A stretch of 64,000 bases of DNA, taken from positions 186,001 through 250,000 of the forward strand of contig NZ_JAMXOD010000001.1 in NCBI RefSeq assembly GCF_024721305.1, given 5' to 3'. How positions within the stretch are numbered: position 1 is the stretch's first letter; each line of letters begins with the position of its first letter. Positions 1 through 64,000 of this stretch are shown here, in pieces. This stretch comes from Aequitasia blattaphilus (GTDB lineage: Bacteria; Bacillota; Clostridia; Lachnospirales; Lachnospiraceae). Made by a program: the position numbers and the translations under genes. Below the pieces are notes generated by a model. That model had not been told where the DNA came from. It ran no database searches and saw nothing but the letters and a program-made list of their open reading frames with translations.

Positions 1-1
1 G

Positions 2-862
2 ATGAAAACTTTAGGATATTACAACGGTAAGTACGGTGAGTTAGAGGATATGGCAATTCCTTTTAACGACAGAGTACATTTTTTTGGTGACGGAGTCTAT
101 GATGCCGGACCGTCGAGAAACTATGTGATTTTTGCTATAGATGAACACATTGATCGTTTTTTTAATAGTGCAAAGCTTTTGGAAATTCAGATGCCTGTCA
201 CAAAGGCAGAATTAAAGCAAATATTACAGGAAATGGTAAACAAAATGGATACGGGTAATCTTTTCGTGTATTACCAAGTGACCAGAGGAACCGGCATTCG
301 TAACCACGTATATACAGAAGGGCCGGGAAACTTGTGGATTATGCTAAAGCCAGCAGAAATTTCAGACGGTATAGAGCCAATCAAGCTCATTACTCTTGAG
401 GATACCAGGTTCCTGCACTGTAATATTAAGACGTTGAATCTGATTCCTTCCTGTGTAGCTAACCAGAGAGCGAAAGAGGCAGGAGTTCAAGAAAGTGTAT
501 TCTATCGTGAAGGTGGAAGGATAACAGAGTGTGCACACAGTAATGTACATATCATTAAAAACGGAGAGCTGTATACAGCCCCTACAGATAATTTGATTTT
601 ACCGGGAATTGCCAGAAGACATCTGATTGATAAATGCAAAGAGTTGGGAATTAAGGTAAATGAAGTACCTTACTACCTGGACGACTTATTTACAGCAGAA
701 GAGGTTCTTGTTACAAGCTCCTCCAACTTGTGCCTTCATGCAAATGAAATTGATGGAATGGCAGTGGGAGGGAAACAATCTGAGTTATTAGAAAAAATAC
801 GAAAGGCAGTTTTAGGCGAGTTTGTTGAGGCAACTCAATTGATACAAAAAAAGGCAGTGTGA
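2..862 (+). CDS. D-amino acid aminotransferase-like protein (PLP fold type IV)
   Basis: This 286-residue protein has the fold-type IV aminotransferase pattern of D-alanine transaminase and branched-chain transaminase. The expected PLP-binding lysine is K143 in the CNIKTLNL context, followed by the SSSNLCLHA segment near the C-terminus that lines the cofactor pocket. The start MKTLGYYNGK is the usual one for clostridial members, so the gene looks complete although its ribosome site is outside the window. It would move an amino group between D-amino acids and 2-oxo acids in the cytosol. It leads a chain of overlapping genes (a GTGA junction with the next frame) for 5-oxoproline and D-glutamate metabolism, so D-glutamate or D-alanine is a likely substrate or product. 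Exact specificity is inference. Confidence 0.82.
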   Translation: MKTLGYYNGKYGELEDMAIPFNDRVHFFGDGVYDAGPSRNYVIFAIDEHIDRFFNSAKLLEIQMPVTKAELKQILQEMVNKMDTGNLFVYYQVTRGTGIRNHVYTEGPGNLWIMLKPAEISDGIEPIKLITLEDTRFLHCNIKTLNLIPSCVANQRAKEAGVQESVFYREGGRITECAHSNVHIIKNGELYTAPTDNLILPGIARRHLIDKCKELGIKVNEVPYYLDDLFTAEEVLVTSSSNLCLHANEIDGMAVGGKQSELLEKIRKAVLGEFVEATQLIQKKAV

Positions 863-867
863 TAAAG

Positions 868-1590
868 ATGAAATATTATCCAGTAGGAGATAGAGCGTTG
901 CTTGTGGAGCTAAGTAAAAGTATCCATGAAGAAGTGAACAATCAAATTCATGAATTAACAAAAAGAATCAAGAACAGTAGAATCACCGGTGTAGTAGAGC
1001 TGATTCCGGCGTACTGTTCGGTTTTGATTAACTACAATCCCCTTCTGATTGGTTATGAAGAATTAGTTGGTAAGGTAGAGAGTCTATCCTTTGAATTGGA
1101 GGGAACTCAAGGGAAAAAGAAACGGATTCATAAAATTCCATGCTGCTATGGTGCACGGTTTGGGCAAGATTTAGCAGATATGGAAAAGTACACGGGACTT
1201 GATCGTGATGAAATCATTAAAATCCATAGCAGCGTAGATTACAAAATATTTATGTTGGGATTTTTACCGGGTTTTGTCTATCTTGGTGGTTTGGATAAGC
1301 GTTTGGAGATGCCGCGGTTAGAGAATCCACGAGTAAAAATATATTCTGGAGCTGTAGGGATTGGTGGAAGCCAGACGGGGGTATATCCTTTGGCTTCTCC
1401 AGGAGGCTGGAGATTAATTGGAGGTACTCCGGTAGAATTTTACAATCCGGAGAGAGAACGGCCAATTCTTTGTAATGCAGGAGAGTATATTCGTTTTGTT
1501 CCAATTTGCCTTGATGAGTATTATGATTTGCGCCGCCAGGTAACAAAGGGTCAATACGAAGTAGAATTGTGTGAGGAGGTAGAGGAATAA
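868..1590 (+). CDS. pxpB: 5-oxoprolinase subunit PxpB (KipI family)
   Basis: The protein belongs to the KipI/PxpB family: the N-terminus MKYYPVGDRALLVEL and the motifs FLPGFVYLGGL and VGIGGSQTGVYPLASPGGW are diagnostic. In PxpABC enzymes this subunit works with PxpC and PxpA in ATP-dependent opening of 5-oxo-L-proline to L-glutamate. In Bacillus subtilis the homologous protein was first described as an inhibitor of the KinA kinase. The ATG at 868 matches the family start. A GTG at 859, in frame and overlapping the previous stop, is the alternative. The stop overlaps the start of pxpC. Confidence 0.93.
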   Translation: MKYYPVGDRALLVELSKSIHEEVNNQIHELTKRIKNSRITGVVELIPAYCSVLINYNPLLIGYEELVGKVESLSFELEGTQGKKKRIHKIPCCYGARFGQDLADMEKYTGLDRDEIIKIHSSVDYKIFMLGFLPGFVYLGGLDKRLEMPRLENPRVKIYSGAVGIGGSQTGVYPLASPGGWRLIGGTPVEFYNPERERPILCNAGEYIRFVPICLDEYYDLRRQVTKGQYEVELCEEVEE

Positions 1591-2513
1591 TGAGTGTGGT
1601 TATTGAGCTGCCGGGAGTATTGACGACTGTGCAGGATCGGGGCCGGTTTGGTTATCAGGAATCGGGGATTACCTCTTCAGGGGCGATGGATCAGGAAGCG
1701 TATGAAAGAGCCAACTACTTGGTAGGAAATAGTGATGGAGAGGCTGTCCTGGAACTGACACTATTTGGTGGTGAAATGCTGATTACCCAGGATGCAGTTA
1801 TTGCGATTACCGGGGCAGATATGAAGCCATGCCTGGAAGGAAAAGAAATACCCATGTATCAACCTGTTATGGTGACTGCCCAAAGTCACCTTACTTTTGG
1901 GTTTGCGGAAAAAGGTTGTCGTACGTATTTGGCCTTTGCAGGAGGAGTGGATGTACCAATCAGACTTGGAAGCCGTTCGACAAATCTTAAATGTGGCTTG
2001 GGTGGTTATGAAGGAAGAGCCCTTGTGAAAGGCGATTGTTTTGAAATCGGAGAGACGAAAATATACTATGAGGAACTCAAAAATAGAAAAATGTCCCCGT
2101 CTAATTATGGAAATGAATGGGAAGTGCATGTGGTTATGGGTCCTCAGGAAGAGGTTTTTACAGAAGAGGTGAAGACTTGTTTTTTAAAAAGCGTGTACAC
2201 AATTGGAGGAGAAAGTGACAGGATGGGCTATCGCCTGGAAGGTCCGAAAATCACAAGTGATAGAGGTGTGGACATTGTGTCTGAAGGAATTGCTTTTGGA
2301 AGTATTCAAATACCGGCAAATGGAAAACCAATTATTTTGATGGCAGATCATCAAACGGTAGGAGGTTATGCAAAGATAGCAAGTGTCTGCTTTTTTGATT
2401 TACCGAAGCTTGCACAGGCAAGACCAGGGGATAAGCTGCGGTTTAACGCAATTGATATAAAACAGGCGCAACAAATGGGGCGGAAGGAGATAAAGAAATG
2501 GACTACAGCATGA
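1590..2513 (+). CDS. pxpC: 5-oxoprolinase subunit PxpC (biotin-dependent carboxyltransferase-like, KipA family)
   Basis: This is the 307-residue partner of PxpB. It carries the family signatures VQDRGRFGYQESGITSSGAMD near the N-terminus and VSEGIAFGSIQIPANGKPI and MADHQTVGGY in the second half. The domain resembles the carboxyltransferase part of urea amidolyase, but in PxpABC it takes part in 5-oxoproline hydrolysis. A clear AGG-rich site precedes the ATG. The gene follows pxpB with no gap and its end overlaps the DUF1445 gene by 16 bases, so translation is probably coupled. Confidence 0.93.
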   Translation: MSVVIELPGVLTTVQDRGRFGYQESGITSSGAMDQEAYERANYLVGNSDGEAVLELTLFGGEMLITQDAVIAITGADMKPCLEGKEIPMYQPVMVTAQSHLTFGFAEKGCRTYLAFAGGVDVPIRLGSRSTNLKCGLGGYEGRALVKGDCFEIGETKIYYEELKNRKMSPSNYGNEWEVHVVMGPQEEVFTEEVKTCFLKSVYTIGGESDRMGYRLEGPKITSDRGVDIVSEGIAFGSIQIPANGKPIILMADHQTVGGYAKIASVCFFDLPKLAQARPGDKLRFNAIDIKQAQQMGRKEIKKWTTA

Positions 2514-3283
2514 TGGCACCAGAGAAGGTGAGAAAATTAATACGGGAAGGGGATATTACGGGACCAACTGCTGGTATGAGCAATGGGTTTGCCCAGGCTA
2601 ATCTGGTTATTTTACCAGAAAAGCTTGCGTATGACTTCCTTTTGTTCTGCCAGCGAAATCCCCGATCTTGTCCTTTGCTGGAAGTAGGAAATCGGGGGGA
2701 TAAGACATTACCTTTTTTGGGGAAGGACATTGACATTACCAGAGATATTCCTCGTTATTGTGTATATGAAAAAGGAAATTTAGTAGAAACCCGCCAAGAT
2801 ATTTCGGATTTGTGGAAAGAGGATTTTGTCAGTTTTCTAATAGGGTGCAGCTTTTCCTTTGAAACGGCATTATTGGATGCAGGGGTTCCGATTCGTCACA
2901 TTGAAGAGAAATGCAACGTGCCAATGTACAAAACGAATATCCCGTGTGCCGAGGCAGGGGTGTTTAAAGGAAATATGGTTGTCAGCATGCGTCCGCTGAA
3001 AATGCCGGATTTAATAAAGGCGACTCGGATAACAGGAGAAATGCCCAGAGTGCATGGGGCACCGATTCATTTTGGTGACCCTTTAGCAATAGGCATTGAG
3101 GAAATAGAACAACCCGATTTTGGTGATAAGGTGACCATAAAGGATGGGGAGATTCCAGTCTTTTGGCCTTGTGGGGTAACCCCTCAAAACGTGGTTATGA
3201 AGGTAAAACCTGAAATGGTTATTACTCATGCACCGGGGCATATGTTGGTAACAGATATTAAAAATTCAGCATTAAAATATTAG
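2498..3283 (+). CDS. D-glutamate cyclase family protein, DUF1445/UPF0317 half (YcsI-like putative hydro-lyase)
   Basis: The 261-residue protein matches the YcsI/UPF0317 family (DUF1445), seen in GPTAGMSNGFAQANLVILP, the FLIGCSFSFETALL segment, the YKTNIPCAEAG motif and GAPIHFGDP. In the vertebrate mitochondrial D-glutamate cyclase DGLUCY this domain is joined to a DUF4392 domain, and the enzyme converts D-glutamate to 5-oxo-D-proline. Here the DUF4392 half is encoded separately two genes downstream. A GGAGAT site sits before the ATG. Its place between pxpC and pxpA supports a role in making or handling 5-oxoproline. The activity of the bacterial protein is inferred from the family. Confidence 0.88.
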   Translation: MDYSMMAPEKVRKLIREGDITGPTAGMSNGFAQANLVILPEKLAYDFLLFCQRNPRSCPLLEVGNRGDKTLPFLGKDIDITRDIPRYCVYEKGNLVETRQDISDLWKEDFVSFLIGCSFSFETALLDAGVPIRHIEEKCNVPMYKTNIPCAEAGVFKGNMVVSMRPLKMPDLIKATRITGEMPRVHGAPIHFGDPLAIGIEEIEQPDFGDKVTIKDGEIPVFWPCGVTPQNVVMKVKPEMVITHAPGHMLVTDIKNSALKY

Positions 3284-3294
3284 GGGGAAATAGA

Positions 3295-4062
3295 ATGGCG
3301 GTTGTAGATTTAAATAGTGATTTAGGAGAAAGCTTTGGAAATTATACTTGTGGTCAAGACAGTGAATTGATTTCCTTGATTTCTTCAGCGAACATAGCGT
3401 GCGGATTTCACGCCTCAGATCCCCTTGTAATGATGAATACAGTTCGGGAAGCAAGAGAGAAGGGAATCGGTATTGGAGCACATCCGGGATTTCCAGATTT
3501 GGTAGGCTTTGGGCGTCGAAATATGGAGGTTTCACAAAGGGAATTAAAGGCTATGGTGCTTTATCAGATAGGAGCGCTGCAGGCTTTTTGTCATGAGAAC
3601 AAAGTGAAGCTGGCTCATGTGAAGCCTCATGGGGCAATGTACAATATGGCAGGAAAAAATCCTGAAATGGCACGTACGATATGTGAGGCGATTGGAGAAT
3701 TGGATAAGAGTCTGATTTTATTGGCTCCTTCTGGCAGTGAAATGGAAAAAGCAGCGAAAGAAATAGGGATGCCTTTTGCCAAAGAAGTTTTTGCTGATCG
3801 TGCTTATGAGGATGATGGATCACTCGTTCCTCGTGGCAGAACGGGAGCAATGATTGAGGATGAAGATGAAATGATTCGCAGGGTTATTACGATGATTAAA
3901 AGTGGAAAGGTTGAAACAATCAGTGGGAAAGAAATTTCGATACAAGCCGACTCTGTATGTGTACACGGTGATGGGAAGGCAGCACTGAAGTTCACAGCAA
4001 GAATCCGAAAGGAATTAGTAGCGGCTGGGATTGAGATAAAATCTTTAAAGGACATAATATGA
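3295..4062 (+). CDS. pxpA: 5-oxoprolinase subunit PxpA (LamB/YcsF family)
   Basis: PxpA is recognised from the N-terminus VVDLNSDLGESFGNY, the SSANIACGFHASDP stretch, the VKPHGAMYN motif and the FADRAYEDDGSLVPRGR segment, all hallmarks of the LamB/YcsF family. Length (255 residues) is usual. It completes the PxpABC 5-oxoprolinase encoded by this operon. A GGGGGAA site lies before ATG 3295 and the stop overlaps the next ATG in an ATGA junction at 4059. Having pxpA separated from pxpBC by the DUF1445 gene recalls the ycsFGI-kipIAR cluster of Bacillus subtilis. Confidence 0.94.
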   Translation: MAVVDLNSDLGESFGNYTCGQDSELISLISSANIACGFHASDPLVMMNTVREAREKGIGIGAHPGFPDLVGFGRRNMEVSQRELKAMVLYQIGALQAFCHENKVKLAHVKPHGAMYNMAGKNPEMARTICEAIGELDKSLILLAPSGSEMEKAAKEIGMPFAKEVFADRAYEDDGSLVPRGRTGAMIEDEDEMIRRVITMIKSGKVETISGKEISIQADSVCVHGDGKAALKFTARIRKELVAAGIEIKSLKDII

Positions 4063-4904
4063 AAAAAGAAAGCATAACAATAGAAGATATCGTTTTAAGA
4101 CATTCCCAGAGGGGAATGAATGTATTGCGGAAGTATATGAAAGAGGATTACTGTAAAATATGCGCAGGAGAAATATTGAACCTTAAAAAAGGAACGATTT
4201 TTCTTACAACGGGCTTTTACGTTGCCGGTTATGCGGAAACGGACGGGCCTTTGGGAACGATGGTGATGGCGGAGGCTCTTGAAAAACTGGGATTTCATCC
4301 AGTGATTGTAACAGATGAATATTGTAAAGGTTTTTTTGAATGTCGAAGCATTAAGACTCTTTATGTTGATATTGAAGCGGGGGAAAAAGAGTATTGGGAA
4401 TTACTGGAAAAATATCAGCCTGTTGGAGTTATTTCTATTGAACGTTGTGGAAGCAACATTCATCAAGACTACACAAATATGCGTGGAATTAGTATTAAGG
4501 AAGCAACTGCTAAAATTGATATATTAGTAGAGCTGGCGAATATTTTAAAAATTCCTACTTTTGGCATTGGTGACGGAGGAAATGAAATTGGAATGGGAAA
4601 TCTTCAAGATGCCATTGCCAGGGAGCTGTCAATATGTCCCTGCAAAGTGAAGGTAGAGCATTTAGTGCTGGCTACGGTTTCAAACTGGGGCGCGTATGCA
4701 GTGGTTGCATACTTTCAAAAAATTACAGGTGAAAAATTGCTGCCTCAATTTGAAGAAATTGCAGAATATCTTAAAAAAATTGTTTCGATTGGCTGTGTAG
4801 ATGGGGTTACGAAAGAAAGAACAGCCAGTGTGGATGGCTTTTCTTTGCACACGGAAAAGCAGGTTATTGAAGCGCTGCATCATCAAATTATAGGTTGTTC
4901 ATGA
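4059..4904 (+). CDS. D-glutamate cyclase-like C-terminal domain protein (DUF4392)
   Basis: The 281-residue protein is a free-standing DUF4392 domain: the glycine-rich TTGFYVAGYAETDGPLGT near residue 50, the SIERCG motif and FGIGDGGNEIGMGN around residue 170 are typical. In animal DGLUCY this domain is fused to a UPF0317 domain and forms D-glutamate cyclase. Here it overlaps pxpA by four bases (ATGA) and also overlaps the following short frame by four bases. With the DUF1445 gene it may form a two-subunit D-glutamate cyclase feeding PxpABC. That pairing is inference from gene order and family knowledge. Confidence 0.85.
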   Translation: MKKESITIEDIVLRHSQRGMNVLRKYMKEDYCKICAGEILNLKKGTIFLTTGFYVAGYAETDGPLGTMVMAEALEKLGFHPVIVTDEYCKGFFECRSIKTLYVDIEAGEKEYWELLEKYQPVGVISIERCGSNIHQDYTNMRGISIKEATAKIDILVELANILKIPTFGIGDGGNEIGMGNLQDAIARELSICPCKVKVEHLVLATVSNWGAYAVVAYFQKITGEKLLPQFEEIAEYLKKIVSIGCVDGVTKERTASVDGFSLHTEKQVIEALHHQIIGCS

Positions 4905-5056
4905 CGAAAAAACGACCGTTTGCTACATATCTATTGCATTATTCGAATGAAAAAGGCATAATTCAAGAGAGTTTACTTGCGGGTGTCCAAGTAAATGAAG
5001 AAGTAAATCTAAATGCCCATAAGATTACATCGAAAAACGCTCTATATTATTCCTGA
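4901..5056 (+). CDS. short translationally coupled ORF, 51 residues, unknown
   Basis: A 51-codon frame starts at the ATG that overlaps the DUF4392 stop (ATGA), the same coupling used earlier in the operon. It begins MTKKRPFATYLLHYSNEKG and ends KNALYYS. I do not recognise a domain. It could be the N-terminal stump of a longer gene cut by a deletion, or chance coding after the operon end. The overlap and codon use favour real translation; function unknown. Confidence 0.4.
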   Translation: MTKKRPFATYLLHYSNEKGIIQESLLAGVQVNEEVNLNAHKITSKNALYYS

Positions 5057-5223
5057 AACGTAAAGAATTATATATTACATCACATATGAATGCATATATG
5101 TATTTGGATACGACCATCCTTAGCATTATAAGAGCTCAGGATGCCAAACAGTCTATATGCATAAAAGGCACCCACCCCCGTAATATATGACTTTGCAATT
5201 TATTGTTTAAAGTCATATCCTGT

Positions 5224-5274
5224 AAATCGAGTAGAAGTTAATCAACGAATGGTTAGCTCCTGCTCGATTTTTTG
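5224..5274 (+). terminator. probable rho-independent terminator after the 5-oxoproline operon
   Basis: AATCGAG with a second partly paired block forms a stem with CTCGATT, followed at once by a T run. It lies 170 bases after the last short frame. The stretch 5057-5223 shows no gene I can support. Confidence 0.65.
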
Positions 5275-5310
5275 TAGACACAGAAAAATCACAATACTAA
5301 AGAATTGATA

Positions 5311-5346
5311 AACTTCTTGTTTCGTGTTGACAAGAAGTTCGTTTTT
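5311..5346 (+). terminator. strong hairpin with T run
   Basis: AACTTCTTGT and ACAAGAAGTT form a perfect 10-base-pair stem with a loop of about nine bases, followed by CGTTTTTGG. It insulates the peptidase-ftsH transcript from upstream reading. Confidence 0.6.
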
Positions 5347-5367
5347 GGATAGGATAATAAAAAAATG

Positions 5368-5381
5368 GTTAAGTGCTTAAC
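5368..5381. promoter_or_regulatory. GTTAAGTGCTTAAC palindrome upstream of the peptidase-ftsH pair
   Basis: A perfect 14-base palindrome lies about 45 bases before the peptidase start, and a second half site GCTTAAC follows about eight bases on. Its position suits an operator in the promoter region of the two-gene unit. The MarR regulator encoded at the other end of this block is a possible ligand, but nothing in the sequence proves the link. Confidence 0.35.
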
Positions 5382-5426
5382 TATTCTATGCTTAACTTTT
5401 AACAAATACAAAAATACAGTGAGAAG

Positions 5427-6092
5427 GTGAATGATATAGAAACAACTTTATCCAAAATAATTACAATAAATCAACCAGAACTTCTGCACATTAAGGATGG
5501 CGAGGAGATATCATATGGAGCCCATCAAATCTGGTATTCCTCCTGGCTGCAGAGAATGAGTGGTTGTGGTCCAACGGCAGCAGCCAACCTATTGTGGTAC
5601 TTAGCGGAAACGAGGTCTTTAGGGAAAAATCTTTTTAAGGGAGATGGAACCAATCGTCAGGAAATGACACAGCTTATGGAAGCAGTATGGCGTTATGTGA
5701 CACCAGGCTGGCGTGGAGTGGACAAGGCATCTACATTTGCCAAGGGTGTTACACGTTATGGAAAGGATCATGGAGTCAGGATTAAGACACATGTCTTGGA
5801 GATATCAGGAGAGTATTTTACCCGGACTGACCCAGATACTGTGTGGAAGTTCCTTCGCAAATCCTTTGAAGGAGACTGTCCTGTTGCTTTTTTAAATTTA
5901 TCAAATGGAGCAGTTGAAAATCTTGATAATTGGCACTGGGTTACATTAGTGGGAGCAAATGCGTCATTGATTGGAGAAATGTATGATCAAGGGCGGCATC
6001 AACAAGTGGATATAAAGCGGTGGTTGGACACCACTACAGGTGGTGGCGCTTTTGTATCCCTGGAAATGACTGACCGAAAAAGGAGGGACTAA
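5427..6092 (+). CDS. papain-like cysteine peptidase (C39-type) encoded next to ftsH
   Basis: The 221-residue protein has the layout of C39/papain-like cysteine peptidases: a likely nucleophile C47 in SGCGPTAAANLLWYL, with a glutamine-free but conserved glycine-proline after it, and a likely catalytic histidine H170 in DNWHWVTLVGA, followed by DIKRWLD. No signal peptide or transmembrane segment is visible, so it should act in the cytosol. The start is GTG after GAGAAGG. Its stop lies two bases from ftsH's Shine-Dalgarno region, so the two are co-transcribed. Substrate is unknown. A peptide- or bacteriocin-type leader peptidase role is conceivable, but no precursor or exporter gene is nearby. 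Confidence 0.6.
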   Translation: MNDIETTLSKIITINQPELLHIKDGEEISYGAHQIWYSSWLQRMSGCGPTAAANLLWYLAETRSLGKNLFKGDGTNRQEMTQLMEAVWRYVTPGWRGVDKASTFAKGVTRYGKDHGVRIKTHVLEISGEYFTRTDPDTVWKFLRKSFEGDCPVAFLNLSNGAVENLDNWHWVTLVGANASLIGEMYDQGRHQQVDIKRWLDTTTGGGAFVSLEMTDRKRRD

Positions 6093-6094
6093 TT

Positions 6095-8020
6095 ATGAGT
6101 AATATTCCCAATGAGTCAAAGCATGAAAAGAGGCGTAAGCCTAGATTTCTTAGTTGGTTTACCTTAGGAGTGGTTTTGTTTGCTGCAATGAGCTTCCTGT
6201 TTGATGGAGTGATTTCCTCGGGTAATGAGGTAAGCTACAGCAATTTTCTAAAACTGGTGGAAAGTGGAAATGTTGCTTCGGCTGAGATTGACGATACCGA
6301 AATCCAGTTTAAGCTTCGTTCTGATGGGGACGCTGCAAAGGTTGAGGAAATATTAGCGTCTGAAAATAATGGAGCAGTATTGGGAAACAGAGTTGGTGGG
6401 AAATACGTAACAGGTCCTATGGAGGATCCGAAACTCGTGGAAACCTTAACTGCAAATAATGTTGATTTTACACGTACAATTCTACGGAGTAACCCGTTAC
6501 TTTCAATTATCATATCACTTCTGCCATTTCTCATTATTATGGGAATTTATTTCTTGATGATTCGCAGTACAATGAGAAAATCTGGTGGTGACAGTGGTGT
6601 AGGCGGCATGATGGGTGGTATTGGGAATGTAGGAAAGTCTAAGGCTAAGATGTATAGCGTTGAAGAGCAGACAGGTGTTACGTTCAAAGATGTGGCTGGC
6701 CAGGATGAGGCGAAAGAAAGCTTGATGGAAATGGTAGACTATCTTCACGATCCTGAGAAGTATGCGCGAATTGGAGCAAAGCAACCCAAAGGAGCGCTGC
6801 TGGTAGGACCTCCGGGAACCGGAAAAACTCTTCTTGCCAAGGCGGTAGCTGGGGAGGCAAAGGTACCCTTCTTCCACTTGTCAGGTTCAGAGTTTGTTGA
6901 GATGTTTGTTGGCGTTGGTGCGAGCCGAGTTCGTGATTTGTTTCAGAATGCAACGAAGAATGCACCGTGTATTATTTTTATTGATGAAATTGATGCGATT
7001 GGAAAACGCCGCGATAGCGGTCTTGGTGGAAACGACGAAAGAGAACAAACATTGAACCAGCTTTTGTCAGAAATGGACGGCTTTGAATCGGGAAAAGGGA
7101 TATTAGTATTGGCAGCAACCAATCGGCCGGAGATTTTAGACCAGGCCTTACTTCGTCCAGGACGCTTTGACAGGCGTGTTATTGTTGACAGGCCGGATTT
7201 ACCAGGCCGGAAGAGCATTTTAAAGGTGCATGCTGCAAAGGTGCTGGTCAGCTCAGATGTGGATTTTGATGCAATAGCATTGGCTACCAGCGGGGCTACA
7301 GGAGCGGATCTGGCCAACATGATTAATGAGGCAGCGTTGCATGCCGTGAAAGAAGGGCATCCGGCAATTACCCATAGTGATTTAATGGAAGCAGTAGAAG
7401 TGGTGATTGCAGGAAAAGAGAAAAAAGGAAGAATCCTTAATCCAAGAGAGAAACGGATGGTGGCATTTCATGAGGTGGGTCACGCAATGGCTTCGGCACT
7501 GCAAACCCATGCACAGCCAGTACAGAAAATTACGATTGTTCCAAGAACAATGGGGGCCCTGGGATATACTATGAATGCACCGGAAGAAGAGCGCTATCTG
7601 CTGACCCGCAGTGAATTACAAGGGCAGATTGTGACATTGCTAGGCGGACGTGCAGCTGAAATAGTTGAATTTGGAGACATTTCAACGGGAGCATCAAACG
7701 ATATTGAACGGGCTACATCATTGGCTCGTAAGATGATAACCCAGTATGGAATGAGTGAGAAGTTTGGATCAATGGGACTTGAAAGTACAGAAAGCCAATA
7801 CCTTGATGGAAGAAATGTATCCACTTGCTCTGAGCAAACAGGCGCCATGGTGGACGAAGAAGTTCGTCAGTTGATTGATAAATGCCAGAAGGAGGCTGTA
7901 AAATTATTAGAAGATAACAGAGAGGCATTGACGAGAATATCGGAATATTTAATTGAAAAAGAAAATCTTACAGGAGAGCAGTTTATGGAGCTGTTGGAGC
8001 AGGATGGTAATGCGGCTTAA
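6095..8020 (+). CDS. ftsH: ATP-dependent zinc metalloprotease FtsH
   Basis: FtsH is a membrane-anchored hexameric AAA+ protease that extracts and degrades membrane and regulatory proteins. The 641-residue protein has two transmembrane segments (about residues 17-37 and 134-154), the Walker A motif GPPGTGKT at about 238-245, Walker [12 protein letters not shown], the second-region-of-homology arginines in [10 protein letters not shown], and the zinc site HEVGH at about 459-463. All catalytic residues are present. AAAGGAGGGACT precedes the ATG. Pairing with a C39-type peptidase rather than with tilS/hpt, the usual Firmicutes context, suggests this is a second, specialised copy; that is inference because the rest of the genome is not visible. 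Confidence 0.95.
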
Positions 8021-8029
8021 CTGTAAAAT

Positions 8030-8107
8030 ATTGAAAAGTCATTAAAATTGAAGAGATATATTATTGAAAAGTCAGTATATTCATGATGAAATATGATTGA
8101 AAAGTCA
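8030..8107. repeat. three direct 12-base repeats at an exact 33-base period
   Basis: ATTGAAAAGTCA occurs at 8030-8041, 8063-8074 and 8096-8107. Starts are exactly 33 bases apart, about three helical turns, and the bases between are not conserved. It begins right after the ftsH stop. A weak reading frame after the third copy (ATG 8122 after GGAGG) has only 13 codons. Phased binding sites for a regulator are more likely than coding. Confidence 0.75.
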
Positions 8108-8218
8108 TGGAGGTGTGTGCAATGCTCTATCGGGAAGGGATTACACTGTTCATAGTGCGTTAAGCACATTTGCAAAAAATGAGGGTTATCATATAAAAAG
8201 GAGCTTTGTCTTATCCAA

Positions 8219-8264
8219 CGAAAAAGATTAAGAATCTGTTTATTACAGTTCTTAATCTTTTTTA
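8219..8264. terminator. bidirectional terminator between ftsH and marR
   Basis: AAAAAGATTAAGAA pairs with TTCTTAATCTTTTT around a 14-base loop. A and T runs flank both sides, so it can stop transcripts from ftsH on the plus strand and marR on the minus strand. The marR stop codon lies inside the right arm. Confidence 0.8.
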
Positions 8265-8719
8265 TTACAGAGCCTATCTTGATCAAAATCAGCGCAGATA
8301 TCATTGAGACGGTTTAGGAGTTCAATTAAACACAACATATCTTCTTCTCCAAAACGTTCTAATAAAGTATCCCAGGTTTGATTAAATGTTTTATCGGATT
8401 CTGCAGCAGCAGTCTGACCCTTTGGAGTTGCATAAATAGAGAGCTTGCGACGATCCTTTGCATCGATTTCCCGTTTGATATAATTCTTTTTTTCCAAGGA
8501 ATTTAAGATGTAAGAAACAGCAGGCTTTGTAATCTGCAGCTTATTTTGAACATCTTGAACATCAAGGTTGGCACCGGTGCATTTGCTGCCACAGTTATCA
8601 ATAATTGTTTTTAAAATAGCCAGTTCGCTCATATGTATTTCACATTCTGATGAAAAAATCGCCATTGCTTTTTTGAATCCCATCAGAGAATAAATAAATT
8701 CATCCCTCGTACTGTTCAC
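8252..8719 (-). CDS. MarR family transcriptional regulator
   Basis: The 155-residue protein has a winged helix-turn-helix of MarR type: the recognition part LDVQDVQNKLQITKPAVSYILNSLEKKNYIKREIDAKDRRKLSIYATPKG is split over residues about 60-110, with the DxR wing motif (DAKDRR). Such proteins act as dimers on palindromic operators and often respond to small ligands. It converges on the peptidase-ftsH unit across a shared terminator and diverges from the lipoprotein gene, so either could be a target. It is of typical length. Confidence 0.88.
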   Translation of the reverse strand: MNSTRDEFIYSLMGFKKAMAIFSSECEIHMSELAILKTIIDNCGSKCTGANLDVQDVQNKLQITKPAVSYILNSLEKKNYIKREIDAKDRRKLSIYATPKGQTAAAESDKTFNQTWDTLLERFGEEDMLCLIELLNRLNDICADFDQDRLCNKKD

Positions 8720-8741
8720 AATAACACCCCTTACTTATAAT

Positions 8742-8809
8742 GGTATATCTTAATACAATTATACGGTATATTGAAATGCTTTTCAAATCGTTTTAAATTT
8801 TGTTAACAA
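8742..8809. promoter_or_regulatory. divergent control region between marR and the lipoprotein gene
   Basis: The spacer holds a direct repeat GGTATAT at 8742-8748 and 8765-8771, an inverted TATACGGTATA around 8762, and a palindrome TTGTTAACAA at 8800-8809. These are plausible MarR sites controlling one or both divergent genes. Exact promoters are not clear by eye. Confidence 0.4.
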
Positions 8810-8876
8810 TTGTTCTGAATCCTTACTGTTATGATATCATCATCCTAAAAGATGCGCTTTATAGTGGAGGGATGAT

Positions 8877-10196
8877 ATGAGAAAAAGTATTGTGTTTATT
8901 ATAATTATGACTTGCCTATTAGTTGGATGCCACTCTACAAAGCAAGATAAAGGAGAGGTGAAAGAAGAAGGTGACAGAAAAGTAGAGGTAGAGGAACAGA
9001 TTCAAACAAGCTTGCCTGAATGGACAGAAAAGCACAAGGTATACAAAGAAACCTACGAAGCGATTCAAGACATAGGGAGCCGTGCAGGAGGGAGAGGAAA
9101 ACTGCTTGAATACGATGAAATTGCAGAATATCCAAGGTTTAATTTTTCGATGGATGACGCCGTCCTTGACCAAGTGTTTGAAGCAATAACGCCCGTGTGG
9201 AAGGATAAAGATATTCCGATGTTTGGTTTTATAAATGTGGGATCTGGAGGAGGAGAATCTCTCTTTCAGCACTTGTCTCAGCTTGAGTGTACTTCGTTGA
9301 GGCTGGAACTTGATACAAACAATCCAGGTGGAAAATCGATAGCAGACATTAGAAACTTAGTGGAATATAAGCATTCTGTACCATTATCATCTATAAGCAA
9401 CACCTTTCCTACGGTACTAAGCCTAAAAGAACTTACGCTATCTACGAGATATTCAAGCATTGTTCCAGACATTGCAACGGCCTTTCCAAAGCTTGAGGTG
9501 TTGACAATTCTGATAAGTGAGGAACATCCTTTTAAAGGCGCTGAGGAATTAGAGACAATTGAAACGCTGCATCACGTTAATTTGCTGGGAGAGGATTACA
9601 AAGTGCTAAAGCCCTCTATTGATGTGATCAATACCTATAATGCAATCAAGAAAATACCATCATTAGAGAAAATCAATGGTGTGGCAAAAGATGAGGTTGA
9701 AATACCTATGGATGAAAAGCTGCAGGCAGAACTTGATAAAACAGCTGCGGTAGCCAAAGTAAATGAATATGGAACGAATAAAGTGAAGGAGTTAAGAGAC
9801 AATCAAGTGAATGCAACTAATGGAGAGTTATTTGTGGGAGAAAAAATCATTGTTTATTTTGATAACAAATCTTCTGTAGAGAATGGGATTGATGAAACGG
9901 ACTACAGAGGGTTTCCACAGGAAAGGCTAGCCAAGAATTTTGAAGAGGCAGATACCTTTATTATTATTTATGGATATTTTGAAACGGTAGGCAGATATGG
10001 TGCAGTATGGGATGCAAATAAGACATATACCATGGTTGCAACAATCAATCTAAAAGGAGATGGCGGGTACAGTTCTTACCTGGTAGGCACAGAGGATCCA
10101 CCAAGAGAAGCACAAACAGTGAATGGTGTACCGATAGGAACCAGTGGAAAGCTAAAAGAGCAGGAGGCATTTGATTATGTGCTGGGATTGTTGTAG
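8877..10196 (+). CDS. putative lipoprotein of unknown function
   Basis: The 439-residue protein starts with a lipoprotein signal, a hydrophobic run ending in the lipobox LLVGC with cysteine 18, so it should be anchored on the outer face of the membrane. A charged spacer rich in lysine and glutamate follows. The middle (about residues 140-260) has leucine-rich, repeat-like strands (LRLELDTNN, LKELTLSTRY, LEVLTILI), suggesting an LRR-like solenoid. The C-terminal 100 residues look like a separate beta-rich domain. GTGGAGGGATGAT precedes the ATG. Its 3' end overlaps the convergent SGNH hydrolase gene by 22 bases. Function is not recognised. Confidence 0.75.
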   Translation: MRKSIVFIIIMTCLLVGCHSTKQDKGEVKEEGDRKVEVEEQIQTSLPEWTEKHKVYKETYEAIQDIGSRAGGRGKLLEYDEIAEYPRFNFSMDDAVLDQVFEAITPVWKDKDIPMFGFINVGSGGGESLFQHLSQLECTSLRLELDTNNPGGKSIADIRNLVEYKHSVPLSSISNTFPTVLSLKELTLSTRYSSIVPDIATAFPKLEVLTILISEEHPFKGAEELETIETLHHVNLLGEDYKVLKPSIDVINTYNAIKKIPSLEKINGVAKDEVEIPMDEKLQAELDKTAAVAKVNEYGTNKVKELRDNQVNATNGELFVGEKIIVYFDNKSSVENGIDETDYRGFPQERLAKNFEEADTFIIIYGYFETVGRYGAVWDANKTYTMVATINLKGDGGYSSYLVGTEDPPREAQTVNGVPIGTSGKLKEQEAFDYVLGLL

Positions 10197-10807
10197 GAGA
10201 TGGCCTGAAAAATCTTTTCTGCAATCATCTTGTTGCCCTCTCGATTTGGATGGACGCCATCCATAAACCACTCTGGATGAGTCTCTGTCAGGGCGTACAA
10301 ATCAATTAGATGAACCTCTAATGCTCTGGCAGTATCCGCTACCAGCTGGTGAATAGAACTTGAGACAAGTTCATTTTGGATGTCATAGGGAACCTTGCCA
10401 TTGTTGAGAGGAAAACATTTCGGAGGCTGCATTAAAAAGATGTTAGGATGATTTTCAAGGTCTTTGAAGGAGCGCACAAAGCCAGGAAGCTCATCCTTCA
10501 TTTTTTGATAATCCCAATTATAAGGTTTGGAATCATTCGTACCAAGCATCAAAATATAGACATCAGCTTTCTTTTCCAGTGCTTGTCGATAAGAACGCTC
10601 TTCAATGTAGGGCTGATCACCAGTTGAAATAAGAGTGCGTCCTCTTAAACCGTAGTTATATACTTTTGCTTTGGAACCAAGTAATCGATTCAAAATAGCG
10701 GGATAGGCATCGCGAGAACGAGTAGCAGCAACTCCGGAACCGTAGGTAATACTGTCGCCTACGCAGGCAACAGTCAGTTCCTTTTTTTTATGAAATAGAG
10801 AAAACAT
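10175..10807 (-). CDS. SGNH/GDSL hydrolase family protein
   Basis: The 210-residue protein carries the SGNH blocks: VACVGDSITYGSG (catalytic serine), a glycine in YNYGLRG, LMLGTNDSKP (asparagine) and the C-terminal DGVHPN with the Asp-His dyad. Members hydrolyse esters of lipids or acylated sugars. The start is taken at ATG 10807 after AAAGGACTTCC; a longer frame to 10903 runs back into treR and lacks a ribosome site. It lies 16 bases after treR on the minus strand, so it is probably expressed with the repressor. No signal peptide, so the enzyme is likely cytosolic. Its link to trehalose use is unknown. Confidence 0.85.
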   Translation of the reverse strand: MFSLFHKKKELTVACVGDSITYGSGVAATRSRDAYPAILNRLLGSKAKVYNYGLRGRTLISTGDQPYIEERSYRQALEKKADVYILMLGTNDSKPYNWDYQKMKDELPGFVRSFKDLENHPNIFLMQPPKCFPLNNGKVPYDIQNELVSSSIHQLVADTARALEVHLIDLYALTETHPEWFMDGVHPNREGNKMIAEKIFQAISYNNPST

Positions 10808-10823
10808 AGGAAGTCCTTTCGTA

Positions 10824-11543
10824 TTAATGGCGGGTTGCAATATCTTGAAAACAGAAGAAATCAGGATGGTGACGAGATTGAGTATATTCAAACATGATAC
10901 CATCAGAATTAAAGGTCTGTCCGGTTACGACGGCCAGGGAATTATAATCTCCTAGTTGTAGATATTTCTCATCCATCGGAGTTGCATGTTCCACAGTCAT
11001 ACGACGCTTGCTGGTGACAATCTGCATACCGAGAGAGTGCTCCAGATACTCGTAAATTGAATTTTGGGCAATCTCAGAGGATAGGCCAGGAACCGTAGAT
11101 TTTAAGAAGATATTGATATCAAAAATCAAAGGGGTATCGTCTAAGAACCGTACTCTTTGAATGTAGTAGAGGTCGCTCCCCAGTGGAAAACCTGTATTCT
11201 GTGCAATTCGCTCATCTGCAGTGATTTCAGAAAACTGAAGGACATCTGTATGAGCCTTTTTTTTATTCCTCTTAGCAGATTCTTTAAAGGACTCAATACC
11301 GCCAATGGTAAAAGCCGTTTGTTCAATTGGCTGGTAGATAACCTTGACACCTTTTCCCTGAAGAGATTGAACGTACCCTTGCTCAGCCAAAAGTGCAATT
11401 CCACGGCGAATGGTATTTCTTGAACAACTATAAATTTTGACCATTGTATTTTCTGAAGGCAGTAATTCTTGAAAAGGATATTCTCTGGCTTCTATTTTTT
11501 GTTTTAAATCCCGGTATATTATTTCGAATTTCGATTTTGGCAT
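10824..11543 (-). CDS. treR: trehalose operon repressor (GntR family, UTRA domain)
   Basis: The 239-residue protein has an N-terminal GntR winged helix (YPFQELLPSENTMVKIYSCSRNTIRRGIALLAEQGYV, split here over residues 19-55) and a C-terminal UTRA sugar-phosphate domain. It is divergent from the trehalose PTS gene, with two TTTAAA-centred palindromes between them. TreR proteins release DNA when trehalose 6-phosphate binds. Length and layout match Bacillus TreR. It is transcribed together with the downstream SGNH hydrolase. Confidence 0.9.
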   Translation of the reverse strand: MPKSKFEIIYRDLKQKIEAREYPFQELLPSENTMVKIYSCSRNTIRRGIALLAEQGYVQSLQGKGVKVIYQPIEQTAFTIGGIESFKESAKRNKKKAHTDVLQFSEITADERIAQNTGFPLGSDLYYIQRVRFLDDTPLIFDINIFLKSTVPGLSSEIAQNSIYEYLEHSLGMQIVTSKRRMTVEHATPMDEKYLQLGDYNSLAVVTGQTFNSDGIMFEYTQSRHHPDFFCFQDIATRH

Positions 11544-11619
11544 AGTGTACTTCCTTACTTTTTTACAATATACTTACATTATAAAAGAAATAAGATAGAA
11601 GTCAAAGAAAATAAACGGA

Positions 11620-11671
11620 TTGACTTGTTTAAACAAGTGTGATATATTCGAAAAAACATGTTTAAACAAGT
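11620..11671 (+). promoter_or_regulatory. tre promoter with two TreR operators
   Basis: TTGACT at 11620-11625 and TATATT at 11643-11648 with a 17-base spacer form a good sigma-A promoter. A perfect 16-base palindrome ACTTGTTTAAACAAGT (11623-11638) overlaps the -35 box. A second copy with one mismatch, ACATGTTTAAACAAGT, lies at 11656-11671 just before the treP ribosome site. Binding at both would block initiation. Confidence 0.85.
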
Positions 11672-11684
11672 AAGGAGGAAAGAA

Positions 11685-13556
11685 ATGGGAAAGTACATTG
11701 AAAGTTCCAAAGAGCTATTAGAAGCAATAGGTGGAAAAGAAAACATTGATGCAGTTTCACACTGTGTTACCCGTCTAAGATTTGTACTAAATAATCCGAA
11801 AAAGGCAGATATTTCAAGAATTGAAGAGATAAAAGAGGTGAAGGGGACATTTACACAGTCTGGACAGTTTCAGGTAATTATCGGAAATAGTGTTGCCGAT
11901 TTTTATAATGATTTCGTGGCAGTGGCAGGGGTAGAAGGTGTATCGAAAGAGCGGGTAAAGTCTGCAGCTAAACAGAATCAAAATCTGATTCAGAGAATGA
12001 TGTCAGCACTTGCAGAAATCTTTGCGCCACTGATTCCTGCAATTATTGTAGGAGGTTTGATTCTGGGCTTTCGGAACTGTATTGACAGTTTATATCTTTT
12101 AGAAAATGGAACAAAGACTTTAGTAGAGGTTAGCCAGTTTTGGGCAGGAATCGATAGCTTTCTCTGGCTGATTGGGGAAGCAGTCTTTCACATGCTGCCG
12201 GTAGGAATATGTTGGTCGGTTACGAAGAAAATGGGAACCACCCAGATTTTGGGAATTATTCTAGGACTTACACTCGTTTCAGGACAACTCTTGAATGCAT
12301 ACGGTGTGGCTGGAGCAACGGAGATTCCATTCTGGGATTTTGGATTCTTTAAAATTGATATGATTGGATATCAGGCACAAGTTATCCCGGCCATTTTAGC
12401 GGCATTTACATTGGTGTATTTAGAAAAGTTTTTCCGGAAAATCACACCTCAGATGGTGTCGATGATTGTAGTCCCTTTCTTTAGTTTACTTCTTTCTGTT
12501 ATAATTGCACATTTTGCATTAGGACCAATTGGATGGAAAATAGGCTCGGCAATATCCAGCGTTGTATATATGGGAATTACAGGCTCTGCAAAGGCAATAT
12601 TTGGTGGAATATTTGGTTTCGTATATGCGCCCTTTGTTATTACAGGACTTCACCATATGACCAATGCAATCGATATGCAGTTGATTGCCGACTATCAGGG
12701 AACCATGCTATGGCCAATGATAGCCCTGTCTAATATTGCACAAGGCTCCGCTGTATTGGGGATGATTATCCTTCAAAGAAAAAATGCAAAAGCTCAAGAA
12801 GTCAACGTGCCGGCTTGTATATCCTGTTACTTAGGAGTAACAGAGCCTGCAATGTTTGGTGTAAACTTAAAATATGGATTTCCTTTTGTGTGCGGTATGA
12901 TTGGTTCGGCGATTGCAGGAGTTATTAGTGTGGTGACAGGTACCGCCGCAAACGCGATAGGTGTAGGAGGAATCCCTGGAATTCTATCCATTCAGCCCGT
13001 ACACATGCTGACCTTTGGAATGGCAATGATTGTGGCAATACTGGTACCTCTTAGCCTTACCCTTATCTTAGGAAAGAAAAAGGGAGTTGGGGAAGAAAAG
13101 GAAGAGGAATTAAAAGCTTTTTTGGATGGTACGGTTATTCCGCTGAAGGATGTAAAGGACGGGGTGTTTTCCGAAGGTGTACTGGGAGAAGGACTTGCTA
13201 TCATACCGGAAAATAATATTTTATATGCTCCGGCAGGAGGTGTGGCAACTCTTTTAATGGAGGAGACGAAACATGCCATTGGATTACTTTTAGATAATGG
13301 AGCAGAGATTCTATTACATGTGGGAATTGACACCATCAATCTAAAGGGTGAGGGCTTTGAATATTTGGTGGAAGAAGGAGCAAGAATAAAGAGTGGAACG
13401 CCTCTTATCCGATTCGATCTGGATAAGATAAAGGAAAAAGGATATTCCACTGCCACAGTTTGTGTTCTGACAGGAGGAAAAGCCTTTGAAAAGCCAGAAT
13501 TTATAACTGGGAAAAAAGGGAAAGCGAAGAGTACAACAATCATAAGACTGAAATAG
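11685..13556 (+). CDS. treP: PTS system trehalose-specific EIIBCA component
   Basis: The 623-residue protein fuses three PTS domains: EIIB at the N-terminus with phospho-cysteine C27 in AVSHCVTRLRF, a multi-span EIIC membrane domain (about residues 100-460), and EIIA at the C-terminus with the phospho-histidine context ILLHVGIDTINLKG. It imports trehalose and delivers trehalose 6-phosphate to the cytosol. ATG 11685 after AAGGAGGAAAG is the true start; an in-frame ATG at 11658 lies inside the second operator. An EIIA domain on the same chain means no separate glucose EIIA is needed. The phosphotrehalase gene follows eight bases later. Confidence 0.93.
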   Translation: MGKYIESSKELLEAIGGKENIDAVSHCVTRLRFVLNNPKKADISRIEEIKEVKGTFTQSGQFQVIIGNSVADFYNDFVAVAGVEGVSKERVKSAAKQNQNLIQRMMSALAEIFAPLIPAIIVGGLILGFRNCIDSLYLLENGTKTLVEVSQFWAGIDSFLWLIGEAVFHMLPVGICWSVTKKMGTTQILGIILGLTLVSGQLLNAYGVAGATEIPFWDFGFFKIDMIGYQAQVIPAILAAFTLVYLEKFFRKITPQMVSMIVVPFFSLLLSVIIAHFALGPIGWKIGSAISSVVYMGITGSAKAIFGGIFGFVYAPFVITGLHHMTNAIDMQLIADYQGTMLWPMIALSNIAQGSAVLGMIILQRKNAKAQEVNVPACISCYLGVTEPAMFGVNLKYGFPFVCGMIGSAIAGVISVVTGTAANAIGVGGIPGILSIQPVHMLTFGMAMIVAILVPLSLTLILGKKKGVGEEKEEELKAFLDGTVIPLKDVKDGVFSEGVLGEGLAIIPENNILYAPAGGVATLLMEETKHAIGLLLDNGAEILLHVGIDTINLKGEGFEYLVEEGARIKSGTPLIRFDLDKIKEKGYSTATVCVLTGGKAFEKPEFITGKKGKAKSTTIIRLK

Positions 13557-13564
13557 GTGAATAA

Positions 13565-15208
13565 ATGAATAACTTTCAAGATAAAGTAGTTTATCAAATT
13601 TATATTAAATCTTTTAAAGACTCCAATGGTGATGGAATTGGGGATCTAAAGGGAGTAACAGAAAAATTGGATTACCTAAAAGAGCTGGGGGTAGATTACA
13701 TATGGATTACACCTTTCTATGCATCCCCGCTGAATGATAATGGATATGACATAATGGATTATTACCAAGTGGATCCCTTATTTGGGACAATGGAGGACTT
13801 GGAAAATCTCATTGCACAAGGGAAGAAACGCGGCATATCCTTGATGACAGATTTGGTATTTAATCATACTTCCACGAAACATGAGTGGTTTCAAAAAGCA
13901 CTTGCAGGAGATGAAGAATATCAGAAATATTACATTTTCAAAGAGGGAGAGTTTGGTGAGCCGCCAACCAACTGGGTCTCAAAGTTTGGAGGAAGCACGT
14001 GGGAATATGTGCCCCATCTGAAAAAGTGGTATCTACACCTTTTTGATAAAACTCAGGCGGATTTAAACTGGGAAAATCCTAAGGTACGTGAAGAACTAAA
14101 AGAAGTAGTGAAATTTTGGCGGGGAAAAGGGGTGGAGGGATTCCGTTTTGACGTAATCAACCTTATCTCAAAGCCAGAGAACTTTCAAAATGATACAATC
14201 GGTGACGGACGGAGATTTTATACCGATGGACCGAAAATCCATGAGTATCTGAAAGAGCTTGTAAAAGACACAGGCATCCGGGAGTTGATGACAGTCGGCG
14301 AGATGTCTTCTACCTCTATCGAAGATTGCATTCGGTATTCTAATCCGAAAGAGGAAGAGTTGACTATGTGCTTTAGCTTTCACCATTTAAAGGTTGACTA
14401 TAAGAATCAGGACAAATGGGAAATTATGGAGCCGGATCTTATAGAGCTTCAAAAAATCTTCCGGAACTGGCAGCTTGGGATGCAGAAGGGAGGAGGATGG
14501 AACGCTCTCTTTTGGTGCAACCATGATCAGCCAAGAAGCGTCTCCAGATTTGGAGATGACAAAGCGTATTGGCTGGAGTCGTCGAAAATGCTTGCGACTT
14601 TTCTCCATCTTTTAAGAGGAACCCCCTACATTTATCAAGGGGAGGAAATTGGAATGACAAATGGGTACTTCATCTCCATTGAGGAATATAAGGATGTGGA
14701 AAGTATTAATTATTATCAAATCATGATAGAGGAAGGAAAAACAAAGGAAGAGGCTTTGAAAATTTTAAGAGAAAGATCCAGGGATAATGGGAGAACACCA
14801 ATGCAGTGGAATCAAGAGAAGTTTTATGGATTTTCTCAAGTCAAACCTTGGATACCTTTTGGGAAATATGAATATCCAATAACGGCAGAGGAACAGGTAG
14901 GAAAAGAGGGAAGTATATTCTCTTATTACCAAGAGCTGATTCGATTGCGAAAAGAGAGGAGTGCTATTTCAAGAGGTGAAATCACATTTTTCGATGAGAC
15001 TCCTGGAATTATTGGTTATAAGAGAAGAAATAATCAGGAAGAAATATTGGTATTCTGCAATTTCACGAATCAAGATCTGAGCTTAAAAACACAGTGGAAG
15101 AAAGATGATTTTTTTGTCTTATTACAGAACTATGTAAAGCTGGAAGAAAATGGCAAGAGAAATTCACTTAGACCGTATGAGACCCTTGTGCTTTTAGCTG
15201 AATCATAA
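13565..15208 (+). CDS. treC: alpha,alpha-phosphotrehalase (trehalose-6-phosphate hydrolase)
   Basis: This GH13 enzyme of 547 residues splits trehalose 6-phosphate into glucose and glucose 6-phosphate. The family landmarks are present: the calcium-type loop SFKDSNGDGIGDLKG, LVFNHTS, the nucleophile in GFRFDVINLIS, the acid GEMSS and the transition-state pair WCNHDQPR. Length is typical of TreA/TreC. It follows the EIIBCA gene in the same operon and completes trehalose use. Confidence 0.93.
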   Translation: MNNFQDKVVYQIYIKSFKDSNGDGIGDLKGVTEKLDYLKELGVDYIWITPFYASPLNDNGYDIMDYYQVDPLFGTMEDLENLIAQGKKRGISLMTDLVFNHTSTKHEWFQKALAGDEEYQKYYIFKEGEFGEPPTNWVSKFGGSTWEYVPHLKKWYLHLFDKTQADLNWENPKVREELKEVVKFWRGKGVEGFRFDVINLISKPENFQNDTIGDGRRFYTDGPKIHEYLKELVKDTGIRELMTVGEMSSTSIEDCIRYSNPKEEELTMCFSFHHLKVDYKNQDKWEIMEPDLIELQKIFRNWQLGMQKGGGWNALFWCNHDQPRSVSRFGDDKAYWLESSKMLATFLHLLRGTPYIYQGEEIGMTNGYFISIEEYKDVESINYYQIMIEEGKTKEEALKILRERSRDNGRTPMQWNQEKFYGFSQVKPWIPFGKYEYPITAEEQVGKEGSIFSYYQELIRLRKERSAISRGEITFFDETPGIIGYKRRNNQEEILVFCNFTNQDLSLKTQWKKDDFFVLLQNYVKLEENGKRNSLRPYETLVLLAES

Positions 15209-15425
15209 AAATGCCATTAATTAATATGGTATCTAATTCACTGGCACTGGTATCAAGTACAGTTCGAAAACTGTTTTTTGTTGTGCCAATTTTTCGGTTC
15301 CCTTCATCACTAAGGTCTTAAACAGTTTGTCTGCATCCTGACCAATTGCTGTGGCTGCCTCATTCCCTCTAACGGCTCCTGAATCAACATATGAATGAAA
15401 TTTATAGTTGATAGATTCAAAGAGC
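15209..15425 (-). pseudogene. YbaK/EbsC (Cys-tRNA(Pro) deacylase) remnant
   Basis: Read on the minus strand, this stretch encodes INYKFHSYVDSG, IGQDADKLFKTLVMKG and VFELYLIPVPV, which match the N-terminal half of YbaK/EbsC trans-editing proteins. A stop follows PVPVN, but a one-base shift restores the expected ELD. The 5' end is cut near the dispersed palindrome at 15430. It is therefore truncated at both ends and frameshifted. Confidence 0.65.
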
Positions 15426-15429
15426 AAGA

Positions 15430-15458
15430 TACTTCCGTGTAAATTGTGCACGGAAGTA
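15430..15458. repeat. dispersed palindrome, copy 1
   Basis: ACTTCCGTG and CACGGAAGT are inverted around a ten-base spacer. The copy shares the flanks AGCAAGAT and AGTAAATAGACG with copy 2 at 17450. Both are followed by a fragment starting ATGATAAAAATATT. Confidence 0.8.
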
Positions 15459-15490
15459 GTAAATAGACGGTCTACGAAGGGAGTTTTGTT

Positions 15491-15527
15491 ATGATAAAAA
15501 TATTGTGTGCCACGGCAATAGCCGCTA
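15491..15527 (+). pseudogene. 5' stub of a low-molecular-weight protein tyrosine phosphatase gene
   Basis: ATGATAAAAATATT followed by GTGTGCCACGGCAATAGC reproduces, with a few bases missing, the MIKILMVCHGN start of LMW-PTP enzymes. It is out of frame and stops being recognisable where the methyltransferase gene ends on the other strand. The same stub with the same leader occurs at 17512. Confidence 0.5.
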
Positions 15528-16082
15528 TTTCTCCAGCAGCACTGCTCGACAGATCGCAATGCGCGGCATTTCTCGCACCCGAAAGCCATGCTGTTCAAAT
15601 ATCCTCAGACTTTTTCGGTAAGCAGATTTTCCCACATGACCAATGGGTTCAGCAAACAAAAGCAGCCCTCCATCGCGCAAAGCCGCGTAAACTTCTCGAG
15701 CCAGGCGATCTTGGTCGGGTACCTCATGTGCCATCATGAATGCCAGTGCAAAGTCTATACAGCCGGTGTAGTCCTCCAGACTCAGAGCGCTTTGCTCGCA
15801 TTGATGAGGTATTATTAACTGATCCACACCAGATTTTTGAGCATTTTGCTGTATGCCAGCAAGCATTTTCTGCTGGAGATCTACGGCGATCACCTTGCCG
15901 TTATCCCCGACCATTTTGGCCATGGGGATGGTGAAATAGCCCATTCCGCAGCCGATGTCCAGTGCGGTCATACCCGCTTTCAAATATGGTCCCAGAATAG
16001 CCTTGGGGGAGTGCAGGATTTTGCGGGCTCTCCAGTTGAGGGAGTGTCCTGCCCACCAGGGACAAACAAAGGTCTCTGCCAT
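15525..16082 (-). CDS. class I SAM-dependent methyltransferase
   Basis: The 185-residue protein has the Rossmann methyltransferase motif I LDIGCGMGYFT at about residues 41-51, an acidic strand end VIAVDLQQ, and motif ALAFMMAHEV. It begins MAETFVCPWWAGHSLNW, a form seen in small methyltransferases linked to ubiE-like enzymes; the substrate is not predictable. GGAGG lies before the ATG. One line of the gene that I counted is 52% G+C, richer than the flanking fragments, which fits recent transfer. It follows a truncated MBL-fold gene on the same strand. Confidence 0.8.
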   Translation of the reverse strand: MAETFVCPWWAGHSLNWRARKILHSPKAILGPYLKAGMTALDIGCGMGYFTIPMAKMVGDNGKVIAVDLQQKMLAGIQQNAQKSGVDQLIIPHQCEQSALSLEDYTGCIDFALAFMMAHEVPDQDRLAREVYAALRDGGLLLFAEPIGHVGKSAYRKSLRIFEQHGFRVREMPRIAICRAVLLEK

Positions 16083-16095
16083 GTCGTAACCTCCT

Positions 16096-16257
16096 TTATT
16101 TCATAAAATTCTCCAGCGCGGCAAGTTTGGAAAAGCGCTGGAGAATTTTGTTACAGTCACTGGCGTAACCGGTGTCGATGGGAATCCACCCAAGCTCGGT
16201 CTCCAGCAAATAATTGCGGAGGACATAGCTACCGATTTTAGGAAGCTTGATTTTCAC
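16096..16257 (-). pseudogene. N-terminal fragment of an MBL-fold metallohydrolase
   Basis: A 53-codon frame starting GTG after GAGGGAGTGAAACTTT reads VKIKLPKIGSYVLRNYLLET then ELGWIPIDTGYA, the usual first strands of metallo-beta-lactamase-fold hydrolases. It ends before the HxHxDH zinc motif, so no active enzyme is possible. It is in line with the methyltransferase gene 13 bases downstream. A perfect 15-base inverted repeat occupies its 3' half. Confidence 0.6.
16105..16149. repeat. perfect 15-base inverted repeat inside the MBL fragment
   Basis: AAAATTCTCCAGCGC (16105-16119) and GCGCTGGAGAATTTT (16135-16149) are exact inverse copies with a 15-base loop. The hairpin is G+C-rich at its top and lies just upstream of the methyltransferase on its transcript. 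No T run follows. Confidence 0.8.
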
Positions 16258-16301
16258 AAAGTTTCACTCCCTCACTCGCCACATTTCTTGTTATCCACTA
16301 T

Positions 16302-16406
16302 ATGGGATGTAAAGATCATTGTCAATGGAAATACCATATTGTGTTTGCACCAAAATCCGAAGCAGATACCGGAGTGGATGAGAATACTATATTTATGGCA
16401 ATGTGA
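16302..16406 (+). pseudogene. IS200/IS605-type TnpA N-terminal fragment
   Basis: ATG 16302 opens a 34-codon frame whose CQWKYHIVFAPK matches the first strand of Y1 transposases (usual form CKYHIVFAPKYRRQ). The following DTGVDEN resembles the KADIG segment further on in the family, suggesting an internal deletion. The HUH motif and tyrosine are missing. The remaining bases to 16652 show no gene. Confidence 0.5.
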
Positions 16407-16652
16407 AGTTTGATTTGGGGTCATAATGGTTTTGTGATAAACTAAAACGATAAAAATATAAACTTGACAAATTTAATGTAATATATCTCAAAGTCAAATG
16501 TTACAATTTATTGATAAAACACATGTCAAATGTACCCCAAAATATCAATAAAGATAATATTGGACTTGTTCAGATGTTATACTGCAATCATGGAAAAGCG
16601 TTTAGAGGGTATATAGATTGTTCTATTAATTGTGATGAAAGGATAGAGTAAC

Positions 16653-16922
16653 GTGAAGACAGATATGAAAAAAATAATTGCGGTTTTTCTGGTAATATTA
16701 TTTTGTAGTTCTCCATTGCAAACATTGGCAAATGAATTAGAGGAAGAAGATGTAGAGGTTATTCATGAAGAAAAAGAAGTAATAAAAGAAGATATTGCAG
16801 ACGAAAACAAAAATCAAAAACAGGATGAGATAATATCTAAAGATGACAGTATACCAATTATAGTTGATGAAATTCCCTATGAAAAATCGTCAGTTAGTAC
16901 AAGGGCAGTTATAGGACAATGA
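16653..16922 (+). CDS. short secreted protein or truncated surface protein, unknown
   Basis: An 89-residue frame begins with a clear signal peptide (KKIIAVFLVILFCSSPLQTLA, cut in two: KKIIAVFLVILF and CSSPLQTLA), probably processed after LANA-like residues, followed by a highly acidic, lysine-containing spacer. It ends STRAVIGQ without any folded domain. AAAGGATAGAG precedes the GTG start at 16653; ATG 16665 is an alternative. Such acidic linkers usually lead into a surface domain, so this may be the N-terminal stump of a larger protein. Confidence 0.45.
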   Translation: MKTDMKKIIAVFLVILFCSSPLQTLANELEEEDVEVIHEEKEVIKEDIADENKNQKQDEIISKDDSIPIIVDEIPYEKSSVSTRAVIGQ

Positions 16923-17085
16923 TCGGCAGTTAAATAATTGGCTTCATAAATACATATACAAGCGTAATTTTGATAGCCTAGTTGGCTGCACATTGCGAAA
17001 AGAATATGAAAGTGGTAAAATTAGAACAGAAGAAGAGTTTAAGGAGGTGTTAGACCGTGTGTTATTTGATAGCAAAAAGGATTGA
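16915..17085 (+). pseudogene. orphan C-terminal gene fragment
   Basis: An open frame without a start codon reads RQLNNWLHKYIYKRNFD then LRKEYESGKIRTEEEFKEVL and stops inside the next gene. The clean amphipathic helices suggest the tail of a former coding region. I do not recognise the family. Confidence 0.35.
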
Positions 17086-17281
17086 TGATGTTGGCAGTTT
17101 GGCAATGCAGACGGAGCATGGTCAGCATCTTGTGGCATTCAAAAAGAAATTGATTTCGGAAATAGGTATGAAAGATATCCAGTTAATAACAATTAGCCGT
17201 CCATCAGCGTATGGAGAGTATGAGCCATATCGATTCGTTGATTCTGAGCAGGAGTTTGAACAAGCTGTACTGAAAATGTAA
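17057..17281 (+). CDS. small conserved protein, DUF6718-like
   Basis: The 74-residue protein starts VCYLIAKRIDDVG and contains QTEHGQHLVAFKK, the pattern of the short DUF6718-type proteins common in Lachnospiraceae genomes. AAGGAGGTG lies before the GTG start. No function is known. A terminator follows directly, so the gene seems intact although it sits among fragments. Confidence 0.6.
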   Translation: MCYLIAKRIDDVGSLAMQTEHGQHLVAFKKKLISEIGMKDIQLITISRPSAYGEYEPYRFVDSEQEFEQAVLKM

Positions 17282-17296
17282 AATAAAAATGCTGAC

Positions 17297-17330
17297 AAGC
17301 ACTTTTCACATAGTTGAAAGGTGCTTTTTT
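17297..17330 (+). terminator. terminator after the DUF6718-like gene
   Basis: AAGCACTTTTCA pairs with TGAAAGGTGCTT and is followed by a T run. Almost the same hairpin recurs at 18081-18117. Confidence 0.8.
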
Positions 17331-17376
17331 TGTCCATTTGTTGGAAATGAAGTAACATAATATCTAAGTAGCTTAA

Positions 17377-17420
17377 TATATTTGGACACAAGCCGAGAAT
17401 ATGATATATTATTTTATAGA
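17377..17420 (+). other. copy of a Tn916-type int leader
   Basis: TTGGACACAAGCCGAGAATA and the following TGATATATTATTTTAT align well with the bases just upstream of the integrase gene at 63236-63277 (TTGGACGGGAGCTGAGAATG). No integrase follows here, so it looks like the leftover of another element's end. Confidence 0.5.
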
Positions 17421-17449
17421 AAGAAAACTGACAAAATCAAAGAACAAGA

Positions 17450-17478
17450 TACTTCCGTGTAAAATATGCACGGAAGTA
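17450..17478. repeat. dispersed palindrome, copy 2
   Basis: The same ACTTCCGTG / CACGGAAGT inversion as copy 1, embedded in a longer duplicated block of about 95 bases that ends in the LMW-PTP stub at 17512. Confidence 0.8.
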
Positions 17479-17511
17479 GTAAATAGACGTCTTACAAAGG
17501 GGGTTTTAGCT

Positions 17512-17565
17512 ATGATAAAAATATTAATGGTGTGCCACGGCAGGAGATTAACTGAACGCCGATGA
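17512..17565 (+). pseudogene. 5' stub of a low-molecular-weight protein tyrosine phosphatase gene
   Basis: ATG 17512 after GGGGG opens MIKILMVCHGRRLTERR and stops after 17 codons. The first ten residues match the LMW-PTP start, where CHGN would begin the phosphate loop. The gene is broken right after the catalytic cysteine region begins. The remaining bases to 17706 hold no gene I recognise. Confidence 0.55.
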
Positions 17566-17706
17566 TACGCGTGGTTGTGCGGTTTTAAGGATCTGCCTAT
17601 TTGAGTTTACTAACGATTTACTAATGATTTTTTTAAAAGTGAGTTTGCCTTAGTGCGATGGCAAAATACAATGAATTAGTGTAAAGCGAAGTGAAGTGAA
17701 GTTTAT

Positions 17707-17946
17707 ATGAATGAGATAGTACTCTTTAGTGACGGAGATATCGAATTAGAAGTATCGGTTTCGCCAGAGAGCGATACAGTTTGGTTAACTCAAGATCAAA
17801 TGGCAGCTCTATTTGAAAAGAATCGAACTGTAATAAGTCGCCATATAACAAATATTTTTTCAGAGGGTGAATTAGAGCAAGATACTTCCGTGCAAATTAT
17901 GCACGGAAGTAGTAATAATGGGCATCGGCCGCCTCAAATTAATTAA
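17707..17946 (+). pseudogene. RhuM (virulence protein) N-terminal fragment
   Basis: The frame reads LEVSVSPESDTVWLTQDQMAAL then FEKNRTVISRHITNIFSEGEL, the classic N-terminal helix-turn-helix of RhuM-family proteins (usual length above 300 residues). It stops after 79 residues. The third copy of the dispersed palindrome lies inside it and encodes DTSVQIMHGSSN, which resembles the NVQKMH segment of intact relatives, so the palindrome may have originated as RhuM coding sequence. Confidence 0.7.
17883..17911. repeat. dispersed palindrome, copy 3 (inside rhuM fragment)
   Basis: ACTTCCGTG and CACGGAAGT inverted around a nine-base spacer, with the same left flank AGCAAGAT as copy 1. Confidence 0.8.
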
Positions 17947-18080
17947 TCTATTAAATGCAGATTGGAAACAACGACAGCCCTATTTGGGGCTATTGATGTA
18001 ACTGAGGATGTGATGGAGAAGATTATTTTCTGAAACCACAGATAAAATACAGGATAAGAGATATTTAACATGAATAATTA

Positions 18081-18117
18081 AAAGGCACTTTTCATTAAGT
18101 TGAAAGGTGCTTTTTTT
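18081..18117 (+). terminator. terminator upstream of parA
   Basis: AAAGGCACTTTTCA pairs with TTGAAAGGTGC before seven Ts. It is near-identical to the hairpin at 17297 and separates the fragment zone from the ICE backbone. Confidence 0.75.
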
Positions 18118-18143
18118 GTGCCTATTTGGCAGAAAGGAGAGAT

Positions 18144-18965
18144 ATGGATAACTGTAAAATTATTGCAATTGCCAATCAAAAAGGTGGTGTTGGAAAAACC
18201 ACAACAACGATAAGCTTAGGCGTTGGATTGGCTCAAAGAGGAAGAAGAGTTTTGTTGGTGGATGCGGATCCTCAAGGCGATCTCACAACAAGTTTAGGTT
18301 GTAATGATAGCGATTTAATAGATATTACGCTAGCAACCTATATGGAAGCTACCATCCGAGATATGCCAATACCGAAGGGTGGCATAGTTCATCATTATGA
18401 GGGGGTAGACGTGATTCCAGCAAATCTAGAGTTAGCAACGACAGAAATGTCACTAGTAAATGCTATGAGTCGAGAGTTCACATTGAAAAACTGCTTGGAG
18501 CCGTTAAAAGATGAATACGACTATATTTTAATTGATTGTATGCCTAGCTTGGGGATGATTACCATTAATGCTTTAGCAGCTGCAGATAGCGTGATTATTC
18601 CGGTGCAAGCTCACTATTTGCCAGCTAAGGGAATGACACAGCTCATAAGTACAATAAACAAGGTAAAGAGACAGATTAATCCGGTATTACAGATAGATGG
18701 AGCGCTTCTAACGTTGGCTGACATGCGAACAAATCTATCAAGAGAAACGGAAACAACTCTTCGAGAGAGCTATGGGGAGCATATTCGCATTTATGACACA
18801 GTTATACCTGTGGGGATAAGTGCTGCAGAAACATCGGCGCTTGGGAAGAGTATATTTCTGCATGAACCAAATAGTAAAGTGGCAAAGGCATATGAAATAT
18901 TTGTTGAGGAGGTGATGAGAGGTGGCAAAAAAAGAAATCAAACTCGAACTCCCTTCTGTCGATGA
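18144..18965 (+). CDS. parA: ParA family ATPase (AAA_31)
   Basis: A deviant Walker A motif KGGVGKTT lies near residue 13, with VDADPQGDLTTSL and the Walker B-like YILIDCMPSLGMIT following, as in ParA/Soj ATPases. It would partition or stabilise the excised circular ICE together with ParB. ATG 18144 after AAAGGAGAG is chosen over an in-frame TTG at 18126. The gene overlaps parB by 44 bases. It is the first gene of the ICE backbone, as in other Tn1549-like elements. Confidence 0.92.
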   Translation: MDNCKIIAIANQKGGVGKTTTTISLGVGLAQRGRRVLLVDADPQGDLTTSLGCNDSDLIDITLATYMEATIRDMPIPKGGIVHHYEGVDVIPANLELATTEMSLVNAMSREFTLKNCLEPLKDEYDYILIDCMPSLGMITINALAAADSVIIPVQAHYLPAKGMTQLISTINKVKRQINPVLQIDGALLTLADMRTNLSRETETTLRESYGEHIRIYDTVIPVGISAAETSALGKSIFLHEPNSKVAKAYEIFVEEVMRGGKKRNQTRTPFCR

Positions 18966-19854
18966 TTTGTTCACGACTCAAGAGGAACGAGACCAAAAGA
19001 CGGCGGAACAGATTCTAGAAATACCAGTAAAGGAAATCAGCGACTTTCCTAATCATCCTTTTAAGGTACGTCTAGACAAGGAAATGCAGGACATGATAGA
19101 AAGCATAAATCAGTATGGCATACTCGTTCCTGCCATTGTTAGGGAAAAGGAGGGCGGCTCCATTGAAATGATTTCAGGACATCGGCGTAAATTCGCAGCC
19201 ATAGAAGCAGGACTTTCGGTAATTCCCTGTATTAAGAAAAGTCTAACCGATGATGAAGCAATCATTATCATGGTGGATGCGAATATTCAGAGAGAGAATA
19301 TTCTCCCTTCGGAAAAGGCGTTTGCGTTTAAATTGAAATTGGAGGCAATGAAGCGACAAGGCAAACGAACGGACTTAACTTCGTCTCCACTGGAGACGAA
19401 GTTAAAAAGCTCTAGATCGGATGTAGAACTGGGACGTCAAGTGGGTGAGAGTAAGGAGCAGATTCATCGCTATATACGTTTAACAAATCTAACCCCGGAT
19501 ATTCTGGATTTAGTGGATGAGGGTAGGATTGCTTTCCGCCCAGCGGTAGAGGTGTCATACTTGACAGAACAGGAGCAGTCAATCTTATATGACAACATCG
19601 TTCTTGAAGAGAAGACCCCATCTCTTTCACAAGCCGTAAAGATGAAAAACTTATCGAAAAAAGGTGAGCTGGATGATGAAGGAATCTTTAAAATTATGAT
19701 TGAAGAGAAGGGGAATCAAAAGGAACAATTTAAGATGCCCAAAGAAAAAATAGGTCGCTATTTTCCTGAAGGGACAACTAAGGAGGTTATGCAAGATACC
19801 ATCATCAAAGCCTTGGAATATTATCAAAAACGAACGAAAGAGAAAACGAGGTGA
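18922..19854 (+). CDS. parB: ParB/RepB/Spo0J family partition protein
   Basis: The 310-residue protein has the ParB N-terminal nuclease/CTPase-like domain (IPVKEISDFPNHPFKV, then MISGHRRKFAAIEAGL) and a central helix-turn-helix (GRQVGESKEQIHRYIRLT), followed by a C-terminal helical part. The start is GTG after GAGGAGGTGATGAGAG. A striking 31-base palindrome within the gene encodes the linker around residues 152-162 (LTSSPLETKL). It acts with ParA in maintenance of the element. Confidence 0.9.
   Translation: MAKKEIKLELPSVDDLFTTQEERDQKTAEQILEIPVKEISDFPNHPFKVRLDKEMQDMIESINQYGILVPAIVREKEGGSIEMISGHRRKFAAIEAGLSVIPCIKKSLTDDEAIIIMVDANIQRENILPSEKAFAFKLKLEAMKRQGKRTDLTSSPLETKLKSSRSDVELGRQVGESKEQIHRYIRLTNLTPDILDLVDEGRIAFRPAVEVSYLTEQEQSILYDNIVLEEKTPSLSQAVKMKNLSKKGELDDEGIFKIMIEEKGNQKEQFKMPKEKIGRYFPEGTTKEVMQDTIIKALEYYQKRTKEKTR
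19375..19405. repeat. 31-base perfect palindrome inside parB
   Basis: TTAACTTCGTCTCCA, a single C, then TGGAGACGAAGTTAA. The two 15-base arms are exact inverse copies. It is fully within the parB reading frame. Confidence 0.9.
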
Positions 19855-19860
19855 TGGGAG

Positions 19861-20784
19861 ATGGCAAATAAGATTCGTGATGCCCCGTTAGCATTTGATT
19901 ATTTTTATGGGATGGAGGCCGATCAGTTCAGTTTTTTTCGAATACCCAAGTGCTTATTTACAGAGCCAGAAATGGAGAGGGTTTCAACGGAAGCAAAATT
20001 GGTTTATGGTGTGTTATTGGACCGGATGCAGTTATCCGTGCAGAATAGGTGGCTCGATAAGAACAACCGTGTTTATATAATCTACCCTGTAGATGAATTG
20101 ATGGCGATGTTAAAATTTTCTAGACAAAAGATAACGAAGTATATGGCTGAACTGGATGAAAAAACGGGAGTGGGTCTAATTGAGAAAAAGCGCCTAGGCC
20201 AAGGAAAGGCGAATATCATTTACGTAAAAAACTTCATTCCTTACGAACGTCGAAGGCAACAAGATGATGTCATGAAAAAACAGAATCTTCAGAAATTCCA
20301 ATATGGAATTTCTAAAGATTCCGATACGGAACTTCTAGAAGTTCCTATATGGAACGGTAATAATACTGAATATAGTGATACTGAAAAGAATAATAATCCA
20401 TCTATCAGAAATGAGCTAGCTGATGAAGAATTGATTGATCGGATGAGAAGAGTAATTCAGGAGAATATTGAATATAATAATTTGATTGAACGCTCAGACC
20501 AGGCAAGTGTGGATGAGATTGTGGAGTTGATGCTAGAGGTTCTGTGTGATCAGGGGTCTAGAATTAAGATTGGGCAAAGAGAGTATTCTCTGGCATTGGT
20601 ACAAGGGCAGATTATGAAGCTTAAATTTTCTCATGTTTTGTATGTTCTTGATTGCTTGAGGACTACAACAGCTAAAATCCATAATATAAAAAGTTATCTG
20701 CTAACCACGCTCTTTAATGCTTCGAAGACAATGAGTCATTACTATCAGCAACAAGTGAATCATGAGCTTTATGGAGAACCTTAG
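19861..20784 (+). CDS. replication initiator protein (RepA_N / DUF6017 type)
   Basis: The first 110 residues form the RepA N-terminal domain of Firmicutes initiators (FFRIPKCLFTEPEMERVSTE, then AKLVYGVLLDRM and VYIIYPVDELM), which binds DNA through a winged helix. The C-terminal 110 residues match the DUF6017-type domain of ICE initiators. It probably supports rolling or theta replication of the excised circle. GATGGGAG lies before the ATG, six bases after parB. The middle linker is short and polar. Confidence 0.85.
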   Translation: MANKIRDAPLAFDYFYGMEADQFSFFRIPKCLFTEPEMERVSTEAKLVYGVLLDRMQLSVQNRWLDKNNRVYIIYPVDELMAMLKFSRQKITKYMAELDEKTGVGLIEKKRLGQGKANIIYVKNFIPYERRRQQDDVMKKQNLQKFQYGISKDSDTELLEVPIWNGNNTEYSDTEKNNNPSIRNELADEELIDRMRRVIQENIEYNNLIERSDQASVDEIVELMLEVLCDQGSRIKIGQREYSLALVQGQIMKLKFSHVLYVLDCLRTTTAKIHNIKSYLLTTLFNASKTMSHYYQQQVNHELYGEP

Positions 20785-20863
20785 CAGGAGCCAATTTTAC
20801 ACCTTTTACAAAAAGTAATGGGTTATGGTATACCTAAAGAAAAGGATAAAGGGGGACAGGAAT

Positions 20864-21547
20864 ATGTTGTTTGAAAAAAGGTGTTGGCGACCAGGCTTGA
20901 TTTTAAAAGTGTTATTTATACTTCTGTTTTTGCTTATCTTGGGGATTCAGGCATTTTCTAAAGAGGAGATTGTGTATACGGATGTGAAGCCGCAAATTGT
21001 TGGTGCTACAAGTGAGAAGCCGCAAGAGGGAGGTGAGCAACCAGAAGCAAAGGAAAAGAAGGCGATCACCTTCAAAGAGGTGAGTAAACAGGAGCAAAAT
21101 AAAAAAGCTGATAAACAGGCCAATGTAGTAGATGCAAGTACAAAGGCGAAAGTGTCAAAGACAGCTGTGGAAGCTACAGTTCTAGCAGCAACTCATTCAA
21201 GTGAGAAAGGGATATCAAGTGAAGCTAATCAACCAAGAAGACGATGGATTGAAGGCCAGACAAAGACTAGAGAGATTCCAACGATTATACAAGAAGCTAG
21301 AACCGAAGTTATTCCAGCCGAGTATCGGACAGAATATTATATGGCATGTAGTGTTTGCCAGATAGAGCTTACCAACGATACTGTTAATTCTCACACAGAA
21401 GGACATATGCTAGCAGGTGAAGGTGGTGGCAGTTATCAAACTTCGAGAAATGTACTTGTGAGAGAAGAACAAGTTGTACAACATGAAGCAGCCTGGGGAA
21501 CCAAGACGGAAGAGTATGTGGTACCAGGTTATTGGGAATATTATTAG
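20864..21547 (+). CDS. membrane-anchored or secreted ICE protein, unknown
   Basis: The 227-residue protein has one N-terminal hydrophobic segment (LKVLFILLFLLILGIQAFS) after a positive start, then a long low-complexity spacer rich in K, E, A and T, and a C-terminal domain of about 85 residues with a CxxC pair (CSVCQIELT), two histidines (NSHTEGH) and a WGTKTEEYVVPGYWEYY tail. This looks like a zinc-binding extracellular module found in clostridial ICEs. ATG 20864 follows GGGGGAC; an in-frame ATG at 20825 lacks a site. Exact role unknown, likely at the cell surface. Confidence 0.65.
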   Translation: MLFEKRCWRPGLILKVLFILLFLLILGIQAFSKEEIVYTDVKPQIVGATSEKPQEGGEQPEAKEKKAITFKEVSKQEQNKKADKQANVVDASTKAKVSKTAVEATVLAATHSSEKGISSEANQPRRRWIEGQTKTREIPTIIQEARTEVIPAEYRTEYYMACSVCQIELTNDTVNSHTEGHMLAGEGGGSYQTSRNVLVREEQVVQHEAAWGTKTEEYVVPGYWEYY

Positions 21548-21686
21548 AATTGACAGGATAGTACTATAGAGAGTGGCAAAAGGTGGTTACTACTTTTTTT
21601 AACTTAGGAATGTTATAATTAACTAACTTTGAATTTGTAAATCAGTTTAAGAAAGAAATCGTAAAAATGATAAGGGGGGAACAACC

Positions 21687-22106
21687 TTGAAAATGCCAGA
21701 TAAAATTGAAGATATTATGCTTGCCCCCTGCGGCATGAATTGTGCCGTCTGCTATAAACATGTAGGTGTACGAAAATATGGGAAACCTTGCGAGGGGTGT
21801 TTGAAAGGTGATTTAGGAAAACCTGAACATTGCCGTAAGTGTAATATCAAAAGTTGTGCACAGGATATGGGATATGTACATTGCTTTGAGTGTGCCGACT
21901 TTTCCTGTAAACTGATTAAAAACCTTGAAAAGAGCTACAAAAAAAGATATAAAACAAGTCTTGTTGAAAATAGTATCGTAGCACATGAAAAGGGGATTGT
22001 CGGCTTTTTAGAACAAGACCGTCAAAAATGGACTTGTTTAAAATGTGGCGGTGCTTTCTCCCTCCATGATGGGGCTTGTAGTGAGTGTGGAAATACAGAA
22101 CGCTAA
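21687..22106 (+). CDS. DUF3795 domain protein, cysteine-rich
   Basis: The protein has about 139 residues and 15 cysteines in zinc- or cluster-type patterns: APCGMNCAVC, CEGCLKG, CRKCNIKSC, CFECADFSC, and a C-terminal zinc ribbon CLKCGG with CSECG. This is the DUF3795 layout. No function is established. Start is TTG 21687 (after GGGGGGAACAACC) or ATG 21693. A TATAAT box at 21614 could give it its own promoter. It appears to be cargo, with no clear link to conjugation. Confidence 0.75.
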   Translation: MKMPDKIEDIMLAPCGMNCAVCYKHVGVRKYGKPCEGCLKGDLGKPEHCRKCNIKSCAQDMGYVHCFECADFSCKLIKNLEKSYKKRYKTSLVENSIVAHEKGIVGFLEQDRQKWTCLKCGGAFSLHDGACSECGNTER

Positions 22107-22207
22107 TCAATATTAAAAGCATATGACTGGCAAATTCCAGTTTGTCAGACGTATAATCGTTTAAAGATGATGAATGTATAAGGACTATCGCGCAATAGCA
22201 ACCCAAA

Positions 22208-22235
22208 AGGCAGGTAAAAATACCTGTCTTTTTTC
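22208..22235 (+). terminator. terminator just upstream of the surface adhesin gene
   Basis: GGCAGGTA and TACCTGTC form a stem around AAAA, followed by six Ts. It ends only 22 bases before the adhesin start, so it may act as an attenuator. Confidence 0.7.
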
Positions 22236-22257
22236 ATGCAAAAGAAAGGAAAAAAAT

Positions 22258-24597
22258 ATGAATAAAGGAAAGTTATACCAAATTATTGCAAGTATCGTTG
22301 CAGTGATTTTTTTATGTTCGCCGATAATGATTCAAGCAAAAATGAAGAGCACTCCGATATCCAATCAGCAAAAAACAGAGATTATGAATGAGCTAGCGGA
22401 GCGTATTGGTGAAGATAAGCATAAGGCAGAAGGTCCTAGCGAGGAAAGCCTGGAAATAAAAGATGTTCCGCGCGCCAAACGCCTATTGCGAACGGGAACA
22501 GTAAACCATGTGGTAGGCCGCACAATCTTTTATGAGAGCTGGTTTACCAATTATTTTACCGCAGGTGACCGAGTTGCCTATTGTCTGCAGCCAGCCGTAG
22601 AGACGCCGCCAACTGGTAATTATGGAATCAGTCGCTACGTTCCCAATAACAGTCGCTATGCAAAAGGACTCTATTACTTATACGGTGGTCCGGGCTATCA
22701 GACTTGGTATCAAAACTTTGGCGCAATCGGTGCCAGTGGCGCTGGTTACAATGAGGACTCAGAATACACCATGACCCATGTAATGATTTCCTACATTTAT
22801 GATCCCGGCGGTTCCGCATTTGTAGGCTTGAGTCAAGATATTATTCAAGCGTTAGTCCATCAAGTGAGTCTACTAGACCAATTGCCAGACGCACCATGGA
22901 CCTTTCAAGCATTTGTGTATAACGAAGACGGTGCCGGTCAAGTGATGGGTGGTTCCTCTTATACCCCGAACGGAAAAGTAAAGATTAAAAAGGTGTCTGC
23001 GAACCCAGAGATTACCGAAGGCAATGGCTGCTATTCTTTTGAGGGAGCAGAGTTTACGGTCTTTAAAGCGGGCACCAATGACGTGGTGGGAACACTGGTT
23101 GCAGATGCAGAAGGGAATACAGGAGAGCTTGAAGCACTAGAGGGCGAGTATCAAATTCAAGAGACGAAAAGCCCGAAAGGATATCTCTCAAAAGTCGACC
23201 GCGTATCGGTAACTGTTACTCGGGAGAAGACCGCAACAGTAGAAATCAAAAATGTTCCGGGCAATGACCCTATAGGGATGCTGCTAGGAAAGATAGATGC
23301 AGAAACCAATAAGGATAAGCCTCAAGGAACAGCGAAACTAATAGATGGTGAGTTTACCGTTAAATACTATGATGTACTCCTAAGCGATGCAGAAAAAGAT
23401 GTAGACCCAGGAACAAAAGGATATGAGCCTAAACGCACATGGATATTTAAGACGAATGAGAACGGGTTTGCCAATCTACACGGCGCCTATCAGATTGGTG
23501 GCGATGCTCTTTACTTGAGTAACGGTATGCCAACGGTTCCTTTTGGTACATTAACAGTACAAGAAACAAAGGCGCCGTCAGGGTATCTATTAACGGATAA
23601 AGAGGGAAAGACTCCCGGTGTTCATGTAAGAAGGATTATTCCAGATGAACACGGACAACCGGTCTATGAATATAATGTGCCTCTGCAAGAGGACCAGGTA
23701 ATCCGAGGAGATCTAAAAGGAGTAAAGGTTTCTGATGGTGACCAAAAGCGAATGGCTTACGTTCCGTTTCGAATCACATCGGTAACCACAAAAGAAAGCC
23801 ATGTAGTAGTTACCGATAAGAACGGACAATTCAGTACATCGTCCCAGTGGAATCTGCACTCAAATAATACCAATCGAGGAGAGGAGCCAACAGATGGTAT
23901 CTGGTTTGGTGAACTTACCACATTAGACGATAAAAGAGGAGCGTTAATCTACGATACCTATCTAGTAGAAGAATTACCTTGTGAGGTAAATGAAGACCGT
24001 GTATTACTTGAACCGATTGAAGTCACCATTAGTAGAGAGATGACCACCATCGATTTAGGTACCATCACCAATGATTACAAATCTGTTCCAGCCATTGGTA
24101 CGAAAGCAAAGGATAAAAAGACAGGAACTCAGGAAGCACTCGCCGAGAAAGAAATGATCTTTGAAGATGAAGTTCGCTATGAGAATCTAACGAAGGAACT
24201 TGAGTATGAGCTACGAGGCATCTTGATGGATAAAGAAACGAAGAAGCCACTTCTTATAAACGACAAAGAAGTGACGGCGACAAAGACCTTTCAGACAAAG
24301 GAAATGAATGACACGGAAATCATGACTTTTACCTTTGACGGAAGCGCACTTGGTGGAAAAGATATTGTCGTGTTTGAAGAACTGTACCTAGACGGAAAAC
24401 TAGTGGCTAGTCATGCGGACATCGAAGATAAAGATCAAACGATTCGGATTAAGGAGCCAGAAAAGCCGGCAGAACCAGTGAACCCACCGAAGGAAGTAGT
24501 AAATACCGGAGATGGTGCCAATATTATCATTCTCTTGGCCTTTGCTCTAGTGAGTGCAATCGTAGCTATCGTTATCTTAAAAAAGAGAAGGAAATAG
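22258..24597 (+). CDS. VaFE-repeat surface-anchored adhesin with thioester domain
   Basis: The 779-residue protein has a signal peptide, then a thioester (TQXA) domain whose reactive cysteine is in VAYCLQPAVE and whose partner glutamine lies in ALVHQVSLLDQLP, followed by SpaA/Cna-B-type domains with the ETKSPKGYL and ETKAPSGYL isopeptide signatures, and a VaFE repeat (SVPAIGTKA ... VVFEELYLDGKLVASH). It ends with the sortase-type signal VVNTGDGAN, a hydrophobic helix and KKRRK. It would be covalently wall-linked and could aid donor-recipient contact. Start is ATG 22258 after AAAGGAAAAA. Such proteins are usual ICE partners. Confidence 0.88.
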   Translation: MNKGKLYQIIASIVAVIFLCSPIMIQAKMKSTPISNQQKTEIMNELAERIGEDKHKAEGPSEESLEIKDVPRAKRLLRTGTVNHVVGRTIFYESWFTNYFTAGDRVAYCLQPAVETPPTGNYGISRYVPNNSRYAKGLYYLYGGPGYQTWYQNFGAIGASGAGYNEDSEYTMTHVMISYIYDPGGSAFVGLSQDIIQALVHQVSLLDQLPDAPWTFQAFVYNEDGAGQVMGGSSYTPNGKVKIKKVSANPEITEGNGCYSFEGAEFTVFKAGTNDVVGTLVADAEGNTGELEALEGEYQIQETKSPKGYLSKVDRVSVTVTREKTATVEIKNVPGNDPIGMLLGKIDAETNKDKPQGTAKLIDGEFTVKYYDVLLSDAEKDVDPGTKGYEPKRTWIFKTNENGFANLHGAYQIGGDALYLSNGMPTVPFGTLTVQETKAPSGYLLTDKEGKTPGVHVRRIIPDEHGQPVYEYNVPLQEDQVIRGDLKGVKVSDGDQKRMAYVPFRITSVTTKESHVVVTDKNGQFSTSSQWNLHSNNTNRGEEPTDGIWFGELTTLDDKRGALIYDTYLVEELPCEVNEDRVLLEPIEVTISREMTTIDLGTITNDYKSVPAIGTKAKDKKTGTQEALAEKEMIFEDEVRYENLTKELEYELRGILMDKETKKPLLINDKEVTATKTFQTKEMNDTEIMTFTFDGSALGGKDIVVFEELYLDGKLVASHADIEDKDQTIRIKEPEKPAEPVNPPKEVVNTGDGANIIILLAFALVSAIVAIVILKKRRK

Positions 24598-24599
24598 TA

Positions 24600-24652
24600 G
24601 GGGAGGGGCCTTGTGCCCCTTCCAATCAGGTCACCAAGAAGGTGGCTTTTTA
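24600..24652 (+). promoter_or_regulatory. two hairpins between adhesin and Maff2 genes
   Basis: GGGGAGGGGC with GCCCCTTCC forms a first stem. GGTCACC with GGTGGC, followed by TTTTT, forms a second. The second resembles a leaky terminator that could set the expression ratio between adhesin and conjugation genes. Confidence 0.5.
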
Positions 24653-24669
24653 ATTGGAGGAAACGAAAA

Positions 24670-24999
24670 ATGAAGAGAAATAAATATAAAAGATATGGAG
24701 CGAAGACAAAAGGAGTATTAGCGGTAGTGGAAGCACTAACGCTTTCCCTTATTCTAACCATACCTAGTTTTGCTGCTATAGATGTCGGGGCAATCACAAA
24801 GCCTATTGATGTGATAAAAACCGTACTGATTGCGGTGGTTGTAGGTATTGGTACGATTGTGCTAATCCTAGGAGTTGTCGATCTGGTGACAAGTTGGGGA
24901 GATCATAATACAGGAGGATTAAAGACCGCAGCGTTTAAGATTGCTGCTGGCGGACTGTTGGTTGGCATTTCTACTTTACTCGCACTTATGGGGTATTAA
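24670..24999 (+). CDS. Maff2-family small membrane protein (VirB2/TrbC-like)
   Basis: The 109-residue protein has two hydrophobic helices, one signal-like after residue 15 and two close helices in the second half (VLIAVVVGIGTIVLILGVV and AAGGLLVGISTLLALMG), with the conserved TSWGDHNTGGLK between them. This is the Maff2/TrbC layout, thought to be a pilin-like or channel part of Gram-positive type IV secretion. ATG 24670 follows TTGGAGGAAACG. It begins the transfer operon. Confidence 0.82.
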   Translation: MKRNKYKRYGAKTKGVLAVVEALTLSLILTIPSFAAIDVGAITKPIDVIKTVLIAVVVGIGTIVLILGVVDLVTSWGDHNTGGLKTAAFKIAAGGLLVGISTLLALMGY

Positions 25000-25010
25000 G
25001 GAGGTTGTGA

Positions 25011-25850
25011 ATGAGCTTTATTCAAAACTTAATCAATGGCCATATGCTATACCAATTAGGATGTGATGTTTGGAATGCCTTTGTGGATATCTCGTTAGCC
25101 TTTCTGGTGAAAACACCAGAGGAAATCGATGCCAATTTATGGGCGGTTGTAATGGATAACATCTATCCTCTTTTTCTTGCAGTGGGTTCAGCACTAGTAG
25201 TAACCTTCTTCTTTCTGGGACTATACCGGGATGTTAGTGATTACCGGCAAATCATCCAGCTAGAAAGTCTTATTTTCATTTTGATTCGCTTAGGCATATG
25301 CCAAGCGGTCATCGTAGGGTTAAAGCCGTTTATTATGGCAATGTTTCAGTCGGGCCAGGCGTTATCGAGGATGATTATTAGTCGCATGGGATTCGCCACT
25401 GGTAGCGCATATGGTCACTTAGCACCATCCTCAGAGTATTTAAAAAGTGGCAGTCTTATGTTTGCCGGTACTATTATTGGAATTCTATTTTTTATCGCAG
25501 CACTGACCTGTGGAGGTTCTATCTGCTTATCGGTATTTCAGAGAATCATAAAGATTATCTTTGCTGCACCAACAGGTGCACTGGCCATTGCGACCATTGC
25601 GGGTGGTCGGGAGCTATCAAGAACTGCTAGCAGCTGGTTTCAAGAGTTTCTAGCAGTTATCTTAGAGGCTTCATTTATGATCCTAGCGATCGGGATTTGT
25701 GTACCGATTATGGCAATCCCGCTATTTCCAGGTTCAGGGGTGGTGGATACGCTGATGTCTATTATCGAACCAGCATTTAAGATGGTGCTTATGAGTAGTG
25801 CAGTCAGAGGGTCAGGTGCTATATTTAGAAAATTCTTAGGGATGCATTAG
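25011..25850 (+). CDS. VirB6/TrbL-like conjugation membrane protein (CD1112 family)
   Basis: The 279-residue protein has at least five hydrophobic spans and the family segments FFFLGLYRDVSDYRQ, LTCGGSICLSVFQRIIK and AVRGSGAIFRKFLGMH. It would form the inner-membrane channel of the conjugation apparatus. The gene follows the Maff2 gene with GGAGG at the right distance and precedes prgI. Confidence 0.85.
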   Translation: MSFIQNLINGHMLYQLGCDVWNAFVDISLAFLVKTPEEIDANLWAVVMDNIYPLFLAVGSALVVTFFFLGLYRDVSDYRQIIQLESLIFILIRLGICQAVIVGLKPFIMAMFQSGQALSRMIISRMGFATGSAYGHLAPSSEYLKSGSLMFAGTIIGILFFIAALTCGGSICLSVFQRIIKIIFAAPTGALAIATIAGGRELSRTASSWFQEFLAVILEASFMILAIGICVPIMAIPLFPGSGVVDTLMSIIEPAFKMVLMSSAVRGSGAIFRKFLGMH

Positions 25851-25863
25851 GAGGAAAGTTAGG

Positions 25864-26283
25864 ATGAAAATTGAAATAAATCGAGACTTTGAGCAATACA
25901 AAGATGATTTCTTTCGTGGGTTAAATAAGCGAGAAACCATTAGCTTAGGGCTGCTACTGTTTTTAAACTTAGGCGGTGTCCTCAGCTGTCTATTTCTATT
26001 TGATATTCACGTTCTCTTAGGGATTTATATCATCTTGCCTCTAGATATCTTAGTGGGTCTGATTGGCTTCTTCCCGGCTAGTCGTATGGGAGTAGGGTTT
26101 ATTGAGCTAGCGAAACGAAGTTGGCGCCTAAAGTTTACGCCAACGATTCACTATGCTTCAAAGGAGTTTACGAGAGAAAAGGATATTCGCTATGAAGGGC
26201 TTATCAAGCGGAAGAGAACGAAAAGATGGTCAAGAAAAGGAAGGAATCAAGGTGATAAACGAGATGGGAAAACGAACGTTTAA
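25864..26283 (+). CDS. PrgI family protein (VirB3-like)
   Basis: The 139-residue protein has a short cytosolic start, two adjacent hydrophobic helices (GLLLFLNLGGVLSCLFLF, then IIL-rich segment to GFFPASRMG) and a basic C-terminus, the PrgI layout. It is thought to recruit the VirB4 ATPase to the membrane channel. GGAGGAAAG precedes the ATG, and the next gene begins inside its 3' end. Confidence 0.85.
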   Translation: MKIEINRDFEQYKDDFFRGLNKRETISLGLLLFLNLGGVLSCLFLFDIHVLLGIYIILPLDILVGLIGFFPASRMGVGFIELAKRSWRLKFTPTIHYASKEFTREKDIRYEGLIKRKRTKRWSRKGRNQGDKRDGKTNV

Positions 26284-28798
26284 AAGTTATAAAAAGTGTA
26301 GTGTGCCAGTGTATCAGATTCGGAAGAATGCTTACCCTACAGACACAGGCTCCTACATACCGATAGAAAAGATATCTGAAAATGGTGTGTTTCAGATAGA
26401 ACCAGATAATAAAGAGGGGATGGTTTTTGATAAGATGTATCGCTTTACAGACATCAACTTTGACTTAGAAGATGATGAAGGGAAGCGGAAAGTACTGCAG
26501 GTCTGGATGGAGATCCTTCGAGGGATGAAGGTGGCTTTTAAAGTGATGGTATCAGGGATTGAACGCCCACAGGAAACAGTAGAGCAGGAAAGCCGGCGAG
26601 AACCGCTTCACGAGGGTCCGATTTACGTACTAACAAATGAGGCCTTAAACGAAGTGATTGGGAAAAAGAGGAAGCTAGGAAATAACCGCATCGATTACCA
26701 GTACTACCTAATTCTTTCTTGTGTAAAACAAAACATGGAAGAGGCAGTTCTCTTCTTCAATAACCTAGAGACCAGTATTGTTCCCTATTTCTATCAACTA
26801 GAAAGTGAGCTGATACCAGTTGATGGGATTAACCGCTTGCAAATCTTAAAGAGTATTTATCGGCCATTGGAAGAGGAGCGTTTTTCGCTTACATGGGAAA
26901 AATTACGAGAGGAACGAGATTACTTTAGACATATACTAGCGCCACTCACAATGGAGATTGAGAAAAAGCAGTTACGTCTAGATGCGCGTTATGGTTGTGT
27001 ACTACTTGCGAGAGAATACCCAGAATCTCTTCCCGATGGTTTCCTTACGAAGTTTGTAAAAGGGCTTAACTTTCCAGTTATCGCTACAATGGATTTTTCA
27101 CCTCTTAGTAAATCCGATACAAAGGAAATGCTAAGTCGAAAGCTTATGAACATTGAAGGCAGCATCGATCGCCAACAACAGCAGAATAATCAGCGAGGAG
27201 CATTTCTAACAGATCCTAGTTGGGATAAGCGCCAGCAAAAACAAGAGATATCGGAAGAACTGGAGAACGCCCATCTAAATGATGAGGTGTATTTTTATAC
27301 CTCTCTGCTCATATATGTAGAAGGAAAGTGCCAGGAAGAGTTAGATAGCCGAGTAGAGCGAGTTAAGCAACAAGCAGCGATGGAAGATGTGGAACTAGAG
27401 TTTTTAAGAGGACAGCAAGTAGAAGCCTTTCAGACGATGCTTCCAACGGCGACAAGGCTAGTACCGGTGCTTCGCCCCATGAAGGTAAGTAGTATTACCG
27501 CCTTTTGTCCATATCACGTGGCGGAGTTAAATGATAGAAGTAGTAGTTCAGCCTTTTATGGCATAAACCAAGGGTCCAAAACGCTAATCTTCGCCAATAA
27601 GAAGAATCTTAAGAATGGGAACGGCTTTATCTATGCGCCGCCGGGGAGTGGAAAGTCTTTTTTTGTAAAATTGGAAATCGTCCAGGTACTAAATTATACC
27701 TATGATGATGTACTAATACTCGATCCGGCCAATGAGTATTTTGATATCTGCGAGTTTTACGGAGGCCAAGTAATTAACTTTAGCAATCGCACAGAAACCC
27801 ATATCAATCCCTTGTGGATACCTGAAGACGTATACCTTGATGAGTCCCTACGAGAAGGTTTCATTTCAGATAAGGGAGTGTTCATGCAGCGCTTATTCCC
27901 TTATATCAAAAAGAAAACCTTAGAGGGAAACGAAGCCACCTATATCGACCGCTCGGTACGTCGCTTGTATGAGGAAGTCTTTCGTATCTTTGATGAACAG
28001 GGAATTATGGAAGAGCCAACGTTCCTAGAATACCAACGCTTTTTAGCGGAAGAGCCAAGAGAAAAGGCTGGGGATATCTTGGACGCCTTTGAGCTATATG
28101 TAAGTGGTTCATCCAATGTCTTTGCCCATAAAAGCAACGTAGATATCAATAGTCGAATGGTAGTCTTTGGTATTCGGGACTTAGGAGAAACGCTAAAGAA
28201 ACCTTCCATGATGATTATTACCGAGTTGATGACTACAAGGCTTACTTACAATAAACGCAACCATAAGGCGACGAGGGTCTACGGGGATGAGCTACACGTA
28301 GTCTTTGATGACCCAGAGTTCGCGCTTGCCTGGGAGAAGTTATGGAAGGTAGCGAGAAAAGATGGCGGTATTACTACTGGTATTACCCAGAACATCAGCG
28401 ACTCTATTATGAGTAAGCAGGCCAAAACCATGGTTGCCAATTCGGATGTAATCGGAATCCTCTCCTTATCGAAAACAGACCGGCAGGACTTACCGGAGAT
28501 TATTGACTTAACAGATACCGAAATGCAGTATGTGGATGCTAAGCATAAAGGGATGGGTCTTATGAAATTTGGGAATACGAAAGTCATTTTTGATGCTCGA
28601 ATCGACCAAGATAATATCCTTTACTGGCTCTTTACTACAGATCCGAAGGAAAGTAGGCAAAAGCAAAAGCGCATGAAGGAACTAAAAGAGTTGATTGCTA
28701 AGAAAAAGGAAGAGGCTTGCATGCGTGATGCTAAGGAGAGGGATCAAATAGATAGAAACGGAGAAGCCAGTATCGCAAAACTACGAGAGGTGCTGTGA
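26264..28798 (+). CDS. VirB4-like conjugation ATPase (CD1110 family)
   Basis: The protein of about 844 residues is the main ATPase of the transfer channel. Walker A APPGSGKSFF lies near residue 458, Walker B VYGDELHVVFDDPEFA near residue 675, and a Q-rich motif (TGITQNISDSI) follows. The start is uncertain: ATG 26264 after AAGGTGAT fits the family best; the frame is open back to 26153 inside prgI. The stop overlaps the next ATG. The N-terminal half would contact the channel. Confidence 0.9.
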   Translation: MGKRTFKSYKKCSVPVYQIRKNAYPTDTGSYIPIEKISENGVFQIEPDNKEGMVFDKMYRFTDINFDLEDDEGKRKVLQVWMEILRGMKVAFKVMVSGIERPQETVEQESRREPLHEGPIYVLTNEALNEVIGKKRKLGNNRIDYQYYLILSCVKQNMEEAVLFFNNLETSIVPYFYQLESELIPVDGINRLQILKSIYRPLEEERFSLTWEKLREERDYFRHILAPLTMEIEKKQLRLDARYGCVLLAREYPESLPDGFLTKFVKGLNFPVIATMDFSPLSKSDTKEMLSRKLMNIEGSIDRQQQQNNQRGAFLTDPSWDKRQQKQEISEELENAHLNDEVYFYTSLLIYVEGKCQEELDSRVERVKQQAAMEDVELEFLRGQQVEAFQTMLPTATRLVPVLRPMKVSSITAFCPYHVAELNDRSSSSAFYGINQGSKTLIFANKKNLKNGNGFIYAPPGSGKSFFVKLEIVQVLNYTYDDVLILDPANEYFDICEFYGGQVINFSNRTETHINPLWIPEDVYLDESLREGFISDKGVFMQRLFPYIKKKTLEGNEATYIDRSVRRLYEEVFRIFDEQGIMEEPTFLEYQRFLAEEPREKAGDILDAFELYVSGSSNVFAHKSNVDINSRMVVFGIRDLGETLKKPSMMIITELMTTRLTYNKRNHKATRVYGDELHVVFDDPEFALAWEKLWKVARKDGGITTGITQNISDSIMSKQAKTMVANSDVIGILSLSKTDRQDLPEIIDLTDTEMQYVDAKHKGMGLMKFGNTKVIFDARIDQDNILYWLFTTDPKESRQKQKRMKELKELIAKKKEEACMRDAKERDQIDRNGEASIAKLREVL

Positions 28799-30495
28799 TG
28801 AAGTTGTTTGAAGAAGAGAAATTCAATAGCAAATCCGCTCAAAAGTTACTATTTATCAGAAAGGGCTATCAACCTCAGAAGTATCTAAATAAGAAGGAGA
28901 GACGTCAGTGGAATAGACTTAACACCAGAAAAAAACAGCAGTATCTAGAAAAGGCTACGGAGAACTATTTAAGAAAGAATCAAAAGCCATCAAGTAAGGG
29001 TTTTCCAACTGGTGAAGAGGTTACGAATCAGACAGCTACGGTCAATAAAATAGCGGACTACCCAAGACCTGATGACATAAGTCACGTAGAAGCGACGATT
29101 GCTAAGTCGGCTACTAAGTTAGTTGCTATGGATAACATTAAGAAAGAGCGCCAAGTAGAACTCGGACGCGAAGAAGTCATTGAGAAAATGATGGCAGATG
29201 ACTTTAAAAAGGCAGCAAGTGCTACTGGCGGAGTGGGAGAAGGTATTGCCATGGTGGCAGGACCGAAAGCAAAGTTCGCCATGGCGGCAGTGGTTCCAGT
29301 ATTCTTGGCGGTATTAGTAGTGGTTATGCTATCAGCGAGTCTCTTGCTGCTGGTAATTGCAAGTGCAAGGCAAAGCGATGGGGGAAAAAGATTTGTAGAG
29401 GTAGCTTTAGCCGAAGAAAAAGAAGGGGATCAGAAAGGCGGCGATAAGTACTGGTCTTGGTTTGGGTTTAAGAAGCGAGAAGAATGGTGCGCTTGTTTTG
29501 TCAGCTGGTGTGCTGACCAGTGCGACTACATAGAAAAGGAGATATTCCCAAAGAGCGCTTCTGTTGCTCAGTATAGAAGCTGGTATGATAAGCGAAATCT
29601 CTACATGAAAAAAGATGGATACACACCAAAGGCAGGAGATTTAATCATCTTTGAAAACGGCATGAGTCATATCGGTATCGTTCAGTACGTAAAAGGCAAT
29701 CAAGTAATAACCATTGAGGGGAATACGGGTGACATTGTGGCAACGCGAACATATCCCTTATCTTACGGTGGTATTTCTGGTTATTGTGTTCCTAACTATC
29801 CGGAAGAGTTTAGCGACTTTGAAGGAGAAACGAACGAGGAAATCACTTGGAACTTTTTAATAAGCAAAGGGTTTAGTCCAGAGAGTGCTGCTGGGATTAT
29901 GGGAAATCTAAAGCAAGAGTCTGGTCTAGACCCGAAGTGTTATCAACAGGGCGGGGGACCTGGAAGAGGAATTGCGCAGTGGACAGTAGGGTCCAATCGT
30001 TTCAAGAACTTAGAAAGCCGAGCTACAAGTATGGGGACCACCTGGGATACCATCGAACCTCAGCTAGAACATTTATACTTTGAATTAAATGGCGGTGATG
30101 CGACAACAACTTTTATTCTAAACCGAGACTATGGCGGTTTAGCTGGTTTTAAATCAATGACTGATGTAAACAAAGCAACACTAGCTTTTGAGAAAGCCTT
30201 TGAAAGAGCCGGCATACCGGCAATGGAGAAACGATATAAATATGCGATGGAGTTTTATCAGAAATATAAAGGGGGTGGACCTATGGGAAAGCTATTATTT
30301 CCCTACGTTGTCTACGAGGTTCAAACATATGATATGGATATAGGAGTTGCAGAGAATCCAAGGTATCGGTTAATCGCTGGATTTTTAGAGAAGCGAAATG
30401 CCGACCGCTTTATGCGACAAGTAGTGAATAAGGATAAGATTCAGGTGAAACTTATGGATTATAGTGGAAAGAAAGCAGGTGAGGAAGAATGTTAG
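28798..30495 (+). CDS. CHAP and lysozyme-domain cell wall hydrolase (CD1108 family, VirB1-like)
   Basis: The 565-residue protein has a basic cytosolic start, one transmembrane span (AVVPVFLAVLVVVMLSAS, about residues 160-190), a CHAP-type amidase/peptidase domain with catalytic cysteine in EEWCACFVSWCADQ and histidine in GMSHIGIVQY, and a phage-tail-type lysozyme domain (SKGFSPESAAGIMGNLKQES, GIAQWT). It should open the peptidoglycan for the transfer channel. After the lysozyme domain comes a 70-residue tail beginning MGKLLFPYVVYEV. An ATG preceded by GGGGGTGG at 30283 could start that tail as a separate protein. Confidence 0.88.
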   Translation: MKLFEEEKFNSKSAQKLLFIRKGYQPQKYLNKKERRQWNRLNTRKKQQYLEKATENYLRKNQKPSSKGFPTGEEVTNQTATVNKIADYPRPDDISHVEATIAKSATKLVAMDNIKKERQVELGREEVIEKMMADDFKKAASATGGVGEGIAMVAGPKAKFAMAAVVPVFLAVLVVVMLSASLLLLVIASARQSDGGKRFVEVALAEEKEGDQKGGDKYWSWFGFKKREEWCACFVSWCADQCDYIEKEIFPKSASVAQYRSWYDKRNLYMKKDGYTPKAGDLIIFENGMSHIGIVQYVKGNQVITIEGNTGDIVATRTYPLSYGGISGYCVPNYPEEFSDFEGETNEEITWNFLISKGFSPESAAGIMGNLKQESGLDPKCYQQGGGPGRGIAQWTVGSNRFKNLESRATSMGTTWDTIEPQLEHLYFELNGGDATTTFILNRDYGGLAGFKSMTDVNKATLAFEKAFERAGIPAMEKRYKYAMEFYQKYKGGGPMGKLLFPYVVYEVQTYDMDIGVAENPRYRLIAGFLEKRNADRFMRQVVNKDKIQVKLMDYSGKKAGEEEC

Positions 30496-30538
30496 AAAAG
30501 AGCTTGCGATATCTCATGAGGAAAGGAGAATGATGCCG

Positions 30539-31033
30539 ATGAAGGAATGGGAGATTCGTAGAAAGAAGAAATGCTTTATTCTAAAGATCTTAGTAGGGCT
30601 TATTGTAGTCATGGTAGCATTTGCTCTTATTATTGGAGCTATGATAAATCGTATCAACAGTAATCGAACAAAGAATTTAGAAAAGCAACGGGAGCGGCAA
30701 TCGAAGATTGAGGCGTTACAAGAAACACCCGTAATAGTGTCAGATCCAGAAGTAGAGGAAATCCATTATTCAGGCTTAGTGCTTTTATCATTTTTAAAAG
30801 ATGAACCAAGCCTGAATGAGTTTAAAAGTGAGTTAGAGCAGTATATTCGAGGCGCAGACTATTACGGTGAGTATACAGAAGTGATGATTGAGGGTAAAGA
30901 TGCTTACGACGAGGTTATTAAAGTACGCCGGTTCTATCTAACCCTTGATAATGAAGAGCAGTCAAGAATAGAAGGACTGTATGATGTGCAAGCGAAAGAG
31001 TACGTCTTTGGTTACTATGCAGGAGAGCGCTAG
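30539..31033 (+). CDS. single-span membrane protein of the transfer operon, unknown
   Basis: The protein of about 164 residues has a basic start (EWEIRRKKK), one hydrophobic span (ILVGLIVVMVAFALIIGAMI), a charged coiled stretch and an extracellular part of about 110 residues. In size and layout it resembles VirB8-like or conjugation accessory proteins, but I see no firm motif. Start could be ATG 30530 or 30539 behind AAAGGAGA; the frame is open from 30464. Precedes the probable oriT. Confidence 0.55.
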   Translation: MKEWEIRRKKKCFILKILVGLIVVMVAFALIIGAMINRINSNRTKNLEKQRERQSKIEALQETPVIVSDPEVEEIHYSGLVLLSFLKDEPSLNEFKSELEQYIRGADYYGEYTEVMIEGKDAYDEVIKVRRFYLTLDNEEQSRIEGLYDVQAKEYVFGYYAGER

Positions 31034-31039
31034 GCCATT

Positions 31040-31085
31040 TATTTGGCTAGCATGGGGGTATTAGGGGGCATCCCCCTAGCAAGAT
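31040..31085. other. probable origin of transfer (oriT)
   Basis: TAGGGGG and CCCCCTA form a seven-base stem with loop CAT (31062-31078), nested in GCTAG/CTAGC outer repeats (31046-31050 and 31076-31080). A GGGGGTAT precedes it. The site is in the only long non-coding gap of the transfer region (31034-31203), directly before mobC, where oriT lies in MOBP-type ICEs. The nick position cannot be read from the sequence alone. Confidence 0.6.
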
Positions 31086-31203
31086 GCCTTTGTATTACAT
31101 AATGCGTATCTTGTTTAAATCATAAAAACGTTCTCTCATATTGAGCGGGCATCCTCTTGGGCAAAGCGCGTAAATTATCTGCAAGTATAAAAGGAGGCGA
31201 TGT

Positions 31204-31545
31204 ATGGAGGCAAAAGTTAACCGAAAAAATAAAAGCATTACAATTAGGTTAGATGAGAGATCCTATAATCAGCTGCTTGAGAAAGCGCTTAGCTATGGTG
31301 GTCTTAGCGCATATATTCGTTTGTTGATTAGGAGGACAAATGAAGAAGTGATGAATGATTATCAGATACAATTTCGAGATTTGCGATATCAATTTTGCAA
31401 ATTGAGAGTTATTTGTGAAGAGTATATGAGAACGCTGGACGTTGACAATCAGAAACATTTTAAGGTAGTATTGGTTAAGATTGAAACGTTAGAAAAAGAG
31501 TTAAAAAATATATCTAGGGGTTGCAGAGAGAAAGTTAATTTGTAA
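31204..31545 (+). CDS. mobC: MobC-like relaxosome protein (ribbon-helix-helix)
   Basis: The 113-residue protein begins SITIRLDERSYNQLLEKALS, a ribbon-helix-helix DNA-binding start typical of MobC/relaxosome accessory factors, followed by GGLSAYIRLLIRR and a coiled C-terminal half. It would bind oriT and help the relaxase nick it. AAAGGAGGCGATGT precedes ATG. Unusually the relaxase gene is not next: two foreign genes of 3.3 kb lie between. Confidence 0.75.
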   Translation: MEAKVNRKNKSITIRLDERSYNQLLEKALSYGGLSAYIRLLIRRTNEEVMNDYQIQFRDLRYQFCKLRVICEEYMRTLDVDNQKHFKVVLVKIETLEKELKNISRGCREKVNL

Positions 31546-31601
31546 AGATGGATTAACTTAGAAATCAATGTGGCCTCTATTTGATTTAAAGGTGGGAGAA
31601 A

Positions 31602-33713
31602 ATGCTTAGCAAGATTACTTTACAAACAGATAGATTCAATGATACTGAGATTTCTAATTTAAAAGCAAAAAATTTTTTTTATGGCAAGAACGGAACAGGA
31701 AAAAGCAGTATTACAGAAGCGATTAGCACTCAGTGTGAAGATAATTATGATCTTCACATATTTCAGGGATTTAATCGAATTATTGAAGAAAACAACGGGT
31801 TGAATACAATAGCGCTTGGTATACAAAATGTTAAGCTTCAACCACTTATTAGTGAAAAGAAGAAGGATATAGAGAAGTTGGATGATGATCTTAAAGAGCG
31901 TAATGATAGTATAGAAAATACATTTACTATATATTCGAAAGAGCAGTTAAATTATAATCATTTGATTGGTGTAATTGATCGCTTTTTTTCGGCATCAGCG
32001 AGTGAGATTAAACGGGAGTATGTTGAACTTACTGGACCTAACTACAATAAAAATAACTTTAAAGAGGATGTGAAGAGTGCTGAAGAATTATCAAAGGAAG
32101 AATTATTTAAATACAAAACTCAATTTGAGCAGACATCCATAGAGGCTTCAGAAAAAATGAAGTTTGAGGCTCTAGAGGTTGACAGTCTTGTAGATGAGGT
32201 AAATGAGATTTTGACTACTGAGGTGGTAAAATCGGCTATTCTAAAGTTTGAAAGTACTGAGAAAATGAATTGGGTTCGTGAAGGTTTGAATTTTTACGGT
32301 AATGAAAATGAAGAAATATGTTTATTTTGTGGTAATAAGATTGAAGCGACGCGCCTAGATGATTTGAATAGTTTTTTTAGTGAAGAAGTGAAAACGATAG
32401 AAAGCAAAATTCGTAATCTGTTAGAAAATATTTCCATTATGAAGAACGCGTTAAGTCAACAGAAGCGGGTTGAAAAGTCGAGTTTTTACCCCGATTTTCA
32501 TGGTGAGATTCCCACAATAAATGATCAAATTGATAGTGTGACGAAAGAGCATACACGTTTCTTGGAAGAGATAGAAAGTGCGCTTAAAGAACGTCAGAAA
32601 GATATTTTCATTTCTCAAAAAGCTCTTGTGTTATCGAAACCTTCAACTTACTCAGAAGTTGAGAAAATCTATTTAAGTCTGTATAAGAAAAACTTAAAAT
32701 ATGGAGAAACCTTAGACTCAAAAATAAAAGAGGCGAAGGACATGCTCCGTCAACATGAAGTGTCAAAAAGGCTTAAAGAATTTGATTATCAACAGAAGGT
32801 GAATGAGCTAAAGAAAACTGAGTCACTTCTTAATGAGGCAAAAAGTAAGTATGAGATGCAGAGTGGGAAGAGAGAAGAGGCAAAAAAGGAACTCCTAGCA
32901 CTTTTGTCACAAACTATCGACGAAACAGTGGCAGAAAAAAGAATTAATGAAGCTATAAAATCACTAGGAAATCAGTCGTTTACCTTGGAAGGAATAGAGT
33001 CTGAGCAACGAGGGCAGTATCAAGTAAAAAGTTATGATGGTACTGTTCGAAATATCGGAACATTAAGTACTGGAGAAAAAAATATAGTCGCTTTTCTTTG
33101 GTTTCTGAATAATCTAGAAAAGGCGAGGCAAACAGATTCAAAACCAAAGATAATCGTGTTTGATGATCCAATGAATAGTAATGATGATACAGTACAGTAT
33201 TTAATCATTACAGAAATACAAAAATTAATAAAGGATATAAGAGATGATCAGATATTTATATTGACCCATTGTACTCATTTTTATCTTAATGCAAGATATA
33301 ACTGGTGGCGAAATTCTAAAAAGGATACATATAATAAAACCACGTTTCATTTGAAAAGAGTTGGAAACAAATCATCTATAGAGTTAATCACGTCTGAGAG
33401 GGATGATATTAAGACCAATTATGATGCTCTTTGGAGGGAGGTTAAATTTTTATATGAAGAGCATAAACCCGATTTTATGATAAATCCTATAAGGCGAATA
33501 TTTGAAACTTATCAAAAATTCAATGGAATAGATGATTTATATAAAAATGACGCAGAGTCTCAGAAGTTATTCAATGTTAACTCTCACTCTATTGTTGATT
33601 TGGAGGCAGATCTAAATGGTAAAGACGAAGATGCGATAATAAGCAAAGTACGGCAAATATTTGAAGCAAATAATGCAGGGGAGCACTTTAGAACTTACTG
33701 GGGAGAAGTCTAA
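31602..33713 (+). CDS. SMC/Rad50-like AAA ATPase (AAA_13 family), candidate antiviral protein
   Basis: The 703-residue protein has an ABC-type head split by coiled coils: Walker A FFYGKNGTGKSS (residues 28-37 region), a zinc-hook-like CLFCGNK at C240/C243, an ABC signature LSTGEKN at about 488-494, Walker B IIVFDDPMNSND at about 517-528 and a switch histidine in FILTHCTHF. This is the AAA_13 layout shared with RloC/PrrC-type anticodon nuclease proteins. The C-terminal 120 residues (NPIRRIFETYQKF, NVNSHSIVD) are conserved-looking but an effector nuclease is not proven. GGTGGGAG precedes ATG. AT content is much higher than the ICE backbone, and the next gene follows one base later. A defence role is inferred. 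Confidence 0.75.
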   Translation: MLSKITLQTDRFNDTEISNLKAKNFFYGKNGTGKSSITEAISTQCEDNYDLHIFQGFNRIIEENNGLNTIALGIQNVKLQPLISEKKKDIEKLDDDLKERNDSIENTFTIYSKEQLNYNHLIGVIDRFFSASASEIKREYVELTGPNYNKNNFKEDVKSAEELSKEELFKYKTQFEQTSIEASEKMKFEALEVDSLVDEVNEILTTEVVKSAILKFESTEKMNWVREGLNFYGNENEEICLFCGNKIEATRLDDLNSFFSEEVKTIESKIRNLLENISIMKNALSQQKRVEKSSFYPDFHGEIPTINDQIDSVTKEHTRFLEEIESALKERQKDIFISQKALVLSKPSTYSEVEKIYLSLYKKNLKYGETLDSKIKEAKDMLRQHEVSKRLKEFDYQQKVNELKKTESLLNEAKSKYEMQSGKREEAKKELLALLSQTIDETVAEKRINEAIKSLGNQSFTLEGIESEQRGQYQVKSYDGTVRNIGTLSTGEKNIVAFLWFLNNLEKARQTDSKPKIIVFDDPMNSNDDTVQYLIITEIQKLIKDIRDDQIFILTHCTHFYLNARYNWWRNSKKDTYNKTTFHLKRVGNKSSIELITSERDDIKTNYDALWREVKFLYEEHKPDFMINPIRRIFETYQKFNGIDDLYKNDAESQKLFNVNSHSIVDLEADLNGKDEDAIISKVRQIFEANNAGEHFRTYWGEV

Positions 33714-33714
33714 T

Positions 33715-34869
33715 ATGGGCAATTTAAAACAAGAGATAGAGAATTTAATCGCACTAGAACAAGAGGGTGATTATTGGGACTTTAAAAGAGAATGGTATGA
33801 TAAACAACATCTACCCAATTTATTACATGATATCATTAGCATGGCCAACAACTTAGCTAATAGAGATTGCTATATTATAATCGGCGTAGATGAAGAAAAT
33901 GATTTTGATTTTAAGGATGTATTAGGAGACCCAAATAGAAAAAATACCCAAAAATTAGTTGATTTCCTAAAGAACAAAAAGTTTGCCGGTGATATGAGAC
34001 CGATTGTCCATGTAGAAACGATAGAATACGCAAGGTCATGTATTGACATAATTGTTATAAAGAATAGTAATAAAACGCCGTTTTATTTGAAAGAAGCATA
34101 CAAGGGAGTATTTGCAAATCAAATCTACACAAGGATTCAAGACACAAATACACCACTTAATTCTTCAGCAGATATTGATAAAATAGAGTGGCTTTGGAAA
34201 AAAAGATTTGGCTTAATTCAAACTCCAATTGAGCGAATTGAGTCATTTTTAGAGGAACCAAATGCTTGGGTAAATGGTCCGAACGGAGAAATGCAAAAGT
34301 ATTATAAGCGTTTTCCGGAATATACATTAGTGTATGATGACGCTGCCGATGGGCGCGATGGATATACCTATTATCTTTTTTCTCAATATAAAAGCAGACC
34401 ATATTGGAAAGACATTAAAGTTTATTATCATCAAACTCTTTTAATTGAAGTTGATGGTGTAGCGCTAAATGGTGGTGTATACATGACCCCTTGCCCAGAT
34501 ATAGATGGGATTTGTTTTAATGAATATTATAGTTGGGATATTCCATACAGGTATATGGTTAAAGGGTCGTTCAAATATAAATTAAGTGAATTTCTTTATC
34601 ATAATGAGTGGTCTTATGAAGCAAAAATAGCGCGCGATAATTTCTTTTCAGTTATTCTAATATTTGAAACTGAATTGGAAAAGGACTCATTTATAGATTA
34701 TGTCATTTGTAATTGGGAAGAAAGAGATAAATACAAGGATTCGATACATATTGCATCTATACCAGAGATGAAAGGTTATAATGTAAATGTTTTTAAAAAA
34801 GAGTATGAAAATGCACTAATACTAAAGTTAATGTTACATGATTTTAGAAGAGAAAGGGGACTCTCCTAA
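33715..34869 (+). CDS. Schlafen AlbA_2 domain protein, partner of the SMC-like ATPase
   Basis: The first 170 residues match the AlbA_2 (Schlafen core) domain: DYWDFKREWYD with the family glutamate/lysine, then DIISMANNLANRDCYIIIGV, and TPFYLKEAYKGVFANQIYTR. AlbA_2 domains bind nucleotides or nucleic acid. The remaining 210 residues, rich in aromatic residues, are not recognised and could be an effector. The ATG begins one base after the ATPase stop, so the genes are tightly coupled. The stop overlaps the relaxase ATG. One counted line is 27% G+C against 50% in the relaxase, showing foreign origin. Confidence 0.75.
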   Translation: MGNLKQEIENLIALEQEGDYWDFKREWYDKQHLPNLLHDIISMANNLANRDCYIIIGVDEENDFDFKDVLGDPNRKNTQKLVDFLKNKKFAGDMRPIVHVETIEYARSCIDIIVIKNSNKTPFYLKEAYKGVFANQIYTRIQDTNTPLNSSADIDKIEWLWKKRFGLIQTPIERIESFLEEPNAWVNGPNGEMQKYYKRFPEYTLVYDDAADGRDGYTYYLFSQYKSRPYWKDIKVYYHQTLLIEVDGVALNGGVYMTPCPDIDGICFNEYYSWDIPYRYMVKGSFKYKLSEFLYHNEWSYEAKIARDNFFSVILIFETELEKDSFIDYVICNWEERDKYKDSIHIASIPEMKGYNVNVFKKEYENALILKLMLHDFRRERGLS

Positions 34870-36167
34870 TGGCAATCATCAAACTAGACCACCTTAAAGA
34901 AGGTAGCGGTCGAAACCCATCCGCCGGTCTCTATGGTGCCATTCTCTATATTCTAGATATGCAACAGGGGCATAATGGGGAAAAGACCAAAGGCGGATTA
35001 CTCATTGGCGGCAATGCTGGAATCACTGCAGATGAGATTTATGAATTAATGATAGAAACGAAAGAGTTTTTTGGAAAGAACTGGGGCAGAGTGGCTTATC
35101 ACTTTGTCCTTTCTTTTCCCCCAGGGGAAGTAACGGCAGAAGTAGCCCATGAGCTAACGGGCCAGTTTGTAGACCGCTACCTAGGGGACCGCTACGATAT
35201 CGTATTTGCCACTCATGACGATCAGGAACACAAGCATAGTCACATCCTATTTAACAGCCTTTCCAGGAATGGTTATAAATACCATTACAAAGCCGGTGAC
35301 TGGGAAAAGGACATGCTGCCGATTCTTAATGGCATCTGTATCGCGAACGGTTTAAGTTATATTACTCTTCAGGATAAAGAGGGGCGATTAAATAGGCGCA
35401 CTACAGGAAAAGAGAAGTGGCAAAAGAAGCAAGGTCACAAGAGCTGGGACAACCTTATCCGCCAAAACCTTCAAGAGGCGATGCAGGCAGCAGGGGACTA
35501 TAATGAATTTTTAAAGATATTAAGGGATAATGGTTATCAGATTCGAGAAGGAAATAGTAGCCAGTATGGTCCCTACTTTTCTATCCAGTGTGAAGGGATG
35601 GGAAAAGCTAGGCGAAACTACCGATTAGGCGCAGGCTACAGTGTGGAGGATATAAAGAAGCAAATTGATAACAAGGAATTATTAAAGGACATTGAGGAGA
35701 TGCTCTCGGACGTTAGTACGTACCGGGAGCTTTTGCATTCCCGGTATTATGGAAAACGCCTGCTTAGACTACCTGCCTATTATTACCGAAAGTGTATCTT
35801 CCTCTGTAGCTGGAATAATCGTTTGTTTGCTACCTATCCAAAGATAAAGCCTTGGAAGTACCGGAAGGACGTAAAGGAGCTAGATAAGCACATGGACAGT
35901 CTGCAATTAACCGATAAATATAAAATCCAAACACGAGAGCAGCTTATACAGCTAAAAGAAAGCTTTGAATTAAAAAAGAAAATGCTGAATGCAGACTACC
36001 GGCAGCTTAAGAAGGAAGGAGGTGAGGAGCAAAAGAAAGAGTGCTTGCAAAAGCTAAAGGAAGTGAGGAAGGAGCTTCGGACCATCCGGTTTATTAGTGA
36101 CACTTATTCGGTAAGCGAGGAAAGTCTGTTTAAGGAGTGGAAGGTGGAAAAGGAACGTGTTAGGTGA
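34869..36167 (+). CDS. relaxase/mobilization nuclease, MOBP type
   Basis: The 432-residue protein has the relaxase three-histidine motif HDDQEHKHSHILFNS starting near residue 116, a likely catalytic tyrosine in the N-terminal ILYILDMQQGH or AGLYGAILY region, and FGKNWGRVAYHFVLSFPP before it. It nicks oriT and pilots the strand into the recipient. The C-terminal 200 residues are basic and coiled. Its start overlaps the end of the AlbA_2 gene by one base, so relaxase translation now depends on the inserted cassette. A short gene follows. Confidence 0.92.
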   Translation: MAIIKLDHLKEGSGRNPSAGLYGAILYILDMQQGHNGEKTKGGLLIGGNAGITADEIYELMIETKEFFGKNWGRVAYHFVLSFPPGEVTAEVAHELTGQFVDRYLGDRYDIVFATHDDQEHKHSHILFNSLSRNGYKYHYKAGDWEKDMLPILNGICIANGLSYITLQDKEGRLNRRTTGKEKWQKKQGHKSWDNLIRQNLQEAMQAAGDYNEFLKILRDNGYQIREGNSSQYGPYFSIQCEGMGKARRNYRLGAGYSVEDIKKQIDNKELLKDIEEMLSDVSTYRELLHSRYYGKRLLRLPAYYYRKCIFLCSWNNRLFATYPKIKPWKYRKDVKELDKHMDSLQLTDKYKIQTREQLIQLKESFELKKKMLNADYRQLKKEGGEEQKKECLQKLKEVRKELRTIRFISDTYSVSEESLFKEWKVEKERVR

Positions 36168-36178
36168 AAGGAGAAGTT

Positions 36179-36424
36179 ATGGCGACAACGAAAGAATTAG
36201 AAGATTTAATCAGAAGGATTCAAGACAGAATTGTATCTATGGAGAAGTTTATTGAGGAACGAGGGCTCACGTCAGAGTACATAAAATACGTAGAAGAGCT
36301 CTCAGCAAAGAAAGAAGCAATTAAGGATCAGGTAAAAGAAGTAGAAAGGGCAACGAAAAGAGAAAAGGATATTGAGCTACCGAACCGCAACCTCCGTCAG
36401 GGAATAAGCCTATGGTTGAAGTAA
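36179..36424 (+). CDS. small coiled-coil protein of the mobilisation operon
   Basis: An 81-residue, highly charged, almost wholly helical protein (TKELEDLIRRIQDRIVSMEK, VKEVERATKREKD). AAAGGAGAAGTT precedes ATG 36179; an in-frame GTG at 36164 overlaps the relaxase stop. The 3' end overlaps the next gene by 13 bases. Probably a relaxosome or coupling accessory factor; no family recognised. Confidence 0.6.
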   Translation: MATTKELEDLIRRIQDRIVSMEKFIEERGLTSEYIKYVEELSAKKEAIKDQVKEVERATKREKDIELPNRNLRQGISLWLK

Positions 36425-37320
36425 AAACGGAAGCCGGTCGGTTTCTTAAAACCAAAGGCAACCTGTTTAAAGGAAAGTCAGAGGAAGAGCGAGAAGCCAT
36501 TAAGCGAGAAATCCGTACCGGTTTTGAGCATGGGCTAAGCGAAGAGCAGATACTGCTTTATGCAACCAGTGATTATAGTTCCTTGCAGATGCAGGCGATT
36601 CGTGTAGCCATCGAAGAAGGGATTCCTAAGTCCTATATCTTAGAAAAGATTGCCTTAAAAAGCAAAAGCCCGGAAGCCATGCTCGAATCTAAGATTCAGT
36701 ATTTTAACAGTAAGGCAGGTGTTAAAAATCCAGAGGTTGTTAATGGTGCTTATATCCAGAAGATTCATGCCCAATTATCTCTTTTGGAAACCAGAATCGA
36801 TACTCAGCAGAGCTTCTTTGACCAGATCACCCAGCGGTTGGAGTTAGAGAATACTCAGTTAAAAGAAGAGCTGCAAGTAACCGCTGCTGAGAATAAAGTC
36901 TTGAAAGAGCAGCTATTACTTAGCGACCGGCAAAAGGGAGAGGAGAGCCTAAGAGTTCAGGACTACGAAAGAAAATGTAATCATTTAAAAGAACAGCTAA
37001 GTGCTTTAGAGTCTAGAAACCAAGTCCTTGAAAGGGCGAGAACAGAAAGGGAAGAAACGCCCAGAAGAAAACGACAGAGCCTTTTCTTTTGTAGGAAGCG
37101 GGAGTCTCTACCTGATTGGTTTTTAGAGGTCCTTGTGACCCCAGGGTTTTCCCTTGAACAGATGAGCCTCTTAACAGAAGCCTATCATGCAGGAATTAAA
37201 AGAAACATCTTACTAAAGCTAGCCAGTCCAGAGATAGAGGCGAGCCACATGAAACAAGTTATAGGCATGTTTGTGAAAGGAGGTGAGAAAGAAGGGAGTG
37301 AGATAAATGCCACCAAGTAA
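36412..37320 (+). CDS. coiled-coil mobilisation-region protein, unknown
   Basis: The 302-residue protein has a helical N-terminal part with short repeat units (LSEEQILLYATSDYSSLQMQ, AIRVAIEEGIPKSYI), a long central coiled coil (about 125-215) and a C-terminal repeat-like segment (FSLEQMSLLTEAYHAGIKRN) that resembles the last part of the VirD4 protein encoded next. The basic RRKRQSLFFCRKR stretch sits between. Its end overlaps virD4. A scaffold between relaxosome and coupling protein is a guess. Confidence 0.6.
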   Translation: MVEVKTEAGRFLKTKGNLFKGKSEEEREAIKREIRTGFEHGLSEEQILLYATSDYSSLQMQAIRVAIEEGIPKSYILEKIALKSKSPEAMLESKIQYFNSKAGVKNPEVVNGAYIQKIHAQLSLLETRIDTQQSFFDQITQRLELENTQLKEELQVTAAENKVLKEQLLLSDRQKGEESLRVQDYERKCNHLKEQLSALESRNQVLERARTEREETPRRKRQSLFFCRKRESLPDWFLEVLVTPGFSLEQMSLLTEAYHAGIKRNILLKLASPEIEASHMKQVIGMFVKGGEKEGSEINATK

Positions 37321-39571
37321 ACGGCAAAAGGTCAGTTGGGGGATTAGCTGGATCATCATCCTTATATTCTTTTTGTATGTAGCGTATTGCTTATCCGGAC
37401 TATTTATGGTACCAGGAGTGAATCTTGAAACCTACGATAAGATAGCGCTACAACTCTTAACCCATCCGTTAGAAAAGTCCTGCTGGAATGACAAAAGTAT
37501 GCATTGTCTGGGTGTTGCTCTCTTTGTCTGGTTCTTAGCAGCTCTTTGGCATTACTCTACACTTCATGACTTACGCATCGGAGAAGAGCATGGTACTAGT
37601 AAGTGGGGCAGCATAAAGAAAATAAATCGTCGTTTGGCAAGTCTGGTGACTTGTCATTTTTTGTGTTTTTCTTACAAACGCCCCGGGTCAGAAAACCGTG
37701 TTCTGTCAGAAAGCTTGCGGGTTTCTTACGATACGAAACACACCAAGCTTAATAATAACCTACTGGTCATTGGGGGCTCTGGCTCAGGGAAAACAGCCTA
37801 TGTAGTCATTCCGAATCTTCTAGCCAACTACGGCAGTAACGTATATACGGATCCGAAAGGAACGTTAGCTGAGGAGTGTGGCAATTATCTTATGTCTATG
37901 GGAAGGCGCGTGCTATCGCTAAATCTTGTAGACATGAACCAGTCTTGCCGGTATAACCCTTTCCGGTATCTAAGGAAAGCCAGTGACGTGAATAAGCTTG
38001 TCACCAACTTAATGGCAAACACCACCCAAGAGAATGCCAATCACTCAGACCCCTTTTGGGAAAAAGCGGAAAAGATGTATTTATCCAGTATCTTCTTTTA
38101 CGTCTGGACAGAGTGCCCCCGAAAGGAACATCGCCGGCTAGAAAATGGGGTAATTGAAAACGTGTATTTAGACCGTACCTTTCGCAGTGTGCTTCATCTA
38201 CTAAACGAAGCAAAGGTAAATCATGACCCTGAGGTTAAATCGCCTCTCGATGTCAGAATGAATAAGCTGGCAAGAGAAAAAGGAGAAAACCATCCGGCCG
38301 TTCGTAGCTATAGGCGCTGCGTAAGAGGAGCAGGCGACACCGTTCGTAGTATTATCGTATCCGCTAATGCAAGGTTTGATCCCTTTGATAATGAGGAGCT
38401 ACTGCGGATTCTTGATGGGGATGATATTGATTTACCATCCCTAGCAGCGGGATTTCATGGAAATACAGATATCAAAACCAGTCTCTTTTGTTGTATCCCC
38501 GATGACGACGATACCTATAACTTTATTCCAGGGTTACTCTATACCCAGCTCTTTCAGGAGCTCTACCGACAAGCCAGGCTAAACGGTGGTAAGTGCCCCA
38601 TACCGGTGGGCCTGTGGTTAGACGAATTCGCCAATATCAAGATGCCCGCCGCCTTTGAAAAGATCCTAGCCACTTGTCGTAGTCGGGATATCTATTGTGC
38701 CATTCTTCTACAATCCTTAGCCCAGCTGAAGGTTGCTTACCGAGAAGATAAGTGGGAAGGGGTCTATGGGAACTGCGATACCGTAGTGTTCTTAGGTGGT
38801 AATGAACCCTCGTCTCATAAGCACATGAGCGAGCAGGCAGGAGAAAAGACCATTGAAAAACGAAGCCAGGGAGAAAGCAAAGGTAGTCATGGATCGAGTA
38901 ATGCCAACTACGATGTAATGGGGCGACGGCTAATCTTGCCAGAAGAAGTTTCTATGCTTAAGGATGAATGCCTAGTCCGGATAAAAGGAGAGTATTCTGT
39001 AAAGGATAAGAAGTGGGACTACTACGGTAAGCATAAGAAGATCCGGAGCCAGATTGTAGCCTTTGGCACCTTTTCTCAAGAGATTCAGATTGAAAGAGAA
39101 GAGGACCGACTGGTAACCAAGGAACTGACAGAAGGGTTTACCCCTCTAGGAGAAAAAAGTAGAACCTATTATGAGCGTTGTCAAAAGAGCGGCGAGTCAG
39201 TGGAGTTATACGAAATAAGTAGGGAGTCTTTTCTGACCTATGATTTTTCAAAAAGCAAAAGTAAGACGGAAGCCCAGATGCTACTTTTCTTAAAAGGGGC
39301 TTACGACGAGAAATATGAGAAAAAGGAGAAATGGCTAGCTAAGGAAGAGCCTACCAAAGAACAGGTGATAAAGACTCCAGAGGATTTATTGGATTACGTG
39401 ATTAGTGGCGCCTTTTCTAAAGAACAAATGGAGGTTCTAGGAAGAGTTTCTTTAAAAAAGATTCCCTTCCAGAAACTAAAGCAGATTGCAAAGCCAGAGC
39501 TACCAGCAGAAAATATGGCTTTTGCTTTAAACCTATTAACCGAAATGGAGGATACATATGATTTTAATTGA
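37307..39571 (+). CDS. VirD4-like type IV coupling protein (CD1115 family)
   Basis: The 754-residue protein has two N-terminal membrane spans, Walker A GGSGSGKTAYVV near residue 156, the DPKGTLAEE motif, Walker B VGLWLDEFANI and the typical YGNCDTVVFLGGNEPSSHKHMSE and QSLAQLK segments. It couples the relaxase-DNA complex to the transfer channel. An extra C-terminal region after about residue 650 carries helical repeats (TPEDLLDYVISGAFSKEQME) like those of the preceding protein. AAGGGAGTGAG precedes ATG. Confidence 0.92.
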   Translation: MPPSKRQKVSWGISWIIILIFFLYVAYCLSGLFMVPGVNLETYDKIALQLLTHPLEKSCWNDKSMHCLGVALFVWFLAALWHYSTLHDLRIGEEHGTSKWGSIKKINRRLASLVTCHFLCFSYKRPGSENRVLSESLRVSYDTKHTKLNNNLLVIGGSGSGKTAYVVIPNLLANYGSNVYTDPKGTLAEECGNYLMSMGRRVLSLNLVDMNQSCRYNPFRYLRKASDVNKLVTNLMANTTQENANHSDPFWEKAEKMYLSSIFFYVWTECPRKEHRRLENGVIENVYLDRTFRSVLHLLNEAKVNHDPEVKSPLDVRMNKLAREKGENHPAVRSYRRCVRGAGDTVRSIIVSANARFDPFDNEELLRILDGDDIDLPSLAAGFHGNTDIKTSLFCCIPDDDDTYNFIPGLLYTQLFQELYRQARLNGGKCPIPVGLWLDEFANIKMPAAFEKILATCRSRDIYCAILLQSLAQLKVAYREDKWEGVYGNCDTVVFLGGNEPSSHKHMSEQAGEKTIEKRSQGESKGSHGSSNANYDVMGRRLILPEEVSMLKDECLVRIKGEYSVKDKKWDYYGKHKKIRSQIVAFGTFSQEIQIEREEDRLVTKELTEGFTPLGEKSRTYYERCQKSGESVELYEISRESFLTYDFSKSKSKTEAQMLLFLKGAYDEKYEKKEKWLAKEEPTKEQVIKTPEDLLDYVISGAFSKEQMEVLGRVSLKKIPFQKLKQIAKPELPAENMAFALNLLTEMEDTYDFN

Positions 39572-39674
39572 AATCAAGAAGGAAAACACCAGTGAAAAGA
39601 GAAAGTCAAATCTAGAGGCTTATTATCAAAACCTAAGAAAAAAGAACCGCAAAGGGGGAAAGAAGCATGTTTAA
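39558..39674 (+). CDS. very small basic protein, 38 residues
   Basis: ATG 39558 lies inside the end of virD4 after ATGGAGG, and the frame reads MILIEIKKENTSEKRK through a strongly basic tail, stopping inside the start of the DUF5688 gene. Overlap at both ends is the style of this operon, so it is probably translated. No family recognised. Confidence 0.5.
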   Translation: MILIEIKKENTSEKRKSNLEAYYQNLRKKNRKGGKKHV

Positions 39675-40617
39675 TCAGTTTGCAAAAGAGGTAGAAGAAA
39701 GGTTACAGGCGCATTTTGAAACCAATGGGCTAGATGTTCAGGTTCAACTAAATAGCGTTCTAAAAGTAAATGATGTTAATCGCCAAGGTATCATTATTAA
39801 ACCAGAAGATAGTAAGGTGGCGCCGATTATCTACTTAGAAGAATTTTATGAAGACGTTCAAGACGGTAGCAAAGATATGGACAGGGTTATTGATGAACTT
39901 GTGGGCATCTATGAAGAGAACCGTGCTATGCGCGGACAGATCCACCTCGAGAATATCTTCTCCTTTAATCAGATCAAGAATGAACTTACTCTTTGCGTAG
40001 TCAACACGGCCAAGAATCAGGAGATGTTAAATGAAATCCCTTATGTGGAAATGGATGATTTATCAGCCTTTTGTAGAATCCCTATGATAAATAGTGAAGA
40101 GCAGCGGGGATTTATGAAGGTTACCTATGAACTACTAGATGCTTGGAACGTGGACTTTAACGAAGTCTATGACATGGCTATTTCCAATACCCATAACTTT
40201 AATGACTTTCGACTATATAGCATGGAAGACATTATTGGTGAAATGATGGGAAACGGAGCACCCCAAAACCTGCTTAATAAAGAGATGCACGAGAATGAGG
40301 GCATGTTTGTCTTAACCAATGAACCGAAAGTAAATGGCGCCACAGCGCTATTACGTCCAGACATTATGGAACAGGTTTCGGCAGTACTAGGCGGGGATTA
40401 TTACATTTTACCTTCGTCCTTGCATGAAACGATTTGTATCCGTAAAGAAGGAGCACCACCAGCGGCCGAGCTAGGTGAAATGGTGCGGGAAATTAATGCG
40501 ACTCAAGTAGACGTGGAGGATCGCTTAAGCGATCATATCTATGCCTACGATAGTAGGGAAAAGAAGCTTCATTCAGTAAGAGAATCCTTCTTACCACTAA
40601 AAGAACACAGCTTATAA
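39667..40617 (+). CDS. DUF5688 family protein
   Basis: The 316-residue protein shows the DUF5688 pattern, an ICE-associated family of unknown role: IIYLEEFYED near residue 57, TAKNQEMLNEIPYVEMDDLS, NSEEQRGFMKVTYELLD and the C-terminal YYILPSSLHETICIRK. It is soluble and acidic. AAAGGGGGAAAG precedes ATG. A G+C-rich terminator follows. Confidence 0.82.
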   Translation: MFNQFAKEVEERLQAHFETNGLDVQVQLNSVLKVNDVNRQGIIIKPEDSKVAPIIYLEEFYEDVQDGSKDMDRVIDELVGIYEENRAMRGQIHLENIFSFNQIKNELTLCVVNTAKNQEMLNEIPYVEMDDLSAFCRIPMINSEEQRGFMKVTYELLDAWNVDFNEVYDMAISNTHNFNDFRLYSMEDIIGEMMGNGAPQNLLNKEMHENEGMFVLTNEPKVNGATALLRPDIMEQVSAVLGGDYYILPSSLHETICIRKEGAPPAAELGEMVREINATQVDVEDRLSDHIYAYDSREKKLHSVRESFLPLKEHSL

Positions 40618-40623
40618 AGAGAG

Positions 40624-40655
40624 GCCCGGGAGCTTGGATGCTTCCGGGCTTATTT
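40624..40655 (+). terminator. terminator after the DUF5688 gene
   Basis: GCCCGGGAGC and GCTTCCGGGC pair with one G-T around TTGGAT and are followed by TTATTTAG. T run is weak, so read-through is likely. Confidence 0.55.
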
Positions 40656-40684
40656 AGTGATGAAAAAGAAAGGAGCAAAGAGCA

Positions 40685-41875
40685 ATGAGTGATGTAAGCG
40701 ATACCATGCAGATTGTAAGTCTTGCAGGGCATGGAGCCTTCATTTTAGGAAAAGTAAGTGTAGAAGTCATTCAGTTTTTCATGCGGCTGGCACTGACCAA
40801 GCGCCAACAAAACATGCGCTTAAAGTATGGGGAAATGACTTTAGATAAGCTAATGGAAAAGCAAGCCCTAATGGGAGACCAAGCGGTAGTGTTTCAGGTA
40901 AAGGTAACAAATGAAAAAGAACTAAGTAGCGTAAAAGAAGAACTGACCAAGAGAGGAATTACCTTTTCCCAGCTATTTGACTTTAATTTAGAGGATAATT
41001 TCACTCAGTTTTACAGCAGTGCCTCCGATAGCCCGAAGCTAAACGCCTACTTTAAAGCCCATGAAGAGTTAATGGCCGGGGCCATCAAGATGGAAGACTA
41101 CTTTAAGTCGGCACCGGAGAAGGATAAGCAGGCAATTAAGGAAGAGGTAGCAAAACATTTAAATACTAAAAAAAAGTCCAATGTGCCGACAGCCCTTAAG
41201 TACCTTGTTAAGCAGGAAGAGTATGTGAAAAACCAGGAGCTAGAAGAACGTTTTGCCCATCTCTTGTTTAAGCATCCGAAAGAAGAAGGACATCTGATTG
41301 CGATTCCCAGTGATGAGGTTATAAATCAGGGAGAGGACTTTTTGCTTTTACTAGAGCCTACCGACGAATATCCGATTTTATCTAAAGAGGGACAGATACT
41401 TGAACGTAGACTAGGGAAGGATATTTATCTGGCATTTGAGCGAGAAGAATTCTTGCAGCTAGAAAAGCTATCACCAGAAGAACGAAGAGACCTTGCGGAA
41501 GCCAAACGACTAAAAGTGGCAGAGCTTTATCAAGCAGAGCGGAAGAAAGAAGGCGCCTTTGAAGTTTCTTTTCCTGTCCGTGACCGAGTAAGCGAGACCG
41601 CTTATAGCCTCGAGTTTCTAGTACCAGGAAGAGGGGAGCGCACAACCATGGAGCTACCAAAGGACCGGCTAAAGAAAAGTAAAGACGGGAAATTCTATCA
41701 GGCGGTTTTAAATCGCGAGGAATTATTAGACGTACGTGTCTTAGGGTACCCAGTTGAAGCATACGGAAAAGATATGGAAGAACATTTTGAACTATTAGGA
41801 ACGGAAACAGGAATAGGAGAGAAAATAACTGTCAAAGAAAGGAGAAGTCATGAAAGAACTAGAAGTAGTAAATGA
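40685..41875 (+). CDS. PcfB family protein (DUF3801)
   Basis: The first 110 residues match PcfB/DUF3801 of conjugative elements (LAGHGAFILGKVSVEVIQFF, NMRLKYGEMTLDKLMEK, LKYGE). PcfB helps recruit the relaxase to the coupling protein in pCF10. Here the protein has 396 residues, longer than the single-domain form, with a second half (EGHLIAIPSDEVINQGEDFL, PGRGERTTMELPKDRL) of unknown fold. AAAGGAGCAAAGAG precedes ATG. Confidence 0.75.
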   Translation: MSDVSDTMQIVSLAGHGAFILGKVSVEVIQFFMRLALTKRQQNMRLKYGEMTLDKLMEKQALMGDQAVVFQVKVTNEKELSSVKEELTKRGITFSQLFDFNLEDNFTQFYSSASDSPKLNAYFKAHEELMAGAIKMEDYFKSAPEKDKQAIKEEVAKHLNTKKKSNVPTALKYLVKQEEYVKNQELEERFAHLLFKHPKEEGHLIAIPSDEVINQGEDFLLLLEPTDEYPILSKEGQILERRLGKDIYLAFEREEFLQLEKLSPEERRDLAEAKRLKVAELYQAERKKEGAFEVSFPVRDRVSETAYSLEFLVPGRGERTTMELPKDRLKKSKDGKFYQAVLNREELLDVRVLGYPVEAYGKDMEEHFELLGTETGIGEKITVKERRSHERTRSSK

Positions 41876-41966
41876 AAAGGAACTGAGAGAACGCATTGAA
41901 AAACTGGTAGATAATCAGGTATTAATCGTGGAACTAGAAAGGAGTGATGATGACGATGAACAATGA
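41850..41966 (+). CDS. very small acidic protein, 38 residues
   Basis: ATG 41850 follows AAAGGAGAAG and overlaps the end of the PcfB gene. The product MKELEVVNEKELRERIEKLV with an acidic tail of four aspartates overlaps the radC start. Good ribosome site and coupling support translation. Function unknown. Confidence 0.5.
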   Translation: MKELEVVNEKELRERIEKLVDNQVLIVELERSDDDDEQ

Positions 41967-42471
41967 ATTAGATTTAGTAGCGGTCCGCCTAATAAAAGAA
42001 AAGACCTATTATAGCGATGCGCCTGTTAACAGCCCACAAGCGGTGGTAGATTTTTTGAAACAGGAGTTATCTACTTATGACCGGGAAGTGATGTGTGTAG
42101 TGAATCTTTCAACTAAGTGTGACGTTATCAATTTGAACTTTGTAAGCATGGGCACAATAAATTCCGCTGTGATTGAGATGCGAGAGCTCTTTAAAGCCAG
42201 CATCTTAAGCAACGCAGCTAGTATTGTCTGTTGCCATAACCACCCCTCAGGAGATCCTACCCCCAGTAAAGAGGATATAAAACTCACAGAACGGATAGGC
42301 CTATCAGGAAAGCTACTTGGCATAGAACTATTGGACCACATTATTATTGGTAGGGGAAATATGCCTTACTACAGTATGTTAGAGGAAGACGTATTGCCCG
42401 TAGGGAATATGGAGGTGTTTAAAAGAGAGGTCTCCAAAATAAAGGGGAGTAATCGTGAGCAAATGTTATAA
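41950..42471 (+). CDS. radC: RadC-like JAB domain protein
   Basis: The protein has the MPN/JAMM metal motif CCHNHPSGDPTPSKED with HxH and aspartate ligands, and LGIELLDHIIIG, as in RadC. At about 173 residues it is the short mobile-element form without the helix-hairpin-helix. RadC homologues are frequent on ICEs and plasmids; the biochemical role is unknown. The start could be 41944, 41947, 41950 or 41956. It is the last backbone gene before the cargo. Confidence 0.85.
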   Translation: MTMNNELDLVAVRLIKEKTYYSDAPVNSPQAVVDFLKQELSTYDREVMCVVNLSTKCDVINLNFVSMGTINSAVIEMRELFKASILSNAASIVCCHNHPSGDPTPSKEDIKLTERIGLSGKLLGIELLDHIIIGRGNMPYYSMLEEDVLPVGNMEVFKREVSKIKGSNREQML

Positions 42472-42536
42472 AGAAACGATTTATATAATATGTAAGTCAG
42501 AGAAGAGAGTTATTTGTAAATATCATGATTTTATAT

Positions 42537-42640
42537 TAGCCATGGTCAGATATAGTCTTACTGGCCATGGCTTTAAAAAGTTTCACACTCTCAAAAAATA
42601 GCCAAGCACAGAAGTTTTCTGATCTTGGCTATTTCTAGTT
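42537..42640. terminator. two hairpins between radC and the FadR-type regulator
   Basis: TAGCCATGGTCAG with CTGGCCATGGCT (42537-42572) and AAATAGCCAAG with CTTGGCTATTT (about 42595-42637) make two stable stems. They stop convergent transcripts. The 244-base gap has no gene. Confidence 0.65.
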
Positions 42641-42715
42641 TATTTGAAAATAAAAAGCTATCATATAACGAATTTCCATATAGTATGGAATATGGCAAAC
42701 AAGACTTTAACTATC

Positions 42716-43420
42716 TTACCTAGCAAATAGTGTTTCTAAAATGTCTAGAGGAAATTTAAAATCAGATTCAGATACATTACTAGAATCTAATCTACGTTTA
42801 ATGGAATTCATATAGTGATCAGCAATAACTTCACAAATAGCAGTTGTATCGTTGCTGCGATATACATCATATAATTTGCTATGAACTTTATATTGCCATC
42901 CTGCAAGAGTTTTACTATCTTGTGTCTCTACTGAACAACTTAGAATAGTTGCATAATCTAAATCGTTCCACGCCTTAATTAAGCGAGGCATACCGGTCTC
43001 TTTAATCATTGCTCCATGAAACAAATTGTCATAAGTGATAATATCGTTAAAACTGTCCTCATTCATAGTTTCCATTAAACGTAATATGCGTTTCATTTCT
43101 TTAAGAGCACTGTCAGGAATAATTCCATTAAATGATTTAACGGCAATTAATTCGTATGTCCCACGTAGAAGATATGCTTCAAACACATCTTCTAAGGTGA
43201 TTTCTTTGACTGAACAACCCATATTACGGGTGTATTCAACTAGCCCTTCTTGTTCAAGTTGTCGAAAGGCTTCACGAATCGGCCCCCTACTAACGCCAAA
43301 TTCTTCGGAAATTTCTTGCTCAATAATTCGCATACCAGGCTCTAGTTCGTGACTAATTATTTTTTCGCGGATCGCATCAACAACGCTTTCACGGAGAGTG
43401 CGATATTTTATTTCCCCCAT
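42716..43420 (-). CDS. GntR family regulator, FadR/FCD type
   Basis: An N-terminal GntR winged helix (LRESVVDAIREKIISHELEP, GVSRGPIREAFRQLEQEGLV) is followed by an all-helical FCD ligand domain with metal-ligand histidines in NLFHGAMI and ADHYMNSI. It is divergent from the aminopeptidase gene with a palindrome ATTGTTAACAAT in the promoter. It likely controls the peptide-utilisation genes downstream, possibly in response to an organic or amino acid ligand. Confidence 0.88.
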   Translation of the reverse strand: MGEIKYRTLRESVVDAIREKIISHELEPGMRIIEQEISEEFGVSRGPIREAFRQLEQEGLVEYTRNMGCSVKEITLEDVFEAYLLRGTYELIAVKSFNGIIPDSALKEMKRILRLMETMNEDSFNDIITYDNLFHGAMIKETGMPRLIKAWNDLDYATILSCSVETQDSKTLAGWQYKVHSKLYDVYRSNDTTAICEVIADHYMNSIKRRLDSSNVSESDFKFPLDILETLFAR

Positions 43421-43540
43421 ATCATCGTCCCTTTACTGTGTATTTGGAAATATCAACAAATTTATTTTAGCACAGTAAAATTGAATGGTAAACACTCCTA
43501 GTAAAAACAATATTAATTAATGAAAAATCACTATAAAGCA

Positions 43541-43578
43541 TTGACATACGATATAGTTTAATGTAAATTGTTAACAAT
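43541..43578 (+). promoter_or_regulatory. promoter and operator of the aminopeptidase-POT operon
   Basis: TTGACA at 43541-43546 and TAAATT at 43564-43569 with a 17-base spacer. The perfect 12-base palindrome ATTGTTAACAAT at 43567-43578 overlaps the -10 end and fits a GntR-type operator blocking initiation. Confidence 0.7.
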
Positions 43579-43605
43579 CAACAATAAAAGAAAAGGAGAT
43601 AAGAT

Positions 43606-45399
43606 ATGTTGGAAGTTGCGGATCGCATTCGGAAACTGCGAGAGCTTATGAAAGAAGCAGAAATTGATTTCTACATTGTTCCTACTGCTGATTTTCATCA
43701 AAGTGAGTATGTAGGTGAGTATTTCAAAGCTAGGAAGTTTATGACAGGATTTACAGGCTCTGCTGGAACGATAGTTGTTTCTCGTGAAGAGGTAGGACTT
43801 TGGGTGGATGGCAGATATTTTATTCAAGCTGCTAACCAAATCAAGGGAGCGCCGATAACACTTTTTAAAATGGGAGAACCTGGAGTACCTACAATTAATG
43901 AATATCTGGAGACTAAGCTTAAAGAAGGCGAAAAATTAGGCTTTGATGGCCGAGTAGTATCTATGAGTGAAGGCCTTGAATATGAAAAAATAGTTCAAAA
44001 CAAGAAAGGCCATATTGTAAGTGGCCAAGATTTGGTGGATAAAGTATGGGAAAATCGCCCACCAATCAGTGAAGAAGTAGCATTTGCGTTAGATGAGAAA
44101 TACACTGGTGAATCTGTTTCGTCTAAGCTAAAACGTATTCGTAAGAAAATGTCAGAGAACAAGGCAGATGCTCATATTTTAAACACAATAGATGATATTT
44201 GTTGGACATTAAATATTAGAGGAAACGATATTGAATTTTTCCCGCTTGTACTATCATATGGAATTATTTATATGGGACATATGGATTTGTATATTGATGA
44301 AAAGAAGCTAGATTCACGAATGAAAGAGAAGTTAAAAAAAGAAAACATTTTCTTGCACCCTTATAACTCTTTTTATGAAGCTGTAAAAAATATTGCGGAA
44401 GGCAAAAGTGTAATGCTTGACCCTGCAAAAATTAATTACGCGACTTTCAATAATATTCCTAGAGGGGTTGAGAAAGTTGAAGAAAACAATCCTGAAATAT
44501 TATTTAAGTCTATGAAAAATGAGGTAGAAGTTGAAAATATCAGGCAAGCACAGATCAAGGATAGCGTATGCTATGTTAAATTCATGAAATGGCTTAAGGA
44601 AAATTATGAAAAGGGTGATATTACTGAATTAAGTGCCTCTGCGAAGCTGGATGAATTAAGAAATGAGCAAAAGAACTATATTAGGCCAAGTTTTGCACCT
44701 ATATGCGCGTATGGTCCCCATAGTGCAAGTCCACATTATGAATCAAGCCCAAAAACAGATGTAGTATTAGAAGCGGGTAATTTTTTCTTGGCAGATACAG
44801 GAGCGGGATTTTTAGAAGGCTCAACGGATATTACAAGAACTTATGCTTTGGGAGAGGTAAGCCAGGATAAAAAGGAAGACTTCACTTTAGTTGCCGTAAG
44901 TAACTTGCGTCTTGCTAGTGCTAAATTTTTATATGGCTCAACGGGAATGGTTTTAGATATCTTAGCTCGAAAGCCGTTTTGGGATCGTAACATTAATTTT
45001 AACCATGGTACAGGACATGGTGTGGGATACCTTCTTGGAATACACGAGGGGCCATCGGGTTTTAGATGGAATTTTAGAAGTCATGAATCTCATCAATTAG
45101 AAGCGGGAATGGTAATAACAAATGAGCCGGGAATCTATTATGAAGGTTCTCATGGAGTGCGCTTGGAAAATGAATTACTTGTATGTAATGGGGAAAAGAA
45201 TGAATATGGCCAATTCATGTATCTAGAGCCAATTACATACATACCCTTTGATATAGAAGCAATAGAACCAAAAATAATGACACAAGAAGATAAAACACTA
45301 CTAAATGATTATCACAAATTGGTATTTGAAAAAATATCACCATTTTTAGATGAAGAAGAGAAGGTATGGCTTGAGAAATTTACAAGAGAAGTCGAGTAG
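43606..45399 (+). CDS. Xaa-Pro aminopeptidase (aminopeptidase P family, M24B)
   Basis: The 597-residue enzyme has the three-domain architecture of long aminopeptidase P: two creatinase N-type domains and a C-terminal pita-bread domain with the dinuclear metal ligands in LADTGAGFLEGSTDITRTY (split), GHGVGYLLGIHEGP, MVITNEPGIYYEG and VRLENELLV. It removes N-terminal residues before proline in the cytosol. AAAAGGAG precedes ATG. The peptide transporter gene follows 12 bases later, so it breaks down imported proline-containing peptides. Confidence 0.93.
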   Translation: MLEVADRIRKLRELMKEAEIDFYIVPTADFHQSEYVGEYFKARKFMTGFTGSAGTIVVSREEVGLWVDGRYFIQAANQIKGAPITLFKMGEPGVPTINEYLETKLKEGEKLGFDGRVVSMSEGLEYEKIVQNKKGHIVSGQDLVDKVWENRPPISEEVAFALDEKYTGESVSSKLKRIRKKMSENKADAHILNTIDDICWTLNIRGNDIEFFPLVLSYGIIYMGHMDLYIDEKKLDSRMKEKLKKENIFLHPYNSFYEAVKNIAEGKSVMLDPAKINYATFNNIPRGVEKVEENNPEILFKSMKNEVEVENIRQAQIKDSVCYVKFMKWLKENYEKGDITELSASAKLDELRNEQKNYIRPSFAPICAYGPHSASPHYESSPKTDVVLEAGNFFLADTGAGFLEGSTDITRTYALGEVSQDKKEDFTLVAVSNLRLASAKFLYGSTGMVLDILARKPFWDRNINFNHGTGHGVGYLLGIHEGPSGFRWNFRSHESHQLEAGMVITNEPGIYYEGSHGVRLENELLVCNGEKNEYGQFMYLEPITYIPFDIEAIEPKIMTQEDKTLLNDYHKLVFEKISPFLDEEEKVWLEKFTREVE

Positions 45400-45411
45400 G
45401 AGGGAATTAAA

Positions 45412-46773
45412 ATGAAGACTAAAGAAAGAAAATACCCGTTGGGATTTTGGATGTGTGCGGGCACAGAAATATTCGAGAGGCTTGCATATTATTTAGGAAG
45501 ATCTCTAATATTGATTTTTGTAACAACTGCGGTAGTAAATGGTGGATTAGGGTTAAGCGATTCGGTTGGGGCTAAATTACAAGCGAACTTGACAGCGTTT
45601 GCATATTTAGGGCCGGTACTAGGAGGAGTAATTGTAGATAGATTTATCGGGGCAAGATATACTACTCCTATAGGTATGGTGCTGGTCGGAATAGGCTATT
45701 ACATGGGAGCGTTAGCCAAAGGTCCTGGTATGATATATGCTATGATTGTATGCGTAAGTTTAGGCCTTGGTTTATTTAGGACTGCGCCTCTTATCGGAAG
45801 AATCATTGGAGACAACAGCAAAATGGATTCAGCTTTTTCTATACGCTACACTTTAGTTAATGTTGGGGCGTTCATTGGAACCTTCTTAGTTGGGATCCTT
45901 TATAAAGATGTATTTGCGAAAGATGGTGTTTTAGGGTTTGCTCCATGCTTTAAGTTAGCTGCACTTGCCATGTTTGTGGGAGCGGTTTGGTTTATGATTG
46001 CTACAAGGTTTATGGGAGACGTAGGTAAAAAACCGTTTAAAATGGAAAAGACGGAAGAAGAGCTAGAAGAAGAAGCAAAACAAAAGGCATTAGATAAAGA
46101 ATTAAAGAAAATGCCAATGACTACAATTGAGAAAAAACGTATTGGAGCAATTGTATTGGTGTCGGCATTTTCAATCGTTTTCTGGATATTCTGGTATTTA
46201 GCATATCTTCCAGTATATTATCACTGGGCAGAAAATATGAATTGGGTAGTAGCGGGATACGAAGTTCCGGCTACATGGTTTGATGCGGCGAATTCAATAT
46301 TCTGTGTAATACTTGGGCCGATTACGGCAAAACTGTGGACAGTTTTAGCTGCAAGGCCACAAGGGGATATGAGCTTATTTAGAAAAACTGGATTAGGAAT
46401 AGGGATACTTGGGCTTGGGTACGTATTCTTTGCAGTGATTGAAATAACTCGAGGAAATGGAAAACCAAGCGTTTTATTACTAATAATATTCGCATTCTTA
46501 TTAACACTAGGAGAAATGTTCTTCTCACCACTTGGACATTCATTCATTAGTAAGTATTCGCCTAGCCGTTATTTAGGAGTCATGATATCTGTATGGGGAA
46601 TCGCCACATTTATCGCTGGAAAAAGCTATGGCAATGTTTATGAGTTTGCTTTCGGAGGCAATTTTAAATTTTCATCAGCCTGCATTGTAATTGCTATAGT
46701 GGCATTTGTTTCAGCTCTAATACTGTTTGCTTTAGATAAAAGATTATCTGGATTAGTAGAGAAGGAACAATAA
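45412..46773 (+). CDS. POT family peptide MFS transporter
   Basis: The 453-residue protein has about 12-14 hydrophobic spans and the POT/PTR2 signatures near the N-terminus (FWMCAGTEIFERLAYYLGRS with the ExxER-type motif, LGPVLGGVIVDRFIGARYTT). It imports di- and tripeptides with protons. AGGAGGGAATT precedes ATG. Co-transcription with the Xaa-Pro aminopeptidase makes a small peptide-use unit. POT transporters are uncommon as ICE cargo. Confidence 0.9.
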   Translation: MKTKERKYPLGFWMCAGTEIFERLAYYLGRSLILIFVTTAVVNGGLGLSDSVGAKLQANLTAFAYLGPVLGGVIVDRFIGARYTTPIGMVLVGIGYYMGALAKGPGMIYAMIVCVSLGLGLFRTAPLIGRIIGDNSKMDSAFSIRYTLVNVGAFIGTFLVGILYKDVFAKDGVLGFAPCFKLAALAMFVGAVWFMIATRFMGDVGKKPFKMEKTEEELEEEAKQKALDKELKKMPMTTIEKKRIGAIVLVSAFSIVFWIFWYLAYLPVYYHWAENMNWVVAGYEVPATWFDAANSIFCVILGPITAKLWTVLAARPQGDMSLFRKTGLGIGILGLGYVFFAVIEITRGNGKPSVLLLIIFAFLLTLGEMFFSPLGHSFISKYSPSRYLGVMISVWGIATFIAGKSYGNVYEFAFGGNFKFSSACIVIAIVAFVSALILFALDKRLSGLVEKEQ

Positions 46774-46793
46774 GTAGAAAAACAATTATAAAA

Positions 46794-46838
46794 AGAGGTC
46801 CTGGGTACGTGCTTATGAAGTAGATATCCAGGATCTTT
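46794..46838 (+). terminator. probable terminator after the POT gene
   Basis: AGGTCCTGG and CCAGGATCTT pair around a 20-base loop, followed by TTTAATAAAT. Moderate strength. Confidence 0.5.
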
Positions 46839-47033
46839 AATAAATATAGGCTCTGCCATTTTAGTTTTATGAAAGACAAAGAGTAGTCAAATGATTGCTC
46901 TTTTTTAATGCTTTTAAATGGTCGTTTGTGTGAAAATTGGTAAACGTCAAATCATCCGCCTAGTAGTTTTCTGAGTTTTGTGGCATACTTGAAAAAATTC
47001 CAAAAACTAACAGTTTTTTCGAGGAGGATTGCG

Positions 47034-47408
47034 ATGGATAAAATTACACATGAAATGCGCCTTATGCACTGGAAAACGATTGTTGAACAGTGTCAAGGTC
47101 GCCCGAGAAATCAATCAGCAAAGCAATGGCTTGCAGACCGGGAAATACCTGAGAAGTCTTATTATTACTGGCAACGAAAAGTCCGACAAGAAGTATATGA
47201 AAAATTGAATTCACCAACAGCAATACCAGCGGTACAACCCGATGCCAACATTTCCTTTTCAGAGATTCCGTTATCGTTTAGGCAGGAGTCATCTACTTCT
47301 TTTCAACCGGCAGCGATTGTGAAGACACAAAAGATAACAGTTGCATTATCTGATTCGATATCAGAGCGACTTCTTAATCAACTTCTACAGGCGGTGCATC
47401 ATGCTTGA
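47034..47408 (+). CDS. tnpA: IS66 TnpA accessory protein
   Basis: The 124-residue protein starts MDKITHEMRLMHWKTIVEQC and has the SAKQWLADREIPEKSYYYWQ region, the helix-turn-helix ORF1 product of IS66-type elements. GAGGAGGATTGCG precedes ATG 47034. It overlaps tnpB by eight bases, the usual arrangement. The gene looks intact. Confidence 0.85.
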   Translation: MDKITHEMRLMHWKTIVEQCQGRPRNQSAKQWLADREIPEKSYYYWQRKVRQEVYEKLNSPTAIPAVQPDANISFSEIPLSFRQESSTSFQPAAIVKTQKITVALSDSISERLLNQLLQAVHHA

Positions 47409-47756
47409 AGATGTAGCCGGTATTCGCCGTGTCGTAATCGCATGTGGTTTTGTTGATTTACGAAAAGGAATCAACGGATTGCTCAGATTGTTGGCGCCCG
47501 ATATGACCTGAATCCATTCGAAAAGGGCACCTTGTTTTTGTTCTGTGGCAGAAGGTCAGATCGCATGAAGGGGCTACTTTGGATGGGGAATGGTTTTTTG
47601 TTACTCTATAAAAGATTCGAAGACGGCTCTCTTTCATGGCCACGTACACAAGAGGAAGCGGTTGAATTAACAGAAGAACAATTCCACCATCTAATGCTTG
47701 GGCTAAATCCAGTTAATCCAAAGATTAAGGAAGTCAATCCTTCTAAAATAGCATAA
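47401..47756 (+). pseudogene. tnpB: IS66 TnpB, frameshifted
   Basis: ATG 47401 starts MLEDVAGIRRVVIACGFVDL, the normal IS66 Orf2 start. After GGATTG at 47476-47481 one G is missing; adding it restores ARYDLNPFEKGTLFLFCGRR and the rest of the protein up to 47756. As given, the frame stops after 36 codons. Everything else, including KGLLWMGNGFLLLYKRFE, is conserved. Confidence 0.85.
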
Positions 47757-47762
47757 AGTTTT

Positions 47763-48002
47763 ATGCAAAACAGAGAAATTTTCAGGCTCTTTTCCGAGAG
47801 AATAGAAACGAAGATTCGCACTGTAAAACGGATTATAGCAGTGCAAATCTCTTTGTTTCATACCACTAAAAAGGGACATTCTCGTACTTTGACACCTCTA
47901 CATATGGAGCGTTTATTGCAGTCTGTTGAGGTCTTATCTATAGGCACAATGACGAATATTCAGTATCGTGAAATTCGCTGTTTTCTATGTTTTAGAGTAT
48001 AA
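47763..48002 (+). CDS. doubtful 79-residue ORF inside IS66
   Basis: A frame from ATG 47763 encodes a basic 79-residue product with no known domain and no clear ribosome site. It fills the gap between tnpB and tnpC. It may be spacer that happens to be open. Confidence 0.2.
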   Translation: MQNREIFRLFSERIETKIRTVKRIIAVQISLFHTTKKGHSRTLTPLHMERLLQSVEVLSIGTMTNIQYREIRCFLCFRV

Positions 48003-48029
48003 TAAAAAACAGGAAAGGGGTGAACATTC

Positions 48030-49654
48030 ATGGGTCAAAAGTACACAGCTGAAGAATTGAATCAGTTCAGTAAACAAGAGCTTGTATTTTTGGTTTCTTC
48101 TTTACAAGGGCAAATGGAAACGATGAATGAAAATCTCGAAAAGCTGATTGAGCAGGTGCGGATTGCAAATCAGCAAAGGTTTGGTCGCCATACGGAAAAG
48201 TTAGATACTATGGATGGACAGCTCTCCTTTTTAACGAGGCAGAGTATCTCTCGGAGGAAAATGCCGAAGAGCCGGACATTGAGGAAGTATTACAAAAAAA
48301 GCCACGTGCGAAGAAACAAAAGGGTAAGAGAGATTTAGATCTTCAGGATTTCCCTGAAGAACTGCAGGAACATGATGTGCCCATGGAAAAGCTGGATGCA
48401 CTATTCGGCGAAGGCTGTTGGAGAAAAATGACAGTCGAGGAATACAAGCGACTACGTTATGAACCGGCATCATGGACGGTGGAACGACATCGAGTACATG
48501 TTTATGTTGGAACCGGCGGAGAACATCAGGATGAATTTCTGCGTGGAACACGTCCGAAAGACCTTCTTCGAAACAGTATTTTAACACCATCACTTGGCGC
48601 AGCAATCATGAATGCAAAGTATGTGAATTCCATACCGGTTGCTCGCATTGAAGCGGAGTTTGAACGAAATGATGTCCATCTATCCCGTCAGACTATGTCG
48701 GATTGGATTATTAAATGTTCAGAGCGTTACTTTGAACCGTTGTACCAGAGACTACGTGAAAAACTTTTAGAATTCCCTGTAGCCCAGGCAGATGAAACAC
48801 CGGTAGATGTCATTCGTGATGATCGCAGTGCCGGAACTCCAAGCTACATGTGGGTATTTCGGAGTGGAGAATTCTACAAAGAGACTCCGATTGCCCTGTA
48901 TAAGTATCAAAAGACTCGTAACAGCGAGCATCCCAAAGAATTCTTCAAGAATTACAAAGGCGTCGTGGTTACAGATGGATTGAGCCAATACCATAAACTC
49001 GACAGGGAGCTTGAAGGATTTACAAATGCGAATTGCATGGCTCACGCAAGGCGAGATTATGCAGATGCTGTAAAAGCATTGGGAAAGAGCAATCCGGATG
49101 TAGTAAAACGCTCCATTGCTTATCAGGCACTGGCTCGAATCAGTAGCATCTATAAACTGGAGGGAACGCTATCGGACATACCGGCAGAAGAACGGCTGGT
49201 AGAAAGACAAGCCACAATCAAACCATTGGTTGAGGAGTATTTCACATGGATAAAAGAGAGATTGTCCGATACGAGCTGTTTACCGAAAGGGAAAACAGCT
49301 GCTGGACTTAACTATAGTGTCAATCAGGAAAAGTACCTAAAGGTGTTTTTAGAAAATGGAGACGTACCAATTGATAATTCAGCATCTAAACGAAGCCTTC
49401 GAACTTTTTGTGTCGGAAAAAAGAATTGGATTTTTTGTAATTCGATTAAAGGTGCACAAGCAAGTGCAATCGTGTATAGCATCACAGAAACCGCCAAGTT
49501 GAATAATCTAAATCCTTATTACTATCTTCAATATTTACTGGAAGAGATACCGAAGCTGATTGCGGAAGACAGAACTATCGATAATTTAAAACTGGATACG
49601 CTGCTTCCGTGGTCAAAAGACCTTCCGGAGCAATGCAAAAGTAAACGCCGCTGA
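48030..49654 (+). pseudogene. tnpC: IS66 TnpC transposase, frameshifted
   Basis: ATG 48030 after GGAAAGGGG starts MGQKYTAEELNQFSKQELVF, and the ORF2-like leucine-zipper start continues to GQLSF. At 48228-48232 there are five Ts where six are needed; restoring one gives FFNEAEYLSEENAEEP and leads into the catalytic part (QADETPVDVIRDD, GVVVTDGLSQY, CMAHARRDY and the glutamate near DNSASKRSLR). The IS66 C-terminal domain with YYYLQYLLEEIPK is intact. As written the transposase cannot be made in one piece. Confidence 0.88.
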
Positions 49655-49724
49655 GAGGTGGTGCAACTTAGGGATTTGCGAAAACAAGTAAATTTTGAGC
49701 GACACCTTCAAGCGGGTGCAAAGA

Positions 49725-49769
49725 AAAATCCTACATCTTAGGGACATTCCCTCGGATGTAGGATTTTTT
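49725..49769. terminator. bidirectional terminator at the 3' end of hsdR
   Basis: AAAATCCTACATC pairs exactly with GATGTAGGATTTT, with an inner AGGGA/TCCCT stem, and T or A runs on both sides. It lies three bases after the hsdR stop on the minus strand. Confidence 0.85.
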
Positions 49770-49772
49770 GCA

Positions 49773-52700
49773 TTATGCTACTGCGCCGTAGCGTGTGTAC
49801 ACATATTCGTAAATCTGTTGACGATACCCTGAGATAGCCATTTCATCATAGCACTCTGGCAAGTCTGCCCATAACGTGTCACGAATCAGGTTATCAATTT
49901 CTGCTTTTGTTTCTTGCTTATCAGTCCAATGGTCAAGTTCTGCGATCTTAGACTTAATATTTTGCAGCAACGTAGCAGCTACTTCTTTTAACTTCTTAAT
50001 ATCGTTTTTGCTCAAGTCATCTCGGAACAGCATATCATAAAGGGATAATTCTTCATCACTTGTAAAGCCTTCACGAGCATAGCGCTGTTCTTCTTGGTTC
50101 ATCTGATTAGCCAAATCCATTAAATCCATAAAGGTCTTTTCAATATTAGCACGGTCTTGTTCACTATTATAATCTGTAATAATTTGCTGATACCTCTCAT
50201 AATAATTGATACGGTCTGGATTAGAGAACAACATCATATCCAGCTTTTGCTGAATTACTTCCTCCAGGTCTTTCATCACAAGATTTTTCTTATGTACCTT
50301 AGCAAATTCTCTGCGAAGTAAATCAAAATCAATAGCACTAATATCAAATCTGCGCGGTTCTTCACGCACCATCATAGGCGTATGTTGTATTTCTACATAG
50401 TCACTTATGATTTTATTAATTTCAATCATAAGGTCAGTGGTATTCGTGTGCTTACGCTTCTTCTGCAATTCAGAGAATATCGCTACTATCGCTTCATATT
50501 CTTTTCTTGTAGCGCCGGTTACATCATCACGGTCTGTATATTTCATCAAACGAATTAGTTCTGATGCATATGTACTGAAGGTCTTTTTATCCTCTACAGT
50601 TCCGCAGACAACATTGGCAGCTTCTTGCAAATATGATAGTTTCATAAAGTCATAAGCATCAATCAATAGCTGCAGGTCGAAGTCATTATCTGCTAAGAAT
50701 GATTTAGCCTTCGCTATAGTATCCATAATTCTTGCAATTAGCTCAGCCTTATCAATGGTAGGGTCTGTCTCGCCATTACCACCAACATTGGCTGTATAAT
50801 CCGCTAGTGCCTTTCTCAAGGCTTTCACGATACCAATATAATCAACAATCAATCCATTGCTCTTACCTTCGCTTACACGGTTTGCACGTGCGATGGTCTG
50901 CATTAAGGTGTGTGCTTTTAAAGGCTTATCCAAATACAAACAAGACAAGCACTTTACATCGAAGCCTGTGAGCCACATCGCACAGACAAAGACAACACGA
51001 AGAGGATTCTTTGAATCTTTAAATTCTTTATCCAATTCACGCTTTTCCATCTTTGCACGATGATATTTGATATCCAAGTCCCATTTCTTAAAAGTTTGGA
51101 TTTCATTTTGTTCTTGGCTGATAACCACAGCCATTTCTGTTTCTTCCATCCACTTAAGCTTACGCTCCAATTCAAGAGCTTCTTGCTGCGTAGCATTTTT
51201 TATATTTTCTTTTAGATTTTTTATTTCTTCTTTCCAGTATTCCTGTACATAGTTGTACATACGAACACAGGTAACTTTATTCAGACAGACAAACATTGCT
51301 TTACCGCTTGTCCATAAATCAGAGTAGTGCTGTACAAAATCGTGAGCTATAGATTTAAGTCTTGGTTCTGCAGTAAGCAAATGGATTTCCTTTGCAAATT
51401 CTGCTTCAAGTTTATCTTGTTGATCTACATCCAAATCTGCATTCTCGATAGCATCCAAAATCTTATCAGAGATTTCCGGATTACGCAGGTCGAGGATTTT
51501 CTCACCACGGTTTTCATAATAAAGTGGTACAGTCGCACCATCTTCAACAGCACGTTTGAAATCATAAACAGAAACATATCCACCAAAGGTACGGGCAGTA
51601 ATGTTATCACTGGATAATAACGGTGTTCCAGTAAAACCAATACGAGCAGCGGTAGGCAATAACTTAACCATATTATCGGCAAAGATGCCATATTGGCTAC
51701 GATGTGCTTCATCAGACATAATTATAATGTCATGATCAGGATAGATTGGTTCTTCGTTGGGTTTATTGAATTTTTGAATTAATGTAAAGATAAAGCTTGG
51801 GTTGCCGTGCAGTTTACGCACCAAGTCATCACCACTTGAGGCGATGAACTGAGACGCCTTGATATTCTTTCCAAGCAATCCACAATTTTCAAATGTATCA
51901 CTAATCTGTGAGTTTAATTCTTCACGGTCCGTTAATATAACGAATGTCGGAGAACCTTCAAACTTTCTGCGTATCTTCTGTGCAAGGAATACCATTGAAT
52001 AACTCTTACCAGAGCCTTGCGTATGCCAGAACACACCAAGTTTTCCGTCATTCAACTTTCTATCCGCATAGGCTTTCATTGCTTCGTTTACACCAAGGTA
52101 CTGATGGTTACGAGCAAGTATCTTCGCTGTGTGACCATTAGAGTGGTCAAAGAGAATAAAGTTCTCAAACAAATCCAGGAAATTCTCTTTTTTGCAGATA
52201 CCACGGAGCATAGTTTCAAGAGCTACACTTCCTTGGTCTTCCTCTACGAGACGCTTCCACTCATGAAAGAACTCATACTTACCGCCCAGCGTGCCAACCT
52301 TTGCCTCTGTCCCGTTAGAAAGCATTAGGAATGCATTGTAATAGAACAAATGTGGAATGGTATCTTGATAGTCGGTATAATTATCATCATAGGCATTCTG
52401 CACATCCACCGTATTTTTCTTTAGCTCTACAAAGAGCAAAGGAATACCATTTACAAAGCCCACAATATCAGTACGGCGTCTATAGAGATCTCCATGTATC
52501 TTTAATTCCTTAATTGCAAGAAAATGGTTGTAGTCCGGATTATGAAAGTCGATAACGGTTGCTTTCTTAGTTTCATTCTGACCGTTCGGCTTTTTTACAG
52601 TCACAGGGATACCATCACGGATAAGAAAATACTTCTCCTCATTCACCTGTAGTAAAGAGGACGTAGAAAGTCTGTTCTCAAGAACTTTCTGTGCCTCTAA

Positions 52701-52916
52701 TATCTGAGTGTCGTTTATCCACGGATTCAATTTCTTTAGTGCCGCTTGAAAGTAACGAACAAGTAATATTTCATGATAGCTGGTTCTTCCGAATGAGCCG
52801 TTTGCACCTAACACTTCCGTGTTATAGGCAAATTCAACTTCCCAGCCTAATTCATCATGGAGTAGATTTCCTGCACTTTCCTGCACAAGTATATTTTCAG
52901 AATAATCATAACTCAT
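49773..52916 (-). CDS. hsdR: type I restriction enzyme R subunit
   Basis: The 1047-residue protein has the HsdR nuclease domain with the PD-(D/E)xK-like ELKKNTVDVQNAYDD region, followed by a superfamily 2 translocase: Walker A TQGSGKSYSMVFLA near residue 300, DEAH in IIMSDEAHRSQYG at about 402, and GFTGTPLL. It cleaves unmodified DNA at a distance after ATP-driven translocation, together with HsdM and HsdS. The start follows AAAGGAGGTGCTG. It is last in a minus-strand operon. Confidence 0.95.
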   Translation of the reverse strand: MSYDYSENILVQESAGNLLHDELGWEVEFAYNTEVLGANGSFGRTSYHEILLVRYFQAALKKLNPWINDTQILEAQKVLENRLSTSSLLQVNEEKYFLIRDGIPVTVKKPNGQNETKKATVIDFHNPDYNHFLAIKELKIHGDLYRRRTDIVGFVNGIPLLFVELKKNTVDVQNAYDDNYTDYQDTIPHLFYYNAFLMLSNGTEAKVGTLGGKYEFFHEWKRLVEEDQGSVALETMLRGICKKENFLDLFENFILFDHSNGHTAKILARNHQYLGVNEAMKAYADRKLNDGKLGVFWHTQGSGKSYSMVFLAQKIRRKFEGSPTFVILTDREELNSQISDTFENCGLLGKNIKASQFIASSGDDLVRKLHGNPSFIFTLIQKFNKPNEEPIYPDHDIIIMSDEAHRSQYGIFADNMVKLLPTAARIGFTGTPLLSSDNITARTFGGYVSVYDFKRAVEDGATVPLYYENRGEKILDLRNPEISDKILDAIENADLDVDQQDKLEAEFAKEIHLLTAEPRLKSIAHDFVQHYSDLWTSGKAMFVCLNKVTCVRMYNYVQEYWKEEIKNLKENIKNATQQEALELERKLKWMEETEMAVVISQEQNEIQTFKKWDLDIKYHRAKMEKRELDKEFKDSKNPLRVVFVCAMWLTGFDVKCLSCLYLDKPLKAHTLMQTIARANRVSEGKSNGLIVDYIGIVKALRKALADYTANVGGNGETDPTIDKAELIARIMDTIAKAKSFLADNDFDLQLLIDAYDFMKLSYLQEAANVVCGTVEDKKTFSTYASELIRLMKYTDRDDVTGATRKEYEAIVAIFSELQKKRKHTNTTDLMIEINKIISDYVEIQHTPMMVREEPRRFDISAIDFDLLRREFAKVHKKNLVMKDLEEVIQQKLDMMLFSNPDRINYYERYQQIITDYNSEQDRANIEKTFMDLMDLANQMNQEEQRYAREGFTSDEELSLYDMLFRDDLSKNDIKKLKEVAATLLQNIKSKIAELDHWTDKQETKAEIDNLIRDTLWADLPECYDEMAISGYRQQIYEYVYTRYGAVA

Positions 52917-52931
52917 TTATCAGCACCTCCT

Positions 52932-53630
52932 TTAATAACAATCCATCATAGCATCTTCTTGAATCTCAATATCTAATTCTGGCATATCATAAATAAACTC
53001 CAGCATTTTAAACACATAGATAATTTGTTCTTCAAGCAATTCTAAATCTATGACTTCATTATCAAATGTTTGGATGTAAAAATGTCCCTGCTTATTTTTT
53101 GCAAGAGGGTATCTCGCAAAGGTCATATCATCGGTTTTCTCGTATATGTTATCTATAAACTTTTCAACTACTTTAATTCCTAGAAACATTTGCTCAGTAG
53201 TATCACATTTATTCTTTGTTTTATATTCGATAATCAATTTTCTTGCAACACTGCACAGACCTTTTAAATCATGTCCACCTTCCGTAATTCCACGATGTAT
53301 ATTTAGAATAACGGATAGAACCGCATTTATAGCCTTCAGATAGGTCTCAATCCCGTGAACTGTATTAAACATAATCGGGAAAATCCATGAATCTGCTTTT
53401 TTGTCCGAATTATCTTCTAGGCATTGATGGATTAAGTTAAATGCCGTTGAGAAAAATGCTTCACCTACGACTACAAATTGTGAACGTGAGTTGTGTCCAA
53501 ATCCCATGCGCCAATTTAGATATGCAGTTTTCTCAATATCTGAATTATATTGAAAAATAGAATCCAATTGTTTTCCGTATTGAAGAATCTTGGAAGTGTC
53601 ATAATCTATAAAATTCGTTAACTCTATCAT
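52932..53630 (-). CDS. unknown helical protein between hsdS and hsdR
   Basis: The 232-residue protein starts at ATG 53630 after GGAGGTGTGACTTA, four bases from the hsdS stop, and ends 15 bases before hsdR, so it is made with the restriction enzyme. It is mostly helical, with HGIETYLKAINAVL, GGHDLKGLCSVARK and FARYPLAKNKQGHF. The HDL and RYP patterns recall HEPN-fold proteins, but the R-x4-6-H ribonuclease motif is not evident. It may regulate or assist HsdR, or be a separate toxin-like effector. Family not firmly recognised. Confidence 0.6.
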   Translation of the reverse strand: MIELTNFIDYDTSKILQYGKQLDSIFQYNSDIEKTAYLNWRMGFGHNSRSQFVVVGEAFFSTAFNLIHQCLEDNSDKKADSWIFPIMFNTVHGIETYLKAINAVLSVILNIHRGITEGGHDLKGLCSVARKLIIEYKTKNKCDTTEQMFLGIKVVEKFIDNIYEKTDDMTFARYPLAKNKQGHFYIQTFDNEVIDLELLEEQIIYVFKMLEFIYDMPELDIEIQEDAMMDCY

Positions 53631-53634
53631 TAAG

Positions 53635-54822
53635 TCACACCTCCAATTCGCCACTCATGAGTTTAGGTAATAAGCGATCGCGGGCTTGTTGTGCAAACAG
53701 CATTCGTTTCTCCAATGTATCTATCTGATTAAAAATAGGTAACATATTGTCATTAAAATCTTTTCTGACTTCTACGCTTGGACAAAGAATAGTTTTATCC
53801 TTCAATAATGGAACTGTGATTTGTTGTTGTGCCGCTCCAGTAGCTCTAAAGTTTTGATTTGAGAGATTAAGATAAAGATATAGCACATCCATCACGTCAT
53901 CTTTAGGTGTAACTGAAATCAATCTCACAATTGGAACAAATGGAGTTCTGTGTAAGAACACAAATCCAACGGTACCTCTTGCAGAAATTGTGACACTTTC
54001 TTTTTCAACAACTGCTTTATTAGTGTACCCATAAAGTCCTTTATTAGAAATTCCATTTGAAAAAATGGGGACTTGGCACTCGTCAGTTTTATTTTCAGAA
54101 CATACCTTTGGCTTATCACCACCAGCTTTAAGTACTGAAACACTGCTTAAGGACGCTGTTTCCCACCCCTCCGGCACACCATCAATAATCTCTGTATCCT
54201 CATATCCAGGGAAGTGCAAATCCACAAACCATTCTTTATATAATCTCTGTGCTGCTTCTTCAAGAAGCTTGATTTGCTTTTGGTTATTTTCGATGAGATC
54301 GTCGTATGCAGAAAGGATGTTTGCAATCCTATTCTGAGTATCTAAACTAGGACAAGGAAATTGTAAATTCTTTATATGTGATGGGCTTATATTAGCTTGA
54401 TTTGCCGCACCTCCAGCTTTTGCAGCCAGTTCAATCTTCACTGCATCTTGCGATAGATAATAATACACATAATCTATATCTGCTTCTGCATTTTTCTTTA
54501 TTGCAACTTTACCTACTCGTTGATTTAGTAATGTTTTTTCAAGGTATTTAACTCTAGCAACTCTTCCGACAACAGAAGCCCATTGATTTATATGAGAACC
54601 AGTCATTGCGATTAGTACATCATCATATGATAAGATAAATCTGTTCTGTTTTTCAGCCACCTCTTTTGATACATATGTTAAATCGTCAAGCGAAACCGTG
54701 GGTGGTGAAATGTTTTTGATTTTAATTATTGGAACACCATTCACTGCAAAATCTTTGGTTTTAAATGCAAATCCCGAGAGTATATCGATATAATCTCCTA
54801 GTATTTTCATTTCATTACTCAT
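53635..54822 (-). CDS. hsdS: type I restriction enzyme specificity subunit
   Basis: The 395-residue protein shows two target-recognition halves joined by the conserved helix segment IANILSAYDDLIENNQKQIK (about 165-185) and closed by the second DTLEKRMLFAQQARDRLLPK helix with LMSGEL. Each half reads part of a bipartite DNA target. It overlaps hsdM by four bases (ATGA). Confidence 0.93.
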   Translation of the reverse strand: MSNEMKILGDYIDILSGFAFKTKDFAVNGVPIIKIKNISPPTVSLDDLTYVSKEVAEKQNRFILSYDDVLIAMTGSHINQWASVVGRVARVKYLEKTLLNQRVGKVAIKKNAEADIDYVYYYLSQDAVKIELAAKAGGAANQANISPSHIKNLQFPCPSLDTQNRIANILSAYDDLIENNQKQIKLLEEAAQRLYKEWFVDLHFPGYEDTEIIDGVPEGWETASLSSVSVLKAGGDKPKVCSENKTDECQVPIFSNGISNKGLYGYTNKAVVEKESVTISARGTVGFVFLHRTPFVPIVRLISVTPKDDVMDVLYLYLNLSNQNFRATGAAQQQITVPLLKDKTILCPSVEVRKDFNDNMLPIFNQIDTLEKRMLFAQQARDRLLPKLMSGELEV

Positions 54823-56639
54823 AGTCCCATCTCCTTCATATTTTGTGAGATGGCATCCATCAAGTCATTGGATTCTGCTTGTAATGAAAGTAGTTCACGA
54901 TGGATTTCTGTCATTCGTTCTTCAAAGTTTACGCCATCATCTTCTACAGGTGCAACACCAACATAAGCACCCGGAGTTAATGACCAGCCTTTTTCTTCGA
55001 TATCTGCAAGGCTTGCAACTTTACACAAACCAAGAACATCTTTATATTCTCCATCATCAAATTTTTCATACAGCCATACCGCTTCTTTTGCAGTGGTTAA
55101 TTCATCTGTCTTGGCTGCAATTATTTCATCATATTCTGCTTGAATACGTTTTTTGTCTCCACGTCCTGCAGCTTCGAGTTCAGCCTTTGCTCGTTTCTGT
55201 AATTCTTTCAGTTCAGACTTGAGCTGTGTATGTGCTTCTTCAAAGGAAGTATCGTGTCCTAAGACACTGTGATATTCATTAAGTAATGCAGTGTATTTTT
55301 CTGTTTCCCCACGATATAACCATACAATAGCATTCAGATTTTTCATCTGCCATTCAGACCATTCGTTAAGGGTACGGTCTACTACTGTATAATAATTTCT
55401 GGCATCGATAAAGAGAACCTTATCTTTGATTTCTTCGCTTTTCCCTTTATCGAAGAACCATAGCGAACAAGGAAGACTCTTTGTATAGAAAAAGTTATTC
55501 CCAACACTTATCATTGCATCCACATGACCTGTTTTAACAAGGCTTTCACGAATGTCCTTATCTTTACCTTGACTGTCTGTAGCAGATGATGCCATAACAA
55601 AGCCAGCACGACCATGTTCATTCAGATAGCTGTAAAAATAGGAAATCCATAGATAGTTTCCATTTCCAACTTCTTTCTTGGCATTGACTCCTGGCATACC
55701 AAAAGGAAGTCTACCGGCAGCCTGTGTGGACTCTGATTTTACTTTATCTACATTAAAAGGCGGGTTCGCCATAACATAATCACAGTAACCATCCAAATTA
55801 TGTGCGTCATGGTAGAAAGTATTTGCTTCATCACCAGATTTAATCACTCCGGTAAGCCCGTGAACAGCCATGTTCATCAAACAAAGCTGTGCATTATATT
55901 CTACCTTTTCCTGTCCATAAAATGTCATGGCACTATTTGCATTCATGCCTGACTGGTTAACAAAATCGCCAGACTGAATAAACATACCTCCAGAACCGCA
56001 AGCTGGATCTAATAGAACTCCACTCTTTGGCTCGATAATATTTACAATCATTTTTACAAGAGATTTTGGTGTAAAGAAAACACCATCATCAGATGCGATA
56101 TTCTTAGCAAATTTATTTAGGAAGTACTCGTAAATACGACCTACGATATCTCCACCAACTTCATCAATGGCACTGTTGTTAAAGATACGAAGAAGCTCAG
56201 ACAATATTTCATCTGTAAAATCTGTATAACTATTAGGCAGAACACCTGTGAGCTGTTCGCTCTGGTCTTCAATCAGCTGCATAGCATTATTTACAACTTC
56301 ACCAAGGCTTGTCATTTCATGTCCATCTTTATTCTTAAGACCAGCTGCTTTGATGTCTTCCGGTAAATTTAACAGATAATCATATTGTGCCTCTTTCGGA
56401 AGGAATAAAGCACTCTTTGCTGCAAAGTCACTTGCTTCCACAGGTATCACTCTACCACCACGAGAAGGTCTATTCTTAAGAATCTCTTCTTCAACCTTTT
56501 TATATCTGCTGAAGGCATATCTCAAAAAGATAAGTCCTAACACCGGCATACAATACTGGTTGGATGTAAGCTTAGATCCTGCTCTTAACAAATCAGCAGA
56601 TTCCCACAGTTCTGCTTCTAGTTTTCTAATATTTATCAC
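54819..56639 (-). CDS. hsdM: type I restriction enzyme M subunit (N6-adenine methyltransferase)
   Basis: The 606-residue protein has the N-terminal HsdM helical domain (ELWESADLLRAGSKLTSNQY), SAM motif I VLLDPACGSGGMFIQS, and the catalytic NPPF motif MANPPFNVDK at about residue 292. The C-terminal 150 residues are coiled and longer than the minimal form. It methylates adenine in the HsdS-defined site and protects host DNA. Its start lies within the end of the xre gene. Confidence 0.95.
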   Translation of the reverse strand: MINIRKLEAELWESADLLRAGSKLTSNQYCMPVLGLIFLRYAFSRYKKVEEEILKNRPSRGGRVIPVEASDFAAKSALFLPKEAQYDYLLNLPEDIKAAGLKNKDGHEMTSLGEVVNNAMQLIEDQSEQLTGVLPNSYTDFTDEILSELLRIFNNSAIDEVGGDIVGRIYEYFLNKFAKNIASDDGVFFTPKSLVKMIVNIIEPKSGVLLDPACGSGGMFIQSGDFVNQSGMNANSAMTFYGQEKVEYNAQLCLMNMAVHGLTGVIKSGDEANTFYHDAHNLDGYCDYVMANPPFNVDKVKSESTQAAGRLPFGMPGVNAKKEVGNGNYLWISYFYSYLNEHGRAGFVMASSATDSQGKDKDIRESLVKTGHVDAMISVGNNFFYTKSLPCSLWFFDKGKSEEIKDKVLFIDARNYYTVVDRTLNEWSEWQMKNLNAIVWLYRGETEKYTALLNEYHSVLGHDTSFEEAHTQLKSELKELQKRAKAELEAAGRGDKKRIQAEYDEIIAAKTDELTTAKEAVWLYEKFDDGEYKDVLGLCKVASLADIEEKGWSLTPGAYVGVAPVEDDGVNFEERMTEIHRELLSLQAESNDLMDAISQNMKEMGL

Positions 56640-56871
56640 GATTATTTTCCTCCGTCTTATAGTTTAGCCATGCCTCATGAGCAGTAGAAAAATCAATATC
56701 ATGCTGGAGGCAGAAATCTTTAATTTTTTTCATTGCATTTAGATTAGGCTTTACTTTTCCGCCTTCCCATCTATTTACAGTTGAAAAAGCCACACCGATT
56801 TCTTTTGCAAAATCCTCTTGTGTCATAAGTAAGCATTGCCTTATTTTCTTTATTTCCCCCGGAAAATTCAT
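56626..56871 (-). CDS. XRE-family regulator of the restriction operon
   Basis: The 81-residue protein is a lone helix-turn-helix domain (LMTQEDFAKEIGVAFSTVNR, WEGGKVKPNLNAM) with a short tail. It is the first gene of the hsd operon and overlaps hsdM by 14 bases. It could act as a controller delaying restriction after transfer into a new host. AAAGGAG lies before the ATG and a TATAAT box about 50 bases upstream on the minus strand. Confidence 0.85.
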   Translation of the reverse strand: MNFPGEIKKIRQCLLMTQEDFAKEIGVAFSTVNRWEGGKVKPNLNAMKKIKDFCLQHDIDFSTAHEAWLNYKTEENNRDKY

Positions 56872-56973
56872 TGTTTATCTCCTTTGCAAATGCATTTCAG
56901 CAATATAGCATTATTATAGCGGGAATTCATGGATTTTTCTACCTAAGCAGTCGATAATGGCTGCTTATTTTTT

Positions 56974-57009
56974 ACTTTATAGGAAAGTCCGTGGACTTTC
57001 CTATAAAGT
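56974..57009. repeat. 36-base palindrome upstream of the restriction operon
   Basis: ACTTTATAGGAAAGTCC and GGACTTTCCTATAAAGT are exact inverse copies around GT. A smaller AAGCAG/CTGCTT stem lies just before it. No T run follows. It sits in the gap between xre and the small ORF. Confidence 0.85.
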
Positions 57010-57058
57010 GAAAATGGCACCTTCATATTTGAGAGCACCAAAATCAGATGATAAGTAT

Positions 57059-57241
57059 TTAGAAGATGTAAAAGCCCTCTTCACCAACCTCATCACCAAA
57101 AACATCTTCATTTAAGAAGTAGTCCATATCAAGAAGGTCATTATCGCTCATGCTTTTAATGAGATCAGGTGTCATACCTTCGGGTGGATTTTTAGTATAT
57201 TTATCACGTAGCTTCTTTACAAGTTCTTTTTCGTTGCTCAT
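57059..57241 (-). CDS. small protein, 60 residues, unknown
   Basis: ATG 57241 after GGAGGCG opens MSNEKELVKKLRDKYTKNPP and ends in an acidic tail. The protein is charged and helical. A good ribosome site supports it. It lies between the hsd operon and the IS91-type element on the same strand. No family recognised; it may be a small antirestriction or ICE protein. Confidence 0.55.
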   Translation of the reverse strand: MSNEKELVKKLRDKYTKNPPEGMTPDLIKSMSDNDLLDMDYFLNEDVFGDEVGEEGFYIF

Positions 57242-57308
57242 TTGAATCGCCTCCAATCATTCGCTTATGAATGAAGTTTAGCATAAATAAAGAGGCGGGA
57301 AAAGAACA

Positions 57309-58448
57309 TCATGTATGAACAAGTTTTGTAGTCATAACCTTTTCATAATAGTCTTGTAAAGAGAAGCGCTTGTGATTATAGTACAGTTCGACAAAAATCA
57401 TTGTTTTGCCGCAATTAGGACATTTTAAGGGATCGTAACCGAAAGTAGAGAGAATGGATTCGCGCCACTTATTAAAAGCAAGTAGGAAGAAATGCTTCTC
57501 GGTTGGAATGGCACGGAATAGCTTTTTATCCTTTTCTCTATGTCTCGCATAGATACCATAGTAACGTATCATCTTGTATTGTTTTTCAGGGATGTGTCTT
57601 ATAAGTCGAGAAATGAAGTCGGTTGCAGGAACAGTTTCGTGAACAAGTTTTTCGTTTTCGTGTCGATTGTAATGGAAGGTTACATTATCACCGTCGTAAT
57701 CGTCGATACGAGAAGTGGCTATAGCGGGCCGTCCAAGATATCGACCGATATATTTAATGACAATATCTGGATTACATTTATTAGACTCAGCATAAACATA
57801 AAAGCCGTCTTTGTGTATCAAGTAATTCTTATTGATTTCGGATTTGAATGAAGGTCCAATGTGAGAAAGCATTGCCTTAAGTAAAGCGGTGCGAAAGGAT
57901 TTTCGCAAAAATTCATAGCTAAAATAATGGACTTTACGCCAGGGAATATTGTTGCCGGTGCCCCCTTCTGAAAGAAGGCAGTGAATATGTGGATTCCACT
58001 TTAAATCTCTACCAAATGTATGAAGAACACAAATAAAACCGGGTGTAAATTCTTCTGTTTTATTAAGCTTGCGAAACAACCGAAGAATAACACTTTTAAC
58101 GGCAAAAAAGAGACAATCAAGAAGCGTGCGATCATCAAGAAAATAATGCCGAAGTTCTTCAGCAATGGTGAATACGAGATGCCGATGGCTGCACTTAATA
58201 AGTTTGAAAGACATAGACGTGGTGCGATCAATGGAGTACATATTCCCACAAGAAGGACAGAATCGACTTTTACAGCGAAAAGGGACAAATTTCCATTCGC
58301 CACAGTCGCAATGATACATAGCCCCGCCAAAGGAAGGGTCACCACAATTAAGCATCTTCTCGATATTTTCTAGTTCAACCGGACGAGGATGCATAGAGTA
58401 TTTTATGATTTCGAAATAGTCATTGAAAATACGCTGTAATATATTCAT
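57309..58448 (-). CDS. IS91-family (HUH, rolling-circle) transposase
   Basis: The protein has an N-terminal zinc-binding domain (CDCGEWKFVPFRCKSRFCPSC, cut here at CKSRFCPSCG) and the rolling-circle nuclease motifs: LVFTIAEELR, the HUH motif WNPHIHCLLSEGG and a tyrosine in IKYIGRYLGRPAIA. The C-terminal zinc-finger-like LKCPNCGKTM is typical of IS801/IS1294-like members. The start is taken at ATG 58448 (MNILQRIFNDYF); the frame extends to 58493. All catalytic motifs seem present. Its 5' side abuts the truncated oppC. Confidence 0.88.
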   Translation of the reverse strand: MNILQRIFNDYFEIIKYSMHPRPVELENIEKMLNCGDPSFGGAMYHCDCGEWKFVPFRCKSRFCPSCGNMYSIDRTTSMSFKLIKCSHRHLVFTIAEELRHYFLDDRTLLDCLFFAVKSVILRLFRKLNKTEEFTPGFICVLHTFGRDLKWNPHIHCLLSEGGTGNNIPWRKVHYFSYEFLRKSFRTALLKAMLSHIGPSFKSEINKNYLIHKDGFYVYAESNKCNPDIVIKYIGRYLGRPAIATSRIDDYDGDNVTFHYNRHENEKLVHETVPATDFISRLIRHIPEKQYKMIRYYGIYARHREKDKKLFRAIPTEKHFFLLAFNKWRESILSTFGYDPLKCPNCGKTMIFVELYYNHKRFSLQDYYEKVMTTKLVHT

Positions 58449-58492
58449 ATGACTATTATGAGATAAATTGAAGCAAAAGAAATCCCGGTGCA

Positions 58493-59281
58493 ATGTTTGG
58501 CTTGTTTTTTGTAATTGCGTTACTTATTTTATCGTTATTATCACCTTATATATGTAGATACGGTTACCAAGAAATCGTGATGAAAGATCGCTTTTCGCTT
58601 CCAAGCTGGAATCATTTATTAGGCTGTGATGAAGTAGGTCGGGATATTCTTTCACGCATTTTATTTGGGGCAAAATACACCTTGAGTATCGGAATATTAT
58701 CTGTAGCACTTAGTTGTGTTGCAGGGGTGATATTAGGCTCTATTTCGGGTTATTTTGGCGGAGTTGTAGATACACTAATCATGCGTTTTTTAGACGTATT
58801 TCAAGCTTTTCCCAACATACTATTAGCAATTGCGATATCAGCAGTATTAGGAACCGGATTTGATAAAGTTATATATGCAATTGGTATTAGCGGAATTCCT
58901 AATTTTGCACGAATGATGCGTGCGAATATATTAACGGTGCGTAATGCTGAATTTGTTGAAGCGGCTACGTCAATTAATTGTTCGACATTTAGGATTATTC
59001 GTAATCATGTTATTCCGAATGCGATTTCACCATTGATTGTTCAAGTCGCTATGGGTATTGCAAGTTCGGCCTTAGCAGCATCTGGGTTGAGTTTTTTAGG
59101 ATTTGGTGTACAAGCACCAACGCCGGAGTGGGGTGCGATGTTGGCTTCAGCTCGTGGTTATATGCGCGATTATCCCCACATGGTTATCATTCCGGGGCTA
59201 TTTATTATGTTGACAGTTTTAAGCTTTAATTTAGTAGGGGATTCTATACGTGACGCATTAGATCCAAAGCTCAGGGATTAG
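58493..59281 (+). CDS. oppC: oligopeptide ABC transporter permease OppC, 5'-truncated
   Basis: The 262-residue frame begins directly in the first transmembrane helix (FGLFFVIALLILSLLSPY) and lacks the 20-35 cytosolic residues that precede it in OppC/DppC. The rest is normal: six spans, the EAA loop EAATSINCSTFRIIRNHVIP and FLGFGVQAPTPEWG. No ribosome site precedes ATG 58493, where sequence of the IS91-type element ends. It would be the inner-membrane permease partner of OppB, which is not in the window. Expression is doubtful. Confidence 0.82.
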   Translation: MFGLFFVIALLILSLLSPYICRYGYQEIVMKDRFSLPSWNHLLGCDEVGRDILSRILFGAKYTLSIGILSVALSCVAGVILGSISGYFGGVVDTLIMRFLDVFQAFPNILLAIAISAVLGTGFDKVIYAIGISGIPNFARMMRANILTVRNAEFVEAATSINCSTFRIIRNHVIPNAISPLIVQVAMGIASSALAASGLSFLGFGVQAPTPEWGAMLASARGYMRDYPHMVIIPGLFIMLTVLSFNLVGDSIRDALDPKLRD

Positions 59282-59293
59282 GAGGAAATGGAA

Positions 59294-60277
59294 ATGGTAA
59301 AGAAGGAAAGTAAACATAATTTTTTCTCAGTTCGTGACTTACGTGTAGAGTATGCCTCAGGGCAAGAAGTGATTCACGCGGTTAATGGTGTGTCATTTGA
59401 ACTAGAGTCTGGAACAACGATAGGGCTAGTTGGTGAAACAGGCGCAGGCAAAACGTCTATAGCTCGTGCGATTATGAGAATTTTACCTGACTACGCAACG
59501 AAAAGTGTTAGCGGAAAAGTTGACTTTAAAGCGGAAGAGTTATTAGAGTTACCAGAGAGTGAAATGCGACTTTTGCGTGGAAAAAGCATTTCGATGATAT
59601 TTCAGGATCCAATGACAGCGTTAAATCCAGTGAAAAAGGTAGTAGATCAAATAGCTGAAGGAGTTAGGTTACATCAGAATACAAGTAAGCGGGAGTCGAT
59701 AGAGATAGCGATTAAAATGTTGGAAATGGTGGGAATTTCTGAGGACCGTGCATATGAGTATCCTCATCAGTTCTCAGGTGGAATGAAGCAAAGAGTGGTA
59801 ATTGCGATAGCTCTAGCCTGTAATCCCGAAATACTCATAGCAGACGAACCAACGACAGCTCTAGATGTAACTATTCAAGCTCAGGTTTTGGAGCTGATGA
59901 AAGAATTAAAAGAGAAACTGGGAACGGCTATGATTCTTATTACCCATGATTTAGGAGTGGTGGCCGAGGTGTGTGATACGGTTGCGGTTGTGTACGCAGG
60001 CGAACTAGTGGAATATGGGACAAAGGAAAGAGTTTTTGATAAACCTTCTCATCCGTATACGCAAGGACTTTTTAATGCATTGCCAGACTTATCAAAGAAT
60101 GTAAAAAGACTTACACCGATTGAAGGCTTGCCGCCCGATCCAAGTAATTTGCCTAAAGGGTGTGCGTTTGCATCTAGATGTCCATTTGTAACTGAAGAGT
60201 GCAAAAAGGACAAAATCGATATGATAAAAATAAGTGAGAACCATCAGGTTCGCTGTATTAGGTGTGAGGAGGAATAG
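59294..60277 (+). CDS. oppD: oligopeptide ABC transporter ATPase OppD
   Basis: The protein of about 327 residues has Walker A GETGAGKTS, signature FSGGMKQRV, Walker B ILIADEPTTALDV and the H-loop LITHDLGVV. The C-terminal oligopeptide transporter domain with CAFASRCPFVTEEC holds the iron-sulfur-type cysteines of Opp/Dpp ATPases. ATG 59294 suits AGGAGG at 59280-59285; an ATG at 59288 is too close. It powers peptide import with OppF. Confidence 0.92.
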   Translation: MVKKESKHNFFSVRDLRVEYASGQEVIHAVNGVSFELESGTTIGLVGETGAGKTSIARAIMRILPDYATKSVSGKVDFKAEELLELPESEMRLLRGKSISMIFQDPMTALNPVKKVVDQIAEGVRLHQNTSKRESIEIAIKMLEMVGISEDRAYEYPHQFSGGMKQRVVIAIALACNPEILIADEPTTALDVTIQAQVLELMKELKEKLGTAMILITHDLGVVAEVCDTVAVVYAGELVEYGTKERVFDKPSHPYTQGLFNALPDLSKNVKRLTPIEGLPPDPSNLPKGCAFASRCPFVTEECKKDKIDMIKISENHQVRCIRCEEE

Positions 60278-60278
60278 A

Positions 60279-61223
60279 ATGCCACTTTTAGAAATCGAAC
60301 ATTTAAAAAAATATTTTTCGACGCCGCGAGGCTTGGTTCATGCAGTTGATGATGTTTCCTTTTCCATTAATAAAGGTGAAACCATGGGCTTAGTGGGAGA
60401 GTCAGGATGTGGAAAATCGACTTTAGGCCGCACGATAATACACTTGCAAGAAAGTACAGGCGGGATTATTAAGTTTGAAGATAAAGACGTAACAAATTTA
60501 GGAAAAGAAGGACTGAGAAAGCTTCGTGAAGATATGCAAATAATCTTTCAAGATCCGTACTCTTCCTTGAATCCTCGACTTACAATTCATGATACTATCG
60601 TGGAACCCTTAATGCTATCTAAGCGATTTGATTCAAAGGGACTTGAGGCAGAAGCAAATAGACTTATGGATTTAGTCGGGATTGAACAACGCTTTAGAAT
60701 GTCATACCCCCATGAGTTAGATGGAGGGCGAAGACAAAGAGCAGGTATTGCTAGAGCAATTGCATTAAACCCTAAATTTATTGTTTGTGATGAGCCGGTT
60801 TCGGCCTTGGATGTGTCTATACAAGCGCAAATATTAAACCTATTAATGGATTTACAAGAGGAATATGGGTTGACATACTTGTTTGTAACTCATGATCTAT
60901 CGGTTGTACGCCATATTTCAACAAATATTTGTGTAATGTATCTTGGACAGATGGTTGAGACCTGTCCAACAAAGGAATTATTTGATAATCCTTTACACCC
61001 ATATACAAAGGCTTTGTTGTCGGCTATCCCGACAGTTGATATACGCCATAAGCAGGAAAGAATTATTCTAAAAGGAGAAATCAATTCTCCCATCAATCCC
61101 AAACCCGGGTGTAGGTTTGCACTTAGATGTCCGTATGCGGAAGCGCAATGTAATGAACCAGTGGTGTTGCGTGAGATTAGTGAAGGACATTTTTGTTCTT
61201 GCTGTAGAATTAATGAAATATAA
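60279..61223 (+). CDS. oppF: oligopeptide ABC transporter ATPase OppF
   Basis: The 314-residue protein has Walker A GESGCGKST, Walker B FIVCDEPVSALDV, H-loop FVTHDLSVVRH and the C-terminal CRFALRCPYAEAQC motif. The signature is altered: ELDGGRRQRAG instead of the usual LSGGQRQRI, with Asp in place of Ser. ATG 60279 follows GAGGAGGAA one base after oppD. It closes the peptide-transport group. Confidence 0.92.
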   Translation: MPLLEIEHLKKYFSTPRGLVHAVDDVSFSINKGETMGLVGESGCGKSTLGRTIIHLQESTGGIIKFEDKDVTNLGKEGLRKLREDMQIIFQDPYSSLNPRLTIHDTIVEPLMLSKRFDSKGLEAEANRLMDLVGIEQRFRMSYPHELDGGRRQRAGIARAIALNPKFIVCDEPVSALDVSIQAQILNLLMDLQEEYGLTYLFVTHDLSVVRHISTNICVMYLGQMVETCPTKELFDNPLHPYTKALLSAIPTVDIRHKQERIILKGEINSPINPKPGCRFALRCPYAEAQCNEPVVLREISEGHFCSCCRINEI

Positions 61224-61228
61224 TTATC

Positions 61229-61246
61229 TTTGATAACGTTATCAAA
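61229..61246. promoter_or_regulatory. 18-base palindrome after oppF
   Basis: TTTGATAACGTTATCAAA is fully symmetrical and of LacI/GntR operator style; GATAAAATGTTATC nearby is a looser copy. It could also be a short hairpin ending the opp transcript. No gene starts right downstream. Confidence 0.5.
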
Positions 61247-61574
61247 TCTAGATAAAATGTTATCTAAACTGAAAAATCATGAAAATTTGCAAAAAAGTGC
61301 GTTGCGTGAAGGGTAGTTTATTTATGCGCTGTAATCGTTAGTTAAAAGTAGTTATAATTATGGGATACTGAATGACTAAAACATGATTTTGAGACGCAGC
61401 CTTAGAAAGTATATATTTCTAATATAGGTTATGAGAGGGGTAGTGTTTTTCGGAAAACGTAGGCAAGACGTGCACGCAACTACTGCAAAAAACCTTATTT
61501 CAACTATAATTTTTGTCGATATTACATATAGGGAGTCCCATATGAATGGAACCTTGACAATTATATAAATCATT

Positions 61575-61905
61575 CATCAAGTACGTTCCTGTAATTATTG
61601 CTTTAAGCATAAGCCATTTAGCGCTACGCCATGACAGAGTTTGTGTTTTGACGTATTAGCATGACAGACGGTAGAACTTTTGAGCGATACATAGTTTGCT
61701 ATTAATCCGAATGACTTTCGGGCGGCGATGACAGATTACGGGTATAATGATACTTCCGTTCAGGTAAGGTAGGGCAGTGCATAACTTAACTTACCCAGAC
61801 GGCTTCCGGAGGTCCCGGGAGAGACGTTAGTCTATGAGGCGGGTTCGTCGTCTGTCGCTTGATGAATCCAGTTTGCTAGGGGCGAGGCAAATAAGCAAAG
61901 AGTTT
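61575..61905 (+). ncRNA. candidate structured RNA, copy A
   Basis: This non-coding segment shares ordered blocks with copy B: GCATAAGCCAT (61607), GCCATGAC, a hairpin CCGAA-TGACT-TTCGG (61707-61721), GCGATGACAG (61725), GGTATAATGATACTTCCGTT (61741), a GGTAAG/CTTACC stem, a hairpin CTTCCGG-AGGTC-CCGGGAG (61803-61821) and CGCTTGATG (61856). Stems differ from copy B with base pairing kept, while loops are the same. Strand is assumed from its neighbours. The class is not recognised. Confidence 0.6.
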
Positions 61906-61964
61906 GATATACACGATAAAAGTAAAACGTAATGCATGAATAGTCATATTTGATTTAGGAGAAG

Positions 61965-61998
61965 AAAGAGATCATTGAAAACTGATGGTCTCTTTTTT
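61965..61998 (+). terminator. terminator between RNA copy A and the XRE gene
   Basis: AAAGAGATCA and TGATGGTCTCTTT pair around TTGAAAAC with a following T run. It would end a copy A transcript. Confidence 0.75.
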
Positions 61999-62021
61999 GT
62001 GAAAACATTTAGGGGGGAGAA

Positions 62022-62393
62022 ATGAAAAAGAACATCGGAGTACGAATTAAGCATTATCGAATGACTAAAAAAGTATCACAAGAGCAATTAGCAGAATTAA
62101 CGGATTTATCAGTTTCATTTATTTCCAAAGTAGAAACGAATCGTGTATCAATAGGCTTAAATGCAATCATCAAAATTGCGAATGCATTAGAAGTCCCTAT
62201 AGGGGATTTGCTTGAGCAAAAAAGTGTTGAAGAGAGTGAACATAATATTTCAAAAATCGCAGCAACTCAAGAAGTCTTAAATAAAATTGTTAAAAAGCTT
62301 TCTAGGTGTGAGAAAACGATGCTACATATTATTGAAGATGTCATTGAGGCGATGATTACATCCATTAATAATCACAGAGACGAACAATGGTAA
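62022..62393 (+). CDS. XRE-family transcriptional regulator at the ICE end
   Basis: The 123-residue protein has an N-terminal helix-turn-helix (VSQEQLAELTDLSVSFISKV, ETNRVSIGLNAIIKIANALE) and a helical C-terminal part. Such regulators next to xis-int control excision of ICEs. GGGGGGAGAA precedes the ATG, right after a terminator. It is flanked by the two copies of the structured segment. Confidence 0.88.
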   Translation: MKKNIGVRIKHYRMTKKVSQEQLAELTDLSVSFISKVETNRVSIGLNAIIKIANALEVPIGDLLEQKSVEESEHNISKIAATQEVLNKIVKKLSRCEKTMLHIIEDVIEAMITSINNHRDEQW

Positions 62394-62517
62394 ATTGAAA
62401 TTTTTGTTACCAAAAGTGGATTTCTTTCAGTATATGTGAAAGAAATAGGTGAAATCTTTCAGTTCTTCTCCATGTTCATATTATCAATATCTCGATAAAA
62501 TGAATATAAGAACTGAA

Positions 62518-62856
62518 TAGACAAGCGTCAAATACATTCCTACTGCTTTTGCGATGAGCATAAGCCATAAGAGTTGGTTGCGCCATGACCACGAGAATTG
62601 TATCACAGAGAAACGTGAAAGCGATAAAACAACAACTCTTAGTACTAGGTGGCTCCTAGATACCGGCGATGACAGGTGGTAGGGATAATGATACTTCCGT
62701 TTCGTCATAGCCCGTGCGTTAAAAGCGTCCCCGGTAATGAAAGCGGCTGCCGGAGATCCCGGCAGGATGAAGAAATAGATTTCTTCTCATGGTGCAAAGC
62801 TAGCCCTTTGCCGTTTGATGGCTTCCCGACTACTGGGGTGTTGAGAACAAATAAGT
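62518..62856 (+). ncRNA. candidate structured RNA, copy B
   Basis: Second copy of the block series: GCATAAGCCAT (62558), GCGCCATGAC, hairpin CTAGG-TGGCT-CCTAG (62645-62659), GCGATGACAG (62666), GGGATAATGATACTTCCGTT (62682), hairpin CTGCCGG-AGATC-CCGGCAG (62747-62765), a long GAAGAAAT/ATTTCTTC stem and CGTTTGATG (62812). Compared with copy A, four of five pairs in the first hairpin change in a compensating way and the pentaloop stays TGRCT. The gap 62394-63001 has no coding frame I can support. Confidence 0.6.
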
Positions 62857-62870
62857 ATTGAAAATATAAA

Positions 62871-62914
62871 GTCAAGTGTGCAAAGGAATAATCCAGTACC
62901 TTTGCACATTTGAC
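62871..62914. promoter_or_regulatory. 16-base inverted repeat upstream of xis
   Basis: GTCAAGTGTGCAAAGG and CCTTTGCACATTTGAC are inverse copies with one G-T mismatch and a 12-base loop. No T run follows. It could bind the XRE regulator or Xis, or form an RNA hairpin ahead of xis. Confidence 0.6.
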
Positions 62915-63001
62915 AGTTAGAAATAACCTTTTGCTATCTTTTAAATGTTTTTAGAAGATATTAAAGGGTTGTTTTTTTTCAGAGAAGGGAGGGGCTTTAA
63001 A

Positions 63002-63226
63002 ATGATGAATATGAAGGTGAGGGATAATGAAAAAAACGTTCCCCTTTGGGAGAAGTTCAATTTAACGATAACCGAAGCAGCAGAGTATTTTAATATTGGA
63101 GAAAAGAAGCTAAGGAAGCTTACAGATGATAATTTAGATTGTGGATTTGCGATTTATAACGGAACAAAAGTATTGATTAATCGTAAAAAATTCGAAGAGT
63201 TTCTCAATCAAATATCCAGTATTTAA
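63002..63226 (+). CDS. xis: excisionase, Tn916 Xis-like
   Basis: The 74-residue protein has the Tn916 Xis layout: a short basic start, then VPLWEKFNLTITEAAEYFNI and GEKKLRKLTD forming a winged MerR-like fold, and a C-terminal GTKVLINRKKFEEFLNQ. It bends the element ends to favour excision by Int. GGGAGGGGC precedes ATG 63002. The int gene follows 89 bases later. Confidence 0.9.
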   Translation: MMNMKVRDNEKNVPLWEKFNLTITEAAEYFNIGEKKLRKLTDDNLDCGFAIYNGTKVLINRKKFEEFLNQISSI

Positions 63227-63235
63227 GTGGGTTAC

Positions 63236-63277
63236 ATGTTTGGACGGGAGCTGAGAATGTGATATAGTATTTATATC
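63236..63277 (+). promoter_or_regulatory. int leader/promoter region
   Basis: TTGGACGGGAGCTGAGAATG followed by TGATATAGTATTTATAT offers -10-like boxes and is repeated at 17377-17420. It lies between xis and int and ends about 40 bases before int. Confidence 0.5.
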
Positions 63278-63315
63278 GCACTAAGGCTTTCTTGAAACAG
63301 AAGGGAGCGATAGAA

Positions 63316-64000
63316 ATGAGTGAAAAGAGACGAGATAATAAAAATCGAATTTTACGAAATGGAGAAAGCCAAAGGAATGATGGAAGGTATGTATATGTAT
63401 ACGTAGATGGTAATGGAAACCAGAAGTTCTTGTATAGTTGGAAGCTTGAGCCAAATGATACACTGCCTAGTGGGAAGCGAGATTGTGTGTGCTTAAGAGA
63501 TAAAATAAAACTTTTAAAAAAGGATCAAGCAGACGGTATTATTGCAAATGCAGGAAAAATGACTGTTTTGCAGTTGGTCGAGAAATACATAAGTCAAAAA
63601 ACTGGCGTTAGACATAACACGGAAGCTAATTATCGATTTGTCATCAACATTATCAAGAAGGAAGAATTTGGAAGTAGACGAATTGATAGTATCAAGCTTT
63701 CAGATGCCAAAGCTTGGCTGATCAAATTGCAGGCTGACGGAAGAGGATATAGTACAATCCATACGGTAAGAGGTGTGGTCAGACCGGCTTTTCAACTTGC
63801 TACAGATGATGATCTTATTCGCAAGAATCCTTTTGAGTTTCAATTAGCCACGGTTGTGGTAAATGATAGTGTGACAAGGGAAGCGATAACAAGAGATCAA
63901 GAACGAAAGCTTCTGAAATTTATAAAAAATGATAAGCATTTTTCTAGATATTATGATGGTATATATGTCCTATTTAAGACAGGTGTACGTATTTCTGAAT
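63316..64000 (+). CDS. int: tyrosine integrase, Tn916 family (partial, runs off the window)
   Basis: The first 228 residues are visible, starting MSEKRRDNKNRILRNGESQR and continuing with YVYVYVDGNGNQKFLYSWKL and SGKRDCVCLRDKI. This is the Tn916 Int arm-binding domain, followed by the core-binding domain and the first catalytic arginine in LFKTGVRISE at the window edge. Tn916 Int has 405 residues, so about 175 are missing, including the nucleophile tyrosine. AAGGGAGCGATAGAA precedes ATG. It catalyses integration and excision of the ICE. Confidence 0.93.
   Translation, partial: MSEKRRDNKNRILRNGESQRNDGRYVYVYVDGNGNQKFLYSWKLEPNDTLPSGKRDCVCLRDKIKLLKKDQADGIIANAGKMTVLQLVEKYISQKTGVRHNTEANYRFVINIIKKEEFGSRRIDSIKLSDAKAWLIKLQADGRGYSTIHTVRGVVRPAFQLATDDDLIRKNPFEFQLATVVVNDSVTREAITRDQERKLLKFIKNDKHFSRYYDGIYVLFKTGVRISE

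Follow-up and report, generated by a model that had tools for sequence, protein, structure and literature searches.

Layout and Composition of the Locus

The window (the whole 64,000-nt stretch of Aequitasia blattaphilus contig NZ_JAMXOD010000001.1 that was analyzed) carries an ATPase gene and a Schlafen gene inside a mobilization module. On the forward strand follow a mobC-like gene encoding 113 aa (31204–31545), recognized by its position and the ribbon-helix-helix look of its product; a gene for an RloC-like AAA_13 ATPase of 703 aa (31602–33713; Pfam PF13166 and PADLOC PDC-S06); a gene for an AlbA_2 Schlafen protein of 384 aa (33715–34869; Pfam PF04326 and PADLOC PDC-S50); and a relaxase gene encoding 432 aa (34869–36167; PF03432, E 8.4e-28). 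The ATPase and AlbA_2 open reading frames share a strand, are separated by the single base 33714 and, as far as their sequence tells, form an operon. Downstream, the AlbA_2 stop codon TAA overlaps the relaxase ATG within TAATG (34867–34871), and co-translation of the cassette with the relaxase is therefore possible. An earlier note, made from the bare sequence, had described both the one-base gap and the overlap, and both are confirmed; its further statement that the cassette splits mobC from the relaxase is correct as to location, the mobC identity being one of position and look. The mobC-like gene has no significant family match; it is 33% identical (E 8e-9) to its counterpart in a sister element carried by a congener, and the counterpart gives a NikA-like match below the cut-off.

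The cassette is AT-rich: the G+C content is 33.0% in the ATPase gene and 32.1% in the AlbA_2 gene, against 43.6% in the relaxase gene and 44.0% in a VirD4-like gene. As the mobC-like gene has a G+C content of 33.3%, the AT-rich block begins at mobC rather than at the ATPase. The contrast of 27–30% with 50% put forward earlier is thus real in kind but too steep; a G+C content of 30% or less occurs in 18 of the 55 sixty-base lines of the cassette. No structured RNA was matched in Rfam between 30000 and 36500 up to E 0.1, and scans for promoters and terminators did little or no better than chance (20 against an expected 18.6, and 5 against 3.0).

The oriT Block, the Sister Element, and the Slot

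A relaxase search of 299 genomes of the family returned 33 places in 22 genomes, of which two are the window element, one is the sister element (94% identical, in a congener), and 30 are distant (27–40% identical). The backbone of the sister aligns with the window at 71.5–82.7% DNA identity on both flanks of a segment that has no DNA match in the sister (31122–34868, comprising the mobC-like gene and the two cargo genes). To the left of this segment, a 69-base block (31053–31121) is 93% identical in the sister; to its right, the alignment resumes exactly at the relaxase ATG (34869–39788), no DNA match being found from the block to that codon. The block, on the forward strand, consists of a G/C hairpin and an imperfect inverted repeat ending in GCGTATCTTG, and its core, GCGTATCT[TG]G, recurs upstream of the relaxase on the sense strand at 21 of 31 loci and on the opposite strand at none of the 31 (at one locus, L208, only 272 bases were available to the search). 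Given this strand bias, the block is probably the oriT. A GGGG...CCC hairpin pattern precedes the core at 17 of the 21 loci, and the DNA fold energy of the block is ordinary (z -0.80). Viral contigs yielded no close relatives of the relaxase and no exact copy of the oriT core.

The segment of the sister element contains its own mobC-like gene followed by two genes whose products, an AAA+ ATPase and a subtilase, are identified by PADLOC as IetA (236.5 bits) and IetS (118.9 bits), respectively. IetAS is an experimentally tested anti-phage defense system. The two cargoes resemble each other in occupying the same slot, in comprising two genes, and in being AT-rich; nevertheless, the proteins of the window are unrelated to an AAA+ ATPase and a subtilase, and the window cargo has no IetAS match in PADLOC. 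Moreover, in the sister 296 nt separate the cargo from the relaxase, so that coupling to the relaxase is not common to both known occupants of the slot.

Among the 30 distant elements, 28 have a slot without cargo, in which a gene of 84–141 codons abuts the relaxase, its end falling anywhere from 42 nt upstream of the relaxase start to 29 nt past it. These genes were called mobC-like by eye, and of the two that were tested, one (L200) matches Pfam MobC and the other (L182) has no match. At L190 and L193, a 117-aa gene lies between the mobC-like gene and the relaxase. Within this sample, the multi-kilobase insertion is thus confined to the close lineage. The comparison of related elements that the earlier note had proposed hence finds the site without cargo in most relatives and filled by other genes in the sister. 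In the congener elements L182 and L183, methyltransferase or restriction genes lie upstream of the mobilization genes, and defense cargo near the mobilization region is thus not unique to the slot.

The RloC-Like ATPase

Residues 12–688 of the ATPase match AAA_13 (PF13166, E 2.4e-85), and the protein matches the PADLOC PDC-S06 model PDLC04897 with 760.6 bits; PDC-S06, like PDC-S50, is a single-gene candidate defense family in PADLOC. In the portions of the literature at hand, PDC-S06 is termed an unpublished candidate (PMC11811056), listed as a phage defense candidate (PMC11514479), and listed beside PrrC as a separate entry (PMC11878078). Conservation was read from two alignments, namely A1 (20 rows, the query included) and A3 (49 rows, the window ATPase and 48 relatives from viral contigs). 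The latter was drawn from at least 73 viral-contig loci with distant AAA_13 relatives, of which 60 full-length open reading frames passed the filter, and served for conservation only; no close relatives of the ATPase were found in viral contigs. The residues of an ABC-type ATPase (N30, G33, K34, S489, G491, E492, D521, D522, and H556) are invariant in A1, and the Walker A, signature, Walker B, and switch-histidine positions, invariant there, are invariant or nearly so in A3. A CLFC motif (residues 240–243; 32319–32330, forward strand), with C240 and C243 invariant in both alignments, sits in the insert that splits the ATPase domain and is predicted to bind zinc, so that the AAA_13 ATPase with a zinc hook recognized in the earlier note stands. 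Searches of solved structures with the single sequence gave chance-level matches only, whereas a profile matched the ATPase core of Rad50, SMC, AriA, and others.

Toward the C-terminus lies the putative anticodon-nuclease triad R631-X3-E635-X26-H662 (33492–33587, forward strand), in which S661 directly precedes H662. R631 and E635 are present in 20 of 20 rows of A1 and in 46 and 45, respectively, of the 49 rows of A3. The histidine is less constant, occurring at the H662 column in 16 of 20 rows of A1 and 28 of 49 of A3, and missing from four and 21 rows, respectively. H695, on the other hand, is retained by 18 of the 20 rows of A1 and by all 49 of A3, and both H662 and H695 are consequently candidates for the catalytic histidine.

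The defining features of RloC are its ABC motifs, its CXXC hook, and an Arg-X3-Glu-X36-52-His motif, often with a serine before the histidine, and mutants of its triad are inactive (both as given in sections of PMC2610378); the purified protein requires its ATPase and linear DNA, according to part of PMC3874168, and the nuclease domains of RloC and PrrC are classed as HEPN domains in an excerpt of PMC3710099. The window ATPase shares with RloC the ABC ATPase motifs, the coiled coil with a CXXC hook, the Arg-X3-Glu followed by Ser-His, a comparable size (703 aa against 658–897 for RloC), and kinship with a stand-alone gene often found near restriction-modification (RM) or ArdC genes. It departs from RloC in lying in an operon with a Schlafen gene inside a mobilization module, and in its Glu-His spacing of X26 rather than X36-52; within A1, four close relatives have X28, ten rows X38–X46, and one row X35. 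On these motifs, the protein is read as a short-spacing relative of RloC rather than as a proven RloC. A PrrC identity was also considered, given that PrrC is likewise an ABC ATPase with a C-terminal Arg-Glu-His triad; PrrC proteins, however, measure 341–416 aa and have no hook insert, according to the same sections of PMC2610378, and this assignment is ruled out by the 703-aa length and CLFC hook of the window protein, which gave no PADLOC match to PrrC up to E 1.

The AlbA_2 Schlafen Protein

Residues 17–149 of the second cargo protein match SLFN_AlbA_2 (PF04326, E 1.4e-9) with 39.0 bits, above the curated cut-off of 25.3. The C-terminal half, described earlier as unrecognized, indeed has no Pfam match above cut-off; it is, however, covered in PADLOC, where the PDC-S50 model spans residues 3–379 (413.4 bits). 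The protein thereby resembles the PDC-S50/AlbA_2 Schlafens, and it differs in having a C-terminal half of its own without a Pfam family and in following an RloC-like gene, as no other Schlafen locus examined does. E17 and D22 are present in all 16 aligned rows and D59 in 14 of the 16. SLFN13 uses E205, E210, and D248 (as reported in a portion of PMC5862951), and the spacings of the three acids in the window protein agree with these by residue count, not by structure, the second acid being an aspartate. The protein may cut tRNA or other RNA, and bacterial Schlafens are stated, with references, to be able to act against phages in an excerpt of PMC12839542. Against solved structures, the single sequence found no match and a profile found one weak AlbA_2 match (CbCash 9ylu, E 0.27).

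Co-occurrence and Neighbors of the Two Families

At family-level cut-offs of E up to 1e-30 for the ATPase and up to 1e-20 for the Schlafen protein, the 392 genomes of the order include 11 with the ATPase family, 12 with the Schlafen family, and two with both, these two being the window genome and one congener, which carry the families on a near-identical element. In the phylum, where the ATPase family was searched alone, it occurs in 12 of 398 genomes. An AlbA_2 gene is found anywhere in eight of 22 ATPase-positive genomes (in G671, about 7 kb from the ATPase-family gene) and adjoins the ATPase gene in two of the 22, both with the same element; conversely, AAA_13 was found in none of the 12 other Schlafen-positive genomes. 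Queried with the Schlafen protein, named genomes gave 20 loci. One of these is the near-identical element; of the remaining 19, several of which end at contig edges, none encodes the ATPase nearby. Among plasmid records, 168 contain a relative of the ATPase (11 of these with query coverage of 80% or more) and 24 contain a relative of the Schlafen protein, and the pair is absent from the nine plasmid neighborhoods inspected (five ATPase, four Schlafen). The co-occurrence count advocated in the earlier note therefore goes against its own module: in the genomes searched, the families adjoin on one element only, and an ATPase-Schlafen pair is not established. As a family-level claim, a dedicated two-gene module was accordingly rejected.

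The relatives keep other company. ATPase relatives lie beside HsdR (L067), ArdC and methylases (L069), a type II RM system (L070), HsdR/S/M (L226), and BREX PglZ and BrxL (L225), while L224 has a type III RM system with an RloC relative on one side and a different sort of AlbA_2 gene on the other. No clear defense gene was seen beside the relatives at L068 and L071 (two of the five inspected on plasmids, neither with a clear RM neighbor), nor at L223 and L032 (the last cut by a contig end). Neighbors of the Schlafen relatives were listed for 18 of the 19 loci (L021, a fragment, was omitted), and most are unclassified; in four of the 18, the relative stands directly behind a defense gene. It follows type III restriction-like genes with a 4-nt overlap at L014 (where the Schlafen frame is split) and at 0 nt at L020 (where only ResIII is above cut-off), lies 72 nt behind HsdR at L019, and lies 169 nt behind Thoeris ThsA at L006. 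Taken together, the neighbor and pairing surveys make both genes look like modular defense parts, and their combination in the window looks like an assembly of cargo, which may be a useful one.

Mobility of the Element

The element with the cassette is 99.9–100% identical in two genomes classed as different species, from window position 17445 to the window end at 64000, and the congener carries the matching element on two contigs. Left of 17445 the sequences diverge, window positions 5500–14500 matching the congener at 66–76% only. Recent transfer of the whole element is the simplest reading. A stretch of another contig showed no match between the two congeneric genomes, which is by itself uninformative. 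The shared stretch also encodes type I restriction and modification subunits (49773–56639).

Proposed Function and Alternatives

On balance, we favor as fairly probable the explanation that 31122–34868 is an exchangeable defense-cargo segment of the mobilization module of an ICE, bounded on the left by the oriT and on the right by the relaxase start codon, with a cargo of two separately acquired genes in one operon. Exchangeability is suggested by the sister, which has the same oriT block and relaxase with IetA-IetS between them, and by the distant elements, 28 of 30 of which have a mobC-like gene abutting the relaxase. Also in favor of the explanation are the AT-richness of the segment, the matches to PADLOC candidates, the RloC-type motif and hook, the RM and BREX neighbors of ATPase relatives, the restriction genes or ThsA ahead of Schlafen relatives at four of 18 loci, and the occurrence of a near-identical element with an intact cassette in the genomes of two species. 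By analogy with RloC, the Rad50-like ATPase with its hook would sense DNA ends or damage, whereupon the C-terminal domain would cut tRNA anticodon loops; the Schlafen protein would cut tRNA or other RNA. Both RNases would then halt translation in infected or invaded cells, protecting the element-carrying population, and the cargo could thereby limit phages or competing elements. Several points weigh against this explanation: the X26 spacing falls outside the published X36-52 of RloC; H662 is missing from four rows of A1 and 21 of A3; two of five plasmid relatives of the ATPase have no clear RM neighbor, and most neighbors of the Schlafen relatives are unclassified; and the two slot occupants known come from one genus, so that we infer exchange, with its direction and mechanism, from two states. 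What survives of the defense module first suggested is a probable defense cargo between mobC and the relaxase; the dedicated pair is not supported.

Of the alternatives, a true two-gene system, in which the ATPase is the sensor of a dedicated Schlafen effector and the two are functionally kept together, is unlikely, if the least so; the one-base gap, common strand, and similar G+C content would suit it, as would L224 with its RloC relative and different AlbA_2 gene around a type III RM system, but adjacency in two of 22 ATPase-positive genomes (on the same element), AAA_13 in none of the 12 other Schlafen-positive genomes, the overlap of 11 and 12 genomes in just two of 392, and the lack of the ATPase near the 19 other Schlafen genes (several at contig edges) all count against it. 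A bolder proposal, that the mobC-relaxase gap is a dedicated exchange site for a single defense module at any one time, which would be produced along with the relaxase, and that the RloC-type ATPase and the Schlafen protein would act as a double tRNase arming the cell against phages or rival elements during nicking and transfer, strikes us as distinctly unlikely.

The location between oriT/mobC and the relaxase, together with the TAATG overlap, could instead indicate conjugation helpers acting on the DNA or RNA of the element itself (in processing, surface exclusion, or relaxase-level control) rather than in defense; such a role is improbable, as the slot holds other genes in the sister and no cargo in 28 of the 30 distant elements, and as relatives also occur away from mobilization genes, in the vicinity of RM, BREX, or Thoeris genes. 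Much the same low probability attaches to an addiction or competition module, whose RNases would stabilize the element or exclude rivals with little effect on phages: carriage by a recently moved mobile element and RNases expected to stop translation would suit that role, yet the cassette contains no antitoxin-like partner and the PADLOC candidacy is for phage defense. An addiction or competition role is only partly exclusive with defense cargo. That the genes are passengers without present function is barely credible, for although the combination is known from a single lineage, the open reading frames are full length, their motifs are conserved, and they came intact through a recent transfer.

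The component genes are of known kinds; their position and the swap are new. Among the titles and abstract openings surveyed on defense hotspots with relaxase and mobC, on IetAS in conjugative elements, and on hotspot cargo with relaxase and Schlafen genes, none describes the slot (preprints and most subscription papers fall outside this scope). Variable defense or anti-defense genes are described as adjoining oriT in a conserved plasmid backbone in a portion of PMC11541004; the slot in the window, unlike the arrangement given there, is within the mobilization operon, between mobC and the relaxase. Known defense-gene families are lodged in the mobilization operon itself, and the sister of the same genus provides a direct comparison in which oriT block and relaxase are kept and the defense system differs. 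Exchange of defense modules at a fixed site becomes testable, as does the relaxase overlap that would tie defense to transfer. The cassette is likewise a naturally occurring operon of two putative RNases presumed to block translation, and its short-spacing RloC-like branch provides material for settling which histidine is catalytic.

Schlafen Genes Beside Other Defence Genes

Among the loci of Schlafen relatives, the PDC-S50 gene lies directly behind a type III restriction-like gene in two (L014:2624-3758 and L020:3183-4448), directly behind an HsdR gene in another (L019:9974-11206), and directly behind the Thoeris gene ThsA in a fourth (L006:9983-11128), as if the family provided an add-on, putative RNase serving several defence systems. 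At the locus of an ATPase relative (L224:2628-12253), a type III RM operon has an AlbA_2 gene on one side and the gene for an RloC-like ATPase on the other, with a DUF2130 gene also in between.

The Shared Element and Other Elements of the Congener

Approximately 100 bases of the window (15416-15517) have an 85% match in the congener Ohessyouella blattaphilus PAL227 at L212:18463-18568, where the shared element has its left edge; this match may mark a related integration target. IS66-family transposase genes (46980-49654), recognized by a 425-aa ORF matching NCBIfam IS66, adjoin 49772, the end point of the congener's contig. Type I restriction and modification subunits are encoded at 49773-56639 on the minus strand, where two more ORFs separate their genes, within a stretch that is 100% identical between window and congener. 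The restriction subunit has 1047 aa and matches REase_I with 523 bits; the modification subunit has 606 aa and matches MTase_I with 954 bits.

The congener's sister element carries an additional ORF of 228 aa (L179:10058-10744), assigned to no known family, immediately upstream of its probable oriT block. In two further elements of the congener, with a 40% identical relaxase (L182:2874-7749 and L183:3318-8629), methyltransferase, Mrr-type nuclease or twin-HATPase genes are situated immediately upstream of the mob genes.
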